From the NCBI GenBank assembly GCA_947378785.1, contig CANCLK010000001.1:1-64000 (forward strand): 64,000 nucleotides of DNA, in the 5' to 3' direction. The translations under genes were made by a program, and so were the position numbers. The notes under the pieces are model-generated. The model did no database searches and was not told the DNA's origin. It saw nothing but the letters and a program-made list of their open reading frames with translations. Shown piece after piece: positions 1 through 64,000 of the stretch; the first letter of the stretch is position 1; every line of letters starts with the position of its first letter. This stretch comes from Comamonadaceae bacterium. Its GTDB lineage: Bacteria > Pseudomonadota > Gammaproteobacteria > Burkholderiales > Burkholderiaceae_C.

Positions 1-1724
1 TGGTTGCCTTCAATCAGACCACGGGCCAAGACATACTGTTGGTCAATGATGCGGCGCACTTCGGAGTCGACCTTTTGCATGGTCTGCTCGCTCATGTTGG
101 TGGTCTTGGTCACCGAACGGCCCAAGAACACTTCGCCCTCGTTATCGGCGTAGACCATCGGGCCCAAGGCCTCGGTCATGCCGTAGCGGGTCACCATGTC
201 ACGGGCAATAGAGGTGGCGCGTTCGAAGTCGTTGCTGGCACCGGTGGTCATCTGGTTCATGAAGACTTCTTCGGCAATCCGGCCACCGAACAGCATGCTG
301 ATCTGGCTCAGCATGTACTCGCGGTCGTAGCTGTAACGGTCTTGGGCCGGCAAGCTCATGGTCACACCAAGGGCGCGGCCACGCGGGATGATGGTGACCT
401 TGTGAACAGGGTCACACTTAGGCAGCAGCTTGCCCAGCAAAGCGTGGCCCGACTCGTGATAAGCCGTGTTGCGACGCTCTTCTTCAGGCATGACCATGCT
501 CTTACGCTCAGGGCCCATCAGGATCTTGTCCTTGGCCTTTTCGAAGTCGACCATCTCAACCACACGGGCACTGCGCCGGGCAGCCATCAAAGCGGCTTCG
601 TTGCAAAGGTTGGCCAAGTCAGCCCCCGACATGCCGGGCGTACCGCGGGCAATGATGCTGGCGTTGACGTCTTGACCCAACGGGACTTTGCGCATGTGCA
701 CATTCAGGATTTGTTCACGGCCACGAATGTCGGGCAGCGTCACGTAGACCTGACGGTCAAAACGACCTGGGCGCAGCAAGGCCGCATCCAAGATGTCAGG
801 GCGGTTGGTGGCAGCCACCACGATCACGCCCACGTTGGTTTCAAAACCGTCCATCTCAACCAGCATCTGGTTCAGGGTTTGCTCACGCTCGTCATTGCCA
901 CCGCCCAAGCCTGCGCCGCGCTGGCGACCCACGGCGTCGATCTCGTCAATGAAAATAATGCAGGGTGCGTTTTTCTTCGCGTTCTCGAACATGTCACGGA
1001 CGCGGGAAGCACCCACGCCAACGAACATTTCAACGAAGTCCGAACCTGAAATTGAGAAGAAGGGAACCTTGGCTTCGCCGGCGATGCCTTTGGCAAGCAG
1101 GGTTTTACCGGTACCCGGAGGGCCGACCAGCAACAAGCCGCGCGGAATACGGCCGCCGAGCTTCTGGAATTTGGCCGGGTCTTTCAAGAAATCGACCACT
1201 TCTTTGACTTCTTCCTTGGCCTCGTCGCAACCGGCAACGTCAGCAAAGGTCACGGTGTTGTTGGCCTCGTCCGTCAAGCGGGCTTTGCTTTTACCAAAGC
1301 TGAAAGCCCCACCCTTGCCGCCGCCCTGCATCTGGCGCATGAAATACACCCAGACACCGATTAGCAACAGCATCGGGCCCCAGCTGACGAGCAGTGTCAT
1401 CAGCAGTGAGCTTTCTTCGCGTGGTTTGACATCGAACTTGACGTCGTTGGCGATCAGGTCACCGATCAGCCCGCGATCCAAGTAAGTCGCGGTGGTGCGA
1501 ATACGGCGGTCGTCAGTGGTCACAGCTGCGATCTCTGTGCCGCCCTGACCCTCCGCGATGGTCGCCGTTTTGATTCGCTTGCCTCGAACCTCTTCAAGGA
1601 AATCGGAGTAACCGAGGTAGTTTGAGCTGGCGCCTCCACGCGTGTCAAATTGCTTGAACACGGTGAACAGCACCATGGCAATCACCAGCCAAACCGCAAT
1701 TTTCGAAAACCACTGATTGTTCAA
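1..1724 (-). CDS. ftsH: ATP-dependent zinc metalloprotease FtsH, C-terminus cut by window edge
   Basis: Membrane-anchored AAA+ protease that degrades misfolded membrane proteins and short-lived regulators. Reading the minus strand, the protein begins [20 protein letters not shown] (first transmembrane segment). A Walker A motif GPPGTGKT lies near residue 200 and the zinc site HESGHA near residue 420 (bases 441–464). No ATG fits the start; the TTG at 1724–1722 is preceded by GGAG at a suitable distance. About 574 residues are present; the family is usually near 640, so the C-terminal tail lies outside the window. It sits 127 bp downstream of rlmE, the common rlmE–ftsH arrangement. Confidence 0.97.
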
Positions 1725-1851
1725 GGAGTACTCCGTTGTAAGAACAGTAATGCAGATGCGCACTATTTTAGGGGTTTCAAGAGCCCCGCTCGCTTGAGCA
1801 GAACACTTCAGCCCCTTGGCGAAAGCGGGTTTCTCTGGATTTTGCGCCGGA

Positions 1852-2538
1852 TCAGGCGTCCAAAGGCAATTGCGCTGAAGATTCCTTCAGGCCCATGCCA
1901 ATCAAAAAAGTCTCTGAAGAGCCCGGCCGGGAGGCCTTGGGCTTGATCGGTTTGACGACCCGAAAGACCGACTTAAAGAGTTTCACCAACTCACTGTAAC
2001 CATCACCGTGGAACAACTTGACCACCAACGCGCCGTCAGATTTCAGGTGTTTTTGTGAAAATTCGACCGCCAGTTCCACCAGATGCGAGATTCGGGCGGC
2101 GTCCGCAGCACCAATGCCAGACAGATTGGGCGCCATGTCTGAAATCACCACATCCACCTTGCGGGTCTGGTCCAGCGCTTGCTCCAACTGGATGAGCACC
2201 GCGTCTTCCCTAAAGTCGCCTTGAATAAAGACCACACCCTCGACCGGCTCCATCGGCAGCAGGTCCAGTGCAATGATGCGGCCATTCAGCGCCCCCACCG
2301 CAGCACCCACCGGAGACAGCTTGCGCCTGACGTACTGGCTCCACGCACCCGGCGTGCTCCCCAGGTCGACCACGCAATAGCCGGGTTTGATGAGCCCGAG
2401 GGTGTCGTCAATCTCCTTGATCTTGTAGGCCGCCCGGGCGCGATAGCCCTCTTGTTTGGCGAGTTTCACATAGGTGTCGTTGACATGGTCGTTCAACCAC
2501 GCCTTGTTCACCTTCTTGCTTTGAGTCTTGACTTTCAT
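1852..2538 (-). CDS. rlmE: 23S rRNA (uridine-2'-O)-methyltransferase RlmE
   Basis: SAM-dependent enzyme that 2'-O-methylates a uridine in the A loop of 23S rRNA. The 228-residue product starts [20 protein letters not shown]. It has the family signature [13 protein letters not shown], the SAM loop [14 protein letters not shown], and [13 protein letters not shown], which carries the catalytic aspartate. The open frame extends about 69 codons upstream into the divergent yhbY gene; the ATG at 2538 is preferred because RlmE homology begins there and it leaves a 66-bp divergent promoter gap. ftsH follows on the same strand. Confidence 0.95.
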
Positions 2539-2604
2539 GGCTCTATTGTCCCTCGCCGATGGGTCCCGCGCCACGGCCATGGCCGTTGCGTCGATAATTG
2601 GTGC

Positions 2605-3081
2605 ATGGCCAAAATAATCCTCACTCCTGCCCAGCGCAAAGAACACCGCGCTGATGCGCATCACCTCAACCCTGTAGTCATGATTGGTTCCGACGGTCTG
2701 ACCGACGGCGTCAAGAAAGAAATCGATGGCGCGCTCAATGCCCACGGCCTGATCAAAATTCGTGTTTTGTCAGACGACCGACCTGGCCGCGAGAACATGT
2801 TCCAGACCTTGGCGGATGAACTCAATGCAGCCCCTATCCAGCACATCGGCAAGTTGTTGGTGCTCTTTCGCACGGCTATTCCGAAAGAAAAGAAAGTCAG
2901 CGAAGACCGCATGGCCGGCCCGCGCGATGTCAAAGTGCTGAAGAACAGCAGCCGCTACGGCCAGCGCCCGGAAGTCAAAACCCTGCGCGTTCTGGGTAAT
3001 CAGCGCCTGACGCCCGGCGGCAACGTTCGTCGCGCCAAAAAACCAAAACAGCGCAGCGCCAAGAAGTCCGCCCAAGACTGA
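2605..3081 (+). CDS. yhbY: YhbY family CRM-domain RNA-binding protein
   Basis: Small RNA-binding protein linked to ribosome assembly in the YhbY/CRM family. The 158-residue product starts [20 protein letters not shown]; the CRM domain fills roughly residues 1–97 and includes [28 protein letters not shown] and [17 protein letters not shown] basic C-terminal tail rich in Lys, Arg and Ser makes it longer than the roughly 97-residue E. coli protein; such tails are usual in beta-proteobacteria. The open frame runs upstream through rlmE antisense, so the start was set at the ATG just inside the divergent gap. Confidence 0.92.
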
Positions 3082-3150
3082 CCAGGCCTTCAGGTCCCTT
3101 TTGCTCCTTCGGGGGCTTTAGTTTGAGTGAATCGCCCATAGCTAAGTTTT

Positions 3151-5190
3151 ATGACCAATCCACTGCTCGCTAACTCCCCTCTTCCTCTTTTTGACAAAAT
3201 CCTGCCTGAGCACGTCAGCCCGGCCATGGATGAATTACTGGCCCGAACGGAAGCAGCGCTGGCCGAAGTGACGCAAGATGCGTTTCCGGCCAGCTGGCCC
3301 GAGATCGCCCGGGTGCTTGACGTTGCAACTGAAAAGCTCAGCAGCGCTTGGGGCGCGGTGAGTCACCTCAACAGCGTGGCCGACACGCCCGAGCTGCGTG
3401 CAGCTTACAACGCCGACCTGCCGCGCGTGACCGAGTTCTGGACACGACTGGGTGCAGACGAACGCCTCTACGCCAAGTACAAAGCCATCGACGTCAACGC
3501 CCTGAACCCAGAGCAACGCCAAGCGCACAAAAATGCAGTCCGCAACTTTGTGTTGTCAGGTGCAGAGCTTGAAGGCAAGGACCGCGTGCGCTTTGCACAA
3601 ATTCAAGAACGACAAGCCGAGCTGAGCCAAAAGTTCAGTGAAAACGCACTCGACTCGACCGAGGCTTTTTCCTATTACGCTGGCGCAGAAGAGCTTGACG
3701 GCGTACCGGCCGACGTACAAGAATCAGCCCGCGCTCAAGCACTGGCCGAAGGCAAAGACGGCTACAAACTGACGCTGAAAATGCCGAGCTATTTGCCGGT
3801 GATGCAGTTTGCCAAGAGCAGCGCCCTGCGCGAAAAACTCTACCGCGCCTACAACACGCGCGCCAGTGACCAGGCACCCGCCGAACACAGCGGCTTCGAC
3901 AACAGCGCCATCATGAAAGAAATTCTGGCCTTGCGGCTCGAAGAGTCTCAGCTGTTGGGTTACCGTAATTTTGGTGAAGTCTCGGTCGTCCCCAAAATGG
4001 CCGAGTCGCCAACGCAAGTCATCACCTTCTTGCGCGACCTCGCCCAGCGTGCTCGCCCTTACGCCGAAAAAGATGTGGCTGACCTGCGCGCTTTTGCCGC
4101 TGAACACTTGAGCCTCAACAACCCGCAACCTTGGGACTACGCCTACATCGGCGAGAAACTCAAGGAAGAGCGCTACGCCTTCAGCGAACAAGAAGTCAAA
4201 CAATACTTCACCGCGCCCAAGGTGCTGGACGGCCTGTTCAAGATTGTTGAAACCCTCTTTGAAGTCAGTCTGTCTAAAGACACAGCACCGGTGTGGAAAC
4301 CGGGCGTCGAGTTCTACCGCATTGAGCGTGCCGGCCAACTCGTCGGCCAGTTTTACTTGGACCAACCGGCCCGTACCGGCAAACGCGGCGGTGCTTGGAT
4401 GGACGACGTGCGCGCCCGCTGGCTGCGCCCTGACAACGGCCAACTGCAAACCCCGGTGGCGCACTTGGTCTGCAACTTTGCAGACGGCGTAGCTGGCAAA
4501 CCTGCCCTGCTCACGCATGACGACGTGACCACGCTGTTCCACGAATTCGGCCACGGCTTGCACCACATGCTGACGCAGGTGAACGAGCGCGATGTCTCGG
4601 GCATCAGCGGTGTTGAATGGGACGCGGTGGAATTGCCCAGCCAGTTCATGGAAAACTTTTGCTGGGAGTGGGATGTGCTCAAGCACATGACCGCCCACGT
4701 CGACACCGGCGAGCCGCTACCACGCGCCCTGTTCGACAAGATGACGGCGGCGAAAAACTTCCAAAGCGGCATGCAGACGCTGCGCCAAGTGGAGTTCTCG
4801 CTGTTCGACATGCTGCTGCACACCGAAGAAAACCCGAGCAAAGATGTCATGTCGCTGCTGGCCGACGTGCGCGCCGAAGTCGCCGTGATCCAGGCCCCGC
4901 CCTACAGCCGCCCAGCGCACACCTTCAGCCATATTTTTTCAGGTGGCTATGCCGCCGGCTACTACAGCTACAAGTGGGCCGAAGTGCTGTCGGCGGATGC
5001 GTACGCAGCGTTTGAGGAATCAGCCGCTGGTGATGCCGCAAAAGGCACCGTCAACGTCGAGACCGGCCGCAAATACCGCGAAGCTATTTTGGAAGCCGGC
5101 GGCAGCCGCCCAGCGATGGAATCATTCAAAGCCTTCCGCGGCCGAGAGCCGTCCATTGACGCCCTGCTCCGGCACCAAGGGATGGCTTAA
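3151..5190 (+). CDS. prlC: Oligopeptidase A (M3 family metallopeptidase)
   Basis: Cytosolic zinc peptidase that degrades short peptides, including cleaved signal peptides. The 679-residue product matches the usual M3A length. The zinc-binding site HEFGHGLHHML lies near residue 465, with the downstream glutamate in WDAVELPSQFMENF. The C-terminal substrate region contains FSHIFSGGYAAGYYSYKWAEV. There is no signal peptide. It stands alone: yhbY ends 69 bp upstream and a repeat block begins immediately after the stop. Confidence 0.95.
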   Translation: MTNPLLANSPLPLFDKILPEHVSPAMDELLARTEAALAEVTQDAFPASWPEIARVLDVATEKLSSAWGAVSHLNSVADTPELRAAYNADLPRVTEFWTRLGADERLYAKYKAIDVNALNPEQRQAHKNAVRNFVLSGAELEGKDRVRFAQIQERQAELSQKFSENALDSTEAFSYYAGAEELDGVPADVQESARAQALAEGKDGYKLTLKMPSYLPVMQFAKSSALREKLYRAYNTRASDQAPAEHSGFDNSAIMKEILALRLEESQLLGYRNFGEVSVVPKMAESPTQVITFLRDLAQRARPYAEKDVADLRAFAAEHLSLNNPQPWDYAYIGEKLKEERYAFSEQEVKQYFTAPKVLDGLFKIVETLFEVSLSKDTAPVWKPGVEFYRIERAGQLVGQFYLDQPARTGKRGGAWMDDVRARWLRPDNGQLQTPVAHLVCNFADGVAGKPALLTHDDVTTLFHEFGHGLHHMLTQVNERDVSGISGVEWDAVELPSQFMENFCWEWDVLKHMTAHVDTGEPLPRALFDKMTAAKNFQSGMQTLRQVEFSLFDMLLHTEENPSKDVMSLLADVRAEVAVIQAPPYSRPAHTFSHIFSGGYAAGYYSYKWAEVLSADAYAAFEESAAGDAAKGTVNVETGRKYREAILEAGGSRPAMESFKAFRGREPSIDALLRHQGMA

Positions 5191-5194
5191 TACC

Positions 5195-5371
5195 CGTCAC
5201 TGCGAGCGCAGCGCGGCAGTCCATACCTTCTCGTCACTGCGAGCGCAGCGCGGCAGTCCACACCTTCCCGTCACTGCGAGCGCAGCGCGGCAGTCCACAC
5301 CTTCTCGTCACTGCGAGCGCAGCGCGGCAGTCCACATCTTCCCGTCACTGCGAGCGCAGCGCGGCAGTCCA
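5195..5371 (+). repeat. Five direct copies of a 29-bp hairpin element, 37-bp period
   Basis: Copies start at 5195, 5232, 5269, 5306 and 5343. Each begins CGTCACTGCGAGCGCAGCGC and ends GGCAGTCCA, separated by 8-bp linkers such as TACCTTCT. Within each copy ACTGC can pair with GCAGT around an inner GCG-CAG-CGC hairpin. The element is an interspersed, REP-like repeat between prlC and the iclR-type gene. It is too short and regular, with 8-bp linkers, to be a CRISPR array. Confidence 0.9.
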
Positions 5372-5378
5372 TGAGCCT

Positions 5379-5462
5379 TGGATTGCCGCGCTGCGCTCGC
5401 AATGACGAGAATATGCGCTCGCAATGACGGTAGTGGATTGCCGCGCTGCGCTCGCAATGACG
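5379..5462 (-). repeat. Inverted copies of the same interspersed repeat (AT variant)
   Basis: Two full copies on the opposite strand (5379–5407 and 5434–5462) and one partial copy (5414–5429). Read on the minus strand they start CGTCATTGCGAGCGCAGCGC and end GGCAATCCA. Compared with the direct block, C to T in the left arm is matched by G to A in the right arm, so ATTGC still pairs with GCAAT. The block as a whole is therefore a large inverted repeat made of small hairpins. I see nothing further in 5463–5554. Confidence 0.88.
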
Positions 5463-5554
5463 AGACGAGACTAGGCGAGATGAGTCTGTACGCGGTCGGG
5501 GCTACCAGCTGTGCGTGGACTTGGAGATTCGGTGCGCAAAGGGGCATTCCCTCT

Positions 5555-6307
5555 TCACACCACCGCGTTGCCTTCGAGGATCTTTCCGATCTCTTTCAAC
5601 CGTGCCACGATCAACTCGCGTTGCTGGCTGATCACGTCTTGCGGGCCGCCCAATCCAATCGCCAACTCCGGCTGGCCGGGTATGGGGGGCAAACCCATCG
5701 CAACCACGTTGCGGCCAGCCACGACGCTGCCGTGGCTCTCGGCCCATCCACGCTTGCGGCACTCCTCGATGTCGTCGAGCAGCTGAGGCACTGAAACGCG
5801 GCGTTCTGGGTCAGCTTCTTGTGCATTGGCACGCCGAGCAATCAGCGCGATTTCTGTATTTCGCTTGCGCGCCAAGAGTATCTTGCCGACTGCAGCCCGA
5901 CAAATCGGGCGCAGGGTGCCGGTGGCAAATGGTGGCAAGCCGGTTGTGTCGGAGCAGAGGGTGACAACGTAGCGGACGTGGATGCCTTGCTGCATGCCGA
6001 CCAACACCGAATGCCCGAACTCCTGACGCAGATTTTCGAGCAGGGAGATCACGCTGCCATGGCCAAAGATCTCGTCATGAACCCATGACCCCAGCAGCAT
6101 GACCCGCAAAGTGGGCCGATAGCTGCGGGTCGCCGCCTCGTAGCGCAGATAGCCCAGCGTCAGCAGGCTGGTGAGCAACTTGGATGTGCTGGATTGCGGG
6201 TAACCCAATTGCTGCGACAGCTCCTTGACGGTGGCAGGGGCACGGGTTTCGGCAAAGAACTCGAAGATTTCGAGCACCCTCCTCGCAGATTTAACAGTTC
6301 CCTCCAT
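5555..6307 (-). CDS. IclR family transcriptional regulator
   Basis: A 250-residue product with an N-terminal winged helix-turn-helix (ATVKELSQQLGYPQSSTSKL, about residues 25–45) and a C-terminal IclR effector-binding domain (GRNVVAMGLPPIPGQPELAI). The chosen ATG at 6307 has AGAGGAAA upstream; a GTG eight codons earlier lacks a ribosome site. It is the last gene of a minus-strand operon with Bug, CaiB, crotonase and HMG-lyase-like genes, 45 bp after the last of these. It is a likely local regulator of that operon, possibly acting at the palindrome at 10589–10610 (inference). Confidence 0.9.
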   Translation of the reverse strand: MEGTVKSARRVLEIFEFFAETRAPATVKELSQQLGYPQSSTSKLLTSLLTLGYLRYEAATRSYRPTLRVMLLGSWVHDEIFGHGSVISLLENLRQEFGHSVLVGMQQGIHVRYVVTLCSDTTGLPPFATGTLRPICRAAVGKILLARKRNTEIALIARRANAQEADPERRVSVPQLLDDIEECRKRGWAESHGSVVAGRNVVAMGLPPIPGQPELAIGLGGPQDVISQQRELIVARLKEIGKILEGNAVV

Positions 6308-6352
6308 GGCGCAGCGTTTCCTCTGAAGCACTGGCGTCGAGCCAGTCGCGGG

Positions 6353-7447
6353 CTATTTGTCGGTCGGTGTGGCGGGCCTGACCCAAGGACGCGCATTGCC
6401 CTCATAGACCGAGGGACCCAAGCGGAAATGCTGCGCTTCGTCAAAAGTGAACACCGCCGGTACATTTTTATCGTACAGCTTAGAACCCTTGGGCAAGGCC
6501 CCATTTCGTGAGACTTGTGAGTGCAAAGGGCGCTTCAGAATGTCGGACAAGCGGACCGAGACTTCGATCAGTTTGTCCAGATCGATACCGGTCTCAATCC
6601 CCAGCGTCTCGAGCAACTGCACGAACTCTTCGGTCGGGATCATGCCGGTGGCCTGACCATTCCCACAATACGGGCAACCGCCAATGCCGCCGACCGTCGT
6701 ATCGGCGATCAGCGTGTCGGTGGCATCTAGCACTTTGAGCGCCTCGTAGATCGACAGCAACGCCATGCCGCGTGCGTTGTGCAGGTGCAGGTGGAACAAT
6801 TTGATGGTTGGGAAACGCTGCTTGATCTCGCGCAAGTCTTCCTCGACCTCGGCCGGGGTGTTCCATGCCATCGGGTCGGCCAAGTCGATGCGCGTGACGT
6901 CGATCCCTGCTTCGTTCCAGGCGTCGTATTGCCGCTGCAGATGTTCCATGCGCGATTGACGCGTGAATGCACCGCTCCAGTTAGAACCCCAACCCGCGCT
7001 CAGCCCAATGGCCGCCTGCTTGACGCCTGCCTCCTGCGCTTTTTTGATTGGCATGCGCCAGGTTTGCTCTTGCTCTTCTAGCAAGCGATTGGTGTTGCGC
7101 TGTACGAAGACGCCGCACATGTGCAGATGGGTGGCCGGCAGGGACTCCACGCTGAGGGGGGGCGAGTGCCGGTTGCGCTCCTCGCGGCCACGGTCATTCA
7201 GCGCCAAGGCAAAAAACTTCACCCCCTTCACCGGCTTCAGGCGGCCGACCACCTCCAGCGTATCGGCCATCTGCGGGCTCCACTTGGGATTGACAAAGGC
7301 ACCGACTACCGTGCGCTTGATGCCTGCATCGACCATCATGCCGAGCAACTCCATTTTTTCGTCGACAGTGACGCCCTCGCGCTCGATCTGCAGACCGTCG
7401 CGCAATGTTTCGTCGGTGATGAGGACAGTAGGCCAATTCTTTTTCAT
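6353..7447 (-). CDS. HMG-CoA lyase-like / DRE-TIM metallolyase
   Basis: A 364-residue TIM-barrel enzyme of the HMGL-like pyruvate carboxyltransferase family. The catalytic Arg/Asp motif is DETLRDGLQIE near residue 10, the metal-binding His pair is in LFHLHLHNARG, and the lyase-type cysteine loop is GGIGGCPYCGNGQATG. These support cleavage or condensation of a 3-hydroxy-3-methyl-acyl-CoA. The ATG at 7447 is preferred to an upstream in-frame start because GAGAG lies just ahead and the crotonase gene ends 20 bp upstream. In an operon with a CoA-transferase and a crotonase, cleavage of a branched acyl-CoA is plausible. The substrate is not known. Confidence 0.85.
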   Translation of the reverse strand: MKKNWPTVLITDETLRDGLQIEREGVTVDEKMELLGMMVDAGIKRTVVGAFVNPKWSPQMADTLEVVGRLKPVKGVKFFALALNDRGREERNRHSPPLSVESLPATHLHMCGVFVQRNTNRLLEEQEQTWRMPIKKAQEAGVKQAAIGLSAGWGSNWSGAFTRQSRMEHLQRQYDAWNEAGIDVTRIDLADPMAWNTPAEVEEDLREIKQRFPTIKLFHLHLHNARGMALLSIYEALKVLDATDTLIADTTVGGIGGCPYCGNGQATGMIPTEEFVQLLETLGIETGIDLDKLIEVSVRLSDILKRPLHSQVSRNGALPKGSKLYDKNVPAVFTFDEAQHFRLGPSVYEGNARPWVRPATPTDK

Positions 7448-7466
7448 GGGGGCTCTCTTCAATAAA

Positions 7467-8267
7467 TCAGCAGTTACGCCAGACAGGTTTGCGTTTCTCA
7501 AGCCGGGCACGAATGCCCTCTTTGCGATCATCGCTCAAGTAGGGGTTCACGCCGGGGTCTTGGCGCAAGGCGACCGCCACTGGCATGTCCATCCCGCGCA
7601 AGGCGACGGCCTTGACACGGCGCACTGAGATCGGTGCGTTGGCAGCAATCTTATGGGCCAGCGCCAGACAGTGGGGCAGCACCTCATCGCGGCCAACCAC
7701 CCGGTTGAGCAGACCAAGGCGATACGCCTCTGCGGCATCGATGTAGTCGCCGGTGTAGAGTATCTCAAGGGCTAAACCCGGTGCGATGCGGCGCGGCAAG
7801 AGGACCGATCCGAAATTGGCGCCCATGCCGATCTTGGTCTCCGGCAACCCGAACTGCGCGGCAGCATGAGAAATCCGCAGGTCGCAGGCCAGCGACAACT
7901 CGAACCCGCCAGCCACGGCACTCCCATTGAGCGCGGCGATGGTTGGTTTTTTTGCCTCCAGCACGACTTCGAACACCGAACGATCGACCCGGCTCATCGG
8001 CGCACGGTAGCGTGTCCCCGATGCGTCGTTGCCACTCATTTCCTTCAGATCGGCACCGGCGCAAAAAGCTGCGTCGCCAGTTCCGGTGAGGACGATCACG
8101 CGGACATCTGGGTCTTCGTCCGCGTCCAGCACGGCCGCTGAAATGGCCGCCATCAGGGAGCGCGTCATGGCGTTCCGCCGGTCAGGCCGGTTCAAGCGCA
8201 GTAGACGCACATGGCCGTCAGTCGTGACGACCAGTTCGGGCTCGGCAGTTGCCATGGGCTTGTCCAT
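7467..8267 (-). CDS. Enoyl-CoA hydratase/isomerase (crotonase)
   Basis: A 266-residue crotonase-fold protein. It has the CoA-binding loop AGADLKEM, the oxyanion segment NGSAVAGGFELSLACDLRIS and LPETKIGM. Both glutamates equivalent to the hydratase pair (in FELS and PETK) are present, so hydratase activity is plausible. The start overlaps the stop of the upstream CaiB gene (TGATG), with AGGAG seven bases upstream, indicating translational coupling. It is the third gene of the minus-strand Bug–CaiB–crotonase–HMGL–IclR operon. Confidence 0.9.
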   Translation of the reverse strand: MDKPMATAEPELVVTTDGHVRLLRLNRPDRRNAMTRSLMAAISAAVLDADEDPDVRVIVLTGTGDAAFCAGADLKEMSGNDASGTRYRAPMSRVDRSVFEVVLEAKKPTIAALNGSAVAGGFELSLACDLRISHAAAQFGLPETKIGMGANFGSVLLPRRIAPGLALEILYTGDYIDAAEAYRLGLLNRVVGRDEVLPHCLALAHKIAANAPISVRRVKAVALRGMDMPVAVALRQDPGVNPYLSDDRKEGIRARLEKRKPVWRNC

Positions 8268-9499
8268 CAGTTGTTCTCCTGTCGTGCATCAAATACAAAT
8301 CGCCCTTGTGCGGCCTTCTGGATCGACGGCTCATCGAAGCCGCACTCGCGCATCACCGCGAACGTGTCCTCGCCCAATCTGGGGGCGGGTTTGATGCTGC
8401 TGCGGTTGCCGCCAGAAAAGCGGTTGGTCAGACCGATCTCACGGATTTCGCCCTCAGAGGGGTGTTCACTGCGGGAGATAAAGCCAACGTCCTCAAGGTG
8501 GGGATCGTCGAGCAAGGTTTCCAACGAGTTGTAGCGCATGGATGGCACGTCAATGCGCTCGAAAATCTCAACCCACTCTGCGGTGGTCTTGCCTTTCAGT
8601 GAACTGGCGCGGAGGGCAAAATAATCATTGCTGTTGGCGGTACGCGCCGACACGCTGCTAAAGCGTGGGTCCGTTTTAAGCTCGGGCTGTCCGATGGCCT
8701 CAAAAAATGCAAACGCCTGTGCATTCGTATTGGGGGAAATCGCGATGTAGCCATCTTGGGTGGGCACAGGCCGGTTGTCTGGATTCAGGATGCGAGCATC
8801 TCCGGAAGGGCCCAACGGCGGCTCGAAAGTCATGCTGCCCATGTGCTCGCGCAAGACAAAGGCGGCCATGGTCTCGAACATGGGGACTTCGATAGATTCG
8901 CCGACACCGGTGCGGGTCCGTCGATACAGCGCAAACCCAATCGCCTGCGCCGTGACAAGGCCGGTGATGTGATCGCTCATGACCAAGGGCACGAATCGGG
9001 GGGTGCCACCAGATTTTTCGAACGTGCCCGCAACACCTGACGCGCACTGGATGACGGTGTCGTAGGCCGGACGTTCGCAGTAGCGCCCGCCGCGGCCAAA
9101 GCCCAGCACCAGGCAGTGGATCAGCCGTGGGTTGAGTGCCTGCAGCTCGGGCCAGCTCAGGTTCAGTTTGTCGAGCGCACCTGGCCGCATATTGGTGACG
9201 AAGACGTCTGCGGTTTCAATCAACCGGAACAGAATCGCCCTGCCCTCATCGGTTTTCAAGTCAATGCACACGGACCGCTTGTTGCGGTTGAAGTTCATGA
9301 ACTTTCCGGTCATACCCGGGTTGCGTGCGCCGCCGCCAAGTTGACGCATCAGGTCACCATCGGGCGACTCGATCTTGATCACCTCGGCGCCATGGTCAGC
9401 CAGCGTCAGCGAGCAAACCGGCCCGACGACCACGGTAGACAAATCAACCACACGCACACCGGCGAGTGGACCTTCGGAAGGCGGTTGGATGTCGTTCAT
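8267..9499 (-). CDS. CaiB/BaiF family CoA-transferase (class III)
   Basis: Transfers CoA between an acyl-CoA donor and a carboxylic acid. The 410-residue product opens with LAGVRVVDLSTVVVGPVCSL; the expected catalytic aspartate is in VMSDHITGL near residue 170, and GVGESIEVPMFETM follows. The upstream in-frame start would overlap the Bug gene, so the ATG at 9499 (MNDIQPPSEG) is used; its ribosome site is weak. It lies 7 bp after the Bug gene and overlaps the crotonase start. It probably activates the acid imported through the Bug receptor for the downstream crotonase and lyase (inference). Confidence 0.9.
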   Translation of the reverse strand: MNDIQPPSEGPLAGVRVVDLSTVVVGPVCSLTLADHGAEVIKIESPDGDLMRQLGGGARNPGMTGKFMNFNRNKRSVCIDLKTDEGRAILFRLIETADVFVTNMRPGALDKLNLSWPELQALNPRLIHCLVLGFGRGGRYCERPAYDTVIQCASGVAGTFEKSGGTPRFVPLVMSDHITGLVTAQAIGFALYRRTRTGVGESIEVPMFETMAAFVLREHMGSMTFEPPLGPSGDARILNPDNRPVPTQDGYIAISPNTNAQAFAFFEAIGQPELKTDPRFSSVSARTANSNDYFALRASSLKGKTTAEWVEIFERIDVPSMRYNSLETLLDDPHLEDVGFISRSEHPSEGEIREIGLTNRFSGGNRSSIKPAPRLGEDTFAVMRECGFDEPSIQKAAQGRFVFDARQENN

Positions 9500-9506
9500 A
9501 GGGTCA

Positions 9507-10469
9507 TCATTCTTTCTTGAGGCCGATGTCATTGACGAGCTTGCCCCACTTGGCGATATCGGCGGCTAAAAAGACGTCGAACTCGGCAGGTGTTCCCCCC
9601 ACCAGGTCAGAACCGTCCGAGGTCAAACGCTTGCGGACGTCCGGCTGCTTGAGCACCTCGACAATGCCGCGATTGATTTTTTCAACGATCTCGCGCGGTG
9701 TCTTGCCGGGGGCAACGACGCCAAACCAGTTAAGAAATTCGTAGTCCTTGATGCCCAACTCCTGCACGGTGGGGACGTCTGGCATGGCGGGCGAACGCTT
9801 GGTGCTGGTGACAGCGATTGGCCTCAGCTTGCCCGCGGCTGTCAGCTCCTTGGCCGTGATCTGCGCCACAAATGCGAAGTCAATGTCGCCACCCGCCAGG
9901 GCGGCCGCAGCGGGCGCGGCACCTCTGTACGGCACGTGCTGTGCGCTCATGCCGGTCGCGAGTCTGAGCATCTCGCCGGTCAGGTGACCACCACTGCCGA
10001 TGCCTGCAGATCCGAAGTTGAGTGAGCGCTTCTTGGACATCGCCACCAGATCTGGGATCCCCTTGACCGGGGAGGCGCTGTTGACGACCAAGGCCAAAGG
10101 CGACGTCACCACTAGGGAAACCCCTGCGACATCCTTGAGGGAGTCGTACTTAAGATCCTTGTAAAGATGCGGTGCGAGCGTATAGGAGGTGTAAATGAAC
10201 TGCAGCGTGTAGCCGTCCGCCGGCGAGTTAAGCATGGTGTTGGTGGCGATGATGCCGCTGGCGCCAGTCCGGTTTTCGATCAGCACGCTTTGCCCGAGCC
10301 ACTTGCCCAAGGCTTCCGCGATGATCCTCGCGTAAGTGTCGGTGGAGGCGCCCGGCGGCGACCCGACCAACAGTTTGAGTGGTCGGGTTGGAAAATCTGC
10401 GGCGCTTGCTGTGCCGGCAATCAACAACGGCAGACCCAGGACCCAGCTGCGCAGTGCGCTCTTCAGCAT
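9507..10469 (-). CDS. Bug family (TctC-like) periplasmic substrate receptor
   Basis: Periplasmic binding protein of the tripartite tricarboxylate transporter receptor family, which binds carboxylates and related small molecules. The 320-residue product has a signal peptide ending GTASAADF, then PTRPLKLLVGSPPGASTDTY, VLIENRTGASG, SPADGYTL, FGSAGIGSGGHL and HVPYRGAAPA. It is the promoter-proximal gene of the minus-strand CaiB–crotonase–HMGL–IclR operon. No TctA or TctB membrane partner is encoded nearby, so it would have to work with a transporter elsewhere, or as a sensor. Confidence 0.92.
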   Translation of the reverse strand: MLKSALRSWVLGLPLLIAGTASAADFPTRPLKLLVGSPPGASTDTYARIIAEALGKWLGQSVLIENRTGASGIIATNTMLNSPADGYTLQFIYTSYTLAPHLYKDLKYDSLKDVAGVSLVVTSPLALVVNSASPVKGIPDLVAMSKKRSLNFGSAGIGSGGHLTGEMLRLATGMSAQHVPYRGAAPAAAALAGGDIDFAFVAQITAKELTAAGKLRPIAVTSTKRSPAMPDVPTVQELGIKDYEFLNWFGVVAPGKTPREIVEKINRGIVEVLKQPDVRKRLTSDGSDLVGGTPAEFDVFLAADIAKWGKLVNDIGLKKE

Positions 10470-10588
10470 GTCTTCTCCTTATTTCGGTTCGGTGTGCATG
10501 TCAGAACCGGTTGCTGATCGTCGCAAGAATAGGGGTCATCATAGAAACGCTTTCAGAAAGGAACAATAGAAAGTAGCGCCACCCAATC

Positions 10589-10610
10589 ATCCATCACATA
10601 TGTGATGGAT
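10589..10610. promoter_or_regulatory. Perfect 22-bp palindrome between divergent Bug genes
   Basis: ATCCATCACAT is followed directly by its exact reverse complement. It lies near the middle of the 243-bp gap, 119 bp from the minus-strand Bug start (10469) and 102 bp from the plus-strand Bug start (10713). This placement suits an operator controlling one or both operons. The IclR-type gene at the end of the minus operon is the obvious candidate binder, but that is inference. Confidence 0.6.
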
Positions 10611-10712
10611 CAGACCATCATCCCATGATTCTAAAAATAGATTCAACTGGCAGGCATTTCTCGGTGCAACATCGGGACGCAGCCAAAAACAAGTCAATAC
10701 ACGGAGACAACA

Positions 10713-11705
10713 ATGCCCCATCTCTTAGACCGCCGCACACTGCTGAACACGCTTCTCGGCTTGTCAGCAGCCCACCTGCTCACTGAATCCGCACTGGCCG
10801 CTGACTATCCTGATAAGCCGATCAAGTTCATCGTTCCCTTCAGTGCCGGCGGTAATGCTGACAGCGTGGGGCGGCTGATGGCCACCGCCATGGGGCCTTT
10901 TTTGAATCAATCAGTTGTGGTGGAAAACCGGGCTGGCGCAGGGGGAAGTTTGGGTGCTGGCATGGTGGCTCAAGGGACTCCCGACGGCTACACCTTGTTG
11001 ATCGGATCGAATGGGCCCCTGACCGTTAACCCGTTTGTGCAAGCCAAGATTGCCTATGACTCGCTGAAGGATTTCGCCACCATCGCCTTGGTGGGTTACG
11101 TGCCTCACGTCCTGATGGTGAAGCAAGACCTGCCGCCCAAAACACTTCAAGAGTTGGTCGCGTATTCCAAGCGGGAGGCTGTCGGTTGCGGCTCTGCAGG
11201 GGTGGGTAGCGCGACGCATTTGACGCTGGAACGGTTCAACGCCCAGACGGGCTCACGCTTGATGCACGTGCCTTATCGCGGGGGTAGTTCCATGGTGCCT
11301 GACCTTCTGGGCGGAACAGTCCCGGTGGCATGCATTGAGTTCTCCACAGCGCTACCGCTGCACAAGTCGGGCAAGGCCAGGATTTTGGGTCTAGCGGGTA
11401 CGCGGCGCAGTTCAATGGCGACAGATGTTCCGACCTTCATTGAAGGCGGTGTGAGCGACTTTACCGCGCATAGTTATGTGGGTTTGTTGGCACCCGCTCG
11501 CACACCAGAAGCCGCTTTGCGCAAGCTAGAAGCCGCCGCCGCCGCCGTGCTGGCAACCTCAGAAATAGCCGACAGTCTGCGAAGCCTGGGCATGGAAGTC
11601 GCTACCCAGTCGGAGCGTCTGCCCGCAGGCTTTGCTGAATTTTTGCGTGCCGACTACGCACGTTCGCGCGCCGCTGTGCAACTGGCGGGTATCAAGCCCA
11701 ATTGA
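10713..11705 (+). CDS. Bug family periplasmic substrate receptor
   Basis: A 330-residue receptor with a signal peptide ending ESALAADY, followed by PDKPIKFIVPFSAGGNADSV, VVVENRAGAGGSLG, TPDGYTLLIG, GSAGVGSATHLTLE and HVPYRGGSS. GGAG lies nine bases before the ATG. It is first in a plus-strand operon with a COG0523 GTPase, a DUF6282 hydrolase and a CocE esterase. It diverges from another Bug gene at 10469, yet the two differ widely in sequence, so this is not a recent local duplication. Confidence 0.92.
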   Translation: MPHLLDRRTLLNTLLGLSAAHLLTESALAADYPDKPIKFIVPFSAGGNADSVGRLMATAMGPFLNQSVVVENRAGAGGSLGAGMVAQGTPDGYTLLIGSNGPLTVNPFVQAKIAYDSLKDFATIALVGYVPHVLMVKQDLPPKTLQELVAYSKREAVGCGSAGVGSATHLTLERFNAQTGSRLMHVPYRGGSSMVPDLLGGTVPVACIEFSTALPLHKSGKARILGLAGTRRSSMATDVPTFIEGGVSDFTAHSYVGLLAPARTPEAALRKLEAAAAAVLATSEIADSLRSLGMEVATQSERLPAGFAEFLRADYARSRAAVQLAGIKPN

Positions 11706-11740
11706 ACGGCAGATCAAACCCGCAACAAACAGAGCGTTCA

Positions 11741-12868
11741 ATGGCCATTCCCAGCGAACAGCAACGCACAGAGCGCATACCCGTCACGATATTGACGGGC
11801 TTTCTGGGTGCAGGAAAGACCACCCTGCTCAATCGAATCCTGACCGAACAACACGGCCGGCGAATTGCAGTCATTGAGAACGAGTTGGGTCCTCAGTCGA
11901 TCGACAGCGAGATCCTCGTCCGTGACAACAAGGAAGAAATAGTCGAGCTCAGCAATGGCTGCGTCTGCTGCTCGGTGCGCGGCGATGTCACGCGGGTACT
12001 GGCTGAGTTGCATGCCAAAAGAGCCAAGCAAGAGATCGCCTTTTCGCATGTGGTGATTGAAACAACGGGCATGGCGGATCCGGGTCCGGTGGCCCAGACA
12101 TTCTTTCTTGTGCCAGAGGTTGTTGAGCACTACAAACTGGACGCCGTCATCGTGGTGGTGGATGCCGTGAACGGTGCACCGACGCTTGAAGACCACCCCG
12201 AGGCGCGAGCCCAAGTGGGTTATGCCGACAGGCTGTTGATCACCAAAGTAGACCTCGTCAACCCGCAGGTGGTGGACGACTTACGGCTCAGGCTGGCCGC
12301 CATCAACCACCGAGGGGCCATCAGCACGGCCGAACTAAAGAGCATGTCTATTGGCGATTTTCTGGACGTGGGTGGCTTTGATCTGGAATCGACGCTGCAG
12401 AGCGAGCCTGATTTTTTGACGGCTCCAACAGCGCCGCCTACCGGCCCAACCAGCGCACACGCGAGCGACATCCATTCCTTTTCTTTTGTCACGGAAGGAA
12501 CATTCGATGCGGCCAAGCTAGAGCAGTTCTTGGCCGTGTTGGTCGAGGGTGTGGGGGTCGACCTGTTCCGCTGCAAAGGCATTATTTCAGTGGCCGGTAT
12601 GCCACAACGGGTCGTGTTGCAAGGCGTCCAAATGCTGATGGGTGCCGATAAAGGCAAGCACTGGGCCGAGGGCGAGGCACGCATCAGTCGGCTTGTGTTC
12701 ATCGGCCGAGATCTGCCAGAAAGTGACATTTTGGACAGCCTCTCACGTTGCCTGATTTCCCCTGTGGACTTGCCCCGCACGACTGCATGCATGTCGCCTC
12801 ACTGCCAATGCGGCGGCCACGCCCTTTTTAACGTGAACAACCGCCAACCGGCGGTCGAGACAAACTGA
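11741..12868 (+). CDS. COG0523 (CobW/P47K-like) GTPase, putative metallochaperone
   Basis: A 375-residue G3E GTPase. The Walker A motif is LTGFLGAGKTTLLNRIL near residue 18, the metal-binding CxCC motif is NGCVCCSVRGD near residue 72, and the GTPase segment is VIETTGMADPGPV. The CobW C-terminal domain ends in a further possible metal site (CMSPHCQCGGH). Such proteins load zinc, cobalt or iron onto client enzymes. A TTG start overlapping the Bug stop is possible, but the ATG at 11741 fits family starts better. Only 9 bp separate it from the DUF6282 hydrolase, which may be its client (inference). Confidence 0.88.
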   Translation: MAIPSEQQRTERIPVTILTGFLGAGKTTLLNRILTEQHGRRIAVIENELGPQSIDSEILVRDNKEEIVELSNGCVCCSVRGDVTRVLAELHAKRAKQEIAFSHVVIETTGMADPGPVAQTFFLVPEVVEHYKLDAVIVVVDAVNGAPTLEDHPEARAQVGYADRLLITKVDLVNPQVVDDLRLRLAAINHRGAISTAELKSMSIGDFLDVGGFDLESTLQSEPDFLTAPTAPPTGPTSAHASDIHSFSFVTEGTFDAAKLEQFLAVLVEGVGVDLFRCKGIISVAGMPQRVVLQGVQMLMGADKGKHWAEGEARISRLVFIGRDLPESDILDSLSRCLISPVDLPRTTACMSPHCQCGGHALFNVNNRQPAVETN

Positions 12869-12877
12869 GACCTACCC

Positions 12878-13798
12878 ATGAACGAGTACCAGACCGCATT
12901 GCGTGAAAAATTTGTAGCCGGCCCTTTTGATTTGAAGGGAGCGATTGACCTGCACGTGCATTCGGCACCTTGCCTTTTCCCTCGCATGGGCGATGACTTA
13001 CAGGTGGCGACCATGGCGCGAGACGAAGGCATGCGCGCCATCGCACTCAAGAGTCACCACGAAAACACCGTGTCACGCGCGTATCACACGGAGATGCAAG
13101 TAGAAGACATCCGCATCATCGGCGGCATCGTGCTGAACCAATGCACAGGCGGCATCAACCCTGTCGCGGTTGAAACCACCTTGATGATGGGCGGCAAGAT
13201 TGTCTGGGGACCGACAGGCCACTCGTGTTACCACGGCATGGTGGCGGGTAAGTTTGGTGTGTGGGGTGGGCCGGGACGGGTGCTGCCCGGCAAGGAGAGC
13301 GAAGCCATCACCGTGCTGGATTCAAAGGGTAACTTGAGTGGCAATGCGATTGAGATTCTTGACCTCATCAAGAAATATGACGCGCTGTTTTGCACGGCAC
13401 ATTTGAGCCCGGATGAGATCGTCAAAGTCGTGGCTTATTGCAAAAAAATCAAGGCCAAGGTGATGGTCAACCACATCTACTTTTTTCCTCGCGTTGGCAT
13501 CGACTTTGCCCAAGAGATCGTCAAACAAGGGGCTTACATTGAAATGTGTTCGACCTTGGTGATTCCTTCCCGGCACCGTCAAGGCTATCGCTACGACTAT
13601 GAGTTGCTCTCAGAAACCATCAAACTGGTGGGCGCAGAGCACTGCGTCATGTCGACAGATGCCGGCATGCTTGTTGGCAGCCTTTACCCGCATGAGCAGT
13701 TTCGGATGTTCGGCGAGCGCATGCAGGGTTACGACATTTCCCGCCAAGAGGTAGAAACCATGATGTGTAAAACCCCCGCGACCTTGGTTGGGCTATGA
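12878..13798 (+). CDS. DUF6282-type metal-dependent hydrolase (amidohydrolase-like fold)
   Basis: A 306-residue cytosolic protein resembling the uncharacterised DUF6282 group. Candidate metal ligands are the HxH of AIDLHVHSAPC near residue 27, histidines in ALKSHHENTV, TAHLSPDE and VNHIYFFPR, and the aspartate in CVMSTDAGM, in the order expected for a TIM-barrel metallohydrolase. No signal peptide. It follows the COG0523 gene by 9 bp and overlaps the CocE start by 4 bp (ATGA), so the three are translationally linked. Reaction and substrate are unknown. Confidence 0.75.
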   Translation: MNEYQTALREKFVAGPFDLKGAIDLHVHSAPCLFPRMGDDLQVATMARDEGMRAIALKSHHENTVSRAYHTEMQVEDIRIIGGIVLNQCTGGINPVAVETTLMMGGKIVWGPTGHSCYHGMVAGKFGVWGGPGRVLPGKESEAITVLDSKGNLSGNAIEILDLIKKYDALFCTAHLSPDEIVKVVAYCKKIKAKVMVNHIYFFPRVGIDFAQEIVKQGAYIEMCSTLVIPSRHRQGYRYDYELLSETIKLVGAEHCVMSTDAGMLVGSLYPHEQFRMFGERMQGYDISRQEVETMMCKTPATLVGL

Positions 13799-15555
13799 AC
13801 AATATGCTGCGCACAGAAGTCTATGAAGGCATCCGGATTGATTGGGATGTGCCGATTCAGGTCAGTGACGGACTGACCTTGCGTTGCGACGTTTTTCGCC
13901 CAGATGACGACAGACAATACCCTGTGATTCTGGGAGCCACACCGTACGGGAAATGGCTCTCATTTCAGGACGAGGTCTGGGGCGGCCAATGGAAAATGCT
14001 GACCCGCCATGAGCCGGCCATCAACAAGTTATCGACAAATCGCCTGCAAAACTATGAGTTTCCAGACCCGGAGCGCTTTGTTCATGACGGTTATGTGCTC
14101 GTTCGTGTCGACGTTCGCGGCACCGGCCGCTCACCAGGTCTGATGGACCTGCTGTCGGTGCGCGAGACACAGGACTATGCCGATTGCATTGAGTGGGCCG
14201 CAACCCAAGCGTGGTCCAACGGCAAGGTCGGTTTGTCAGGCGTTTCGTATTTGGCCATGAACCAGTGGCAGGTGGCGGCATTACAGCCGCCACACTTATC
14301 GGCCCTGTGTATTTGGGAGGGCTGCTCTGATTTTTACCGTGAGTTCACACGCCACGGTGGCATTCTCTCGCTGTTCAGTGACCTGTGGTTCGACAAGTAT
14401 GTGCTGCCCGTTCAGCATGGACTCGGCGAGCGTGGTTGGAAGAGTCACATCAACGGCGAGTGGGTCTCAGGTTCACAGACCTGCGACGAGCAGGAGCTTG
14501 CTCTAATGCGCAAAGACTGGCGCCAAGACGTGAGAACGCACACCTTGAGCAAGGCTGAATTCTGGCAATCCCGCCTTCCGGACTTTTCCAACATCAAGGC
14601 CCCCCTGTTGTCAGCGGGTAATTGGGGTGGGCAGGGCCTGCACCTGCGCGGAAATATTGAGGGGTACGTGCAGGCGGCATCGCCGCAAAAGTGGCTCAAC
14701 TTTCATTGCTTTGAACACTGGACGGAGTACTACACGCAAACGGGTATTGCCCTGCAAAAGAAGTTCCTTGCGCACTTTCTGAAGGGTGAAGACAACGGCT
14801 GGGGTGCCGAGCCTCGGGTACAGATGTTGGTGAGGCGGCCGGGCCAGGAATTCAGTGCTAGGCAGGATGAACATTGGCCACTGAGCGGCACGGACTGGAC
14901 GAGCCTTTACTTGAACGCTGACGCCAGCTTGCACACAGACCGGCCGAGCGAGACGACTCAACTGACTTACGATGCTGCCGGAGAAGGCCTGACTTTCCTC
15001 AGCGCTCCCCTCACGAAAGATCTCCATGTGATCGGCCCCGCTGCTGCAAGCTTGCGCATTTCTTCATCGACGACCGATGCTGATTTGTTCTTGGTGCTGC
15101 GGCTGTTCACGCCGGACCTCAAGGAGGTCACTTATGCAGGCACCAACGATCCGCACACGCCGATGTCGCATGGCTGGCTGCGGGCGTCAATGCGAAAGCT
15201 GGACCTCAAGCGCAGCCTGCCGTACCGGCCGTACCACGCACTTGATGAAGCGCAGCCTCTGTCGCCTGGCCAGCCATACGATGTTCAGATCGAAATCGTG
15301 CCCACCTGCTTTGTTGCGCCGGCGGGATACCGCATTGGACTCAGTCTGCGTGGTAAGGACTACGAATACCCCGGAGATCTGTCAGGCGTCAATGCGACTA
15401 TCGGCCAGCCTTTCACCGGGGTCGGTCCCTTCCGCCACACAGACTCGGCAGACCGTCCAGCAGCCATTTTTGAAAACCGAGTGACGCTGCACATTGATCC
15501 AGTCCATCCACCTTGCCTGTTATTGCCGGTGGTGCCGGCACAGGCGCCTATCTGA
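13795..15555 (+). CDS. CocE/NonD family serine hydrolase (X-Pro dipeptidyl-peptidase-like)
   Basis: A 586-residue hydrolase. It has an N-terminal alpha/beta domain with DVRGTGRSPG and the nucleophile elbow VGLSGVSYLAMNQW near residue 143, then a C-terminal jelly-roll PepX_C domain (SLRISSSTTDADLFLVLRLF; GLSLRGKDYEYPG). Members hydrolyse esters or amides such as cocaine. There is no signal peptide, so it is cytosolic. The ATG overlaps the upstream stop; a second ATG three codons later is also possible. A clear paralogue is encoded at 24828–26564. It ends convergent to the TRAP operon. Confidence 0.9.
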   Translation: MNNMLRTEVYEGIRIDWDVPIQVSDGLTLRCDVFRPDDDRQYPVILGATPYGKWLSFQDEVWGGQWKMLTRHEPAINKLSTNRLQNYEFPDPERFVHDGYVLVRVDVRGTGRSPGLMDLLSVRETQDYADCIEWAATQAWSNGKVGLSGVSYLAMNQWQVAALQPPHLSALCIWEGCSDFYREFTRHGGILSLFSDLWFDKYVLPVQHGLGERGWKSHINGEWVSGSQTCDEQELALMRKDWRQDVRTHTLSKAEFWQSRLPDFSNIKAPLLSAGNWGGQGLHLRGNIEGYVQAASPQKWLNFHCFEHWTEYYTQTGIALQKKFLAHFLKGEDNGWGAEPRVQMLVRRPGQEFSARQDEHWPLSGTDWTSLYLNADASLHTDRPSETTQLTYDAAGEGLTFLSAPLTKDLHVIGPAAASLRISSSTTDADLFLVLRLFTPDLKEVTYAGTNDPHTPMSHGWLRASMRKLDLKRSLPYRPYHALDEAQPLSPGQPYDVQIEIVPTCFVAPAGYRIGLSLRGKDYEYPGDLSGVNATIGQPFTGVGPFRHTDSADRPAAIFENRVTLHIDPVHPPCLLLPVVPAQAPI

Positions 15556-15590
15556 AACTTGGGCTGAACTGGCCTGAGTGGGGAAGCGGC

Positions 15591-16904
15591 TCAGTGCAAG
15601 AGCACTGTCGCAATTGACGGCACCAAGATGATGAGCAGTAAAACCAGCACCATGGCCAAGGCAAACGGCGCAGCGCCGCGAAAGATGTCGCCCAGCGTGA
15701 TGCGGTCATCCGCCAGCGTGCTCTTGATCACGAAAACAGACAAACCAAACGGGGGTGTGAGCAGACCCACTTCCACCGCAATCACCGTGACGATGCCAAA
15801 CCAGATCAGGTCAACGCTGTGTGGCGCCAGCAATGGCAGGAACATGGGCACCATGATGAGCATGATGGAAATACCATCCAGGATGGTCCCCATGATGAGA
15901 ATCAGAATGGCGTAGATCAGCAGCAACGCCACCAAGCCTAGGTTGGCCGCGACAACCGATTCGTTGATGACATTGGGCAGGCCCGACAGAGCGATCAAGC
16001 GCGTGTAAATATTGGCCGCGATGATGACAAAGAGGATCGACACCGTGACTTGGCCGGTCTCGACCAAGACTTTCCAGATACCACTCCACGTCAGCCTGCG
16101 TCGGCTAGCCGCTAGGATCAAGGCCCCCATAGCGCCGATGGCTCCCGACTCTGTGGCAGTGAACCAGCCCGCGTAAATACCCCCAATGACCCCACCAGCC
16201 AGCAAGCCCAATGGCAGCAGCAACCACAAAGCTTGCACCGTGCTCAGCGAGGAGGACTGTTCGCCCTGCGCATCGCGGTCGTAGACCATGTGCGGCTTAA
16301 ACACGGCCATGAAAACAATCATGGCGGCAAACACCGCGGCCAGCAGCAGGCCAGGGACGATCCCGGCAATAAACAGGTCACCGATGGACTGCTGCGCCAG
16401 CAAGCCATAGATGATGAGCAACAAGCTTGGCGGTATGAGCATGCCCAGCACGGAGCTGCCCGCCACGACGCCGACAGCAAAGCGCGGCTTGTACCCCAAG
16501 CGAATCATTTCAGGCACGGCCACCTTGGTGAAGACGGCGGCCGAAGCAATCGACACGCCGGTGACAGCGGCGAACACCGCATTGGCCGCGACAGTCGCAA
16601 CCCCTAAGCCACCTTTGAGCCGCCCCAGTAAGGCATTGGCCGCCAAGAATGCATCTCTCCCGAGGTCGGCGACGCTGACGAGCAGGCCCATCAGCACAAA
16701 CAGCGGTATCACGCCAAAGTCGTAACCCGAGACAGCGTCAGCCGCGGCCATAGCCAACAACGACGAAGCTTGCTGATAGCTGCCCTTGATGGCCCAGACA
16801 CCGACGAGGGACACCAGGCAGAAGGCCACAGGCACATGCAAGCCGCTGTAGACCAGCACAAGGATGGCCAAGATCGACAAAAGGGCAATTTCAGTACCGG
16901 TCAT
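15591..16904 (-). CDS. TRAP transporter large permease subunit (DctM family)
   Basis: A 437-residue, highly hydrophobic inner-membrane protein with about a dozen transmembrane segments. Family-typical segments include VIPLFVLMGLLVSVADLGRD, SVLGMLIPPSLLLIIYGLL and VGLLTPPFGLSVFVIKS. It forms the ion-coupled channel of a TRAP importer. The start overlaps the DctQ stop (TGATG), with AGGAG eight bases upstream. It is last in the amidohydrolase–DctP–DctQ–DctM operon. Confidence 0.95.
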   Translation of the reverse strand: MTGTEIALLSILAILVLVYSGLHVPVAFCLVSLVGVWAIKGSYQQASSLLAMAAADAVSGYDFGVIPLFVLMGLLVSVADLGRDAFLAANALLGRLKGGLGVATVAANAVFAAVTGVSIASAAVFTKVAVPEMIRLGYKPRFAVGVVAGSSVLGMLIPPSLLLIIYGLLAQQSIGDLFIAGIVPGLLLAAVFAAMIVFMAVFKPHMVYDRDAQGEQSSSLSTVQALWLLLPLGLLAGGVIGGIYAGWFTATESGAIGAMGALILAASRRRLTWSGIWKVLVETGQVTVSILFVIIAANIYTRLIALSGLPNVINESVVAANLGLVALLLIYAILILIMGTILDGISIMLIMVPMFLPLLAPHSVDLIWFGIVTVIAVEVGLLTPPFGLSVFVIKSTLADDRITLGDIFRGAAPFALAMVLVLLLIILVPSIATVLLH

Positions 16905-17446
16905 CAACGATTCTCCTGACCCATCAGGCCTGCGGGGGGCTCATGACCGAACGCCCGACTCACATCATGCAAGGCAAACATCAGGTACTGCAATGTCGAT
17001 CCGACGCAGCCAATCAGCATGAACAGCCGAATTGGCCACGTCGGGTACGTGACATACCCCTCAACGCCCACGTAGTCGTTGCTCGTCCAGGCCTGCACAA
17101 ACAACGGTTGCAAAGCAACATACAAAGCGACGAAGAGACCTGCACCGAGCAGTGAGAAAAGGCCTTGCAAAGCGAAGTTCAATCGCGGCACACGCACCTT
17201 GAGCCAGTCGCTGAAAGTTTCAACGCGTGTGATTCGCCCTGAGCGCAGTGCGTGCGCAATTTGCAAAAACACAATGCCGACGATAGACAGGCTCACCAGC
17301 TCAGGCACGCCGGGCAGCGGCTGGCTGAAGAGGGTCCGACCGATCACGTCAGTGACGATGATCAGCATCAGCAGAAAAATCCAAACGGTCCCCGCCGAAT
17401 TGAGCACCAGCAGCACCTTGGTATAGGCGAGGAGAAGTTTGTTCAT
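16904..17446 (-). CDS. TRAP transporter small permease subunit (DctQ family)
   Basis: A 180-residue inner-membrane protein with four predicted helices and the family features IIVTDVIGRTLFSQPLPGVPEL and IAHALRSGRITRVETF. It pairs with DctM to form the TRAP membrane complex. The open frame extends 17 codons upstream into dctP, but the ATG at 17446 (MNKLLLAYTK) leaves a 7-bp gap and fits the first helix. It sits between the solute receptor and the large subunit, the usual order. Confidence 0.93.
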   Translation of the reverse strand: MNKLLLAYTKVLLVLNSAGTVWIFLLMLIIVTDVIGRTLFSQPLPGVPELVSLSIVGIVFLQIAHALRSGRITRVETFSDWLKVRVPRLNFALQGLFSLLGAGLFVALYVALQPLFVQAWTSNDYVGVEGYVTYPTWPIRLFMLIGCVGSTLQYLMFALHDVSRAFGHEPPAGLMGQENR

Positions 17447-17453
17447 CGGCACT

Positions 17454-18524
17454 TTAGTTTTTATCCCAGTCGCGTACCAACTGCACGTTGTTGTCACGCA
17501 GCTTCTTCATGTAAGCGGTTAGCACTTTCGGAGCCGGCAGGTTGCGCTTGGCGTTGGTGTCAGCCCAATTCTTCGCAATGTTGGGCATGGTGGTCGCCCA
17601 CTTACGACGCTCTTCATCAGGCAGCTTGGTGAACTTGGCGCCCTCGTCTTTCATCTTCTTCTCAAAGTCGCCGGCCAAGCTCTGAAGTTGCTCAGCGATC
17701 CGCACGTTGTACTCCTTACCGACATCCTTGATGATCTTACGGACGTCGGGCGGTAGACGATCATGAAAGGCCTTGTTGATCGTCACCGCACCAATCATCA
17801 TGGAGCCCAGATCAACACGCGTTGCGTACGGCGCCACTTGATGCAGTTTGGGTGGATACATCCCGGTTGTAAACGCGATCAGGCCGTCATAGACGCCCGT
17901 CTTGATGTTATTGAAATGGGTTGCAAAGTCACCATGAACGGGCACTGCGTTGATGCCATTGACCCACAGGGCGAGGGAGCCCGCAGCACCGATTTTTTTG
18001 CCTTTGAGGTCGGCAATACTGTTGACGGGGAAGTTAGTCAACAAGTAGTCGGTGTCGGTAGAGAGCGCAGCTAAAAATATCTGGTTGTGACGGGTCCATT
18101 GGCTGGCCATTTCCGGCATCTCATCATTCATCTCGTACATGATTTTATTCAGCACACGGGGGTCATCGCTGCCAAAAGGTGCCATGAAACTCACCGCAAG
18201 AAGCGGCAATTTAGCCGGTTCAAAGATGGTGTAAACAAACCCCATTTCAGCCACACCACTGCCAACCGCATCTAACTCACCACCGACCTTGGCCAAGGTT
18301 CCACCGAAGGCCTCGTTCCAGACGATGTTGTGCTTACCGCCAGCGGCAAGCCGCTTATCAATCTCCGGGATCATGAAGTTCTTGATCATTCCGATCCACG
18401 GCAGCTGCGGCCCGTGAGCAGCGCTGATGGTGACTTTGAAAGTCTCGGCATTCACAGCAGGACTGAGCGCCGACAGGCAGGCGATAACGCCAGCAGCGGT
18501 CAAGGTTCGGATATTAAGTTTCAT
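17454..18524 (-). CDS. TRAP transporter solute-binding protein (DctP family)
   Basis: A 356-residue periplasmic receptor with a signal peptide ending SPAVNAETF. Family segments include VGSGVAEMGFVYT, SIADLKGKKIGAAGSLALW and GLIAFTTGMYPPKLHQVA. The arginine that usually binds the ligand carboxylate in the KIR segment is not obvious here (KKIGAAG), so the ligand may not be a simple C4-dicarboxylate. AAGGAG precedes the ATG. It lies 83 bp after the amidohydrolase gene, which may process the imported compound. Confidence 0.92.
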   Translation of the reverse strand: MKLNIRTLTAAGVIACLSALSPAVNAETFKVTISAAHGPQLPWIGMIKNFMIPEIDKRLAAGGKHNIVWNEAFGGTLAKVGGELDAVGSGVAEMGFVYTIFEPAKLPLLAVSFMAPFGSDDPRVLNKIMYEMNDEMPEMASQWTRHNQIFLAALSTDTDYLLTNFPVNSIADLKGKKIGAAGSLALWVNGINAVPVHGDFATHFNNIKTGVYDGLIAFTTGMYPPKLHQVAPYATRVDLGSMMIGAVTINKAFHDRLPPDVRKIIKDVGKEYNVRIAEQLQSLAGDFEKKMKDEGAKFTKLPDEERRKWATTMPNIAKNWADTNAKRNLPAPKVLTAYMKKLRDNNVQLVRDWDKN

Positions 18525-18607
18525 GGGTTGACTCCTTGAAAAACGTCATCAATTGGGAATGACAATTCGGCTGGACAGGGGCTTGATTTAATGAGCGTGA
18601 CTGGCCG

Positions 18608-19609
18608 CTATAGGCGCAGCAAGCGTTTGGCGTTACCTTCAAAGATGCTGTCGCGGTCTGCAGCCGCCAGGTTGAGTGAGTTGATGGCATCGATGGTGCC
18701 GCCAATGAGGTTGCGTCCACCGCGCGAGTCAAAGGGTGCATCCGTTGCGAAGAGGCAATGATCGGCTTGGAAAAAATCGAGTCCGCAGCGCGCGGCGGAT
18801 GCCGAACCATTGGTTGCCGTGTCGGCATACAGCATGCGGTAGTAATCGAGCAAAGGCTTTTTCAAACCCGCACGCTCAGCGGTCGGGTTGCGGTCTGTCT
18901 GACCGTCAAAAATCTGGTTGAAGCCCAAGTTGATCTTCTGCGAGAAGAAAGGAATCATGCCGCCCATGTGGTGCGTGATGATTTTCAAGTCGGGCAACTT
19001 GTCAAACAAGCCGGAGTAAATCAGCCGCGTCATGCAGGCACTGGTTTCGTAAGGCCAGCCAAAAGTGAACCAGATTTCATCTTCCGAGGCTTTCTCTGTG
19101 GCGTAGTCTGCAAAGTTAGGGCCGCGCATCGGGTGAACCCAAACCGGCAGGTCGTGCTGGCTCATGGTCTCGAACAACGGATAAAACTCCGGAGCGCTCA
19201 AAGGCTTACCCAGCACGTTCGTGAAGACTTGTATGCCACGGGCATCCAGTTCATTGATGGCGCGATTGGCCTCCTTGACCGCCGCATCAGGGTTGTTCAT
19301 CGGCATGGAGGCAATGAAAGCAGGAAACCGGTCGGGGTGTTTTTTGCAGATTGCAGCCAAGCCATCATTGGCCAGCCGCGCCAGTTCGGGCGTGATGTCG
19401 GGACCACCGAGCAGTTCAATGGGCGGGTTAGACAGTGCCAGCACTTGCTGGTAATCGTCGTAGCCATCCATCAGCGTCAGATGCGCGTCAATGTCCCACA
19501 GCTCGGGCAAATTGTTGAAGTCGTGCAGGATGGGAATTTGGGGAGCCGCTTCACGCATACGCTCAAACACTTGCTTGGGCAGGATGTGGTTAAAAATATC
19601 AATCTTCAT
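18608..19609 (-). CDS. Amidohydrolase-2 family (ACMSD-like) hydrolase or decarboxylase
   Basis: A 333-residue TIM-barrel protein of the family that includes aminocarboxymuconate-semialdehyde decarboxylase, LigI and LigW. Metal-site candidates are WVHPMRG, IITHHMGGMIPFF and the aspartate in LFATDAPFD. The usual N-terminal HxH is FNH (MKIDIFNHILP), so the first histidine is missing. GGAG precedes the ATG. It is first in the TRAP operon and diverges from a LysR gene across a shared operator (19700–19738). The reaction is unknown; processing of the TRAP ligand is inferred. Confidence 0.85.
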   Translation of the reverse strand: MKIDIFNHILPKQVFERMREAAPQIPILHDFNNLPELWDIDAHLTLMDGYDDYQQVLALSNPPIELLGGPDITPELARLANDGLAAICKKHPDRFPAFIASMPMNNPDAAVKEANRAINELDARGIQVFTNVLGKPLSAPEFYPLFETMSQHDLPVWVHPMRGPNFADYATEKASEDEIWFTFGWPYETSACMTRLIYSGLFDKLPDLKIITHHMGGMIPFFSQKINLGFNQIFDGQTDRNPTAERAGLKKPLLDYYRMLYADTATNGSASAARCGLDFFQADHCLFATDAPFDSRGGRNLIGGTIDAINSLNLAAADRDSIFEGNAKRLLRL

Positions 19610-19699
19610 TCATCGCTCCTTGAATCGAAATCGCCAAAAATTAAGCACCAAAAACCATCTGCATATTAAGTAGCGATTAAATGTACGGGACAAGCCCTC

Positions 19700-19738
19700 A
19701 TAGAAAATATGGTTTTTTTCTATATGATCCATAGAAGA
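19700..19738 (-). promoter_or_regulatory. Operator copy 1 of a 39-bp three-half-site element (LysR-type)
   Basis: Read on the minus strand: TCTTCTAT, 7 bp, ATAGAAAA, 8 bp, TTTTCTAT. The inner TAT-N7-ATA is a T-N11-A LysR-type box. The layout matches copies at 20712–20750 and 24735–24773 base for base in spacing, and all three point toward the gene they precede. Here that is the amidohydrolase/TRAP operon starting at 19609, while the lysR start is 27 bp from the other end. The site also lies in a near-perfect 19-bp inverted repeat (arms 19705–19723 and 19731–19749, one mismatch). Confidence 0.75.
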
Positions 19739-19765
19739 AAACCATATTTAGCTGCACCCGGAACA

Positions 19766-20680
19766 ATGAATATTTTCAATGGCATCAAACTGCGGCAGCT
19801 GCAGTACTTTCTGGCCGTCGCTGACAAAATGCATTTTTCTAAGGCTGCAGAAAAAGTTTTTGTGACGCAGCCGACCTTGTCACACCAGATCGCAGAACTT
19901 GAATCCCACGTTGGCACACCCTTGTTTGACCGCTCTGGAAAGGTCGTCAGACTGACGGAAGCGGGACGTCTTTTCGCCATCCACGCGACGAAGGCCCTGC
20001 AAGAACTGGATTCAGGCTGCACGGCTTTACGCGAACTTGAAGGACTCCAAAGGGGCACCCTCAACATCGGTGCCAGCCAGTCCTTCGTGCGCAAGCTGTT
20101 ACCGCCCTTACTGGGCGACTTCATGAACCGGTACCCGGCGATCCGGCTCAACATTCAGGAAATGACAGCCACGCAAATAGAGCGAAACCTGGCCAATGGA
20201 AGCTTGGATCTCGGTATTGCGTTCGAGCCTTCGGTCATGGAAGACACAGAGCTCGAACCCATTTTGGAAGAGCGTCTTTTGCTGGTCGTGGGCCTGAGCC
20301 ATCCTTTGGCACACCACAGCGTTGTGCAACTGCGGCAACTGGATGATCAGCCGCTGGTGTTTTTCACGAAAGAGTTCTCAACCAGGCAACTGGTTAGCCA
20401 TTACTTTGACACCGTGTCGGCGCGCCTCAACCTGGTGTGCGAAACCAATTCGATTGAGGTCATGCTGGGGGTGGTGACGCAAACCAATGTCGCCACGATT
20501 CTTCCTGAAGGCACGATTCCGCGTGATTCGAATTTGCGGGTCATGCCGATCGTCGAACCCGAACTGGTACGGGTGTCGGCCTTGCTGTGGTCGCGCCACA
20601 GCTTTCGCACATTTGCGGCTCGTACATTTGCGGACATGGTGCGACAACACTTCCTCAGTCGGCTGCCGCTGGAAGTCTGA
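19766..20680 (+). CDS. LysR family transcriptional regulator
   Basis: A 304-residue regulator. The N-terminal helix-turn-helix is MHFSKAAEKVFVTQPTLSHQIAELE (residues about 18–42), followed by the typical linker LFDRSGKVVRLTEAG and a periplasmic-binding-like effector domain. The open frame starts 19 codons earlier, but those codons translate the operator palindrome, so the ATG at 19766 (MNIFNGIKLRQLQYF) is used. It is divergent from the amidohydrolase/TRAP operon and immediately upstream of the CaiB operon. It probably controls both, plus the 24828 operon, through the shared box, and may repress itself (inference). Confidence 0.92.
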   Translation: MNIFNGIKLRQLQYFLAVADKMHFSKAAEKVFVTQPTLSHQIAELESHVGTPLFDRSGKVVRLTEAGRLFAIHATKALQELDSGCTALRELEGLQRGTLNIGASQSFVRKLLPPLLGDFMNRYPAIRLNIQEMTATQIERNLANGSLDLGIAFEPSVMEDTELEPILEERLLLVVGLSHPLAHHSVVQLRQLDDQPLVFFTKEFSTRQLVSHYFDTVSARLNLVCETNSIEVMLGVVTQTNVATILPEGTIPRDSNLRVMPIVEPELVRVSALLWSRHSFRTFAARTFADMVRQHFLSRLPLEV

Positions 20681-20711
20681 GGCAACCCGCCGCTCGGCTA
20701 TTCCATGCCGT

Positions 20712-20750
20712 TTTTCTATGGCTTAAATAGAAAAGAAGCATTTTTTCTTT
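20712..20750 (+). promoter_or_regulatory. Operator copy 2 of the 39-bp three-half-site element
   Basis: TTTTCTAT, 7 bp, ATAGAAAA, 8 bp, TTTTCTTT. It lies 110 bp before the CaiB start. Twelve bases after the last half-site comes CATAAAGTC, aligned with CTATAAAGTC at the same distance in copy 3, a likely conserved -10 region. The similarity to copy 3 extends from before the first half-site through GGC about 70 bp later. Confidence 0.75.
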
Positions 20751-20860
20751 TCAACATCTGTCCATAAAGTCGGAGGCATGTCATCGCATCTGATTCCATT
20801 CTCGCCATCTGCTCATGGCAACCTCTATTCAGCCGCCATCATCCCTAAAAAGAAGGTCCT

Positions 20861-22087
20861 ATGAACGAAGGGGCACTCTCCGGCCTACTGGTGCTGGACC
20901 TTTCTCGCGTTCTTGCGGGCCCGTGGGTCGGGCAAACCTTGGCGGATCTGGGCGCTGAAGTCATCAAGGTCGAACGTCCTGTGAGCGGCGACGACACGCG
21001 CAGTTGGGGACCTCCGTTTTTGAAGGACCTGAACGGTGAACCGACGTCTGAATCGGCTTATTTTGCGTGCGCTAACCGAAACAAAAAATCACTCACGGTC
21101 GACATCACACGACCTGAGGGTCAGGATGTGATTCGTCGGCTGGCAGAGCGCGCTGACATCCTGATCGAGAACTTCAAAGTCGATGGACTCAAGCAGTATG
21201 GACTGGACTACGCCTCGCTTCGAAAGATCAATCCACGGCTGATTTACTGCTCGATCACCGGCTTTGGTCAAACTGGCCCCTATGCGTCTCGCGCCGGCTA
21301 TGACTTCCTGATCCAAGCCATGGGCGGCTTGATGAGCATCACTGGCCAGAAAGATACTGAGCCTGGTGCCGGACCACAAAAAGTGGGCGTTGCGCTGACA
21401 GACATCCTGACGGGTTTGTATTCAACCGTTGGTATATTGGCTGCCCTTTCACACCGGCAGCGCAGTGGCGAAGGCCAATGGCTAGACATGGCGCTGCTGG
21501 ATGTCCAGATTGCCAGTCTGGCCAATCAGGCCAGTAATTATCTGGTTGGCGGCGAGTCGCCGACACGAATGGGAAACGCCCATCCCAATATCGTGCCGTA
21601 TCAAGACTTCCCGACCCGGGACGGCTATATGGTGATTGCCGTTGGCAACGACGCCCAGTTCAGTCGCCTGTGTCTGGCTGCTGGGCGCCCTGACATTGCG
21701 ACCGACCCTCGCTACCGCACGAACAAGGACAGGGTCCAAAACCGCAAGGAACTCATTTCTCAGATGAACGCCTTCACAGTGACACGAAGCACGCAAGAAT
21801 GGATCTCGGATCTAGAAACTGTGGGTGTTCCGTGCGGACCCATCAACAATCTCGAGCAAGTTTTTGCCGACCCGCACGTGAAGGCCCGACAGATACATCA
21901 ACAACTGGAACACCCGTCCATGGGCACGGTGTCTTCTGTGGCCAGTCCCATCCGCCTGTCCGAGACCCCCGTCCAATACCGCATGGCCCCCCCCTTACTG
22001 GGTGAGCACACCCACGAGGTGCTCTGCGATTTACTGGGCATGAGCGAGCAGGAAGTAAGCGCCTTGCAGCAAGCCGGTGTCGTCTGA
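20861..22087 (+). CDS. CaiB/BaiF family CoA-transferase
   Basis: A 408-residue class III CoA-transferase starting LSGLLVLDLSRVLAGPWVGQ. The catalytic aspartate is expected in VALTDILTGLYS near residue 170; FACANRNKKSLTVDI and SGEGQWLDMALLDV are family-typical. AAGAAGG lies five bases before the ATG. It is first in an operon with a crotonase, a dienelactone hydrolase and a Bug receptor, downstream of operator copy 2, and presumably supplies the CoA ester used by the crotonase. Confidence 0.92.
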   Translation: MNEGALSGLLVLDLSRVLAGPWVGQTLADLGAEVIKVERPVSGDDTRSWGPPFLKDLNGEPTSESAYFACANRNKKSLTVDITRPEGQDVIRRLAERADILIENFKVDGLKQYGLDYASLRKINPRLIYCSITGFGQTGPYASRAGYDFLIQAMGGLMSITGQKDTEPGAGPQKVGVALTDILTGLYSTVGILAALSHRQRSGEGQWLDMALLDVQIASLANQASNYLVGGESPTRMGNAHPNIVPYQDFPTRDGYMVIAVGNDAQFSRLCLAAGRPDIATDPRYRTNKDRVQNRKELISQMNAFTVTRSTQEWISDLETVGVPCGPINNLEQVFADPHVKARQIHQQLEHPSMGTVSSVASPIRLSETPVQYRMAPPLLGEHTHEVLCDLLGMSEQEVSALQQAGVV

Positions 22088-22114
22088 CACCCAACAGAAT
22101 GAAACAAGCTATTC

Positions 22115-22906
22115 ATGACTCATTTTCTGACCATCGAGATTGCTGACGGCATCGCACTGCTGACCATGAACTCACCCGAGACCCGCAATGTCTTGGGATT
22201 CGATCAGCCCTCAGCCGAGATCGAGGCTGCATGCACCCAAATCGCCGCCGACCGAAACGTACGCGCCGTGGTGCTCACCGGTGCGGGCAAGGCTTTCAGC
22301 GCAGGGGGCGACATCAAGAACATGGCGGCACGACTTGACAACAAGGACCGCCAACCAATCGATGACCGCTACTACTATAAGGAAGGCATCCACCGCATAC
22401 CCCGCGCGTTGTACCACCTTGAAGTCCCGGTCATCGCAGCCGTCAATGGTGCGGCGATCGGCGCTGGTCTGGACCTGGCCTGTATGTGTGATGTGCGCAT
22501 TGCCGCGCAAAGTGCAACCTTTGCCGAGAGCTTCGTGAAATTAGGCATCATCCCGGGCGATGGCGGCGCCTTCTTGCTGCAACGCATCGTGGGTCAGTCC
22601 AAGGCCGCCATCATGACGTTCACCGGCGATGCCATTGATGCGCCAGAGGCGCTGGACTGCGGCTTGGTTTCACAAGTTGTACCAGACGATCAACTCCTCC
22701 CCACCGCCATGCGCTTGGCTGCGAGAATCGCCCGTAACCCGGTCCATGCGTTGCGAATGGCCAAGCGGCTGATGCGGGAAAGCGCACACCTGCAACTGGA
22801 CACAGTGCTCGAGCTTTCGGCCGCTTTTCAAGCGTTAGCTCATTCAAGCACTGATCACCGGGAGCGCTTATTGCAGGCTGTCGCGGCAATGGGGAAAAAA
22901 CGCTGA
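22115..22906 (+). CDS. Enoyl-CoA hydratase/isomerase family protein with altered active site
   Basis: A 263-residue crotonase with the CoA loop SAGGDIKNMA and the oxyanion segment NGAAIGAGLDLACMCDVRIA. The first hydratase glutamate is replaced by Asp (in GLDLAC). The position of the second is occupied by Phe (ATFAESFVKLG against the usual PE), although a Glu lies two residues earlier. It may therefore be an isomerase, hydrolase or lyase rather than a hydratase. It lies 27 bp after CaiB with no strong ribosome site. Confidence 0.88.
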   Translation: MTHFLTIEIADGIALLTMNSPETRNVLGFDQPSAEIEAACTQIAADRNVRAVVLTGAGKAFSAGGDIKNMAARLDNKDRQPIDDRYYYKEGIHRIPRALYHLEVPVIAAVNGAAIGAGLDLACMCDVRIAAQSATFAESFVKLGIIPGDGGAFLLQRIVGQSKAAIMTFTGDAIDAPEALDCGLVSQVVPDDQLLPTAMRLAARIARNPVHALRMAKRLMRESAHLQLDTVLELSAAFQALAHSSTDHRERLLQAVAAMGKKR

Positions 22907-22950
22907 GACAGCAAGATCGCAGACACAATGCAACCAAGAGGCAAAACGAT

Positions 22951-23679
22951 ATGAAAACCGAATATGTGATGATTCCGATGAAGGGCGGCTCGATGGGGGC
23001 CTACATCGCCTACCCTGACACCCTAGGGCCGGCCCCTGCGATCATCGCCATCATGGAGATATGGGGCGTCAATGACACCATGCGTGCGCATGCCCATGAA
23101 TACGCCGAGGCCGGCTATATATGCCTCGTACCCGACTTGTTCTGGCGCCAAGAGCCTGGGGTGGAACTGTCCGACCGAAACCCAGCGGACGGACAAAAAG
23201 CCTTTGATCTTTATTATGAATTCGACTATGACTTAGGGGTCGAGGACATGCTGGTCGCCGACGCCTTCTTGAAGGCTAAGTCTGAGTGCAATGGCAAGGT
23301 TGGCGCAGTGGGCTACTGTTTAGGAGGCAAGCTGTGCTACCTCATGTGCTGCCGCACCGACATTGACTGTGCCGTCGCTTATTACGGCACCTATATCGAG
23401 CACAACATCAGCGAAGTCAAAAACCTACACCGACCATTTGTTCTGCACATGGCCATGAAAGATCGTTGGGTGCAGGCTGAGGTGAACGCGCTGCTTGAAC
23501 GCAAGCTGCGACCCAACCCCTTGGTCACCATTCATCAATACCCAGAGGCCGACCACGCCTTTGCGCGCATCGGCGGGATTCCGTATCGCAAGGCCGAGGC
23601 CGACCGCGCCCTGGCGTTGACCCTTGATTTTTTTAAACAGCATTTAAGCGTGCCCCTTTTGACTTCGGAGGCTTCATGA
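22951..23679 (+). CDS. Dienelactone hydrolase family protein
   Basis: A 242-residue alpha/beta hydrolase. The cysteine nucleophile is in GAVGYCLGGKLCYL near residue 123. The acidic residue is probably the Asp in MAMKDRWVQ, and the histidine is in PEADHAFARIG. The glutamate of IMEIWGVND near residue 35 matches the residue that orients the Cys in dienelactone hydrolase. The family hydrolyses enol-lactones and related esters. AGAGG precedes the ATG. Its stop overlaps the Bug start (ATGA). Confidence 0.9.
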   Translation: MKTEYVMIPMKGGSMGAYIAYPDTLGPAPAIIAIMEIWGVNDTMRAHAHEYAEAGYICLVPDLFWRQEPGVELSDRNPADGQKAFDLYYEFDYDLGVEDMLVADAFLKAKSECNGKVGAVGYCLGGKLCYLMCCRTDIDCAVAYYGTYIEHNISEVKNLHRPFVLHMAMKDRWVQAEVNALLERKLRPNPLVTIHQYPEADHAFARIGGIPYRKAEADRALALTLDFFKQHLSVPLLTSEAS

Positions 23680-24647
23680 GTCTGATCAGACGTGTTTTTT
23701 TAGCAACCCTCGCAGCGACCAGTCTGGGCGCCATCGCGCAGACCAATGCCAACTGGCCGACACGTCCTATCAAGTTGATCGTGCCTTTCCCGGCGGGGGG
23801 TGGCTATGACTTTATGGCGCGCAACCTAGCGCAAAAACTGACTGACTCGCTAGGGCAACCGGTGGTGGTAGAAAACCGTGCGGGTGCGAATGGCAACATA
23901 GGCTCCGATGCGGTCGCCAAGGCAGCGCCTGATGGCTACACACTGCTGCTGGGTGGCATTGGACCTCAAGCTTTCAGTGTCGCGTTGTATCCCAAGCTGC
24001 CATTTGACCCCCAACGCGATTTCGCCCCGGTGTCCTTGGTCGCCTCGCAGCCTAACTTGCTACTCACCCACCCCTCACTCCCGGTCAAGAGTGTGGCCGA
24101 ACTCGTGGCCTTGGCAAAAGCCAAGCCGGGGGAACTCCCTTTTGGCAGCACCGGCAGCGGTAGCGGCCAGCATTTTGGACTCGAGCAGCTCAAGGCTGTC
24201 TCAGGCATCGATGTGATCCATGTGCCCTACAAGGGCGCAGCACCATTGCATATGGCCATGCTGGCTGGTGAAGTGAAGGTCGCCTTCAACATCATCCAAC
24301 TGCCCATGCAACAGGTCCGCCGCGGCGAACTTCGCGCCTTGGCCTTGGCCAGCAAGAAACGATCGCCATTGGCGCCTGAAGTCCCCACCATGGCCGAGCT
24401 GGGCTATCCGATTGACTTTGACACTTGGTACGCCGTGTTTGCGCCGACAGGAACGCCACGCGACATCGTCGCCAAGCTCAATGCCGCCATCCTTCGCGCA
24501 CTGTCAGATCCTGCGTTCAAGGAGCGTGCCCTGGCACTGGGCATTGATCTGATCGGAAGCAGCCCAGAGCAACTGGGCACCCACATGCGTCAAGAGATCA
24601 CGCGTTGGACGGATCTCGCGAAAGCCGCCAACATCAAGGCCGACTAA
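23676..24647 (+). CDS. Bug family periplasmic substrate receptor
   Basis: A 323-residue receptor with a signal peptide ending LGAIAQTNA, then PTRPIKLIVPFPAGGGYDFM, VVVENRAGANGNIG, APDGYTLLLGG, GSTGSGSGQHFGLE and HVPYKGAAPL. GGAGG lies before the ATG, which overlaps the dienelactone hydrolase stop. It is last in the CaiB–crotonase–DLH operon and is followed by a strong terminator, so in this operon the receptor comes last rather than first. Confidence 0.93.
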   Translation: MSLIRRVFLATLAATSLGAIAQTNANWPTRPIKLIVPFPAGGGYDFMARNLAQKLTDSLGQPVVVENRAGANGNIGSDAVAKAAPDGYTLLLGGIGPQAFSVALYPKLPFDPQRDFAPVSLVASQPNLLLTHPSLPVKSVAELVALAKAKPGELPFGSTGSGSGQHFGLEQLKAVSGIDVIHVPYKGAAPLHMAMLAGEVKVAFNIIQLPMQQVRRGELRALALASKKRSPLAPEVPTMAELGYPIDFDTWYAVFAPTGTPRDIVAKLNAAILRALSDPAFKERALALGIDLIGSSPEQLGTHMRQEITRWTDLAKAANIKAD

Positions 24648-24673
24648 CCTGCCCTTCCAAGTGCCCCGCAAAA

Positions 24674-24709
24674 AGGCCACGCGGGAATATTCCGCGTGGC
24701 CTTTTTTTT
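24674..24709 (+). terminator. Rho-independent terminator
   Basis: The stem GGCCACGCGG pairs exactly with CCGCGTGGCC around a 7-base loop, and the hairpin is followed by eight T residues; flanking A and T runs extend the stem. It lies 27 bp after the Bug stop and ends the CaiB–crotonase–DLH–Bug transcript, just before operator copy 3. Confidence 0.93.
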
Positions 24710-24734
24710 GAAGGCCCGCCATTGGGAATGCCTG

Positions 24735-24773
24735 TTTTCTATAGGGCAAATAGAAAAAAAGCATTTTTTCTAT
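24735..24773 (+). promoter_or_regulatory. Operator copy 3 of the 39-bp three-half-site element
   Basis: TTTTCTAT, 7 bp, ATAGAAAA, 8 bp, TTTTCTAT: the best-conserved copy. CTATAAAGTC follows 11–12 bp later, as in copy 2, and the GTG start of the CocE gene is 55 bp from the end of the box. The preceding operon is closed by a terminator, so this must be a separate promoter responding to the same regulator. Confidence 0.77.
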
Positions 24774-24827
24774 TGGCCCACCCCCTATAAAGTCAGCGGC
24801 ATCATCAAACAGTGTGAGGGACATACC

Positions 24828-26564
24828 GTGAGTCAAGAAAAAAACGAAGTTCGAGATGGGATGCGAATTCAGTGGGATGCGCCCATCGTCATGGATGACG
24901 GCGTCGTGATGCGGGCCGATATTTTTCTGCCACTTGCCGAAGGACGCTATCCGGTGATCCTGACCTATGGGCCTTACGCCAAGGGGCTTGCCTTTCAAGA
25001 GGGCAATGCCGCCGCGTGGGAACGTCTGGTGGCGTCTCATCCCGATATTCTGGAAGGCTCCAGCAACATTTACCAGTCTTGGGAACTGGTCGACCCCGAG
25101 AGGTGGGTTCCCGAAGGCTACGCCTGCGTACGGGTTGATTCGCGCGGTACCGGTCGCTCGCCCGGCTACGTCGACCCCTGGTCGCCACGGGAAACGAAAG
25201 ATCTTTACGAGTGCATTGAATGGTCTGGCGTACAGCCTTGGTCCAGCGGCAAGGTGGGCCTTAACGGCATCTCTTATTACGCCATGAACGCTTGGCAAGT
25301 GGCCGCGATGGAACCTCCGCATCTGACCGCGGTCTGCGCCTGGGAAGGCGCTTGCGACTATTACCGTGAAGCGACCCACCACGGCGGCATCGTCTCAGAT
25401 TTTCTGATCAACTGGTTTCCTCGCGCGGTTCACCGGTCGCAACATGGCTGCGGCGAGCGCGGATCACGCAGTCGTGTCACAGGCGAGCTGGTCTGCGGCC
25501 CCGAAACTTTGTCTGAAAACGTCTTGGCAGCCAATCGCATCGACATCGAAAAATGGATCATCGAACGGCCTTTTGCGGATGAAGACCACGAGGGCAGATC
25601 AAGCCACCCTGAGAAAATCAAAGTGCCGGTGCTGTCATCTGGGAATTGGGGTGGCCAAGGTCTGCACACGCGCGGTAACTTTGAAGGGTATCTGCGCGCT
25701 GGAACGACCGAAAAGTGGTTGGAAGTACATGGGGGTGCTCACTGGGAGAGTTTCTACACCGCCTACGGAATAGCGCTTCAAAAACGCTTTTTCGGGCACT
25801 TTTTGAAAGCCGAAAAAACGGGCTGGGATCAACAACCCCCGGTACGCTTGCAGGTGCGACATGTCGACCGATTTGTCGAGCGCGATGAACAGGAATGGCC
25901 CATTGCCCGTACGCAGTGGACGAAGTATTACTTGGACCCATCCGACTGCAGCCTGCGTACTCAAGCGCCCAAAGACCGCTGCACCCTGAGTTATGACACG
26001 GCGGGACATGGGCTCATGTTCCTGTCGCCCCCCATGGCGCAAGATCTTGAAATCACTGGCCCGAGCGCTGCAAAGATGATGCTGTCGTCCTCCACACAGG
26101 ACGCTGATGTGTTTTTAGTACTGCGTGTCTTCACACCCGATGGATGTGAAGTGACCTTTCATGGCTCCAACGACCCGCGCACCCCGGTCGGGATGGGCTG
26201 GCTGCGCGCGTCACATCGCAAGCTCGATGCAGCACGCAGCCTGCCTTATCGCCCATTTCACACCCATGATGAAAGTCAACTCCTCACACCCGGGCAACCG
26301 GAGGCTCTGGACGTTGAAATTTGGCCAACCTGCATCGTGGTCCCCAAGGGATACCGATTTGGATTGTCTGTACGCGGCAAGGACTACCAATTCCCCGGAG
26401 AACCTTTGAGCATTCCTGGCGTCAAGTACACCCTGACAGGCGTGGGGCCGTTCCTGCATCACCACCCTCAAGATAGGCCCGCAGATGTGTTCAAAGCCAC
26501 CAACACACTGCACTTCGAACCCGGTCAACAGCCTTACGTGCTGCTACCCGTGATCCCAAGCTAA
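24828..26564 (+). CDS. CocE/NonD family serine hydrolase, paralogue of the gene at 13795
   Basis: A 578-residue product with a GTG start preceded by GAGGG. An open frame runs 44 codons further upstream, but that part translates the operator and promoter and is not coding. It has VDSRGTGRSPG, the nucleophile elbow VGLNGISYYAMNAW and the C-terminal jelly-roll region (MMLSSSTQDADVFLVLRVF; GLSVRGKDYQFPG). It is recognisably paralogous, by eye about half identical, to the 13795–15555 product along its whole length. It is first in a plus-strand operon with Bug and amidohydrolase genes. Confidence 0.9.
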   Translation: MSQEKNEVRDGMRIQWDAPIVMDDGVVMRADIFLPLAEGRYPVILTYGPYAKGLAFQEGNAAAWERLVASHPDILEGSSNIYQSWELVDPERWVPEGYACVRVDSRGTGRSPGYVDPWSPRETKDLYECIEWSGVQPWSSGKVGLNGISYYAMNAWQVAAMEPPHLTAVCAWEGACDYYREATHHGGIVSDFLINWFPRAVHRSQHGCGERGSRSRVTGELVCGPETLSENVLAANRIDIEKWIIERPFADEDHEGRSSHPEKIKVPVLSSGNWGGQGLHTRGNFEGYLRAGTTEKWLEVHGGAHWESFYTAYGIALQKRFFGHFLKAEKTGWDQQPPVRLQVRHVDRFVERDEQEWPIARTQWTKYYLDPSDCSLRTQAPKDRCTLSYDTAGHGLMFLSPPMAQDLEITGPSAAKMMLSSSTQDADVFLVLRVFTPDGCEVTFHGSNDPRTPVGMGWLRASHRKLDAARSLPYRPFHTHDESQLLTPGQPEALDVEIWPTCIVVPKGYRFGLSVRGKDYQFPGEPLSIPGVKYTLTGVGPFLHHHPQDRPADVFKATNTLHFEPGQQPYVLLPVIPS

Positions 26565-26595
26565 ACGGTCAGAAGTCCGACTAGAAGGAGACTCC

Positions 26596-27570
26596 ATGAA
26601 ACATCTTTGTTATTCACTGCTGCGTCTTTTGGCCATTTCATTGAGCCTGGGCGCCTTGCCGCAGTTGGCTCATGCGCAAAGCTATCCATCAAAGACAATT
26701 CGATTCATTGTGCCGTTCCAAGCCGGCAGTGCACCCGACGCGATTGCCCGCGTGGTTGCACAGCACATGCAGCAGACGCTGGGCCAGAGCATCACGATCG
26801 ACAACAAGCCTGGTGCCAGCGGCGCCATCGGGGCAGCCGAAGCCGCCAAAGCTGCGCCAGACGGATACACCATTTTTGGTGGCAGCAATACCATCCTGGC
26901 AGCCAATCCCAGCTTGTTCAAGAAACTGTCCTATCACCCGACCAAAGATTTTGTCCCCGTCGGTCGACTCATCACCGCTTCATTGACCTTGGTGGTGAAG
27001 CCAGACTTCCCGGCACAAAACCTGCGTGAATTCGTTGCGTATGTCAAAAGTAAAAAAGGCTCACTGAATGCAGGTTACGCATCAGCAGGCATGCAGGTCT
27101 CGCTCGCAGAGCTACGGAATTTAGCCGGCGTGGACTTTCTCGATGTCTCGTACAAAGGTGCGCCTCAAGCCGTCACCGATCTGCTGGGCGGACAAATCGC
27201 ATTCACGTTTGCAGACAACGCCGTTGCCGCCACCCAGATCAAGGCGGGCCGTGTGCGGGGACTGGCGATCACAGCACCCACGCGCACCGCGCTGCTGCCA
27301 GACATGCCAACCATGGCAGAACAATTTCCTGGTTTTGATGTGACAGTTTGGAACGGCCTTTCAGCGCCAACCGGCACACCGAAAGAAGTCATCGACAAGC
27401 TCTGGGATGCGGCCAACAAGGCGCTGGCCTCACCGGATGTGATTGCACGTCTGTCATCCCTTGGATTAGAGCCAGCGCCCATGGGACCCGATGACTATGG
27501 CCGTTTTATTGCAGCCGAGACCATCAAGTGGGCGCGCCAGATCAAAACCGCAGGCATTCAGCCAGAGTGA
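26596..27570 (+). CDS. Bug family periplasmic substrate receptor
   Basis: A 324-residue receptor with a signal peptide ending QLAHAQSYP. Core motifs are SKTIRFIVPFQAGSAPDAIA, ITIDNKPGASGAIG, APDGYTIFGG and VSYKGAPQAV. The usual GSxGxGS loop is altered to GYASAGMQVS, so ligand contacts may differ from its relatives here. AAGGAG lies seven bases before the ATG. It follows the CocE gene by 31 bp and probably delivers the ester or acid handled by it. Confidence 0.92.
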   Translation: MKHLCYSLLRLLAISLSLGALPQLAHAQSYPSKTIRFIVPFQAGSAPDAIARVVAQHMQQTLGQSITIDNKPGASGAIGAAEAAKAAPDGYTIFGGSNTILAANPSLFKKLSYHPTKDFVPVGRLITASLTLVVKPDFPAQNLREFVAYVKSKKGSLNAGYASAGMQVSLAELRNLAGVDFLDVSYKGAPQAVTDLLGGQIAFTFADNAVAATQIKAGRVRGLAITAPTRTALLPDMPTMAEQFPGFDVTVWNGLSAPTGTPKEVIDKLWDAANKALASPDVIARLSSLGLEPAPMGPDDYGRFIAAETIKWARQIKTAGIQPE

Positions 27571-27640
27571 CCGAAAACGATCTATTCTTTTTCCCCAAGC
27601 CTTTCGTACAACCACAATTTAACCCCTGCAGGCCCCCTCA

Positions 27641-28633
27641 ATGGTGATCGATGCCCACGCCCATTACGTTCCGCCCAAAATCATTGAGCACCTTCGACAA
27701 GAGGGGCCGCGCTATGGAATTTCAGTGCTTGACTCCCCTCCTCCAGCGTGTGCTTGTCTGAAGTTTCAAGACGGTCTGCAGTGCAGGCCGTTTTTCTCAC
27801 GGTTGCTCGAATCACCGCAAGAGCGCCAAGAATCCATGAGCCAACAGGGCATCGACCGACAAGTCCTTTCAGGCTGGGTTGATGTCTTTGGGCATGGGCT
27901 CAACACGGACCAAGGGACTGCTTGGCACCGGCTCATGAATGAGCATCTCTCCGCCACTTGCCAAGCGCACCCTGAGAGCTTTTCAATGCTTGCCTCAGGA
28001 CACATGCCGAACGCTGCCAGCGCAGCCGGTGAGCTCGAGTTTGCAGTGCGCCAACTGGGTGCCGTGGGTGGCGTCGTCGCATGCAACATCAACGGCGTCA
28101 ACCTTGGCGAAGCTGAGCTTGACGAATACTGGGCGGCAGCCAGCGAACTGGATGTCCCCGTGTTCCTGCATCCGACGCAACCGGTCCCCACGCCTCGCAC
28201 TCAGAAATTCGCGCTCAACCAAGTCGTCCAGTACACCTTTGACACGACACTGGCCATCGGGTCTCTGATCTGGAGTGGCGTGCTCGATCGCTTTCCGAAC
28301 TTGAAGCTCATCGTCTCGCATGGCGGTGGCGCCTTTCCATACCTCATGGGTCGTTTTGACTGCATGCATGAACGCAGTCATGCGGGTTTGCAGTCAGAGA
28401 AACCACCCTCGGCGTATTTGCGCCGAATGCACTACGACACCATCCTTCACGATGCCGCCGCATTGCGCTACCTCAAGCAACAAGTTCAATGCGACCGCAT
28501 CGTCCTTGGTACGGATGATTCATTTCCCCCCGCTGACATGGACCCGCTGGGCAGCCTCAAGTTAGCCGGTTTCACGTCCGAAGAAATCAATCAAATCGCC
28601 AACGTGAACCCGTCGGCCTTGTTCAAAATATAA
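27641..28633 (+). CDS. Amidohydrolase-2 family (ACMSD-like) hydrolase or decarboxylase
   Basis: A 330-residue TIM-barrel metalloenzyme with a complete candidate site: HxH in MVIDAHAHYVPP, then VFLHPTQP, LIVSHGGGAFPYLMGRFD and the aspartate in IVLGTDDSFPP. This pattern suits a zinc-dependent decarboxylase or lactonase. It differs from the gene at 18608, whose N-terminal motif lacks a His. It lies 70 bp after the Bug gene with no clear ribosome site and no promoter I can identify, so it is probably in the same transcript. Confidence 0.87.
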   Translation: MVIDAHAHYVPPKIIEHLRQEGPRYGISVLDSPPPACACLKFQDGLQCRPFFSRLLESPQERQESMSQQGIDRQVLSGWVDVFGHGLNTDQGTAWHRLMNEHLSATCQAHPESFSMLASGHMPNAASAAGELEFAVRQLGAVGGVVACNINGVNLGEAELDEYWAAASELDVPVFLHPTQPVPTPRTQKFALNQVVQYTFDTTLAIGSLIWSGVLDRFPNLKLIVSHGGGAFPYLMGRFDCMHERSHAGLQSEKPPSAYLRRMHYDTILHDAAALRYLKQQVQCDRIVLGTDDSFPPADMDPLGSLKLAGFTSEEINQIANVNPSALFKI

Positions 28634-28693
28634 ATTCGCGCTCCATGAAATGAGTGAGAATCACGCAGATTCAATATCCAAATCTAGAAAAAT

Positions 28694-29560
28694 ATGACTA
28701 TCTTGAATATTCGCGGCGTCAATATTAATTACGAAGTTGTGGGGACTGAAGGTCCGTGGTTGACATTGATCACCGGCGGACGACGCGGCTACACGGAATT
28801 TCTACCGTTCGCTGCAAAAATTGCTGCCAAGGGCTTTCGAGTGCTCCTTCACGACCGACGCAACACCGGTGCGTCTGACGTTCTGATTGAAGGACAAGAC
28901 GGCGAAGAAGAACTGTGGGCAGATGACCTGGTGTTGCTGCTCAAGCATTTGAATGCTTCGCCAGCATTTGTGGGCGGCACGTCTTCAGGCGCCCGGATGT
29001 CCATGATGGTTTACTTCCGTCACCCTGAGGCGGTCAAGGCGCTGTTGCTGATGCGCGTGACAGGCGGGAATTTTGCCGCTGGCAGATTGCCCGACATGTA
29101 TTACGGTCAATTCATTCGTGCAGCAGAACAAGGCGGCATGGCTGCAGTCTGTGAGACCGAACAGTACCAGGAGCGGATCAAGGCCAACCCGGCCAATAAA
29201 GATCGTCTCATGGCGATGAACCCACAGACTTACATTGACGTGATGAACCACTGGCTGACTATTTTTCTACAGGGCCCACGCAAGCCTGTATTGGGCGTCA
29301 CCGAGGAAGCCATACGCTCCATCAAAGTACCCACTATCGTCGTTCCGGGGAATGACCTGACGCACGCATCGGCTAACGGTCTTGCCACAGCGGCCCTGAT
29401 AGACGGCAGTATTTTGTACAGCCTCCCGATCGAAGACCAGGATGTGCCACTTTTGCCCTTCTCAGACTGGGCGCCGCATGAGGCCGCCTTGGCCGACAAG
29501 TTTGCAGAATTCATGCACTCTGTGCAAACTCAACCCACCCACCACAGAAATCCCCTATGA
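28694..29560 (+). CDS. Alpha/beta hydrolase
   Basis: A 288-residue alpha/beta-hydrolase-fold protein. The nucleophile elbow is FVGGTSSGARMSMM (Ser near residue 98), preceded by VLLHDRRNTGASDV; acid candidates lie in IVVPGNDLTH. A clear C-terminal catalytic histidine is hard to place: candidates are in DWAPHEAA and in the His-rich tail. The reaction is unknown; ester or C–C bond hydrolysis is possible. Its stop overlaps the cupin start (ATGA), so the two are coupled. Confidence 0.82.
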   Translation: MTILNIRGVNINYEVVGTEGPWLTLITGGRRGYTEFLPFAAKIAAKGFRVLLHDRRNTGASDVLIEGQDGEEELWADDLVLLLKHLNASPAFVGGTSSGARMSMMVYFRHPEAVKALLLMRVTGGNFAAGRLPDMYYGQFIRAAEQGGMAAVCETEQYQERIKANPANKDRLMAMNPQTYIDVMNHWLTIFLQGPRKPVLGVTEEAIRSIKVPTIVVPGNDLTHASANGLATAALIDGSILYSLPIEDQDVPLLPFSDWAPHEAALADKFAEFMHSVQTQPTHHRNPL

Positions 29561-30042
29561 AAAATCCCTCTATACGCAGAGTCGTGACAGGTCATGACGA
29601 TCAAGGCAAGGCCATCGTCAAGATTGATGAGGTTTGCAGCCACTTCATGGAGGGGCGACCCAACGGCTTTTCATGCAACATCTGGACGACGGACACCCAA
29701 CCGTCAGACAACTCCGGACAAGCCGACAACGGCTTGCGGGCGGGCAAATTCACCACCATTGAGAACGGTTCCGTTTTTAGAATCCTTGACTTCCGTCCAG
29801 GCGTTCAGCAACGGGTTCACCGGACGGACTCCGTTGATTACATCGTCGTGATGTCTGGAGAAATCGACATGGAACTGGAGACTGGCGAAGAGGTTCACCT
29901 CAAGGCCGGTGATGTGATGGTTCAGCGAGGCACCGTCCACAACTGGATCAACCGTGGCACCGAATCTTGCGTCATGGCCGTGATCTTGATTCATGCCAAC
30001 CCGGTGCAAGCGGGCGACAAAACGCTCAACGCCTTCGGCTAG
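29557..30042 (+). CDS. Cupin domain protein
   Basis: A 161-residue protein with one cupin barrel. The conserved segments are FRPGVQQRVHRTDSVDYIVV with EIDMELETGEEVHLKAGD, and MVQRGTVHNWINRG. The metal-ligand pattern is weak in motif 1 (one His, no HxH) and retains a His in motif 2. It may be a binding or isomerase protein rather than a dioxygenase. It is co-translated with the preceding alpha/beta hydrolase and followed by a Bug gene. Confidence 0.85.
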   Translation: MKNPSIRRVVTGHDDQGKAIVKIDEVCSHFMEGRPNGFSCNIWTTDTQPSDNSGQADNGLRAGKFTTIENGSVFRILDFRPGVQQRVHRTDSVDYIVVMSGEIDMELETGEEVHLKAGDVMVQRGTVHNWINRGTESCVMAVILIHANPVQAGDKTLNAFG

Positions 30043-30098
30043 TTGGACAGGCCGAGCGCCTATCAAGTGCAGTGTTCGTGTTGTAACTGGAGCCAATT

Positions 30099-31088
30099 TT
30101 GAATAAATATTTTTTGAGCCAATGGGCATTCCGTTCTTGTGTTGCCGTGCTGGGCGTTGCCATCGCCAGTGGCGTGGCCGCGCAAGCGTTCCCGAGCAAA
30201 CCCATCCGTCTGGTGGTTCCTTTTGTACCCGGTGGTGTCGTGGATGTCACGGCGCGTCAACTCGGCCCCAAACTGTCTGAAGCTCTCGGTCAGCCGGTGC
30301 TGATTGAAAACAAAAGCGGTGCTGGCGGCACCCTTGCAGCGGACTATGTGGCGAAGTCCGCCCCAGATGGTCACACCCTGCTGGTCGCCTTCGACTCGCA
30401 TGCGGTCAATCCCCACATCTACAAATCCGATCTGCGCTATGACACCTTCAAAGACCTAGCGCCTATTTCCTTTATTGGCAGCATCCCTTTGCTGCTGGCC
30501 ACCAGCATGGCTTTTCCGGCCAATGACATTCCGACCTTCATCCAGGTAGCGAAGAGCAAACCAGGCACCATTTCCTATGCATCCGTAGGCGCTGGCAGCT
30601 CGGGCCACTTGGCGGCCGAACAATTGAAGTTGCTCGCCAATGTCGATATGCTGCACATCCCCTTCAAAGGAGGTGCACCCGCACTGTCGGCCTTGATGGG
30701 CGAGCAAGTCCAGTTGATTGTGTTTGCTGCAGGTGCCGGCGTGCCACTGGTCCGGGGTGGAAAAGTCAAGCCACTGGCGGTCAGCGGAAAGCGCCGCTCG
30801 TCAGCATTACCTAGCGTGCCGACCATGGCGGAAGCCGGTTATCCGCAGCTTGACTCTGGCGCATGGATCGGTTTGCTCGCGCCAGCGGGAACGCCAGCCT
30901 CGGTGATTGCCCGCCTGAATGCGGAGATCACCAAGGTCTTGAAGGATCCCGAGCTCATCAAGAAACTCGCTGACCAAGCCATCGACCTCTCGAGCAGCAC
31001 GCCAGAAGAGTTGGGCTCACTGATACGTGCCGAACATGACAAGTGGGGCAAGGTCATCAAGGACGCCAAGCTCAACGTCTCGCAGTGA
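30099..31088 (+). CDS. Bug family periplasmic substrate receptor
   Basis: A 329-residue receptor starting at TTG with GGAG eight bases upstream; no in-frame ATG precedes the signal peptide, which ends SGVAAQAFP. Core motifs are SKPIRLVVPFVPGGVVDVTA, VLIENKSGAGGTLA, APDGHTLLVA (His where Tyr is usual), ASVGAGSSGHLAAE and IPFKGGAPA. It ends the plus-strand block that begins with the CocE gene at 24828 and converges with the lone crotonase gene, 0 bp between stops. Confidence 0.92.
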   Translation: MNKYFLSQWAFRSCVAVLGVAIASGVAAQAFPSKPIRLVVPFVPGGVVDVTARQLGPKLSEALGQPVLIENKSGAGGTLAADYVAKSAPDGHTLLVAFDSHAVNPHIYKSDLRYDTFKDLAPISFIGSIPLLLATSMAFPANDIPTFIQVAKSKPGTISYASVGAGSSGHLAAEQLKLLANVDMLHIPFKGGAPALSALMGEQVQLIVFAAGAGVPLVRGGKVKPLAVSGKRRSSALPSVPTMAEAGYPQLDSGAWIGLLAPAGTPASVIARLNAEITKVLKDPELIKKLADQAIDLSSSTPEELGSLIRAEHDKWGKVIKDAKLNVSQ

Positions 31089-31880
31089 TCAGTGGCCGAC
31101 GAAATGAGGCTTTCTGTTCTGTTTGTGCGCGGCCATGCCCTCGTCGACGTCTTGGCTCCACTCTAAGGCATGACGCAGGGCATCGGAGAGTTCACGCGCG
31201 GCGCGGGTGCCGGGCTCTTGCCGGGCGGCCATGATTCGCTTCGCGCCACGCACGGCCAAGGGGCCATTCTCAGCGATGGTTTGGGCAATCTTTGACACGG
31301 CGTCTTTGAGCGACGCCTGCGGATGAACACCTTGAACAAGACCCAATTGATTCATCTCGGCACTGTCGATCTCTCGTGCGGTGCATATCAGTTCCAGTGC
31401 ACGGGCCTTGCCCACCAGAAGAGGCAATCGAACTGGCGCGCCAGCCCCAGGAAAACCACCCCACGTGGCCTCAGGCATTTGCATGGTGGCGTGCGTTGCG
31501 GCATACCGAAGGTCACAGGCCAAACTCAGTTCAACCGCGCCCGCCATGACTTTGCCGTTGATTGCAGCAATGACGATTTGAGGCAAAGCCTCGAGCGCAT
31601 CGAAAACCGCATTGGCTCTTCGAACAAGACGAATCACGTCATCTTTTGAGAGGCTCGCGCGAATGGCTGGGTTGAGCAACCCCATCGAAAAAAAATCATC
31701 TCCGGAACCTGTGATGACCACCACATGGATCTCAGGATCTTCACGTAACTCGGCAAACAGTAGCCCTAAATGATCGATCAATTCGGGACTCAGGCGGTTC
31801 AGGTCTGCCGGACGATCTATCGTCAGATAGAGCACTTTCGAGACACGCGTTGTGATGAGTCCATCTATCTTTTTGAGCAT
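31089..31880 (-). CDS. Enoyl-CoA hydratase/isomerase family protein
   Basis: A 263-residue crotonase with both hydratase glutamates (in GAVELSLACD and MQMPEATWGG). The CoA-binding loop is unusual: GDDFFSMGLLNPAI replaces the common sAGaDl. AAGG lies upstream of the ATG at 31880; an upstream TTG has no ribosome site. It is a single minus-strand gene divergent from the molybdenum hydroxylase operon, and the 166-bp gap between them should hold both promoters. Confidence 0.87.
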   Translation of the reverse strand: MLKKIDGLITTRVSKVLYLTIDRPADLNRLSPELIDHLGLLFAELREDPEIHVVVITGSGDDFFSMGLLNPAIRASLSKDDVIRLVRRANAVFDALEALPQIVIAAINGKVMAGAVELSLACDLRYAATHATMQMPEATWGGFPGAGAPVRLPLLVGKARALELICTAREIDSAEMNQLGLVQGVHPQASLKDAVSKIAQTIAENGPLAVRGAKRIMAARQEPGTRAARELSDALRHALEWSQDVDEGMAAHKQNRKPHFVGH

Positions 31881-32046
31881 TTCAAAAACCTTCAATCGTT
31901 AAATTTAATGGGCGCAAAGCGACCGTCAATTTTTACCATGAACTGTGGCCCCAATGCATGAAAACCTTTGCCATCCGCCTATGATGCAAAACATGATTTT
32001 CTGAGCTTTAAATACGATTTTTTCAAGAGTGAACGAGGACTTAAAA

Positions 32047-32508
32047 ATGGAATTGATGATCAACGGGGTCAAGCGCAACTGCGATTTCCCGGCCAATGCT
32101 TTTGCGATTTATGCACTGCGTAACGATCTTGACCTCAAGGGCGTTCGAATGGGTTGCGGCGATGGCCACTGCGGCGCCTGCACGGTCTTGGTGGATGGGG
32201 TCCCGACGACCAGTTGCGACCTGCCCTTTTGGGCACTGGAAGGCAAGAAGATCACGACGCCCGAGGGCGTTGGCAGCATCGAACACCCCCACCCAGTGCA
32301 AGCAGCGGTGTTGGCAGAGCAGCCGGGGCAATGTGGTTTTTGCCTGAGCGGCATTTTGATGAGCTCGGTGGCTTTGGTCGACAGCGGAAAGCGTGTCACT
32401 GAGAGCGATGTGCGCACAGCGTTGGACAAGCACCTTTGCCGCTGCGGCAGCCAGCCGCGCATCATCAAGGCTGTGATGGCCGCACTTGAGAAAGTCCACA
32501 CCGTATGA
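32047..32508 (+). CDS. (2Fe-2S) small subunit of a molybdenum hydroxylase
   Basis: A 153-residue electron-transfer subunit of the xanthine-dehydrogenase family. The plant-type ferredoxin cluster ligands are in MGCGDGHCGACTV with a fourth Cys in TSCDLPF. The second, four-helix cluster uses GQCGFCLSGIL and HLCRCGSQPRI. GAGG lies eight bases before the ATG. Its stop overlaps the start of the catalytic subunit (ATGA). No FAD subunit is present, as in two-subunit isoquinoline-oxidoreductase types. Confidence 0.94.
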   Translation: MELMINGVKRNCDFPANAFAIYALRNDLDLKGVRMGCGDGHCGACTVLVDGVPTTSCDLPFWALEGKKITTPEGVGSIEHPHPVQAAVLAEQPGQCGFCLSGILMSSVALVDSGKRVTESDVRTALDKHLCRCGSQPRIIKAVMAALEKVHTV

Positions 32509-34664
32509 ACACCGTCACTCTGGCGCGAGGCTTCGTCAAGAACAGCCTGGAAAAAAATCCAACCATCGGCCAATGGCTTGCATTCAGTGAGCCGGGCAAA
32601 GTCACTTTGCGGGTGGGAAAAGTCAACTTCGGGCAAGGCATTTCGACGGCGCTGACCCAAATAGCCGCCGAAGAACTGGACGTCGCCCTCACGCAGATCG
32701 TCCATGCGCCCATCAACACCCAAGACAGTCCTGACGAAGGCGTCACCTCGGGCAGCTTTTCGATTGAGCACTGCGGCGAGGCGGTTCGCATGGCCTGCGC
32801 AACCATCAAGGCCACTGCGCTCGCACGCTTCTGCGCGGCCAGCGGTGTGGCGGCGTCCACCATCACCATCCAGGATGGCGTCATGCGCTCGACTGCGACG
32901 GCACATGTCATGACTTACTGGGACTTGCACCTTGACGATCAGGCGGGCGAAAAAGTCTTGTACGACGCACCTCAAAAGCCGCAACGCGATCACCGCGTCG
33001 TGGGAACACCCGTCCCCCGACTGGATCTGGAAAGAAAACTTTTTGGTGGCCCCAGTTTCATCCAGGACATGGTGATTCCCGGCATGCAACACTGCCGAAT
33101 CCTGCGTGCACCCAACAGGGCGGGACGGATTGTCAGCGTGGACGACGCCGGTTTTCGCCAGCGCTTCCCGGACGTTGAATTGCTGCGGGACGGATCGTTC
33201 ATGGGCGTCCTCGCCGCGCGTGAAGAAGTCGCCGTCGCGGCTATTGCGCATCTTGAAACGCTGGTGACTTGGCATCTGCCTGCGTCGCTTCCCAACTGTG
33301 CTGACCTCCAAACTTTCCTGACCACAGCGCCCAGCGAACAGCGGGTGGTTGACGAGTTAGCCGCCAAAGAAGTACAGCCCACGGGCTTGACGCGCTTTGA
33401 GTCTTGGTACCAGCGCCCCTACATTGCACACGCATCAATTGGTCCGTCCTGTGCGCTGGCGCAATGGAAAGACAACCAGCTCGAAATCTGGTCACACAGC
33501 CAGGGCATCTACAACCTCAAATCCGACATCCAGGTCTACCTGCGCCGAGAGTTTGGAGACGCTGGCATGCCCGCGCTGGTGATTCACCATGTCGAAGGTG
33601 CCGGTTGCTACGGACACAACCCAGCCGATGACGTGGCTTTCGATGTGGCTTTGCTGGCAAGGCATGCGCAAGGTCGGCCCGTGCGTTTGTTGTGGTCGCG
33701 TGCGGCTGAGCTAAGCAGCGGCCCATCGGGCTCCGCCCACCTCGTGAAGATGGAAGCGGACTTGGCAGACGATGGATCCATCCACAACTGGACGCACACG
33801 ATCTGGTCGAATGGCTACACCTCGCGACCGGGCCGCGCCGCACCGGGAAATCTGGCATTTGTCGCCGCGGCCGAGCTGGCCAATCCGTTCGTCACACCGG
33901 TGTCGCTGGACCCGCCCATGTCTGCCGGTGGCGGTGGCGACCGAAACGCCATCCCCTTGTACGACTTGCCTAACTACAAGGTGATTTACAACCGGTTGCT
34001 GGAAATGCCGATCCGCACATCGGCCCTTCGGGCGCTCGGGGGTTACACCAACGTGTGGGCCATCGAGTGCTTCATGGACGAACTGGCACTGTCGCTCAAG
34101 CAAGATCCCGTGGCCTTCCGACTGCGTCACTTGAGCGACCCGCGGGCGATCGCCGTCATTCGTAAAGCCATTGAGCAAGCGCCCTGGTGGCATGACCGTT
34201 CGCAGGATGAGGAAGGTGTTGGCAGAGGATTTGCCTATGCCCGCTACAAGAACACGGGGGCATGGTGCGCGGTGGCTGTTCGCATCTTGGCGGAGACCTC
34301 GGTGCGCGTCACCGACATCTCTGTTGCCGCCGACGTCGGCTTGGTGATCAACCCCGACGGCGTGAAAAGCCAGCTCGAGGGGGGTGCCGTTCAAAGCTGT
34401 AGTTGGACCCTGAAAGAAGAGCTGAAGTTCAGCAACGAAGCCATCACCACGCGCAACTGGGAGGACTATCCCATTCTCACGTTCTCAGAAGCGCCGGTGG
34501 TCACGGTCAGCCTGATCAACCAGCCCAACGAGCCTTCGGTGGGCGCGGGTGAAGCCACACAAGGTCCTACGGCAGCGGCCATTGGCAACGCAGTCCACGA
34601 TGCCCTCGGTGTGCGGGTCAAGCAGCTACCGATCACGATGGAACATATTCTGGCGTCCAACTAA
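32505..34664 (+). CDS. Molybdopterin-binding catalytic subunit of a xanthine-dehydrogenase-family hydroxylase (IorB-like)
   Basis: A 719-residue protein. MPT-binding and substrate-domain segments include VGKVNFGQGISTALTQIAAEEL, TSGSFSIEHCGEAVRMAC and RTSALRALGGYTNVWAIECF. The catalytic glutamate is expected in VGAGEATQGPTAAAIGNAV near the C-terminus. It lacks a twin-arginine signal, unlike the homologue at 50819, so the two probably work in different compartments. The enzyme would hydroxylate an N-heterocycle, aldehyde or related carbon using water. The substrate is unknown; a Bug receptor follows 21 bp downstream. Confidence 0.9.
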   Translation: MNTVTLARGFVKNSLEKNPTIGQWLAFSEPGKVTLRVGKVNFGQGISTALTQIAAEELDVALTQIVHAPINTQDSPDEGVTSGSFSIEHCGEAVRMACATIKATALARFCAASGVAASTITIQDGVMRSTATAHVMTYWDLHLDDQAGEKVLYDAPQKPQRDHRVVGTPVPRLDLERKLFGGPSFIQDMVIPGMQHCRILRAPNRAGRIVSVDDAGFRQRFPDVELLRDGSFMGVLAAREEVAVAAIAHLETLVTWHLPASLPNCADLQTFLTTAPSEQRVVDELAAKEVQPTGLTRFESWYQRPYIAHASIGPSCALAQWKDNQLEIWSHSQGIYNLKSDIQVYLRREFGDAGMPALVIHHVEGAGCYGHNPADDVAFDVALLARHAQGRPVRLLWSRAAELSSGPSGSAHLVKMEADLADDGSIHNWTHTIWSNGYTSRPGRAAPGNLAFVAAAELANPFVTPVSLDPPMSAGGGGDRNAIPLYDLPNYKVIYNRLLEMPIRTSALRALGGYTNVWAIECFMDELALSLKQDPVAFRLRHLSDPRAIAVIRKAIEQAPWWHDRSQDEEGVGRGFAYARYKNTGAWCAVAVRILAETSVRVTDISVAADVGLVINPDGVKSQLEGGAVQSCSWTLKEELKFSNEAITTRNWEDYPILTFSEAPVVTVSLINQPNEPSVGAGEATQGPTAAAIGNAVHDALGVRVKQLPITMEHILASN

Positions 34665-34685
34665 CGCCTAACCCGAGTACAAAAG

Positions 34686-35648
34686 ATGATCAATTTCAAA
34701 CGCCCACGGCTGATGCTGCTGGGCCTTTTTTTCCTGACCACGCTGGCTGCCGCTGAGTATCCAGACAAGGCCGTCAAATTTGTCGTCCCCTTCCCGCCCG
34801 GAGGGAGCTTTGACGGCCCAGCGCGTTTGCTGACAGCCCGCTTGACCAAGTTGTCTGGGCAGCCCTTCGTGGTGGAGACCCGCTCTGGCGCGGGGGGTGC
34901 TGTTGGGGCGGCAGAAGTGTCGCGCGCGGTGCCCGATGGCTACACGGCGCTCTTGAGCAACGGCGCCATGCCGGTCAGTGCAACACTCACCAAAAAGCCG
35001 CTGTTCGACGCCGTCACCGGCTTCACCCATGTGGCCACCTTCGGTGTCTTGCCGTTTGTGGTGGTGGTCAATCCCAAACTTCCCTTCAACACCCTTCAGG
35101 AATTCATTGAAGCCTCGCGCAAAGAGCCCGGCAAGTACAACTACGCGTCCGCAGGCAATGGCTCGGCAGCGCATCTTGGTGCTGAGCAGATCAAGCAGGC
35201 CTTTGGCGTCAACTGGGTTCACGTTCCTTACCGCGGCACCGGCCCGGCGCTGACCGACTTGCTGGCAGGCCAGGTCAACGTCACGGTTGTCGGCCTGAGC
35301 TCAGCCATTGGCCACATCAAGGCCGGCACCTTGAAGGCACTCGCGGTGACCAGTGCGACACGCCTAGCCCAGCTGCCCAACGTCCCAACGGTGGCTGAAA
35401 TCAAACCGAACTTCACCATCGAAACGTGGATAGGCGTTGCCATGCCACCCAAGGCCCCGGCTGATGCGGTCAACCGCATGGCGGCCTTGGTCGAACAAGC
35501 CATGAAAGACAACGACCTGCGAGCCCAGTTGCGTGAGCTGGCCGTTGAGCCCGTGTTTGAAGGTCCCGCTGCCGCCAAAGCCAGAATGGCGAAGGATGTA
35601 GCTACTTTCACGGAGCTTGGTAAGGGCACCAGCATCTCGCTCGATTAG
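34686..35648 (+). CDS. Bug family periplasmic substrate receptor
   Basis: A 320-residue receptor with a short signal peptide ending TLAAAEYP. Motifs are DKAVKFVVPFPPGGSFDGPA, FVVETRSGAGGAVG, VPDGYTALLS, ASAGNGSAAHLGAE and HVPYRGTGPAL. It is third in the molybdenum hydroxylase operon and probably binds that enzyme's substrate. The start ATG has no strong ribosome site, so coupling to the upstream gene is possible. Confidence 0.92.
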   Translation: MINFKRPRLMLLGLFFLTTLAAAEYPDKAVKFVVPFPPGGSFDGPARLLTARLTKLSGQPFVVETRSGAGGAVGAAEVSRAVPDGYTALLSNGAMPVSATLTKKPLFDAVTGFTHVATFGVLPFVVVVNPKLPFNTLQEFIEASRKEPGKYNYASAGNGSAAHLGAEQIKQAFGVNWVHVPYRGTGPALTDLLAGQVNVTVVGLSSAIGHIKAGTLKALAVTSATRLAQLPNVPTVAEIKPNFTIETWIGVAMPPKAPADAVNRMAALVEQAMKDNDLRAQLRELAVEPVFEGPAAAKARMAKDVATFTELGKGTSISLD

Positions 35649-35951
35649 CGACTGGGGTGAGTCCCAAGATCAGGGATTTGAGGCGAGCTGAAATCGATCA
35701 TATCGATACGCGCTATCGATGAAGCTGTAGCCCGCGACAGCCTTGTTAGGCATACCATGCGAGGAAATAAGCACGAGCTGTCTCGGGCTTTCAATCCAAT
35801 CCTGAGGCCATGGCAACCAAGTGAGCGTCTGTATATTTCTTCGGGGACAGGAGGTCATCCGGCGACGAGAAGCGCACTGGGCTTTTCCTCGATGCATCGC
35901 CATGTATCCGCAACCTGCTGTTCTTGAAACTCAGTCGCGGGGCGTGAATTA
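35649..35951. other. 303-bp intergenic stretch before the LIV operon
   Basis: No convincing gene. A 77-codon minus-strand open frame (35670–35903) has no ribosome site and no recognisable domain. The only structure I see is a 19-bp inverted repeat at 35702–35720 (ATCGATA, CGCGC, TATCGAT). The region presumably carries the promoter of the ABC transporter operon; no clear -35/-10 pair stands out. Confidence 0.55.
35702..35720. promoter_or_regulatory. Inverted repeat, possible operator
   Basis: ATCGATA and TATCGAT separated by CGCGC form an exact inverted repeat 230 bp upstream of the first ABC-transporter gene. There is no T run after it, so it is not a standard terminator; an operator is possible. 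Confidence 0.35.
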
Positions 35952-36788
35952 ATGGTCTCGCCCGCGGTGGATCGACTGGGCGCTCAGAGCCTCTCGCAAC
36001 CGTTGCTGGAAGTGGCAGATGTCACGCTGACTTTTGGCGGTCTGCACGCCTTGTCTGGCGTCTCTGTTGAGTTTGAGGAAGGCACCATCAACGCCATCAT
36101 CGGACCCAACGGTGCCGGTAAGACAACACTGCTGAACGTGATCTCGGGCTTCTACCTTCCTCAGCAGGGCCAGATACGATTCCAGGGGCGGGACATTCTG
36201 TCGATGCCCCCCTCTGCGCGGGCCACCCTCGGCATTGCACGAACGTTTCAAAATATCTCGCTTTATCGCGGCATGTCCGTCCTCGAGAACATCAAACTGG
36301 GTGCGCACACAACCCTGAGAACCAATGTCCTCGCCGGTGGTTTCTTCTCCCGCGCCACTCGCCGCCAAGAGGCGGCGTTGACTCAGCGAATCAAAGAAGA
36401 AATTGCCCCACCCCTTCGGCTCAACGAGTACTTGGATGACCCCGTTGAAGGGCTGGCTTACGGCATTCAAAAGCGCATCGAACTGGCACGCGCCCTCGCA
36501 CTGTCTCCCAAACTGCTTCTGCTCGACGAACCGGTGGCCGGAATGAACTCGTCTGAGACTGAGGAAATGGCGAAACTCATCCAGCGGGTGCGGGCCGAGT
36601 GGGATGTCACCATCATCATGATTGAACATGACATGAGCTTGGTGATGGGCATCTCAGACCGGGTTGCCGTGCTCAGCTTGGGGCAAACGGTGTGCGAAGG
36701 AACACCCGCTCAGGTCCAAACCCATCCAAAGGCTATCGAGGCCTACCTCGGCGTTGATGATGATGCCGTCACGGAGGTGCATGCATGA
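35952..36788 (+). CDS. livG: LIV-type ABC transporter ATP-binding protein (LivG family)
   Basis: A 278-residue ATPase with Walker A GPNGAGKTT near residue 54. The signature is LAYGIQKRIELARAL (a variant of the usual LSYGxQ), Walker B is LLLLDEPVAGMN, and the H-loop is MIEHDMSL. It powers uptake through LivH/LivM together with the LivF homologue at 39976. The ligand class cannot be read from this subunit. It is first in a run of plus-strand genes extending to 45645, and overlaps livH by 4 bp. Confidence 0.94.
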   Translation: MVSPAVDRLGAQSLSQPLLEVADVTLTFGGLHALSGVSVEFEEGTINAIIGPNGAGKTTLLNVISGFYLPQQGQIRFQGRDILSMPPSARATLGIARTFQNISLYRGMSVLENIKLGAHTTLRTNVLAGGFFSRATRRQEAALTQRIKEEIAPPLRLNEYLDDPVEGLAYGIQKRIELARALALSPKLLLLDEPVAGMNSSETEEMAKLIQRVRAEWDVTIIMIEHDMSLVMGISDRVAVLSLGQTVCEGTPAQVQTHPKAIEAYLGVDDDAVTEVHA

Positions 36789-37654
36789 TGTTCCTCGAAT
36801 ACAGCCTGATAGGCATTGCGGCAGGCGGCATTTATGGCCTGCTCGCACTTGGCTTCGTCTTTATCTTCATGGCGAGCGGCGTTTTTAACTTTGCCACCGG
36901 GCAGATGATGATGCTCGGTGCCTACTTCTTCTTGGCGTTCTCGAAAATCCCAAGTCTGCCTTGGTGGGCCGCGTTTGCGCTGGCTATTTTGGGTTCGATC
37001 GTCGTTGCGATCATCCTTGAGTGGGTCGTCATTCGGCGCCTCATCGGCCAGCCCGTCATCTCCGCCGTGATGGTCACGATGGGCCTCGGTTGGATGCTGC
37101 AAGGAGCCGCCTCGCTCATCTGGGGGCAGGTTCCGCAGCAGCTGCCCGATGTTCTGCCGCGCGCACCGATTTTCATCGGCGAAATACTGGTCCCGGGCCG
37201 ATCCGTGTGGGGCTTTGTCATTGCCATTGCCGTTGCGCTCGCGTCGGTCGTCTATTTCAGATACTCCCGCACCGGCGTTGCATTGCGAGCAACCGCTTCC
37301 GACCAAATCACCGCCTATTCGATGGGCATCAATGTCCCTGCGAGCATCCGCTTGACGTGGATCATGGCCGCTATCTCGACAACCTTCGCAGGGGTGATTG
37401 CCGGCTCCATCAACGGGGTCACACCCGAGTTGAGCAACGTTGCCATCAGCGTCATTGCCGTGGTTCTCCTGGGTGGCGTCAACAGCGTGGGCGGCGTGAT
37501 CATCGCCGGTCTGATGATGGGCTGGCTTGAGACGATCAGCGGCGTCTACCTAGGCGGGCACTGGCGCGAAGTCATTCCGTACCTTGCCGTCTTGCTTGTA
37601 TTGCTCGTTCGCCCCTCCGGTCTGTTTGGCTCTAAGCTGGTGGAGAGAATCTGA
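36785..37654 (+). CDS. livH: LIV-type ABC transporter permease (LivH family)
   Basis: A 289-residue inner-membrane protein with about eight hydrophobic segments. Typical features are AAGGIYGLLALGFVFIFMAS, GVFNFATGQMMMLGAYF and the cytoplasmic ATPase-contact loop SRTGVALRATASDQITAYSM. It is translationally coupled at both ends: ATGA with livG and TGATG with livM. Confidence 0.94.
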   Translation: MMFLEYSLIGIAAGGIYGLLALGFVFIFMASGVFNFATGQMMMLGAYFFLAFSKIPSLPWWAAFALAILGSIVVAIILEWVVIRRLIGQPVISAVMVTMGLGWMLQGAASLIWGQVPQQLPDVLPRAPIFIGEILVPGRSVWGFVIAIAVALASVVYFRYSRTGVALRATASDQITAYSMGINVPASIRLTWIMAAISTTFAGVIAGSINGVTPELSNVAISVIAVVLLGGVNSVGGVIIAGLMMGWLETISGVYLGGHWREVIPYLAVLLVLLVRPSGLFGSKLVERI

Positions 37655-38670
37655 TGGGCCGCATCAGCATCTGGGTTTCACTGGCTGTCTTGTTGCTCGC
37701 ATTGCCATGGGCGAGCACCGGCTATGTGGTGTTTTTAGCGTGTTTATGCGGCGTCAACATCGTTGCAACCTTAGGGCTGAATATCACCACGGGATACACC
37801 GGGTTGCTGTCTCTGAGTCACGCTGGATTTGTGGCGGTCGGCGCTTACACAACGGCCCTCCTCTCCAACCATTGGGGCGTCCCTATTCTTGTTTGCATTT
37901 TGCTGTCCGGCGTGATGGCCAGCCTCGTGGGCGGTATCTTCGGTTTGCCCTCCTTTCGCTTGAAAGGCATCTATCTGGCTGTGGCAACGCTGGCCGCGCA
38001 ATACACGATTATTTTCGCCCTGCGACAAGGTGGCCCGATCACCGGGGGCGACTCTGGGCTCGTGGTCAGCATTCCCCAGATAGGTGGATTGGCACTCGAC
38101 ACCAATCAAAAATTCTATTTTGTCGTGCTCGCCGTGACGGTGCTCGCCATCTGGATCTCCCGCAATTTGTTCTTCACCCGTATTGGCAGAGCTTTCATCG
38201 CCATTCGTGAGCGTGATTTCACTGCAGAAGTTTTTGGCATCAATCTCATGCGCTACAAAGCACTGGCTTTCATGATTGGCGCTTTTTATGCAGGGGTCGC
38301 CGGATCGTTGCTGGCAGGCTTCATGCGCGTGGTGACCCCGGAACAGTTTTCCCTGACCGAATCCGTTTTTTATCTCGCGGCCGTTGTCGTTGGTGGCGCC
38401 GGGTCCATCGCGGGATCGATCATCGGCGCAGTCTTCATGACCTTGATCCCTGAGTTCATCGCCTTCGCTTTAGAAAGTACCCAGGAGGCTTTCGGATTCC
38501 GGGCCATCGCTATTTTGGGGTCGGTTCGTGAAATCGTTTTTGGCGGAATGATCGTCGCATTTCTTGTTTTTGAACCGCGCGGCCTTTCAGAAGTCGCTCG
38601 ACGAATTTGGGCCCGTCTCAAAAGAACAAAGAGCTCTTCGTCAGACAACGCTCACAGCAAGCACACGTAG
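37654..38670 (+). CDS. livM: LIV-type ABC transporter permease (LivM family)
   Basis: A 338-residue inner-membrane protein with TTGYTGLLSLSHAGFVAVGA near the N-terminus and the ATPase-contact loop TRIGRAFIAIRERDFTAEVF. It ends in a charged Lys/Arg/Ser tail (RLKRTKSSSSDN). It partners LivH. The solute-binding protein begins 87 bp after its stop. Confidence 0.94.
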   Translation: MGRISIWVSLAVLLLALPWASTGYVVFLACLCGVNIVATLGLNITTGYTGLLSLSHAGFVAVGAYTTALLSNHWGVPILVCILLSGVMASLVGGIFGLPSFRLKGIYLAVATLAAQYTIIFALRQGGPITGGDSGLVVSIPQIGGLALDTNQKFYFVVLAVTVLAIWISRNLFFTRIGRAFIAIRERDFTAEVFGINLMRYKALAFMIGAFYAGVAGSLLAGFMRVVTPEQFSLTESVFYLAAVVVGGAGSIAGSIIGAVFMTLIPEFIAFALESTQEAFGFRAIAILGSVREIVFGGMIVAFLVFEPRGLSEVARRIWARLKRTKSSSSDNAHSKHT

Positions 38671-38756
38671 TACGGCAATTCAAACGGGAAGAAAAAGGGG
38701 CAGCGCTGTTCAGCTGCGATGTTAATTCTGCATGCAGGCATAAGGAGACTTCGCTC

Positions 38757-39974
38757 ATGTTTTCACTCAAGTTTTCCAAGAGAAATTTACTCGGGATCGT
38801 TGGCGCAATCACCTTGGCGACCATCACATCCTCAGCAGCGTTGGCACAATCGAAAGAGCCTCTCACATGGAGTGTGAATCTCTCGCTGACTGGGCCGTTG
38901 GCGTACTCGGGTGAGCTACAGGCCAAAGGGTTTGAGGAATTTGCTGAATGGGTGAACCAGAACGGCGGCATTCGCGGGCGAAAACTCACCATCATCACCG
39001 ACGACACCCAATACAAAGTTGCCGTGAGTGTGGCCAACCTCAAGCGCGCTCAGTCGAAGGCGACGATCAGCTTTGCGTCAGGCGATGGCACGCCGTGGGT
39101 CCGCGCAGTCTCGCCAGAGAACAACCAGACCCATAAAATTCTGATGTCGAGTGGCTCATTCGCATCCGATCTGGTTGATGCGGCGAAGTATCCGCTGCAT
39201 TTTGTGCCGGGTCCGAACTACACCGACCAAATCATCATGCTGCTTGAACACATCAAGAAATCACACAAAGGGTCCGCCCCGGCGCGTGTGGCATTCATCT
39301 ACAGCAGCACCGAATTCGGTCGCGATCCCATTCAAGCCTCCAAGGCCCACGCCCGCCAACTGGGGTTGGAGGTGGTGTTAGATGAGGAAACGGCATTCAC
39401 AGCCGTCGACGTTTCGCCGGTGGTTGTCAAAATGCGGGGCGCTCAGCCTGACTACACAATCTTCCAAGGCTACGCCACATCGGTCTGGCCGGAGGTGATT
39501 CGATTGGCGAGAGAGTATGGCCTGAAGTCTCAGTTCATGGGGACCATCTGGGCCATGGATCGAGGCATCATCGTCAAGCTCGGCAAGGCAGCTGACGGTT
39601 ATACAGGCGTCAGCCCTTACACCTTCAAGAGCACCGGCAGCAAGGACGAGGTGCTGGGCGCCATCGACGCCCTGCGCCGAAAGAATGACCCTGCTTACGA
39701 TGGCTACCCAACCATTCCGTACATGCAATCTTGGTTCAGTGCCCTGATGGCCAAACGCGCCATGGAGATCACCATTGATGCAGGCAAACCGATCACGGGT
39801 GAAAACTTGGCGAAGGCATTGCGGGACTTGAAAGACTGGAACACCGGTGGCGTGTTTGGGGTCCCTGTGAACATCATCGGAAATCGCGTTCCGGTTGGCC
39901 GCATCTATAAATACGATGCGGGCAAAAACTTTGAACCGGTTCCGATTTCTGATTGGATCACCGTCAATAAATAA
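38757..39974 (+). CDS. ABC transporter substrate-binding protein (branched-chain amino acid type)
   Basis: A 405-residue periplasmic receptor with a signal peptide ending SSAALAQSK and a type I fold: LTWSVNLSLTGPLAYSGEL, EFAEWVNQNGGIRGRKLTII, RVAFIYSSTEFGRDPI. AAGGAG lies nine bases before the ATG; the open frame extends 50 codons upstream into livM but lacks a signal peptide there. In catabolic operons such receptors often bind aromatic or other organic acids rather than amino acids; the ligand here is unknown. Confidence 0.92.
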   Translation: MFSLKFSKRNLLGIVGAITLATITSSAALAQSKEPLTWSVNLSLTGPLAYSGELQAKGFEEFAEWVNQNGGIRGRKLTIITDDTQYKVAVSVANLKRAQSKATISFASGDGTPWVRAVSPENNQTHKILMSSGSFASDLVDAAKYPLHFVPGPNYTDQIIMLLEHIKKSHKGSAPARVAFIYSSTEFGRDPIQASKAHARQLGLEVVLDEETAFTAVDVSPVVVKMRGAQPDYTIFQGYATSVWPEVIRLAREYGLKSQFMGTIWAMDRGIIVKLGKAADGYTGVSPYTFKSTGSKDEVLGAIDALRRKNDPAYDGYPTIPYMQSWFSALMAKRAMEITIDAGKPITGENLAKALRDLKDWNTGGVFGVPVNIIGNRVPVGRIYKYDAGKNFEPVPISDWITVNK

Positions 39975-39975
39975 G

Positions 39976-40719
39976 ATGACCACTGCACTCGAAATACGCG
40001 ATTTGAGTGTCTCATATCGCGGCGGTATTGAGGCCCTCAGGTCCGTCAGCATGGACGTCGGCCAAGGGGCGATGGTCGCGCTGCTGGGCGCTAACGGCGC
40101 CGGCAAGACGACCATTCTTCGCGCAATATCCGGCTTGTTGGAGCTCGAGCACGGGAAAGTGACGGCTGGCAGTATTCGGGTCTTTGGGGAGTCTCTGGAG
40201 AACATCGCGCCTCACCAGGTGGTTAGGCGTGGTGTTTTTCACGTTCGTGAGGGGCGGCATGTGTTTGCGGACATGACGGTGGAAGACAACTTGATCGCCG
40301 CCACCTTCGCGCGCCCAAGTCGCTCTACAAAATTAGATTTCGGTGAGGTCTACCGCTATTTCCCAAGGCTGGAAGAAAGACGTCGGCAGTTGGCGGGCTA
40401 CCTCTCGGGCGGTGAGCAGCAGATGCTCGCGCTAGGGCGGGCCATCGTCGCTGAGCCCCGGCTGGTCCTCCTAGATGAGCCCTCCCTCGGGCTCGCTCCC
40501 ATGATCGTCAAAGAGATCTTTCAGATCATCGAGCGGATCAGGAACGAAAAGCAATTGTCGATTCTCGTGGTGGAGCAAAACGCGGCGATTGCGCTGCGTT
40601 ATGCCAGCTACGCCTATGTCATTCAGAACGGCCACGTGGCCCTCTCCGGTCCGTCGATGGACATCATGAAAAATTCAGCCATGAGCTCACTCTATCTGGG
40701 TGGAAAGGTCGCGGCTTAA
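39976..40719 (+). CDS. livF: LIV-type ABC transporter ATP-binding protein (LivF family)
   Basis: A 247-residue ATPase with Walker A GANGAGKTT near residue 39, signature LSGGEQQMLALGRAI, Walker B LVLLDEPSLGLAP and VVEQNAAIAL. It starts one base after the receptor stop codon; 27 upstream codons in the same frame overlap the receptor gene and were excluded. It completes a five-gene transporter with the receptor placed between livM and livF. Confidence 0.94.
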   Translation: MTTALEIRDLSVSYRGGIEALRSVSMDVGQGAMVALLGANGAGKTTILRAISGLLELEHGKVTAGSIRVFGESLENIAPHQVVRRGVFHVREGRHVFADMTVEDNLIAATFARPSRSTKLDFGEVYRYFPRLEERRRQLAGYLSGGEQQMLALGRAIVAEPRLVLLDEPSLGLAPMIVKEIFQIIERIRNEKQLSILVVEQNAAIALRYASYAYVIQNGHVALSGPSMDIMKNSAMSSLYLGGKVAA

Positions 40720-40776
40720 AGCGACTTGCATGATGCGATGAACACCGAAATAAATAGAAATACGAAAGGAAGTTTC

Positions 40777-41457
40777 ATGCCCAAAGCAGCTTGCGTTGTC
40801 GGTTCGGAAGGTGGTATTGGCTCGGCTGTTGTACAGCGCCTGAAGGATGATGGATGGTCGCCCGTCTTGAGGATGGACTTGAACGGTCCCATTCCGATTG
40901 ACGTGTCAAAGGCTGATTCAGTCCATGCGGCGTTCGCCAAAGCCAAACAACAAGTCTCGAGACTGGGCCTTTTGGTTGTGGCGTCCGGGACATTGGATGT
41001 TGGAAACATCACCAACACCAGCATCGACAGCTGGAACGAGGTGCTGGCCGTCAATCTCTCCGGGCCTTTCCTCTGCTGTAAAGCGTCTTACGACTGGATT
41101 GCGGATGGTGGCCGCATCGTGCTGATCAGTTCTATTGCGGGCCGAACGGGCGGGATCGTGACCGGCTCTGCGTATGCCGCATCCAAGGGTGGCGTTGAAA
41201 GTCTTGCAAAGTCGTTGGCGCAGCAGTTGGCGGCTCGAGGTATCACGGTCAACTGCGTGGCCCCGGGTGGCATCGATACGCCCATGCTGGCCAAAAACCC
41301 TGACGCGGCGATAGCCGCCATGATTAAAGCGACGCCTCTGAAACGAATCGGGTTGCCCGCAGAAATCGCCGCCGCTATTTCTTTCTTGGGCTCCGACGAT
41401 GCGTCATTTATCACCGGATCCGTGCTGGGGGTGAACGGCGGACTGCGCATGGACTAG
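40777..41457 (+). CDS. Short-chain dehydrogenase/reductase
   Basis: A 226-residue Rossmann oxidoreductase. The cofactor loop is VVGSEGGIGSAVV at the N-terminus, the catalytic Ser is in IVLISSIAGRTGG and the Tyr/Lys pair in AYAASKGGVES. The usual NNAG motif is degraded (VVASGTLDVG). It is slightly shorter than typical classical SDRs. AAAGGAAG precedes the ATG. It follows livF by 57 bp and probably oxidises or reduces a pathway intermediate. Confidence 0.88.
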   Translation: MPKAACVVGSEGGIGSAVVQRLKDDGWSPVLRMDLNGPIPIDVSKADSVHAAFAKAKQQVSRLGLLVVASGTLDVGNITNTSIDSWNEVLAVNLSGPFLCCKASYDWIADGGRIVLISSIAGRTGGIVTGSAYAASKGGVESLAKSLAQQLAARGITVNCVAPGGIDTPMLAKNPDAAIAAMIKATPLKRIGLPAEIAAAISFLGSDDASFITGSVLGVNGGLRMD

Positions 41458-41513
41458 GACCCGCCGACATCTATTTTTATGTTGTCAACTCCTCTTATGA
41501 AAGTGATCAATTT

Positions 41514-41825
41514 ATGCTTTTCATGGTGAACATCGTGGTGCATCTGCCGGGAGATTTCCCCAAAGATAAATTGGATCTGCTCGTGAAAGCGGAAACCGCT
41601 CGAGGGATGCAGTGCATCAAAGAGGGCAAACTGAAGCGGATTTTCAGGGCCGTTGGCCAACGCGCTAACTTCAGTATCTGGGAGGCCCATAGTCTCGAAG
41701 AACTGCACGCGACGCTGCTTTCTCTGCCCATGCATCCCTACATGGATGTCAGCGTGCACCCGATCATTAAACACTCGACGACCGAGGAGTGGGAGGCCAC
41801 ACAGGGCGCCATGCCTGCGTTCTAG
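41514..41825 (+). CDS. Muconolactone delta-isomerase-like protein (CatC family)
   Basis: A 103-residue protein that follows CatC along its length: MLFMVNIVVHLPGDFPKDKL, the central GQRANFSIWEAHSLEELHATL and LPMHPYMDVSVHPIIKH. CatC isomerises muconolactone to the beta-ketoadipate enol-lactone. Here it lies without catechol dioxygenase or muconate cycloisomerase, so the true substrate may be a different lactone. It is 56 bp after the SDR gene and 61 bp before a Bug gene. Confidence 0.82.
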   Translation: MLFMVNIVVHLPGDFPKDKLDLLVKAETARGMQCIKEGKLKRIFRAVGQRANFSIWEAHSLEELHATLLSLPMHPYMDVSVHPIIKHSTTEEWEATQGAMPAF

Positions 41826-41886
41826 TCTCGATCCGTCATGTCATTGCTCAGCAGTTCCAATCGCCTCAACCGCGGGAGTTAATTCA

Positions 41887-42879
41887 ATGAAAAGCTCGAC
41901 ACAAATCATCCGGTTCCTCCTCATGGTGTTGGTCATGACTGTTGACGCGTTCGCGCAGAGTCCGCCTGCTGGCGGCGCCGACCTGCAGAGCCGTCCGATC
42001 AGGTTCATCACCCCCTTCCCGGCGGGTGGCAGCACCGATGTTCTTGCGCGCATGATCGCACCTGAATTGTCCAAGCGCTTGGGCACGCCAGTCGTGGTCG
42101 ACAACCGACCCGGCGCCAGCGGAATGATCGGACTGGACGTCGTTGCGAAGGCCGCTCCTGACGGCTACACCCTCGGCCTGGTGTCTGCTGGAAATTCGGT
42201 CATCACCGTCATGCTGACAAGTGCGCCCCTGTATGACCCGGTGAAGGACCTCGCTCCCGTCGCTTTCTTGGCGGACTCTCCGGTTGTATTGGTCGCCACG
42301 CCCTCTCTCCCGGTGAAGGATGTGCGCAGCCTGATTGCCCTAGAACGTGCGAATCCCGGCAGCCTGTTTTTTGCGACCTCTGGAAACGGCACCACCCAGC
42401 ACTTGGCCGGTGAGCTCTTTAACGTCAAAGCGGGGACCAAGCTTGGCCACGTGCCTTACAAAGGTGGCGCGCCCGCCATCACCGACATCCTCGGTGGTCA
42501 GATCCCGCTCGGATTTTTGGACATTCCCTCTGTTGCGCAATATGCCAAAGTAGGCCGTGTGCGACTGCTCGGCGTTGCCGGGAGTGTGCGTGCGGAGGGC
42601 CTGCCAGATGTTCCGACGATCGCCGAATCTGGCCTCCCCGGGTATGACGCCAGTGCGTGGTTCGGAGTCGTTGCACCGGCCAAAACACCCCCGGCCATCA
42701 TTCAACGTTTGAGCACGGAGTTGGTCAACGTCATGAAGATGCCCAACATTCGCAGCCAACTGCTGCAACAAGGCCTTGAGGCACGACCCGCCGGGGCTGA
42801 AGCATTCGCCACCTACCTCGACAGTGAGCGGGCCAAGTGGGGTGAACTGGTCCGCTTGCTGGGCCCGAAGCTCAAATGA
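41887..42879 (+). CDS. Bug family periplasmic substrate receptor
   Basis: A 330-residue receptor with a signal peptide ending VDAFAQSPP. Motifs are SRPIRFITPFPAGGSTDVLA, VVVDNRPGASGMIG, APDGYTLGLVS, ATSGNGTTQHLAGE and HVPYKGGAPA. The open frame begins 78 codons earlier inside the isomerase gene; the ATG at 41887 has GGGAG upstream and starts the signal peptide. It is unusual in lying inside an operon that already encodes a full LIV-type ABC importer. Confidence 0.92.
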   Translation: MKSSTQIIRFLLMVLVMTVDAFAQSPPAGGADLQSRPIRFITPFPAGGSTDVLARMIAPELSKRLGTPVVVDNRPGASGMIGLDVVAKAAPDGYTLGLVSAGNSVITVMLTSAPLYDPVKDLAPVAFLADSPVVLVATPSLPVKDVRSLIALERANPGSLFFATSGNGTTQHLAGELFNVKAGTKLGHVPYKGGAPAITDILGGQIPLGFLDIPSVAQYAKVGRVRLLGVAGSVRAEGLPDVPTIAESGLPGYDASAWFGVVAPAKTPPAIIQRLSTELVNVMKMPNIRSQLLQQGLEARPAGAEAFATYLDSERAKWGELVRLLGPKLK

Positions 42880-42937
42880 GCGACCACCGCCTGAGCCATC
42901 CGTCGTAACGATCCTTTAATGAACCTTGGAGCAGAAG

Positions 42938-43789
42938 ATGAAATCGGAATCACACAACTTGAGTGACTTTTCTCCGCTGGGTCTGAAGACCCGACGTGAC
43001 ATTCATGGCGATGAATGGGTCAACCTCAACTTGGACAACATGACCGAATGGGATCGCTATTGGCAGACCAAGGCCACCAACACCAACTGGAATCAGACAT
43101 GGGCACGCGGCATCATCCCGGTGCAGACGCTGAGCTTGGTCAACTTGTCGATGCTGGCGTCGATCGGACATTGGGGCGAGTTTGAGCACCACTTCCGCAA
43201 TGCGCTGAACAGGACCAACGTGCCGCTCATTCAACTGCGCGAGACCATGCTTCACATTTCACAGTACTGCGGGATGTGCACAGGCGGCGAAATATGGAAG
43301 ATTGCACGGCGTGTTTTGAAAGAAGAAAACATCGACCTGTCCGGCCTTCCACCGCTGGACAGTTCCACCCTAGACCTCGACGAGTTCAACCCGGTCGGCA
43401 TGACGGTGAGGCGTGACATTCTTGGCGATGAATGGGTCGATGCCAATCTCGAGAACATCACGGAATGGGATCGTCACTGGCAAATTTTTGCAACGAATAC
43501 CAACTGGGCCACAACCTGGGCGCGCGGCATCATCCCCCAGCAATCGCTCAGCCTCGTGAATATCTCGGTCCTCGCAGCCACTGGGCAATGGTCTGAATTC
43601 GAGCACCACTTCCGCAATGCACTCGTGCGCACAAAGGTTCCGCTGATTCAGTTGCGCGAGATCATGCTTCACATTTCGCAGTATTGCGGCATGTGCACGG
43701 GGGGCCAAATCTGGAAGATCGCCCGACGCATCCTGAAGGAAGAGAACATCGACCTGTCCGGCCTCCCACCGATCGTCAACACCAAGTAA
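42938..43789 (+). CDS. Carboxymuconolactone decarboxylase-like protein with tandem duplicated domains
   Basis: A 283-residue protein made of two very similar halves (about residues 5–138 and 142–279). Each runs RRDI.GDEWV, TNTNW, TWARGIIP, WSEFEHHFRNAL or WGEFEHHFRNAL, then MLHISQYCGMCTGG and IWKIAR. The helical layout suits the CMD/AhpD fold. Each half has a Cys-Gly-Met-Cys where decarboxylases usually have YCGVP-like residues, resembling the redox CxxC of AhpD. GGAG precedes the ATG. Decarboxylase or redox function are both possible. Confidence 0.83.
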   Translation: MKSESHNLSDFSPLGLKTRRDIHGDEWVNLNLDNMTEWDRYWQTKATNTNWNQTWARGIIPVQTLSLVNLSMLASIGHWGEFEHHFRNALNRTNVPLIQLRETMLHISQYCGMCTGGEIWKIARRVLKEENIDLSGLPPLDSSTLDLDEFNPVGMTVRRDILGDEWVDANLENITEWDRHWQIFATNTNWATTWARGIIPQQSLSLVNISVLAATGQWSEFEHHFRNALVRTKVPLIQLREIMLHISQYCGMCTGGQIWKIARRILKEENIDLSGLPPIVNTK

Positions 43790-43793
43790 AAAA

Positions 43794-44216
43794 ATGAAAA
43801 TCAAGCGCATTGAACATGTCGGCATTGTTGTCCGTGATGTGGAGGCCAGCCGCCACCTGTGGGAAAAGTGTCTAGGGATTCCGATGGTGAGCATCGAAGA
43901 CCATCCGGTCGCACCCGTCCGCCTGGCCATGTTTCCAGTCGGTGAATCCTTCGTCGAGCTGCTTGCTGGCACGACGCCAGACAGCAAGTACACGCAGATG
44001 GCCGCCGAGGGCAAGGGTGGGTTGAACCACATTTGCTTTGAGGTCGAGAACATTGATGAGGCGTTGGAGGAGCTGAAACAGAATGGCATCGCATTGCGGG
44101 ACCCACAGGCCCGAGTCGGCCAAGGCGGTTCACGCATTGCGTTTCTCGACCCGTCTGGAACCGAGGGATGCCTCATCGAACTCGTCGAGTGGCCGCAACC
44201 ACCTCCGCAAGGCTAG
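43794..44216 (+). CDS. VOC family protein (glyoxalase / methylmalonyl-CoA epimerase-like)
   Basis: A 140-residue protein with two beta-alpha-beta-beta-beta modules. Metal ligand candidates are the His of RIEHVGIVV, Glu of SFVELLAG, His of GLNHICFEV and Glu of CLIELVEW, the set seen in methylmalonyl-CoA epimerase and glyoxalase I. It starts 4 bp after the CMD-like stop. Epimerase, glyoxalase or extradiol-type chemistry cannot be told apart from sequence alone. Confidence 0.85.
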   Translation: MKIKRIEHVGIVVRDVEASRHLWEKCLGIPMVSIEDHPVAPVRLAMFPVGESFVELLAGTTPDSKYTQMAAEGKGGLNHICFEVENIDEALEELKQNGIALRDPQARVGQGGSRIAFLDPSGTEGCLIELVEWPQPPPQG

Positions 44217-44252
44217 TGAGAGCATGGATGAACGAATGACGAGGAATGAGCT

Positions 44253-45011
44253 TTGAAAACTGAACACTTGACGCGAGTCGCCATCGTCACCGGGGCTGCA
44301 GGCGGGATTGGACGGGCCACGGTGACACGCCTGCTGGCTGCGCGGTTCGCCGTTCTCGCCGTTGATCGGGACGCGAAAGGGCTTGAATTGCTTTTTGGTA
44401 CCCAGGATGGTGTGACAAGTGTTGCCCAAGACATCACCTCACCGTCAGCGGCTTCCGCAATCATTGCCTTGGCTTTGCAGCGCTATGGCAGGGTTGACGC
44501 ATTGATCAACAACGCCGGAATCGGTGCCGCCAAGTCAGTCGACAAAACGACCGATGAAGAATTAGATACATTTCTTGACGTGAATCTAAAAGGTGCCTTC
44601 AGACTGTCCCGAGAAGTATTGAACGTCTTACCGGCCGGCGGTTGCATTGTGAATGTGTCATCCACCTTCGGCTTGATCGGGTTCCCAGACTCGTCATCGT
44701 ATGCGGTGACAAAATCTGCCCTTCTTGGGTTGACGCGGCAGATGGCTGTCGATTTTGGGCCTCGCGGTATACGCGTCAATGCTGTTGCGCCAGGCCTGAT
44801 TTCATCGCCTTTAACCCGTGAGCGAATTTCAACCGATCACTTGTACCGTGATTTGCTTGTCCGTGGAACACCATTTCCTAGAATTGGCGAAACAACAGAC
44901 ATTGCCAACGCCATCAACTTTTTGTGCTCGGAAGATGCCGCCTTCATCAATGGTCATATTTTGACGGTTGACGGCGGCTGGAGCGCAACTCGATATCTCG
45001 CAGAAACATAA
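44253..45011 (+). CDS. Short-chain dehydrogenase/reductase
   Basis: A 252-residue classical SDR: cofactor motif IVTGAAGGIGRATV, LINNAGIGAA, catalytic Ser in NVSSTFGLIG, Tyr/Lys in SYAVTKSALLG, and C-terminal FLCSEDAAFINGHILTVDGG. No ATG fits; a TTG at 44253 is preceded by GAGG. It is complete in motifs, unlike the SDR at 40777, and belongs to the same long operon. Confidence 0.9.
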   Translation: MKTEHLTRVAIVTGAAGGIGRATVTRLLAARFAVLAVDRDAKGLELLFGTQDGVTSVAQDITSPSAASAIIALALQRYGRVDALINNAGIGAAKSVDKTTDEELDTFLDVNLKGAFRLSREVLNVLPAGGCIVNVSSTFGLIGFPDSSSYAVTKSALLGLTRQMAVDFGPRGIRVNAVAPGLISSPLTRERISTDHLYRDLLVRGTPFPRIGETTDIANAINFLCSEDAAFINGHILTVDGGWSATRYLAET

Positions 45012-45027
45012 AACCAGGACCGATCTA

Positions 45028-45645
45028 ATGGAAATTCGCAGCGATGGATTTAAAAAAGAAGAGATCTACAAACTGATCACCGGGTGTGTTGTCCCGCGCC
45101 CAATTGCCTGGGTCTCCTCACTGAATGAAAATGGGAGTGTCAATCTAGCGCCGTTCAGCACATTCACCTTTGTGTCGTCCTTTCCGCCGATGCTGGGTTT
45201 CAATGTGGGGCGGCGCCTTGATCGGCCCAAAGATACAACGCGCAACATCCTGGATATCGGTGACTACGTTGTGCATATCGCAGATGAATCGATGCTGGAC
45301 GACATGCACAAAAGCTCCTTTGCATACCCCCCGGGTGTGAGTGAAGCGGAGGTGCTCGGACTTCAAACCGTGGCGTCAACTATTGTGCGCACGCCTCGGC
45401 TTGCTGCCGCGCCGATCAGCATGGAGTGTCGGCTGACCTCCATCACGGATTTCTCTGGCAACGGCGATGGTTTTGTGGTGGGTGAAGTGCTGATGTTTCA
45501 CGTCCGCGATGACCTTCTCGATGGTATGAAGATTGACTCCAATAAACTGCGTCCAGTGTCTCGCCTAGCAGGCGAGAACTACGCCTATCTCGGTGAAATC
45601 GTATCGATGTCAACCAGTTCCAATGGACCGCCCCCAAACCGCTAG
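45028..45645 (+). CDS. Flavin reductase-like domain protein
   Basis: A 205-residue FMN-binding split-barrel protein: LITGCVVPRPIAWVSSLNEN, VNLAPFSTFTFVSSFPPMLG, RPKDTTRNI and GDYVVHIAD match the flavin reductase-like family, which includes DIM6/NTAB-type and FMN reductases. AGGA precedes the ATG. As the last gene of the operon it could supply reduced flavin, but no flavin-dependent monooxygenase is encoded in the window. It converges with umuC. Confidence 0.88.
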   Translation: MEIRSDGFKKEEIYKLITGCVVPRPIAWVSSLNENGSVNLAPFSTFTFVSSFPPMLGFNVGRRLDRPKDTTRNILDIGDYVVHIADESMLDDMHKSSFAYPPGVSEAEVLGLQTVASTIVRTPRLAAAPISMECRLTSITDFSGNGDGFVVGEVLMFHVRDDLLDGMKIDSNKLRPVSRLAGENYAYLGEIVSMSTSSNGPPPNR

Positions 45646-45648
45646 GGA

Positions 45649-46956
45649 TCACTTGGTTTCAGGCAGCTCATCCCACCGCGTGGTGAAGCTGCCTGATCGG
45701 TTTTCAGACTTCATTCCCCAGCGCTCCTCGGTGCCGCAGACACCCGTGCGCAATGTGTTGCGCCCGTAAGTCCGGTTCAGTGTGTCGAGCGCAGCCATCA
45801 ACCGGGCTGAGCGTGCACGGGCCGTTGGATCATCAAACAGTGTTTCTTGTTTGGCGGTTTGGCTGGACAGCATGGTCAGCATGACGCCGGCTTTTTTGTA
45901 CTGGTAGCCGGGCTTGTAAATGAGTTCTAAGCCGACGATGGCTGCGCGCGTGAGCGCCAGTGTGTCGCTGCTAGGGTCCATCAGCGGCACCAGCCAACCG
46001 GCGTTGTATTGAGGGTCGCTGGCCTTGAAGCGGTTGGTCTGCACGAACACCTGTATGGCCGCTGCCACAGAGCCTTGCTGGCGGAGTTTTTCAGCCGCTT
46101 TGGCCACGTAACTGGCCACCGCTTCTCGCAACTCTGTCAGTGTGATCACCGGGGTACCAAAGCTGCGCGAGGTCATGATTTGCTGCTTCGGCGGCGCCAC
46201 ATCTTCCAGCTCAAGGCAGGACACGCCGCGCAACTCGTTGCAGGTACGCTCCATCACCACGCCAAACTGCGCCTGCATGTGCTTGGGCGACTGGCGCCGC
46301 AAGTCGAGCACGGTGTGTACGCCCATGGCTTGAAGCCGCTGGGCGATGCGCCGACCAACACCCCAGACCTCACCGACATCGGTTTTCGACATCCACTGCA
46401 AACGCTCTGGCTTGCTCAGCGCATGCAGATCGCACACGCCGTTGAACTCAGGGTTCTTTTTGGCCAGATGGTTGGCGAGCTTGGCCAAGGTTTTGGTCGG
46501 CCCTAGGCCAGCACAAACGGGCAGCCCTGTCCATTGCCGAATGCGCTCCCGCATCAGCTGACCCATGGCCACACCTCCGCCGTAATGCCGCACCACAGAC
46601 TCAACGCGCAAGAAGCTTTCGTCGATGCTGTAGACCTCGATGTCTTGGGCGAAGTCGCGCAAGATGCTGACGACGCGGTTGCTCATATCGCCATACAGCG
46701 TGTAGTTGGATGAGAACGCCTGAATGCCGTGCTGGGCGGCCAAGTCTTTCATCTTGAACCACGGCGTGCCCATCTTCACGCCCAACGCTTTGACTTCGCC
46801 GCTGCGCGCCACGGCGCAACCGTCGTTATTCGACAGCACCACCATCGGCACGCCCTCCAGCTTGGGCTGAAAGACACGCTCGCAGGAAACGTAAAAGTTG
46901 TTGACGTCGACCAGCGCAAACTGCGGCGCTGTATGTTGCGCTGTAGCCGGTGTCAT
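45649..46956 (-). CDS. umuC: DNA polymerase V catalytic subunit UmuC
   Basis: A 435-residue Y-family translesion polymerase. It has [38 protein letters not shown] and the catalytic YSIDESFL near residue 110, then [17 protein letters not shown] and the UmuC-specific C-terminal region. The start was placed at the ATG at 46956 ([16 protein letters not shown]), 5 bp after umuD; the open frame extends 18 codons into umuD. Expressed with umuD under a LexA box. Its stop lies 3 bp from the convergent flavin-reductase-like gene. Confidence 0.96.
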
Positions 46957-46961
46957 CACGC

Positions 46962-47426
46962 TCAGCCCCGGCTTGTGAGGCGCCGCACCACGCCAACGAC
47001 GACGCCCCATATTTCGAGCTCAGCGTCCGCCGCAAACGTGATGGGCGCGTAGCTCGGATTTTCTGGCCAGAGTTCGGGCTGGCCTTGCCGGTAGCGCAGC
47101 CGCTTGATGGTGTACTCACTGTTCACCACGGCCACCACGATGTCACCAGACTGCGGCGTGAGCGAGCGGTCGACGACCACCTTGTCTTCGTGGTGAATGC
47201 CAGCGTTGGTCATCGAGTCACCCTTGACCGTGAACATGAAGGTGGCTGGTTTGTTGCGCACCAAATAGTCGTTGAGGTTGAGCGCCTCTTCGGCGTAGTC
47301 GGCTGCGGGCGAAGGAAAGCCCGCCGACAACCGGTGGCTGATCAGCCGCAGCTGGGCGGCTGGCAGGCTAGGCGCTGAAGGCCGGGGGATCTGGTCAAGG
47401 GAGGGTTCAAGGCGATTCGAAAGCAT
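46962..47426 (-). CDS. umuD: SOS mutagenesis protein UmuD (LexA-fold autoprotease)
   Basis: A 154-residue protein. The self-cleavage site is Ala-Gly in [13 protein letters not shown] near residue 35, the Ser nucleophile is in [12 protein letters not shown] and the general-base Lys in [10 protein letters not shown]. RecA-stimulated cleavage gives UmuD', which activates UmuC. The ATG lies only 10 bp from the LexA box and has no ribosome site, so the transcript may be leaderless or nearly so. Confidence 0.95.
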
Positions 47427-47436
47427 AGGGCGGGTA

Positions 47437-47452
47437 CTGTATAAAAATACAG
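47437..47452 (-). promoter_or_regulatory. LexA (SOS) box of umuDC
   Basis: CTGT-N8-ACAG: the sequence is CTGTATAAAAATACAG, flanked by TA on its left, very close to the E. coli consensus. It is immediately upstream of umuD and should repress the operon until DNA damage. Confidence 0.93.
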
Positions 47453-47500
47453 TCTACCTGCAATAGGCTTGATTTCAACGATTTCTAATCCAGTTGAGCG

Positions 47501-48775
47501 TCAGAGCAGGCTATCGGCCCAAATATTACGCGCCCAGTCCCAAGCGTAAAGCCCTTCAAGCTCGGTTGGGGCCGGCGACACACCGCCCGAACCTGGGACA
47601 GTTTTAAAAGTCTTGTCAGCCGCACTGTATTGATGCACGCTGGCCACGTGAACCACACGCGTCGCATCAACAAAGCTATAGCAGGTGTTCGTCAAGACAG
47701 GTTCTGGGTTGACCTCAAACCCGCGCAACTCAGCCACGATGGCCGCCGCAGTCACCTTGGCGTGCTGATTGGCCATATGACCAGACTTGGGCATGAAAGC
47801 AGCGTTTTGGGTTGAGTCACCGATGATGTGTATATCTTTGGCTGCGGTAGATTCGAAATTTAAAAAATTGACCTGTGCCCAACGCTTGTTCGAATTGGCC
47901 AATCCGGTTTGCACGACGATGTCGCTTGCACGCATGCGAGGCAAAACATTCAAGACATCGGCGCGAGCGGCGTCTTGAATATCAAATTTGAGCGTCTTGG
48001 TCGCGGCGTCGATGCGCAGCAGGTTGTGTGAGGAGCGGTATTCAACCATCCCCGGATATAAATCTGCCCAGGCCTTTTTAAATAAGCTAGGTTTTGACAC
48101 CACATCTTCGTTGGCATCGAGGATCAACACTTTCGACTTGGGCTTGTATTTCTTAAAATAAGCGGCCACCTGACAGGCTCTTTCATACGGCCCGGGCGGA
48201 CATCTGAACGGCGCCTCCGGGACAGTGATGGCGAACACGCCGCCATCGGGCATCTGCTGCAGTTGCTTTTGCAAGGCCAGGGTTTCGGGACCGGCCTTCC
48301 AAGCCTGCAAGGTCACCCCGGCTTGATTCGCCTGCACCAAGCCCTCAATGCTGTCCATCATAAAATCTACCCCGGGCGACAACACCAATTTGTCGTAGGC
48401 GAGTTTTTTACCCGACCTTAATTGAACGATTTTTTGGAGCGGATCAATAGACGCCACCCAGTCTTGGACCCAAGAAACACCATGCTGCTTTTGCAAGGCC
48501 TCATACGAGACAGTCAACTCAGAGAGATTGTTGGAGCCACCCAGCACCAAGTTCGACAACGGACAAGAGACAAAAAATGGATCGGGTTCAATCAGGGTGA
48601 CGCGCGCGTTGTAGTCAGAAAATAGGCGAATATATTTAGCGGCCGTCGCACCACCAAAGCCCGCACCAACAACCAAGACCTGAGCCGACTGAAGATCCGC
48701 ACGAACCAGACCCGGAAACGCCACACCACCGGCCAACAGGGCGCTGGTACGGCTTAAAAAATGGCGACGATGCAT
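47501..48775 (-). CDS. Flavocytochrome c sulfide dehydrogenase-type flavoprotein (FccB/SoxF-like)
   Basis: A 424-residue periplasmic FAD protein exported by a twin-arginine signal (MHRRHFLSRTSALLAGG). The FAD loop is VLVVGAGFGGATAAKYIRLF; redox-active Cys candidates are in FVSCPLSNLVLGG and TNTCYSFVDATRVVHVA, the latter in the FCSD C-terminal domain. It oxidises sulfide or related sulfur with a cytochrome partner. AAGG precedes the ATG at 48775; upstream in-frame codons lack a Tat signal. It is last in the soxXYZA operon, 19 bp after soxA. Confidence 0.9.
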   Translation of the reverse strand: MHRRHFLSRTSALLAGGVAFPGLVRADLQSAQVLVVGAGFGGATAAKYIRLFSDYNARVTLIEPDPFFVSCPLSNLVLGGSNNLSELTVSYEALQKQHGVSWVQDWVASIDPLQKIVQLRSGKKLAYDKLVLSPGVDFMMDSIEGLVQANQAGVTLQAWKAGPETLALQKQLQQMPDGGVFAITVPEAPFRCPPGPYERACQVAAYFKKYKPKSKVLILDANEDVVSKPSLFKKAWADLYPGMVEYRSSHNLLRIDAATKTLKFDIQDAARADVLNVLPRMRASDIVVQTGLANSNKRWAQVNFLNFESTAAKDIHIIGDSTQNAAFMPKSGHMANQHAKVTAAAIVAELRGFEVNPEPVLTNTCYSFVDATRVVHVASVHQYSAADKTFKTVPGSGGVSPAPTELEGLYAWDWARNIWADSLL

Positions 48776-48794
48776 GGTGACCTTTGGGTAATTT

Positions 48795-49592
48795 TTATGG
48801 CCGTACGCCGGGGCTCTCAAGCGGCATACCGCGTGCACGCCATGCTAAAAACAATTCAAGTTCTAGCAACTCTTTAGAGCCAAAAGCCAAAGGCTCAGCG
48901 CGAACACCTGTCAAACAATTACGCAAGCGCCGTTCTAAAGAACCGACAGACTGCCACTCAAGGCGATAAATAGGATAGGCCGTGGGATGCCCTTGTGGAA
49001 TTAAATTACCGGCCAGTTTTTGACCCGGTCGCTCGGCGTGGCACTGCGCGCACGATAGATTCAACTGACCAAGCCGCAGATTGAACAAACGTTCGCCGGC
49101 CTCTAGGTGCGCCGCGTTTGACGCATGACGCTCAACCGTGATGGGCATGCCTTTAGACTGCGCCGAGAGAAATGCGGACAGCGACAACAGGGGTTTGCTT
49201 TCGAGGGCCAAGGGCGCAGCGCCTTGGTGTTCAGTACGGCACTGATTGATACGCCCGTCAAGATTCAACAAGGACCGGCCCCCCGCTCTTGAAGTGCTTA
49301 ACTTAGGAAAGCTAGCCGCAACGCCTTTCATCGACACCTTGGCCTCTCCATGACACGCCGCACAGGCTATTTTATTTGTGCCAGTGGCTTCTTGCCAGAG
49401 AGCCCGCCCGTCCAGCACCGCAAAGTTGGCGGGATTCAACAAAGGGTCGTCTTGCATGGCCTTTGTATCAGCGGACATCAGCTCATAGCTGGACTGCCGT
49501 TCATTGCCAACAGGATCCGCCTTGGCCGAAGCCCCGACAACAACAAGTGCACAGATCCCGCAGCAGACAAAGACTTTAGCGATGAAGGTCAT
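48795..49592 (-). CDS. soxA: Sulfur oxidation diheme c-type cytochrome SoxA
   Basis: A 265-residue periplasmic cytochrome with a signal peptide ending GASAKADP. It has two heme sites, CAACH near residue 78 and CAQCH near residue 180, the family motif RINQCRTEH, and the ligand/active Cys in RRLRNCLTGVRAEPL. With SoxX it attaches thiosulfate to the SoxY cysteine. The ATG at 49592 was chosen; a GTG seven codons upstream overlaps the SoxZ stop and is an alternative. Confidence 0.93.
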   Translation of the reverse strand: MTFIAKVFVCCGICALVVVGASAKADPVGNERQSSYELMSADTKAMQDDPLLNPANFAVLDGRALWQEATGTNKIACAACHGEAKVSMKGVAASFPKLSTSRAGGRSLLNLDGRINQCRTEHQGAAPLALESKPLLSLSAFLSAQSKGMPITVERHASNAAHLEAGERLFNLRLGQLNLSCAQCHAERPGQKLAGNLIPQGHPTAYPIYRLEWQSVGSLERRLRNCLTGVRAEPLAFGSKELLELELFLAWRARGMPLESPGVRP

Positions 49593-49609
49593 CTCAGCGT
49601 TCTGGTCAT

Positions 49610-49939
49610 TCACGTCACAAGAAGTTGACTGGTCGTACTGGAAGCGTAGCCGTCGTCACCAGTCCATTTAAATTCAAGCGTGCCGCTTTCGGTCGCCACG
49701 GTTGTAAAAATAATCATGGGATTGGCACCCATCCCCGGATGCAGTTCAACCCGAAAGACCTCAACGTCGTTGTACGTGCAAAGAAAATCTCGAATGATGT
49801 CTCGCGGCACACGCTGCCCAGTTTCAGTATGACGAAAACCGGATTCCATGTCGTGCTGAACGATGATGCGAATTTCAATGATGTCGCCCTTCTTGGCGCT
49901 TGCAGGCATGGTCACCAGGGTACGAGAAGTCTTGCCCAC
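49610..49939 (-). CDS. soxZ: Sulfur carrier complex protein SoxZ
   Basis: A 109-residue immunoglobulin-like protein: KKGDIIEIRIIVQHDMESGFR and ELHPGMGANPMIIFTT are typical of SoxZ. It forms the SoxYZ carrier that holds sulfur intermediates in the periplasm and has no signal peptide of its own, as expected, since it is exported with SoxY. It starts 2 bp after soxY. Confidence 0.94.
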   Translation of the reverse strand: MGKTSRTLVTMPASAKKGDIIEIRIIVQHDMESGFRHTETGQRVPRDIIRDFLCTYNDVEVFRVELHPGMGANPMIIFTTVATESGTLEFKWTGDDGYASSTTSQLLVT

Positions 49940-49941
49940 TT

Positions 49942-50379
49942 TTACACCTCCGCACAGGCTGCTATCGTGACCAGAGTCGACGCATCACCTTGCCAAAAAG
50001 AACCATCGCTCATGTGTGCGATCGCCCGCACACGTTGCGAGTCGCCCAAACGGATTCGGGTCGTGATAACCGCCCGACCGGAACGCGATGACAAATAGAA
50101 ACTCACCACATTCGGCAAAGGATTACCTTCCGCCACGATATGAATCGCCTGCACGTAGTCAGTCTTCGTCATGGGGCTCTCAACCGAGACCTTCATGGTG
50201 ACCAGATTCCCGTTTTCAACCAGCGGGGGGATCACTAAAGTCACCCGTCCCCTAGAGACGTTTTTGTTACCCACAATCTTTTCAACGGCCTGCGTAGCAT
50301 CAGCAACCTCACCAAGTGCGTTAAACGAGGGCAGCCCACTGGCGACTGCGGCACTGAATACAAAAGCTCTTCGATTCAT
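49942..50379 (-). CDS. soxY: Sulfur carrier protein SoxY with atypical C-terminus
   Basis: A 145-residue protein with a twin-arginine signal (MNRRAFVFSAAVASG) and the SoxY core RVTLVIPPLVENGNLVTMKV. In characterised SoxY the chain ends GGCGG, whose Cys carries the substrate. Here it ends VTIAACAEV, so the carrier Cys is kept but the flexible glycines are replaced by Ala, Glu and Val. A GTG two codons upstream overlaps the SoxX stop and is an alternative start. Confidence 0.92.
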   Translation of the reverse strand: MNRRAFVFSAAVASGLPSFNALGEVADATQAVEKIVGNKNVSRGRVTLVIPPLVENGNLVTMKVSVESPMTKTDYVQAIHIVAEGNPLPNVVSFYLSSRSGRAVITTRIRLGDSQRVRAIAHMSDGSFWQGDASTLVTIAACAEV

Positions 50380-50381
50380 CG

Positions 50382-50822
50382 TCACGGTTTTAAGCTCACT
50401 AGAAAAGCGACAACATCTTCAATTTCTTGTGCTGTCAATATTGTTTTACCTGCGAACTGCGGTGCCACACGCGTGAGGCCTTCGGTGCGGAAATACGCGG
50501 GCATGATGGTGTCGGGATTGAACCGACTTGCATCAACGATGCGCGCACGCAATTGCGCGGAGGATAACTGGGCAGAGCTTGCCGCGAGATCGGGGGCCAA
50601 GTTGCCTTGAAACCGCTCTTCAGGAAACGGGCCGCTGTGACACAAGATGCACAAACCTGCCTGCCGGCTGACAACAAGAGCACGCCCACGCGCCACGTCA
50701 CCAGGTTGCCCTGACAGCGATGCAAGAATCTGATCGGCGACAAATGTCTGCGCAAAAAGGGGGCTGGGGATGGCGAGGCAGGCACTCAGTGCCAACACCC
50801 ACCCAGCACCCCGCCCCGTCAT
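50382..50822 (-). CDS. soxX: Sulfur oxidation c-type cytochrome SoxX
   Basis: A 146-residue monoheme cytochrome with a signal peptide ending SPLFAQTF, heme site CILCH near residue 57 and the axial Met in TIMPAYFRTEGL. Partner of SoxA. Its ATG overlaps the stop of the molybdenum enzyme gene (ATGA), so the sox genes are translationally coupled to an unrelated oxidoreductase. Confidence 0.93.
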   Translation of the reverse strand: MTGRGAGWVLALSACLAIPSPLFAQTFVADQILASLSGQPGDVARGRALVVSRQAGLCILCHSGPFPEERFQGNLAPDLAASSAQLSSAQLRARIVDASRFNPDTIMPAYFRTEGLTRVAPQFAGKTILTAQEIEDVVAFLVSLKP

Positions 50823-53014
50823 ACCAAAGTCATTCCACTATTTTTCAACGGCACATTACGCAACCGCTTGCCCGTAGCACGATAAATCGCGTTGAGCACA
50901 GCCGGTGCGGCCACACAAATGGTGGGCTCCCCAATGCCGCCCCACTCTTTGCCACCACCTTCCAAGATGATGGTCTCAACCTTCGGCATCTGTGCAAGCC
51001 GGATCGACCCAAAGGTATCAAAGTTCTTTTGCTCGATTCTGCCGTTTTTAACCGTGCACTCTTGTTCGAACAATGCCGACAAACCATAGACGAAAGAGCC
51101 TGAGACTTGACGTCTGATTTGCGCCGGATTGACCGCATAGCCACAATCAGTAGCGGCAACAATGCGATGGATTTTCACCTTGGTGCCATCCGTCACAGAC
51201 AACTCGCAGGCAGCAGCGACATAGCTGCCAAAGGCCGTCATCTGCGCAACACCACGGAACACGCCAGGGGCAGCAGGCTTGGTCCAACCGATGCCATCGG
51301 CCACGGCATTGAGCACCGCGAGATTGCGAGGGAACTTACCCATGTACTTTCGACGAAACTCAACCGCATCCATACCCGCCGTCTCGGCGAGCTCGTCCAT
51401 GAAACATTCCATAAAGATCGCATTTTGATTCACGTTCACGCCACGCCAAAAGCCTGGCGGAATGTGCGTATTGCGCATGGCGTGTTCCATCAACTGGTTT
51501 GGGAATTCATACCCAAAACCATGCTCACCGCCATCAAAGACACCTTGAAAGGCCAGAGCGTCACGACCTTTTTGTGCAGCGAGAACAGAGGGGAACACCG
51601 ATGCCAAAATCGACTGACCTGACAAGCGCATGTGCACACCCGTCAGATTTTTGTTCGCATCGAACGAACCCGTCAGCTTGCACATCATGATCGGGTGGTA
51701 ACGACCCTGTGTCATGTCCTCTTCACGGGTCCACATCAATTTGATCGGCGTGCCGGGCATCTGTTTGGCGATGTTGACCGCTTGCGTGGTGTAGTCTTGA
51801 AACGCCCCACGCCGACCAAAGCCACCACCCAGATTGACTTTGTAGACTTCGCATTTTTCAGCGGTCAAGCCGGAAGCTGCAATCACCGCAGCCAATGAGG
51901 CTTCGCCGTCTTGTGTCGGCACCCAAGCTTCACAACGCTCAGGAGTCCATTTGGCCGTGGCGTTCATGGGCTCCATGGGTGCATGGTTCAGGTATGGGTA
52001 AAAGTAAGTGGCCTCCGCCTTTTTAACGGCGGCGTTTAGCGCAACCTTGGTGTCGCCACGCGTGTTGCCAACAAAAGCCTGTTCAGCGGTCAAGCCCTCT
52101 TCCAGAATCTTGGCAATCGAGGCACTTGACACTGAAGCGTTCGGGCCTTCATCCCACACAATCTCAACTTTATCGAGTGCGGTTTTTGCGATCCAGAAAG
52201 TGTCGGCCACCACGGCCACGGCAGTCTCGCCGACTTGCATGACTTTCTTAACGCCTTTGATGCCAGTCACTTTGCTGGCATCAAAGCTTTTGACCTTGCC
52301 ACCAAACACCGGGCACTCTTTGATGTTTGCCACCAACATGCCTGGCATCTTTAAATCGATACCGTAGACCTGTTTGCCGGTCACTTTGTCAGCATAGGTA
52401 TCAATGCGATTCAACGGCTTGCCAATGATCTTCCAGTCTTTAGGATCTTTCAGCGTGATGCTGGCGTCAGTCGGCACTGCAAGCTTTGAAGCCGCTGCGG
52501 CGACTTTGCCGAACGTGACTTTGCGGCCACTTGGTTTGTGTGTGATCACGCTTTCTGCGGCAACACACTCTGCAACGGGAACGCTCCATCCGTCTGCCGC
52601 TGCCTGCACCAGCATCAAACGTGCTGCGGCCCCACCTTTGCGAACGTATTGCTCTGACGTGCGGATGCCGCGACTACCGCCAGTTGAAAACGCACCCCAG
52701 ACGCGCTTGCGTTTGAGGCTTTCACCCGGTGTGGGATATTCGACCGTGACTTTTTTCCAGTTGCATTCGAGTTCTTCGGCCACCAGTTGAGCCAAGCCGG
52801 TGATGGTGCCTTGACCCATCTCTGAGCGTACAACGCGGACAATGACAGTGTCGTCGGGCTTGATCACCACCCAGGCACCGATCTCGGGGGTTGAATCTGC
52901 AGCTTGTGCTGAGCCCACAAAAGTCATTTGGATACCAAGGGCCAAGCCACTGCTGACGGCGGTTGTACCCACGACAAAATGACGACGGGAAAGATTTGGG
53001 ACGCGTGCGTTCAT
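50819..53014 (-). CDS. Molybdopterin-binding oxidoreductase subunit, IorB/aldehyde-dehydrogenase type, Tat-exported
   Basis: A 731-residue catalytic subunit of the xanthine-dehydrogenase family with a twin-arginine signal (LSRRHFVVGTTAVSSG). MPT segments include RVVRSEMGQGTITGLAQLVAEEL and VNLGGGFGRRGAFQDYTTQA, and the catalytic Glu is in WGGIGEPTICVAAPA. AAGGGG precedes the ATG. It is paired with the (2Fe-2S) subunit upstream and coupled to soxX downstream. A periplasmic aldehyde or N-heterocycle dehydrogenase passing electrons to cytochrome c is likely; involvement in sulfur chemistry is unproven. Confidence 0.9.
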   Translation of the reverse strand: MNARVPNLSRRHFVVGTTAVSSGLALGIQMTFVGSAQAADSTPEIGAWVVIKPDDTVIVRVVRSEMGQGTITGLAQLVAEELECNWKKVTVEYPTPGESLKRKRVWGAFSTGGSRGIRTSEQYVRKGGAAARLMLVQAAADGWSVPVAECVAAESVITHKPSGRKVTFGKVAAAASKLAVPTDASITLKDPKDWKIIGKPLNRIDTYADKVTGKQVYGIDLKMPGMLVANIKECPVFGGKVKSFDASKVTGIKGVKKVMQVGETAVAVVADTFWIAKTALDKVEIVWDEGPNASVSSASIAKILEEGLTAEQAFVGNTRGDTKVALNAAVKKAEATYFYPYLNHAPMEPMNATAKWTPERCEAWVPTQDGEASLAAVIAASGLTAEKCEVYKVNLGGGFGRRGAFQDYTTQAVNIAKQMPGTPIKLMWTREEDMTQGRYHPIMMCKLTGSFDANKNLTGVHMRLSGQSILASVFPSVLAAQKGRDALAFQGVFDGGEHGFGYEFPNQLMEHAMRNTHIPPGFWRGVNVNQNAIFMECFMDELAETAGMDAVEFRRKYMGKFPRNLAVLNAVADGIGWTKPAAPGVFRGVAQMTAFGSYVAAACELSVTDGTKVKIHRIVAATDCGYAVNPAQIRRQVSGSFVYGLSALFEQECTVKNGRIEQKNFDTFGSIRLAQMPKVETIILEGGGKEWGGIGEPTICVAAPAVLNAIYRATGKRLRNVPLKNSGMTLV

Positions 53015-53024
53015 GTTGGACCCC

Positions 53025-53477
53025 TTAAGCTTTAGCGACTGAATGAATAGCAGCGCGAACTTCTTGGAAGCTGCCGCAACGACAAATATTGGTGATGGCC
53101 GCATCGATATCTGCATCGGTCGGTTTTGGTTTTTTAGCCAGCAAATCAGTGGCCGCCATCAGCATGCCTGATTGACAAAAACCACACTGTGGCACTTGGT
53201 GCTCGATCCACGCCTGCTGCAACTTAGTCAGCTTGCCATTTTTGGCCAAGCCTTCAATCGTTTGAATCTTCTTGCCCACGGCAACGCTGACAGGCAGCAC
53301 ACATGAGCGAACGGCGGCGCCATCCATCATGACGGTACAGGCACCACATTGCGCAATACCACAGCCGTATTTGGTGCCGGTTAAACCGACTTGTTCACGA
53401 ATGACCCACAACAAAGGCGTGTTTGAGTCGACATCGACTCTGTGCACTTTGCCGTTAATCGTTAGTTGAATCGCCAT
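53025..53477 (-). CDS. (2Fe-2S) small subunit of the Tat-exported molybdenum oxidoreductase
   Basis: A 150-residue protein with YGCGIAQCGACTVMMDG plus a fourth Cys in RSCVLP for the ferredoxin cluster, and PQCGFCQSGMLM with NICRCGSFQEV for the second cluster. CAGGAG precedes the ATG at 53477; the open frame continues 24 codons upstream without support. It has no signal peptide and presumably travels with the Tat-targeted large subunit. It is first in the operon running down to 47501. Confidence 0.94.
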   Translation of the reverse strand: MAIQLTINGKVHRVDVDSNTPLLWVIREQVGLTGTKYGCGIAQCGACTVMMDGAAVRSCVLPVSVAVGKKIQTIEGLAKNGKLTKLQQAWIEHQVPQCGFCQSGMLMAATDLLAKKPKPTDADIDAAITNICRCGSFQEVRAAIHSVAKA

Positions 53478-53575
53478 TGATAAACTCCTGAGTATGGTTT
53501 TTTTCGAGACACAGTTTTCAATCCTACTAGGACTGCAAAGACTCCACAATCGGGGGTATGCCCTAGGGATGGACG

Positions 53576-54385
53576 ATGCGCTTCCTTAAGCCATGGTCTA
53601 CTCAGCCTGTCCTCTGCTACCTCTTCAACATGAGCAAAAAATCACAACGGTTTGGGTATCACGGGTTGACATTTTTGTCAGTCACACTGCTGTTCGCCTG
53701 CGGCCTCACACACGCCGCCGATGAACCCAATCCCATCCAATACAAACCCAGCGTTGGGCTGTACGACTTTTCAAGTCCGGGCCTGCCAAGCAAGCAAGCC
53801 ATGGATGTCAACCTTCGGGGCAGCTCTGACTGGGGCAACGCATGGGTCGGTGTTTATCGCTCACCGGTTGATGCGCTCACCCAAACCCGGGTCGGCTGGG
53901 ACAGCACCTACGAGCTGCTCGGCTTCAAGATTCAGCCTTCTCTGCAAACGGCGTCGGGCGGCTTTTGGGGCGGAAGCCTAGGGACGGAATATGGTGAAAA
54001 ATTTTTCGTCGGTGCCGGCATTGGTCGCACCAATTTACGAAACTACTTCAATCTTAATTTTGACCCCAACGATGCATGGAGCCTGAGCACGGGGTACCGC
54101 TGGAGTCCACAAGACTTTGTTGCAGTGCAAGTTGTGCGTGACAACCGCCTCAACCCGGACCAACAGCACGTTCACCTGGTCTACCGACGGCCTTTGGCAG
54201 ACAAGCAACGACTGATCGTTGATCTGATTTTTAAATCTGGCACCTCTGAAGGCGAATACATTCGCCGACGCGGCTTGATGTTGGGCTACGACTGGGGCGA
54301 TGTCGGCCTGCGCATCGCCTACGACCCCAGAGTCAACTTCAGCAGCTACGACATGACACGCATCATTTTGTCAAAGCACTACTGA
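53576..54385 (+). CDS. Putative outer-membrane beta-barrel or exported protein, function unknown
   Basis: A product of up to 269 residues. AGGG before the ATG at 53576 supports this start, but the signal peptide (FLSVTLLFACGLTHAADE) would be more typical if translation began at the ATG at 53630. The mature part alternates aromatic and polar residues (GAGIGRTNLRNYFNLNFD, WSLSTGYRWSPQDFVAVQVV) and ends in a charged YDMTRIILSKHY strand, as in outer-membrane barrels. I do not recognise the family. It is divergent from the sox/molybdenum operon. Confidence 0.75.
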   Translation: MRFLKPWSTQPVLCYLFNMSKKSQRFGYHGLTFLSVTLLFACGLTHAADEPNPIQYKPSVGLYDFSSPGLPSKQAMDVNLRGSSDWGNAWVGVYRSPVDALTQTRVGWDSTYELLGFKIQPSLQTASGGFWGGSLGTEYGEKFFVGAGIGRTNLRNYFNLNFDPNDAWSLSTGYRWSPQDFVAVQVVRDNRLNPDQQHVHLVYRRPLADKQRLIVDLIFKSGTSEGEYIRRRGLMLGYDWGDVGLRIAYDPRVNFSSYDMTRIILSKHY

Positions 54386-54428
54386 ATCTACCCTCCATCC
54401 GAACACGCCGTTGGCAGTGACCACTTTG

Positions 54429-54447
54429 CTTAGGAAAAATCCCTAAG
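54429..54447. promoter_or_regulatory. Inverted repeat upstream of the Sel1 gene
   Basis: CTTAGG and CCTAAG flank AAAAATC, 74 bp before the Sel1-repeat gene. No T run follows, so an operator is as likely as a terminator for the preceding gene. Related TAGG/CCTA elements occur at 53561–53568 (CCCTAGGG). Confidence 0.3.
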
Positions 54448-54520
54448 ACCTCATCATTAAATGACAAATAATTAAATAGAACTAAGAATTACGCTCGAAA
54501 AGCGCTGAGAATGCAACCCT

Positions 54521-55327
54521 ATGAAAAGTTTTTTCCTGAACGCATTGCGATCGCTTGGGCTGACACCCAGCGAAAATCAAACAGATGATGCCGAAGAGGG
54601 TCATGCCGCTTTAGCCCAGCAAGACTACGCCTTAGCGCTTAAAAAATTCAAGCGCGCAGCCACCCAAGGCGATGCAGCGGCACAAATTCAAGTGGGACAT
54701 TTATTTCGAGAGGGGATCGGCACCAAGAAAAACTTGGTCAAAGCGGTCCATTGGTATCGGCTTGCAGCCTTGCAGCGGAATGTGACGGCTCAATTCACTT
54801 TGGGCGTTATTTACAACAACGGCGAAGGGATCATGCAAGACTTCATCGAGGCGGTGCATTGGTACCAGCTCGCTGCACTTCAGGGAAATGCAAATGCCCA
54901 GAGCAACTTGGGGCTCATGTACGAAAAAGGCCAAGGGGTTTTACAAGACAACACGGAGGCGCTGAACTGGTACCGAAGGGCTGCAGATCAGGGTCACGTC
55001 GTCGCGCAATTCAACATGGGCCTCATGCATGAAAAGGGTGAAAGCGTGACCCAAAACTTCGCCGAGGCGTTGAAGTGGTATCGGCTTGCGGCACTTCAGG
55101 GGCATGGGGAAGCGCAGGGCAACCTCGGGGTCATGTATGCCAAGGGTGAAGGCGTCCCACAAGACTACAAAAGCGCCCACATGTGGTTCAACATTGCCGC
55201 CGCCGCAGGTGACAGCGTAGCCACTCAAAACCGTGACGCGATGAGCAAAAATATGGATGCACAACAAATCAGCGATGCGCAAAAAATGGCGCGAGACTGG
55301 CAAGCTGGGCGTCTGCTACCGAAATAA
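54521..55327 (+). CDS. Sel1-like repeat (SLR) protein
   Basis: A 268-residue protein made of about six 36-residue Sel1/TPR-like helical repeats from residue 27 onward, e.g. LVKAVHWYRLAALQRNVTAQ, LGVIYNNGEGIMQDFIEA and LGVMYAKGEGVPQDYKSAHM. No signal peptide or membrane segment is seen. Such solenoids bind other proteins; the partner is unknown. Its 3' end converges on a Bug gene. Confidence 0.88.
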   Translation: MKSFFLNALRSLGLTPSENQTDDAEEGHAALAQQDYALALKKFKRAATQGDAAAQIQVGHLFREGIGTKKNLVKAVHWYRLAALQRNVTAQFTLGVIYNNGEGIMQDFIEAVHWYQLAALQGNANAQSNLGLMYEKGQGVLQDNTEALNWYRRAADQGHVVAQFNMGLMHEKGESVTQNFAEALKWYRLAALQGHGEAQGNLGVMYAKGEGVPQDYKSAHMWFNIAAAAGDSVATQNRDAMSKNMDAQQISDAQKMARDWQAGRLLPK

Positions 55328-55391
55328 ACGATCACCCTCACGAACACCACCGACCTGGTGTTTAACGTTCAGAGCGTTTTGAAGGCCTTGC

Positions 55392-56375
55392 TCATTCAGC
55401 CTTGACGCCGGCGGCCTTGATGATCTTCGCCCAATGCTGATAGTCCTTCTTCAGGAACTCTGTGTACTCGGAGGGAGTGCTTCCCACGACCTCTGCGCCC
55501 ATTCCTTTGAGGCGTTCGAGCACCGTCAGCTTCGAAAGCACTTGGCGAACCTCTGACGCGAGTTTGTCCACCACGTCTGGAGGCGTCTTGGCGGGCGCAA
55601 GCAAGCCAACCCAGGGGGCGGTGCTCTTGAGCTCGGGCAAGCCGGTCTGACGGAATGTTGGAACGCCCGGGAAGCTGGGATCAGGCTCGTCGGTACCCAC
55701 TGCCAACACTTTCAGGCGCTTGGATGCGACATGCTGCGCCACACCAATCGAGGGGTAGAACATGAACTGCACCCGCCCCGCCATCACCTCCGTCAGAGCG
55801 GGTCCGTTTCCACGGTAAGGCACGTTGAGCATCTCGGTACCACTCAGCACCTGAAGCGTGGCAGCAGCCAAGTGTGGCGCGCTGCCGTTGCCAGATGATG
55901 CAAATGCCAAGCCACCGGGTTTGGCCTTGGCCGCTTTCACGATGTCTTGAATCGAATTCAGCGGGCTGTCCGCAGACGTGACCACGACCATTGGCAGCGA
56001 GGCCACGTTAGATATCGGCGCAAAGGTCTTAAAAGGGTCTTTCTTGGCCGGATCCAGAATTGGGTTGATCAATAACTGCACCGACGAAAACAGCAGGGTG
56101 TACCCATCAGGCTGAGCTGTCGCAACGGCCTCGGTCGCAACCGATGCCGTTCCGCCAGGCCGGTTCTCAACGGTCACGGTTTGACCAAGAGACGAGCTCA
56201 GCTCCTGCGCGATCACGCGTGCAATCAGATCCGTCGGGCCTCCTGCCGCAAAGCCAACGACGATCCTGATGGGTTTTTCCGGATACTGAGCCGCCTCGCT
56301 GACCTGAAGAAAGCCGAATGCCAGTGTGGCGCCGGCAAGCAGAGACTTCAAGGAGGCATTGATTGAAAATTTCAT
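55392..56375 (-). CDS. Bug family periplasmic substrate receptor
   Basis: A 327-residue receptor with a signal peptide ending QVSEAAQYP, then EKPIRIVVGFAAGGPTDLIA, VTVENRPGGTASVA, QPDGYTLLFS, ASSGNGSAPHLAAA and NVPYRGNGPAL. The ATG at 56375 gives a normal signal peptide; an ATG at 56396 overlapping the TauD stop (ATGA) is an alternative and would indicate coupling. It is the second gene of a TauD–Bug pair. Confidence 0.91.
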   Translation of the reverse strand: MKFSINASLKSLLAGATLAFGFLQVSEAAQYPEKPIRIVVGFAAGGPTDLIARVIAQELSSSLGQTVTVENRPGGTASVATEAVATAQPDGYTLLFSSVQLLINPILDPAKKDPFKTFAPISNVASLPMVVVTSADSPLNSIQDIVKAAKAKPGGLAFASSGNGSAPHLAAATLQVLSGTEMLNVPYRGNGPALTEVMAGRVQFMFYPSIGVAQHVASKRLKVLAVGTDEPDPSFPGVPTFRQTGLPELKSTAPWVGLLAPAKTPPDVVDKLASEVRQVLSKLTVLERLKGMGAEVVGSTPSEYTEFLKKDYQHWAKIIKAAGVKAE

Positions 56376-56392
56376 GATGTCGTCAAGTCTTT

Positions 56393-57259
56393 TCATTGAA
56401 AGAAACGGCTTCCCGCTACCTGACACCGCTTGAGTAAACGATGCTCGCTGGGCAGGTAATCCGCCACCGCGTTGTGGATGGTTCCGAAGTTGTCCCACAT
56501 GAGGACATCACCAACACGCCAAGCATGCGCGTACTTGTACTGCTCTTGAATTTGATGCTTGAAGAGGTAGTCGAGCACGCGATCGCTCTCAGATGGGCTG
56601 AGCTCGTTGATCCTCATCGAGTAGCCGGCATTGGCGTACAAAACTTTCCGCTTTGTCAGCGGGTGCGTCAGGAAGATCGGGTGCGATGACGGCGGTCGCG
56701 CAGCTCTCTGGACCGCGCTCAGTTCCTGCCGACTGCTTCCCTTTTCCAATCGCATCATGTCCCAAAACTTTGCAAAATCGTGCAGCACCGTCATGCCCTC
56801 GAGCATGGATTTCATCTCCTCGGGCAGACCCTCGTAGGCGGCGTGCATGTTGCAGAACTCTGTGGACCCCAGAGGCTTCCCATCGCGATGGGGGATTTTG
56901 AGCCCATACAGAATGGTCGCGTAGCCGATGACCTTTTGATAGGACAGATCGGTGTGCCAGCCTTGACCCGCATCCGCCATGCCGACGGGTTGGTTGTCAC
57001 GAATCATGTTGGACAAAATCATCATCTCCGGCATCCCGGGCTCGTGAAACTTGTTGGCCACGTTGAACTCCAGCTCTCCGAACTGTGCGCTGAAACTCTT
57101 GAATGGCTGCGGGGTCAATTGCTGACCAGGAAAACTCAACACACCATGCTTGGCCAACGCCGCTTCCACGGCATGTAAATCGGTACGACTTAGCGGCACA
57201 CCTAAATCGATGTCGGTCACGGTTGCATGCAGTGGGGCGTTGGAAGGGGTGACTTTCAT
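56393..57259 (-). CDS. TauD/TfdA family 2-oxoglutarate-dependent dioxygenase
   Basis: A 288-residue Fe(II)/2-oxoglutarate oxygenase. The facial triad is the His and Asp of GWHTDLSYQKV and the His of WDNFGTIHNAV; the 2-oxoglutarate-binding region includes RDGKPLGSTEFCNMHAAYEG. Relatives hydroxylate taurine, 2,4-D and other acids, cleaving C–S or ether bonds. Paired with a Bug receptor that may import the substrate. The ATG at 57259 begins the conserved domain (MKVTPSNAPLHATVTDIDLG). Confidence 0.9.
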   Translation of the reverse strand: MKVTPSNAPLHATVTDIDLGVPLSRTDLHAVEAALAKHGVLSFPGQQLTPQPFKSFSAQFGELEFNVANKFHEPGMPEMMILSNMIRDNQPVGMADAGQGWHTDLSYQKVIGYATILYGLKIPHRDGKPLGSTEFCNMHAAYEGLPEEMKSMLEGMTVLHDFAKFWDMMRLEKGSSRQELSAVQRAARPPSSHPIFLTHPLTKRKVLYANAGYSMRINELSPSESDRVLDYLFKHQIQEQYKYAHAWRVGDVLMWDNFGTIHNAVADYLPSEHRLLKRCQVAGSRFFQ

Positions 57260-57571
57260 GCATTTTCTTTCGAGACTCATCGAGAAAATAGTAGAGACTG
57301 CAACCAGAGGTGCAGCAGAGGCTGCGGCCGAAGATCGTCACCAAAGAGTCCACTCAGATAGGCGTTTCGAGCACTTGATTGGGCACTATCGCACCGATGA
57401 TTAGCCATCGATCAGCGTGGAAACCCTAACCAGTCCAGAGCGGCAGCCACTCAGTCAGATACACCACCCAAGCGTACCTCCGCCCTGTTTATCTCCTTGC
57501 CCATTGATGGCAAGTTGGTTGGCGCCAATGTTGGACGCGGTTTTATTGACTTTGAACGCGTTGGCTGAGGC
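57260..57571. other. 312-bp gap without a convincing gene
   Basis: Lies between the TauD start and the stop of the membrane protein gene, both on the minus strand. It should contain the TauD–Bug promoter and the end of the membrane protein transcript. Short open frames here have no ribosome site and no recognisable domains; I see no clear terminator or operator. Confidence 0.5.
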
Positions 57572-58498
57572 TCAATGCGGCCGACCGAACGCAAAATCAC
57601 GCAAGACGTGATGGTGAATCCATTCAGATGCAGGCAGCCACCGCGAGACTGACCTGAAAGACCATTCCGTCAACACCGCCAAGGTCATATCTTCAGACCA
57701 AAGTCCGGATCGGAGACTGTTTTGATAGCCGGCGGAATCGAGGAACGGGCTGTCATATGACAGAGATATGCCGACAAGTAGAGTAAGAACACCCGCCAAG
57801 ACCACCCGCCTGATAGACACAGATGCTGTCAGTAGCAAATGGGTGCTGAGTTGGGCAAAATTAAACAACGCAAAAAAAATAGAGAAACCCAGCGTCAGCG
57901 GTGGAATGACGAGATTGCGAAAAGCGTTGTTCAAATTGTCGACTGACTGCGGTGCTTTGAATTGGGCGTCAAATTCACTGGGCTCCAAACCTCGCCAACG
58001 GGCCAGCTGCGCCGCTTGATTTTCTGAATAAAGACTTGCGGCCGGAAACAGCGCCGCGACAATTTTTTGCTCCCCACTCGACATCCTAGCGTTGAGCAAC
58101 TTATCACCGCGCAGCGTGGTTAATTCACCAGCGGTGGCTACAGCACTCAGTGTTGTCAGCACATAAGCTGTTTTTTTGATGTCCGGCGTTGCAGCATTAA
58201 CCCAGTAATCGGTGATGGCCTTTTGTACATTCCACATCAGCACGATGCCCAAAAGCAAACTCAGAATTAATCTAACTAGCGAGTAACGCTTGAATTTTTT
58301 GGTCCATTGAAAAAGCAGCAAGCCTAAACCAAGGCCAGACAAAAATCGCCCCCAGAACTCAAGCCCTTTGAGAGTTTCCTCGTTCACCGTGTCAGCAGTC
58401 ACACTCAACAACTGATGATTGAAGCCCAACTCAAAAATGACATAAACACACGGTACAAAAATACCAAACATCCAACGAGATTTAATAAGGGAGAACAT
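57572..58498 (-). CDS. Multi-pass membrane protein, function unknown
   Basis: A 308-residue protein with about six hydrophobic segments: near residues 10–27 (MFGIFVPCVYVIFELGF), 48–66, 73–92, a weak one near 108–126, then 196–218 (FSIFFALFNFAQLSTHLLL) and 227–245. A soluble stretch of some 70 residues lies between them. I do not recognise a family. It stands alone between catabolic operons and looks AT-richer than its neighbours. Confidence 0.78.
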   Translation of the reverse strand: MFSLIKSRWMFGIFVPCVYVIFELGFNHQLLSVTADTVNEETLKGLEFWGRFLSGLGLGLLLFQWTKKFKRYSLVRLILSLLLGIVLMWNVQKAITDYWVNAATPDIKKTAYVLTTLSAVATAGELTTLRGDKLLNARMSSGEQKIVAALFPAASLYSENQAAQLARWRGLEPSEFDAQFKAPQSVDNLNNAFRNLVIPPLTLGFSIFFALFNFAQLSTHLLLTASVSIRRVVLAGVLTLLVGISLSYDSPFLDSAGYQNSLRSGLWSEDMTLAVLTEWSFRSVSRWLPASEWIHHHVLRDFAFGRPH

Positions 58499-58613
58499 GG
58501 TCCAAACAAGCGACTGAAGATCGATATTCGGCCAGTATAGAGGTCTTATCCAAGACGATTTACATCTTTACATTCGTCGGACTATTGGCAAATGACAGGC
58601 GACATCACTGTCA

Positions 58614-59426
58614 TTATTTTGGCAACGCAGCTTCAGCCAATAAGGTCTGCGCCAACAGTGCAATCGGTTTGTCGACCAGCTTCCCATCAACCGCAATAGC
58701 CCCCAACGGACCACTGGCCAAAGCCAGGATGACTTTTTTTGCCCATTCAATTTGTGCAATCGTGGGCGCGAAAGCGGTGTGCACACCCGCCACTTGCCGC
58801 GGATGAATGCACAACTTGGCCCCAAATCCGTAACGGCGTGATCGCCGCACGTCCTCTTCGAGCTGCGTGTTGTCATCAACTGCCAGCGACACGCCATCGA
58901 TCGGGGCCGTTAAACCAGCCCGCCGTGAGACCAGCACCAATTGCGAGCGTACGCTGTCGAGCTCTTCCCCGTCACCTTGAATACCGGAGTCGGACATGAA
59001 GTCGAAGGATCCGAAGGCCAATCGGGTGACACCGTCAACCTGCGCCAGTGGCAAGGCTTCAAACCATCCGGCTACGGATTCAATCAAAGGAATCAATCCT
59101 TGACCCGGCCGCAAACGGCTGGCCAATTGACGCAGTCCGTCCACCGATTCAGCCTTAGGCAGCATCACCCCACGCACGGCAGGCAACGCCAACAGTGCGC
59201 AATCTTCTGCATGCCAAGGGGTATCAGATGGGTTGACCCGAATCCAGACTTTCGCCTGCGTCGCCGCAAGCCAAGTCGTCATGGCAGCACGGGCTTGACC
59301 CTTACGTTCCGGAATAACCGCATCTTCCAGATCCAGAATGACCGCGTGAGCGCCGCTGGCCAATGCTTTGTCAAACCGTTCAGGCCGATCGCCGGGAACG
59401 AAAAGATATGAGCGATCTATAGACAT
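58614..59426 (-). CDS. HpcH/HpaI aldolase / citrate lyase beta subunit-like (CitE family)
   Basis: A 270-residue TIM-barrel lyase: SYLFVPGDRPERFDKAL, the metal-binding VILDLEDAVIPERK, WIRVNP, GVMLPKAES and GAKLCIHPRQV. CitE-like enzymes cleave citramalyl-, malyl- or related CoA thioesters. GGAGGA lies before the ATG, one of the strongest ribosome sites in the window. It is last in the minus-strand operon with MmgE/PrpD, acyl-CoA dehydrogenase, CaiB, GntR and MFS genes; a final C–C cleavage role fits. Confidence 0.9.
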   Translation of the reverse strand: MSIDRSYLFVPGDRPERFDKALASGAHAVILDLEDAVIPERKGQARAAMTTWLAATQAKVWIRVNPSDTPWHAEDCALLALPAVRGVMLPKAESVDGLRQLASRLRPGQGLIPLIESVAGWFEALPLAQVDGVTRLAFGSFDFMSDSGIQGDGEELDSVRSQLVLVSRRAGLTAPIDGVSLAVDDNTQLEEDVRRSRRYGFGAKLCIHPRQVAGVHTAFAPTIAQIEWAKKVILALASGPLGAIAVDGKLVDKPIALLAQTLLAEAALPK

Positions 59427-59444
59427 CAAGATTCCTCCATCAGC

Positions 59445-60638
59445 TTAAGTAGTGGCGTCAGCCGTTCTCCGCTGGTTCAACAACAAGACCACGCCACAAA
59501 CCGCCGCGGCGACCATCAAAGCTAAAAATCCTGCTCGGTACGTGCCAAAAAAACTCGACATGGCACCAAACACCGGCGCCCCCAAAACCACGCCCAAATA
59601 AGTGAAGGCCAACGTGCCACCAGTTGCCATGCTGGCCTTGCCTTTGGGTGCTTGGCGGGCCACTTCGGCCAAGTAGATGCCGTTCCAGCCAATGGCTGAT
59701 GCGCCAAAGATGGTCAAAATGACCCAAACCCAGACCTGCGGTGTATTGGCTGTCAAAAATGCAGTTGCCAAAGCGCTGAGGGCCATCACCGCCCCCAACA
59801 ATGCCAGCGTCTTCGATGCACCCAACCAACGATCAGCCACATAGCCCCAGGCTACGCGCCCGATCACACCACCGGCTTGCGTGAAGGACAACGCAACGCC
59901 AGCACCGACCAATCCATACGACAAATCATCGTATAAATAAGTCACCAGATACGTGCTGAGCGACAACTGCACCATCGAAAAACCAAATGAACAACCGGCC
60001 ATGGTCGCCAAAGCACGGTGTGCAAATACGAGCCGAATCGGCTGCGCGAAACTACCCAACCTGAAGGGCTGACCGACTTTGCGATCAGCATCAAACTCGA
60101 CACGTAAAGACTGCGCGAACAAAGCACACACCACACAAGCTGCGGCCACCAAAACCAGACTGACTTGCCAATTAAAGCTCAGGAGCAACAAGGGGACGAT
60201 GGCACCGGCCATCATGCCGCCCAGAGGAACACCGGTTTGCTTGACCGAAAAAACCAGCGACATCTGGTGCGGCGGTGTGGTTCGTGCGAGCAAATGCGAA
60301 CTGGCCGGCGTGATGGGACCGTAGCCCCAACCGATCAGCACGGCACCCATAAAGACTGCGGGTAACCAGGGCACCGCGCACAGCAGCAGACCGGATGCGC
60401 AGATCAGCAAGCTGAATTGACTCACCCGAATCGGCCCCAGACGTGCGACAGTTGCGCCCGCCAAAAGGGTCGACATCAACGCACCGCCATAACTGATGGC
60501 AATGTACAAACCAACCAAGGCCGGAGAAACGGCCAAGGCTTTGGCGGCGACAGGCGCCATCACCGGAAGTGTGAGAAGGGCCATGGATGCCATGGCTTGA
60601 ATCAACAAGGTGATCAGAAGCGGCCCCCAACTGCTCAT
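59445..60638 (-). CDS. MFS transporter
   Basis: A 397-residue inner-membrane protein with twelve predicted helices. The TM2–3 loop is LAGATVARLGPIRVS, and VFSVKQTGVPLGGMMAG and the second-half WGYVADRWLGASK are typical of organic-anion or cyanate/nitrate-like major facilitators. The start overlaps the GntR stop (TGATG). Probably the importer for the acid degraded by this operon, which is the only catabolic operon here using MFS rather than Bug, ABC or TRAP. Confidence 0.92.
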   Translation of the reverse strand: MSSWGPLLITLLIQAMASMALLTLPVMAPVAAKALAVSPALVGLYIAISYGGALMSTLLAGATVARLGPIRVSQFSLLICASGLLLCAVPWLPAVFMGAVLIGWGYGPITPASSHLLARTTPPHQMSLVFSVKQTGVPLGGMMAGAIVPLLLLSFNWQVSLVLVAAACVVCALFAQSLRVEFDADRKVGQPFRLGSFAQPIRLVFAHRALATMAGCSFGFSMVQLSLSTYLVTYLYDDLSYGLVGAGVALSFTQAGGVIGRVAWGYVADRWLGASKTLALLGAVMALSALATAFLTANTPQVWVWVILTIFGASAIGWNGIYLAEVARQAPKGKASMATGGTLAFTYLGVVLGAPVFGAMSSFFGTYRAGFLALMVAAAVCGVVLLLNQRRTADATT

Positions 60639-61426
60639 CAAGACGCGCCCCACTCGCGACGCAATACGGTGCTGTAACTGAAGCGGTCAGCCGCGTGCGT
60701 GCTATTGGCCAGCTCTACGAGTTGCCCCAATCGGTTGCGGTAGCGCCGGCTGATCCACAGCCCCGGACTGCGCACAGGTGCATCCAGCGCAGCTGCGATA
60801 TCGCGGTCCAAAGCCACGGCTCGGATTTCTTGTTCAACCGCCACGATGACCTCGCCAAACTGCTGTTCGATCGCGGCATGCACGGCGCCACTGAGCGGGC
60901 CATCTAGGCCTTTGACAGAACGAAATGCCGGGTGAACCCAAATATCAGAAAAGCTCAAGGGCTTCTCCTGATCTTTGGTGTGCCGGCGACCACTCAGGTG
61001 CAACCAGGTCTCTCCTGCTGTAGCCTCCAACATCTGCGCTTGCATCGAATCAATTTCAAGCAACGCCCTCGCCTCAATCACCAGCGTTGTATCGGTGGCG
61101 TACTGGTACAAATCGACGACATCTGCGGTGCGCTGCCGATACGACATGGTGGGCGTGCGTGAGCAAACAGTCGTTCCCACGCGCGGTTGGCGTACCACCA
61201 GACCCAACTGAACCAAACGCTTGACGGCCTCACGGGCGGTAGAACGACTGACGCCAAACTGATCACACAGTTCGTATTCGGTGGGCAACAAAGAACCCAC
61301 CGGATAGCGGTCGCTTTCAATTTCGTTCAACAGGGTTTGCGCCAGTTGCAGGTAACGCGGCTGGCTCGCCGACAGCGCCAAACCCCGCGAAAAAGTGGTC
61401 GGGTCAGGCGCGGCAGCAAGGGTCAT
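60638..61426 (-). CDS. GntR family regulator with UTRA domain (HutC type)
   Basis: A 262-residue regulator. The winged helix YPVGSLLPTEYELCDQFGVS plus STAREAVKRLVQLGLVVR lies near residues 40–80, and a UTRA ligand-binding domain fills the C-terminal two-thirds (ISRRYRNRLGQLVELANSTH). The start overlaps the CaiB stop by 4 bp. It lies inside the operon it presumably regulates; no operator is visible within the window. Confidence 0.92.
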   Translation of the reverse strand: MTLAAAPDPTTFSRGLALSASQPRYLQLAQTLLNEIESDRYPVGSLLPTEYELCDQFGVSRSTAREAVKRLVQLGLVVRQPRVGTTVCSRTPTMSYRQRTADVVDLYQYATDTTLVIEARALLEIDSMQAQMLEATAGETWLHLSGRRHTKDQEKPLSFSDIWVHPAFRSVKGLDGPLSGAVHAAIEQQFGEVIVAVEQEIRAVALDRDIAAALDAPVRSPGLWISRRYRNRLGQLVELANSTHAADRFSYSTVLRREWGAS

Positions 61427-62628
61427 ATGACGGATTTTTGACGGAGTTTTTCAAGTGAAGGACTATCGTAACCGGCCTCGCGCAAAATTGTCTCGGTATG
61501 CTCGCCCATCGTTGGTGCAGGACGCACCGGATGCGACCCTGCGCGTACCGGTGAGGCCACCATGCGCACCGGACCATCCGGGTGCTCAAAGTCCAGCAGG
61601 CGTTCCTGCTCGGCCACAAAGCCGCTGTCAAGCGCCTGCGCCACGTCATACACCGGCGCCACCGGCACCTTGCCGGCCAGCCGTTCAATCCACTCCGCAG
61701 TCGTCGCAGTTTGCAACACGGCATCGACATCAATGGTCAGTTGATCACGATTGGCCAGACGATCCTTGAACGACTTGTAGGCGTCGCAGACAGCCCACTC
61801 GGGTTTTCCGACTTCGCGCGAAAAAACGCCCCAAAACTTTTCCTTGTTGCACATCAGAAAAATCCAGCCGTCCTGTGTCCTGTACAGCTGACTTGGGGTC
61901 AGTGAGGGATGGCTAGACCGCGTCTCACGCGTGATCGCAGTGTCGGCATTGAGGTACCAAGTCGCCACGTAGGCGAGGTTGTGCAGGGCCACGTCAAACA
62001 GACTGACGTCGACATCACGGCCGACACCTGAAGATCGCGCGCTGATGATGCCGGCGAGCAAACCCATGGCGGCCGTGGTGCCGGTCATCAGGTCGATGAT
62101 CGACAGTCCCATGCGAGCGGGTGGGCCATCGGGCTCGCCAGTGAGCGACAGGTAACCCGCCTCGGCCTGCATCAGGTAGTCGTAGCCAGGCCATGCGGCC
62201 CGAGAACCGGTACGTCCGTAAGCAGACAAATGACCGCAAACAATTTTAGGGTTAAAAGCTTTCAGCGCCTCATAGGTCAAACCCAGTTTGACTGGCAAGT
62301 CACCGCGCAAATTGTTGAACACCACATCAGCCGTCTTGACCAATCGTTGCAATATTTCTTGACCCTCAGCTTGCTTGAGGTCAAGCGTGATGCTTTTTTT
62401 ATTGCGGTTGAAGGACTGGTAAAAATGACTGTCGCCTGGGCCAAAATAATGCGGCCCCACGGCCCGACCGACATCGCCGCCATCGTGGTGATTTTCCACC
62501 TTGATGACCTCGGCCCCAAGATCGGCCAGATGCTGCGTGCCAAATGGACCCGCCCCATATTGCTCGATGGCGATGATGCGGACACCTGCCAGCATGCCAG
62601 CTTGAGTGGCAACGGTCTCTGCACTCAT
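61423..62628 (-). CDS. CaiB/BaiF family CoA-transferase
   Basis: A 401-residue class III CoA-transferase: LAGVRIIAIEQYGAGPFGTQ, FNRNKKSITLDLKQAEGQ, and the catalytic aspartate expected in LSIIDLMTGTTAAM. It overlaps its neighbours by 4 bp on both sides (acyl-CoA dehydrogenase upstream, GntR downstream). It likely makes the CoA thioester oxidised by the acyl-CoA dehydrogenase. Confidence 0.93.
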   Translation of the reverse strand: MSAETVATQAGMLAGVRIIAIEQYGAGPFGTQHLADLGAEVIKVENHHDGGDVGRAVGPHYFGPGDSHFYQSFNRNKKSITLDLKQAEGQEILQRLVKTADVVFNNLRGDLPVKLGLTYEALKAFNPKIVCGHLSAYGRTGSRAAWPGYDYLMQAEAGYLSLTGEPDGPPARMGLSIIDLMTGTTAAMGLLAGIISARSSGVGRDVDVSLFDVALHNLAYVATWYLNADTAITRETRSSHPSLTPSQLYRTQDGWIFLMCNKEKFWGVFSREVGKPEWAVCDAYKSFKDRLANRDQLTIDVDAVLQTATTAEWIERLAGKVPVAPVYDVAQALDSGFVAEQERLLDFEHPDGPVRMVASPVRAGSHPVRPAPTMGEHTETILREAGYDSPSLEKLRQKSVI

Positions 62629-63797
62629 ATCGGGTTCCTCTCGATCACCTGTTTGGCGATGATGATGCGTTGCATTTCGTTGGTGCCCTCCCCGATCAAC
62701 AGCAATGGCGAGTCTCGGTATAAGCGCTCGACGTTGTATTCCTTGGAGTAGCCGTAGCCGCCAAAGATGCGCATGGCTTCGAGCGAATTTTCTTGGGCAG
62801 CTTCAGTGGCGAAGTACTTCGCCATGCCGGCTTCCATGTCACAACGCTCGCCGCGGTCATAGGCTTCGGCGGCGGCATACACCAGCAGACGCGATGCTTG
62901 GGTGCGTGTGGCCATTTCACCGAGCTTGAGCTGAATGGCCTGGTGTTCGCAAATCGGCTTGCCGAAGGTTTTTCGCTGCTGCGAATAAGCCACGGCTTCG
63001 TCAAGCGCAGCTTGCGCGACGCCCAAACCACGTGCAGCCACGTTAATGCGGCCCAGCTCAAGTCCACCCAAAATTTGTTGCAGACCGCGACCTTCTATGC
63101 CGCCGATCAACCGGCTTACTGGCACGCGGTAATTCTCGAAACTCAGCGCGCAGGTGTCGATGCCTTTGTAGCCCAACTTGTCCAGCTTCTTGCTGACCGT
63201 GAAGCCCGGCCCTTTTTCAGCAATGAGCAAGCTCATGCCTTTGTGGCGCGGCTCGATTTTCGAATCGGTTTTAACCAGCAAGGCGATGCAGTTGCCGTGC
63301 AAGCTGTTGGTGATCCACATCTTGGAGCCGTTGACCACATAGTCACTGCCATCAAGTTTGGCGCTGGTGCGGATCGCTTGCAGATCCGTGCCGCAGTCGG
63401 GTTCGGTCAGGCCGACGCCGCCGCGCAGTTCACCTGTCGCAAAACGCGGCAGGTAATAGTCTTTTTGCTCGGTGGTGCCAAAGCGCTGCACAGCCATCGC
63501 CATGATCAGATGCGAATTGATGATGCCGGAAATAGACATCCAAACGCGCGACATGCGCTCAATGATCTTGGCGTAGGTGGTCGTGGACAAACCCAGGCCA
63601 CCATATTCGGGCGCAATGATGCAACCGAACAAGCCCATGTTCTTCATTTTCTCGACGATCTCCGCTGGGTACGTATCGTTGTGTTCGAGCTCGCGAACAT
63701 AAGGTTTCACCTCTGAGTTCAGGAACTTCTCGAGCATGTCGAGAATGAGGTTTTCCTGCTCTTGATCGGCAGGTTCAAATTGATGGCGTGCGTTCAT
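62625..63797 (-). CDS. Acyl-CoA dehydrogenase
   Basis: A 390-residue FAD enzyme. GVGLTEPDCGTDLQAI and MWITNSLHGN form the FAD/substrate site; the C-terminal region IFGGYGYSKEYNVERLYRDS and LIGEGTNEMQR carries the catalytic glutamate (GEGTNE). It introduces a double bond into an acyl-CoA. It overlaps the CaiB start by 4 bp and the preceding MmgE/PrpD stop by 4 bp, so the set is tightly coupled. Confidence 0.94.
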   Translation of the reverse strand: MNARHQFEPADQEQENLILDMLEKFLNSEVKPYVRELEHNDTYPAEIVEKMKNMGLFGCIIAPEYGGLGLSTTTYAKIIERMSRVWMSISGIINSHLIMAMAVQRFGTTEQKDYYLPRFATGELRGGVGLTEPDCGTDLQAIRTSAKLDGSDYVVNGSKMWITNSLHGNCIALLVKTDSKIEPRHKGMSLLIAEKGPGFTVSKKLDKLGYKGIDTCALSFENYRVPVSRLIGGIEGRGLQQILGGLELGRINVAARGLGVAQAALDEAVAYSQQRKTFGKPICEHQAIQLKLGEMATRTQASRLLVYAAAEAYDRGERCDMEAGMAKYFATEAAQENSLEAMRIFGGYGYSKEYNVERLYRDSPLLLIGEGTNEMQRIIIAKQVIERNPI

Positions 63798-64000
63798 GTG
63801 TTGTCCAGTTGAGCTTTGACGCCCAGAAGTTGTGCCAGTGAAGCGGCGGAGTGCTGTTCCAAATCCAGAACAGCATTCAGAATGCTGTCGGCATGTGTGC
63901 GGGACACAGCCCGAGCAGCGTTGTCTTGAAACTTTTCAATGATGTCGGTGTTGCTGATCGGGCGGCCAGGTGCACCGCGGTTGATCGGCTCGTGATGTTG
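63794..64000 (-). CDS. MmgE/PrpD family protein, C-terminal fragment cut by window edge
   Basis: The last 68 codons of a minus-strand gene. The translation includes INRGAPGRPISNTDIIEKFQ and ends SLAQLLGVKAQLDNT, resembling the C-terminus of 2-methylcitrate dehydratase/aconitate decarboxylase-type MmgE/PrpD proteins. The stop overlaps the acyl-CoA dehydrogenase start (ATGA). Identification rests on a short stretch, so the family call is moderate. It would be the most upstream visible gene of the CitE operon. Confidence 0.7.
   Translation of the reverse strand, partial: QHHEPINRGAPGRPISNTDIIEKFQDNAARAVSRTHADSILNAVLDLEQHSAASLAQLLGVKAQLDNT

Follow-up and report, generated by a model that had tools for sequence, protein, structure and literature searches.

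Three operons in the 64,000-nucleotide stretch of Comamonadaceae DNA analysed here (the window) very probably share one operator for a LysR-type regulator, forming a single regulon. The three sites lie where a preliminary description had placed them (Table 1), with the same N7 and N8 spacing and the same orientation to the following gene throughout. The half-site letters given there hold as a layout, except that site 1 starts with TCTTCTAT and not TTTTCTAT, and site 2 ends on TTTTCTTT and not TTTTCTAT. The TATAAAGTC-like element reported 12 bp further on is present past site 2 (CATAAAGTC) and site 3 (TATAAAGTC). Sites 2 and 3 are also alike outside the operator (ATAAAGTC, three bases, GGCAT) and may reflect a recent duplication.

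Operator anatomy, operons and regulator

An additional symmetric pair that had been overlooked, with ATGS upstream and SCAT within the N8 spacer, extends the operator to at least 46 bp. Its fuller form reads ATRS-N7-CTAT-N7-ATAG-N7-SCAY-N5-CTAT, from which operator 2 departs by one mismatch (CTTT replacing the last CTAT). Within this longer operator lie IR1 (ATRS-N7-CTAT) and IR2 (ATAG-N7-SCAY), both T-N11-A boxes and separated by 22 bp, plus one half-site. A third box, IR3, is visible through its downstream half (CTAT) alone, the upstream half not being recognisable. It was with the sites already in view that the outer arms were recognised, IR3 was read and the -10 discussed below was assigned. 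The sites had been regarded as a three-half-site operator of a distinct kind, a view that finds no support in that form; the fuller anatomy fits the published IR1/IR2/IR3 plan (CynR, IlvY, OxyR).

Table 1. Positions of the operators, genes and candidate signals in the window
Feature	Position	Strand	Description
Operator 1	39-bp form 19700-19738; 46-bp form 19700..19745	-	Faces amidohydrolase/TRAP operon, abuts lysR
Operator 2	39-bp form 20712-20750; 46-bp form 20705..20750	+	Upstream of caiB
Operator 3	39-bp form 24735-24773; 46-bp form 24728..24773	+	Upstream of cocE
lysR	19766..20680	+	LysR-type regulator, CynR-like, 304 aa
Operon 1	15591..19609	-	Amidohydrolase_2 (18608-19609), then TRAP DctP, DctQ, DctM (Pfam)
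Operon 2	20861..24647	+	CaiB-type CoA-transferase, crotonase, dienelactone hydrolase family, TctC/Bug receptor (Pfam)
Operon 3	24828..31088	+	CocE/NonD hydrolase, Bug, amidohydrolase_2, alpha/beta hydrolase, cupin, Bug (Pfam)
Hairpin ending in T run, between operons 2 and 3	24670..24706	+	Fold -28.5 kcal/mol, z -6.2
Candidate -10 of operon 1, TACATT	19680..19685	-	Offset 15 after site; 4/6
Candidate -10 of operon 2, TAAAGT	20765..20770	+	Offset 15; 4/6
Candidate -10 of operon 3, TAAAGT	24788..24793	+	Offset 15; 4/6

The starts of lysR (the mechanical open reading frame starts at 19709) and cocE were picked by homology. Operon 3 seems, from gene order, to continue beyond the genes listed earlier with an alpha/beta hydrolase, a cupin and a third Bug receptor and to reach its tabulated 3' end. 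The hairpin between operons 2 and 3 is likely a terminator separating them; a consensus terminator scan did not have it among its listed elements.

T-N11-A boxes of similar kind serve many LysR proteins, and here they are found near lysR itself as well as near the target operons. The encoded protein carries HTH_1 and LysR_substrate domains (Pfam). Its best NCBIfam model is CynR, scored above the cut-off (290 bits against 277), while the OxyR model remains below it (108 bits against 329); identity to E. coli K-12 CynR is 40.8%. Nonetheless, a role as cyanate regulator was rejected because linkage to a cyanase is missing. No cyanase was found beside lysR, and the sole cyanase found in the genome (contig C59:5041-5244) has no operator at up to three mismatches. 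The part of C59 that was compared, 12 of its 19.7 kb, holds no relative of the window LysR at E <= 1e-8 either.

Occurrence of the sites and of the regulator

The inner dyad TTTTCTAT-N7-ATAGAAAA, allowing three mismatches, occurs three times in the window against a shuffle mean of 0.06 (100 shuffles, none of which reached three). In the whole assembly it matches seven places, sites 1-3 with zero or one mismatch and the other four with exactly three. The loose dyad is not above background, since a reversed-pattern control gives more (11 at up to three mismatches; five against three at up to two). It is exactness and the full layout that distinguish the three sites. The 39-bp pattern, in which two half-sites were kept loose after the L008 site (see below) had been seen, matches only sites 1-3 in the 3.1-Mb assembly at up to three mismatches (control: one). 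The 46-bp pattern, its letters picked after all four sites (1-3 and L008) were seen, likewise gives three places at up to one mismatch (control: none). A box widespread without link to this LysR had been set beforehand as evidence against the proposal and was not seen: at up to one mismatch the full box occurs in none of 398 other family genomes, the loose dyad alone being common (72 of 298 at up to two mismatches). Dyads of the form TTTGCTAT/TTTACTAT-N7-ATAGCAAA/ATAGTAAA were put aside as a different operator.

One close relative of the regulator was found, at a locus denoted L008 on an 8.3-kb contig of a MAG labelled Rhodospirillales (5-Mb genome). Its LysR is 63% identical to that of the window, with 14 of 16 residues shared in the putative recognition helix (residues 33-48, bounds set by us) and 124 of 204 in the ligand domain. 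The gene is divergent from an MFS-cocE-caiB-amhA operon, with one site oriented as in the window. The amhA (69% over 251 residues), caiB (69%) and cocE (66%) products correspond to the heads of the three window operons. The site is the only match to the 39-bp pattern (up to three mismatches) in that genome. It reads ATAG-N7-CTAT-N7-ATAG-N7-CCAC and agrees with the window consensus at 20 of 24 letters; in dinucleotide shuffles of the 193-bp region, 0 of 3000 reached 18 letters (best 17). It is degenerate at TCAT, TTACCTAT and CCAC. A loss of spacing in relatives, also named beforehand as counting against the proposal, was not seen at this one relative. We thus observe sites confined to one locus in the window's genome and, at the LysR relative, a conserved site with linked genes, the single site preceding relatives of all three operon heads; both bear out the LysR operator shared by these operons that the preliminary description had proposed.

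Searches with the LysR protein at E <= 1e-70 yielded no further ortholog among 398 additional genomes of the family (the five best candidates of each were scored), 86 additional genomes of the genus (up to 26 candidates each) or 38 additional genomes of the family of L008. At E <= 1e-75, 397 additional genomes of the phylum likewise yielded none (five best candidates each); these sets overlap in part. Orthologs may have been missed because few best candidates were scored per genome (five, or up to 26 in the genus). Viral contigs gave no relative of the window LysR, and 75 plasmid records have relatives at E <= 1e-40, all below 60% identity (best among those listed, 41.8%). A scan of genome contigs built on six exact 8-residue peptides, which detects near relatives only, returned 35 LysR relatives, of which 34 are at most 32% identical, L008 being the other.

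CocE relatives, followed as a route to further loci, are present in 21 plasmid records and, among 240 genomes from the class to which the genome of L008 belongs, at 16 places in six; the surroundings of four of these records and six of these places (L008 included) were compared with 19 window proteins. Apart from L008, none of these surroundings has caiB or amhA; Bug relatives occur at L078 and L098 and TRAP relatives at L099 and L102. The only other LysR among them, at L078, is not that of the window (29.5% over residues 7-199). Within the genus, 63 of 87 genomes (the window's own counted) have a CaiB relative. Among 20 loci from the matches listed, compared over about 1.5 kb on each side, L105 is the window itself, at L111 CaiB (63%) is accompanied by a crotonase (53%) and a Bug relative, L120-L122 have a Bug relative, and the other 15 have CaiB only. 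In the literature, no such regulon was named in titles or abstract openings among the matches listed, and no paper was found to combine five of the six subjects CocE, CaiB, amidohydrolase, LysR, degradation and gene cluster.

Alternative readings and promoter positions

The two-dimer register, taken alone, is fairly probable. Within the shared-operator reading, and not opposed to it, a different register is conceivable in which CTAT-N7-ATAG is the one strong site recognised and the third TTTTCTAT is an isolated half-site for activation. The outer ATGS/SCAT elements would then be due to chance or DNA bending. CTAT-N7-ATAG is itself a T-N11-A box and, with its TTTT/AAAA flanks, the strongest dyad, and at L008 the outer arms are imperfect (two of four positions pair). 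Nonetheless, these arms pair 15-18 bp from the centre at all three window sites, the pairing at site 1 starts 4 bp out and, interrupted once, reaches 22 bp, and the arms suit the two-dimer spacing known for this group of regulators (PMC5002191, PMC3953959). We consider the single-site register unlikely.

Two other explanations deny the neighbouring LysR its role, and both are highly improbable. The sites could be recognised by a regulator encoded elsewhere, with the neighbouring LysR as a bystander; similar T-N11-A boxes are used by many LysR proteins (PMC5002191). Yet this LysR and the site co-occur in both genomes where the LysR was found, the site is missing in the 398 family genomes where it was not, and site 1 and the L008 site both adjoin lysR. 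The likeness of sites 2 and 3 beyond the operator would also be expected if the repeats were decaying copies of one duplicated promoter segment with no shared regulator in use. The N7 spacers, however, differ between sites, and conservation is concentrated on half-sites and spacing, at L008 as well.

The position of the shared LysR operator relative to the promoters depends on a weak hexamer at offset 15. In all four promoters (TACATT, TAAAGT, TAAAGT and CAGATT, the last at L008 and a 3/6 match) it has A at positions 2 and 4 and T at position 6. Better -10 matches are TTTAAT at offset 19 of site 1 (5/6) and TATAAA at offset 13, 2 bp upstream of the operon 3 hexamer (5/6); CATAAA, 2 bp upstream in operon 2, also has 4/6. 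If the offset-15 hexamer is the -10, with the start reckoned 7 nt past it, the boxes would lie near -65, -43 and -34, and the last CTAT would fall in the -35 region. A sigma-70 scan listed no promoter in operon direction at any of the three sites. Its one match at the sites, within site 1 (19701-19728, +, lysR direction), would suit lysR autorepression, but four matches where 5.3 are expected provide no evidence.

The proposed regulon and its relation to known systems

In the model that we infer, the LysR would bind the 46-bp operator at its three occurrences, two dimers occupying IR1 and IR2, and the last CTAT would be the remaining half of the overlapping IR3. When inducer is absent, the tetramer would occupy IR1 together with IR3, keeping the -35 region blocked; when it is present, the tetramer would move so as to cover IR1 and IR2, from where it would recruit RNA polymerase. 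The same complex at site 1 would repress lysR. The substrate may be taken up through the TRAP and Bug-type receptors and hydrolysed by CocE and the amidohydrolases, followed by CoA transfer and crotonase-type steps. The three operons would thus form one inducible catabolic regulon. Their co-regulation and gene content make it plausible that they constitute one previously undefined pathway, as proposed earlier.

As in the group-two LTTRs (OxyR, IlvY, CynR; PMC5002191), IR1 and IR2 are both T-N11-A and 22 bp apart. That group also has an IR3 overlapping IR2 and the -35 box, to which the last CTAT of the window operator may correspond. IlvY has IR centres at -65, -43 and -34 (PMC5002191), the positions reckoned for the window boxes, although its half-site letters (TTGCA-n5-TGCAA) and targets differ. 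CynR has three 15-bp inverted repeats at -66, -44 and -34 with autorepression (PMC5002191), a plan comparable to the one proposed here, but its half-sites (ATAA-n7-TTAT) are unlike the window operator and it serves one operon (cynTSX) instead of three. The OxyR tetramer sits on four adjacent major grooves (PMC3953959), its operator having four ATAG elements at 10-bp intervals; the window has ATAG/CTAT elements at N7 and, unlike that system, SCAY as its last element and catabolic genes. Since the anatomy matches the IR1/IR2/IR3 plan, the regulatory machinery is ordinary-looking: the regulon looks new and its LysR mechanism of a known, textbook type.

Tentatively, and with some doubt, this could be a catabolic regulon that is rare and has spread horizontally, its substrate being a carboxylic acid, so far undescribed, that bears an ester or amide. 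The Rhodospirillales-labelled MAG would represent it with one operator and one operon. In the window's genome, it would have three operators and a split operon to which TRAP/Bug uptake and enzymes of the crotonase and dienelactone-hydrolase types have been added. Both the horizontal transfer and the direction of this change are inferred from two genomes. On a small scale, the comparison clearly sets a single operon beside a regulon of three operons in which the operator is multiplied. The regulator and the three operons are joined as one testable unit, the 46-bp operator is usable as a search pattern elsewhere, and the inducer of the LysR would indicate which substrate enters a hydrolase and CoA-transfer route that is so far undescribed.

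Probable operator sites and the operons that they face

The preliminary description had claimed three sites sharing one layout around the LysR-type regulator gene. They are found where it placed them, each facing the operon downstream.

Coordinates and composition of the features
Feature	Position	Strand	Composition
Operon 1	15591-19609	-	amidohydrolase_2, then TRAP DctP, DctQ, DctM
Site 1	19700-19738	-	TCTTCTAT-N7-ATAGAAAA-N8-TTTTCTAT; faces operon 1
LysR gene	19766-20680	+	
Site 2	20712-20750	+	TTTTCTAT-N7-ATAGAAAA-N8-TTTTCTTT; faces operon 2
Operon 2	20861-24647	+	CaiB-type CoA-transferase, crotonase, dienelactone-hydrolase family, Bug
Site 3	24735-24773	+	TTTTCTAT-N7-ATAGAAAA-N8-TTTTCTAT; faces operon 3
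Operon 3	24828-31088	+	CocE/NonD hydrolase, Bug, amidohydrolase_2, alpha/beta hydrolase, cupin, Bug; 3' extent putative
Second CocE set	13795-15555		CocE/NonD hydrolase adjoining DUF6282 protein and CobW-type GTPase
Gene 3' of operon 3	32505-34664		molybdopterin cofactor-binding protein (Pfam MoCoBD_1/2)
Cyanase locus (L135)	G000:C59:4747-6554		two-domain cyanase gene, then directly another CaiB-type CoA-transferase and alpha/beta hydrolase

Alignment with the site of a related locus (L008) reveals an operator of more than three half-sites. Seven bases 5' of the first CTAT stands ATGS (ATAG at L008), and seven bases 3' of ATAG, within the N8 spacer, SCAT (CCAC at L008). The full operator of the window sites and L008 thus spans 46 bp: ATRS-N7-CTAT-N7-ATAG-N7-SCAY-N5-CTAT. 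Pairing at site 1 extends from 4 to 22 bp from the centre with a single break; the arms at 15-18 bp are also paired in sites 2 and 3, and at two of four positions at L008. These outer arms, like the -10 considered below, were recognised post hoc, once the sites were known.

In the window, the dyad (CTAT-N7-ATAG with flanks) has three matches at ≤3 mismatches versus 0.06 expected. The assembly measures 3.1 Mb at 85% completeness and 6.5% contamination; across it, only sites 1-3 match at 0-1 mismatch and four further places at exactly 3. Loose dyad matches are uninformative because a reversed-pattern control matches more often (11 matches at ≤3 mismatches; five versus three for the pattern at ≤2). 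At ≤3 mismatches, the 39-bp layout returns sites 1-3 alone (control: 1) and the 46-bp layout five places (control: 0): sites 1-3, site 3 again when read in reverse, and a chance place on contig C23. Neither pattern search found an operator at the second CocE set. As to whether contig C1, which holds the window, belongs to this assembly, G+C is 56.6% in the window and lies between 44 and 58% at four short loci elsewhere in the assembly. Sites 2 and 3 may have arisen by recent duplication.

A related locus and the spread of the operator

Searching genome_contigs, which covers 84,980 species, for six exact peptides of LysR yielded 35 loci encoding relatives, of which one is close (L008, 63%) and the remainder reach ≤32%. 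L008, the one independent relative, lies on a short contig of a 5-Mb MAG labelled Rhodospirillales. Its LysR gene is divergent from genes for MFS (467 aa), CocE (66% identity), CaiB (69%) and an amidohydrolase (69% over 251 residues, the gene being interrupted by the contig end). The intergenic site, TCATCTAT-N7-ATAGAAAA-N8-TTACCTAT, is oriented as site 1 and agrees with the window consensus at 20 of 24 letters (best of 3000 shuffles of the 193-bp region: 17). It is the sole match at ≤3 mismatches in that genome for the 39-bp and for the 46-bp pattern, both composed with this site already known. The heads of the window's three operons therefore correspond to one operon with one site in the relative. 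This single site ahead of relatives of all three operon-heading genes is the strongest evidence for the proposed regulon.

Among 399 family genomes, both the 46-bp pattern (≤1 mismatch) and LysR (E ≤ 1e-70) were found in the window's genome alone. Protein searches also failed to find LysR in 86 further genomes of the genus and, with E ≤ 1e-75 as the threshold, in 397 further genomes of the phylum. A congener's locus (L111, G1106:C2) groups CaiB (63%), crotonase (53%) and Bug relatives as in operon 2; LysR was not found in its genome in the genus search. Of 299 family genomes, 73, the window's own counted, match the dyad alone at ≤2 mismatches, G006 with 15 matches. A variant of different sequence, TTTGCTAT/TTTACTAT-N7-ATAGCAAA/ATAGTAAA, is present in at least 12 family genomes among the matches listed, including loci L043, L044, L060, L063, L066, L067 and L069 and further places. 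Such dyads probably serve a different, widespread regulator as its operator.

Proposed promoters and pathway, and kinship of the regulator

According to PMC5002191, a group of LysR-type systems (OxyR, IlvY and CynR) use three inverted repeats. IR1 and IR2 are occupied with inducer, and IR3, which overlaps both IR2 and the -35 box, without it; IR1 overlaps the promoter of the regulator's own gene. The centres lie at -65/-43/-34 (IlvY) and -66/-44/-34 (CynR). The OxyR motif comprises four ATAG elements (PMC3953959). The window operator fits this plan in IR1 and IR2; of IR3, the downstream half (CTAT) is seen at a putative -35 position and the upstream half is unrecognisable.

All four promoters carry a hexamer at offset 15 after the site (TACATT, TAAAGT, TAAAGT and, at L008, CAGATT) with A at 2, A at 4 and T at 6 in common, which we propose as the -10. 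A start 7 nt past it gives computed box centres of -65, -43 and -34. Better matches to TATAAT are TTTAAT (site 1, offset 19) and TATAAA (site 3, offset 13), the L008 hexamer matches at three of six positions, and a sigma-70 scan lists none of the proposed operon promoters; taking TATAAA as the -10 moves the boxes by 2 bp. A hairpin and T run (z -6.2) just 5' of site 3, unlisted by a consensus terminator scan, would end operon 2, so that operon 3 probably requires its own promoter.

The nearest solved structures are an uncharacterised metal-dependent hydrolase, then decarboxylases of aromatic acids, for the amidohydrolase, and a CocE/NonD hydrolase, then cocaine esterases, for CocE. The best NCBIfam model for CaiB is succinate-glutarate CoA-transferase, below its cut-off. 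This suggests a predicted route of ester or amide hydrolysis, after which the acid would be activated with CoA. The C59 CaiB-type CoA-transferase is 56-57% identical to the window's, and the product encoded 3' of operon 3 may be one subunit of an enzyme resembling xanthine dehydrogenase.

LysR shares 40.8% identity with E. coli K-12 CynR, and its best-scoring solved chain is the CynR ligand domain. Unlike CynR, it has no cyanase beside it; the genome's one detected cyanase lies on another contig, without the operator there. From the CynR-like sequence and the lack of an adjacent cyanase, we infer a CynR-subfamily regulator that would respond to another effector. Judged from sequence, the observation is real and well supported as a regulon, the mechanism of which would be an ordinary one.
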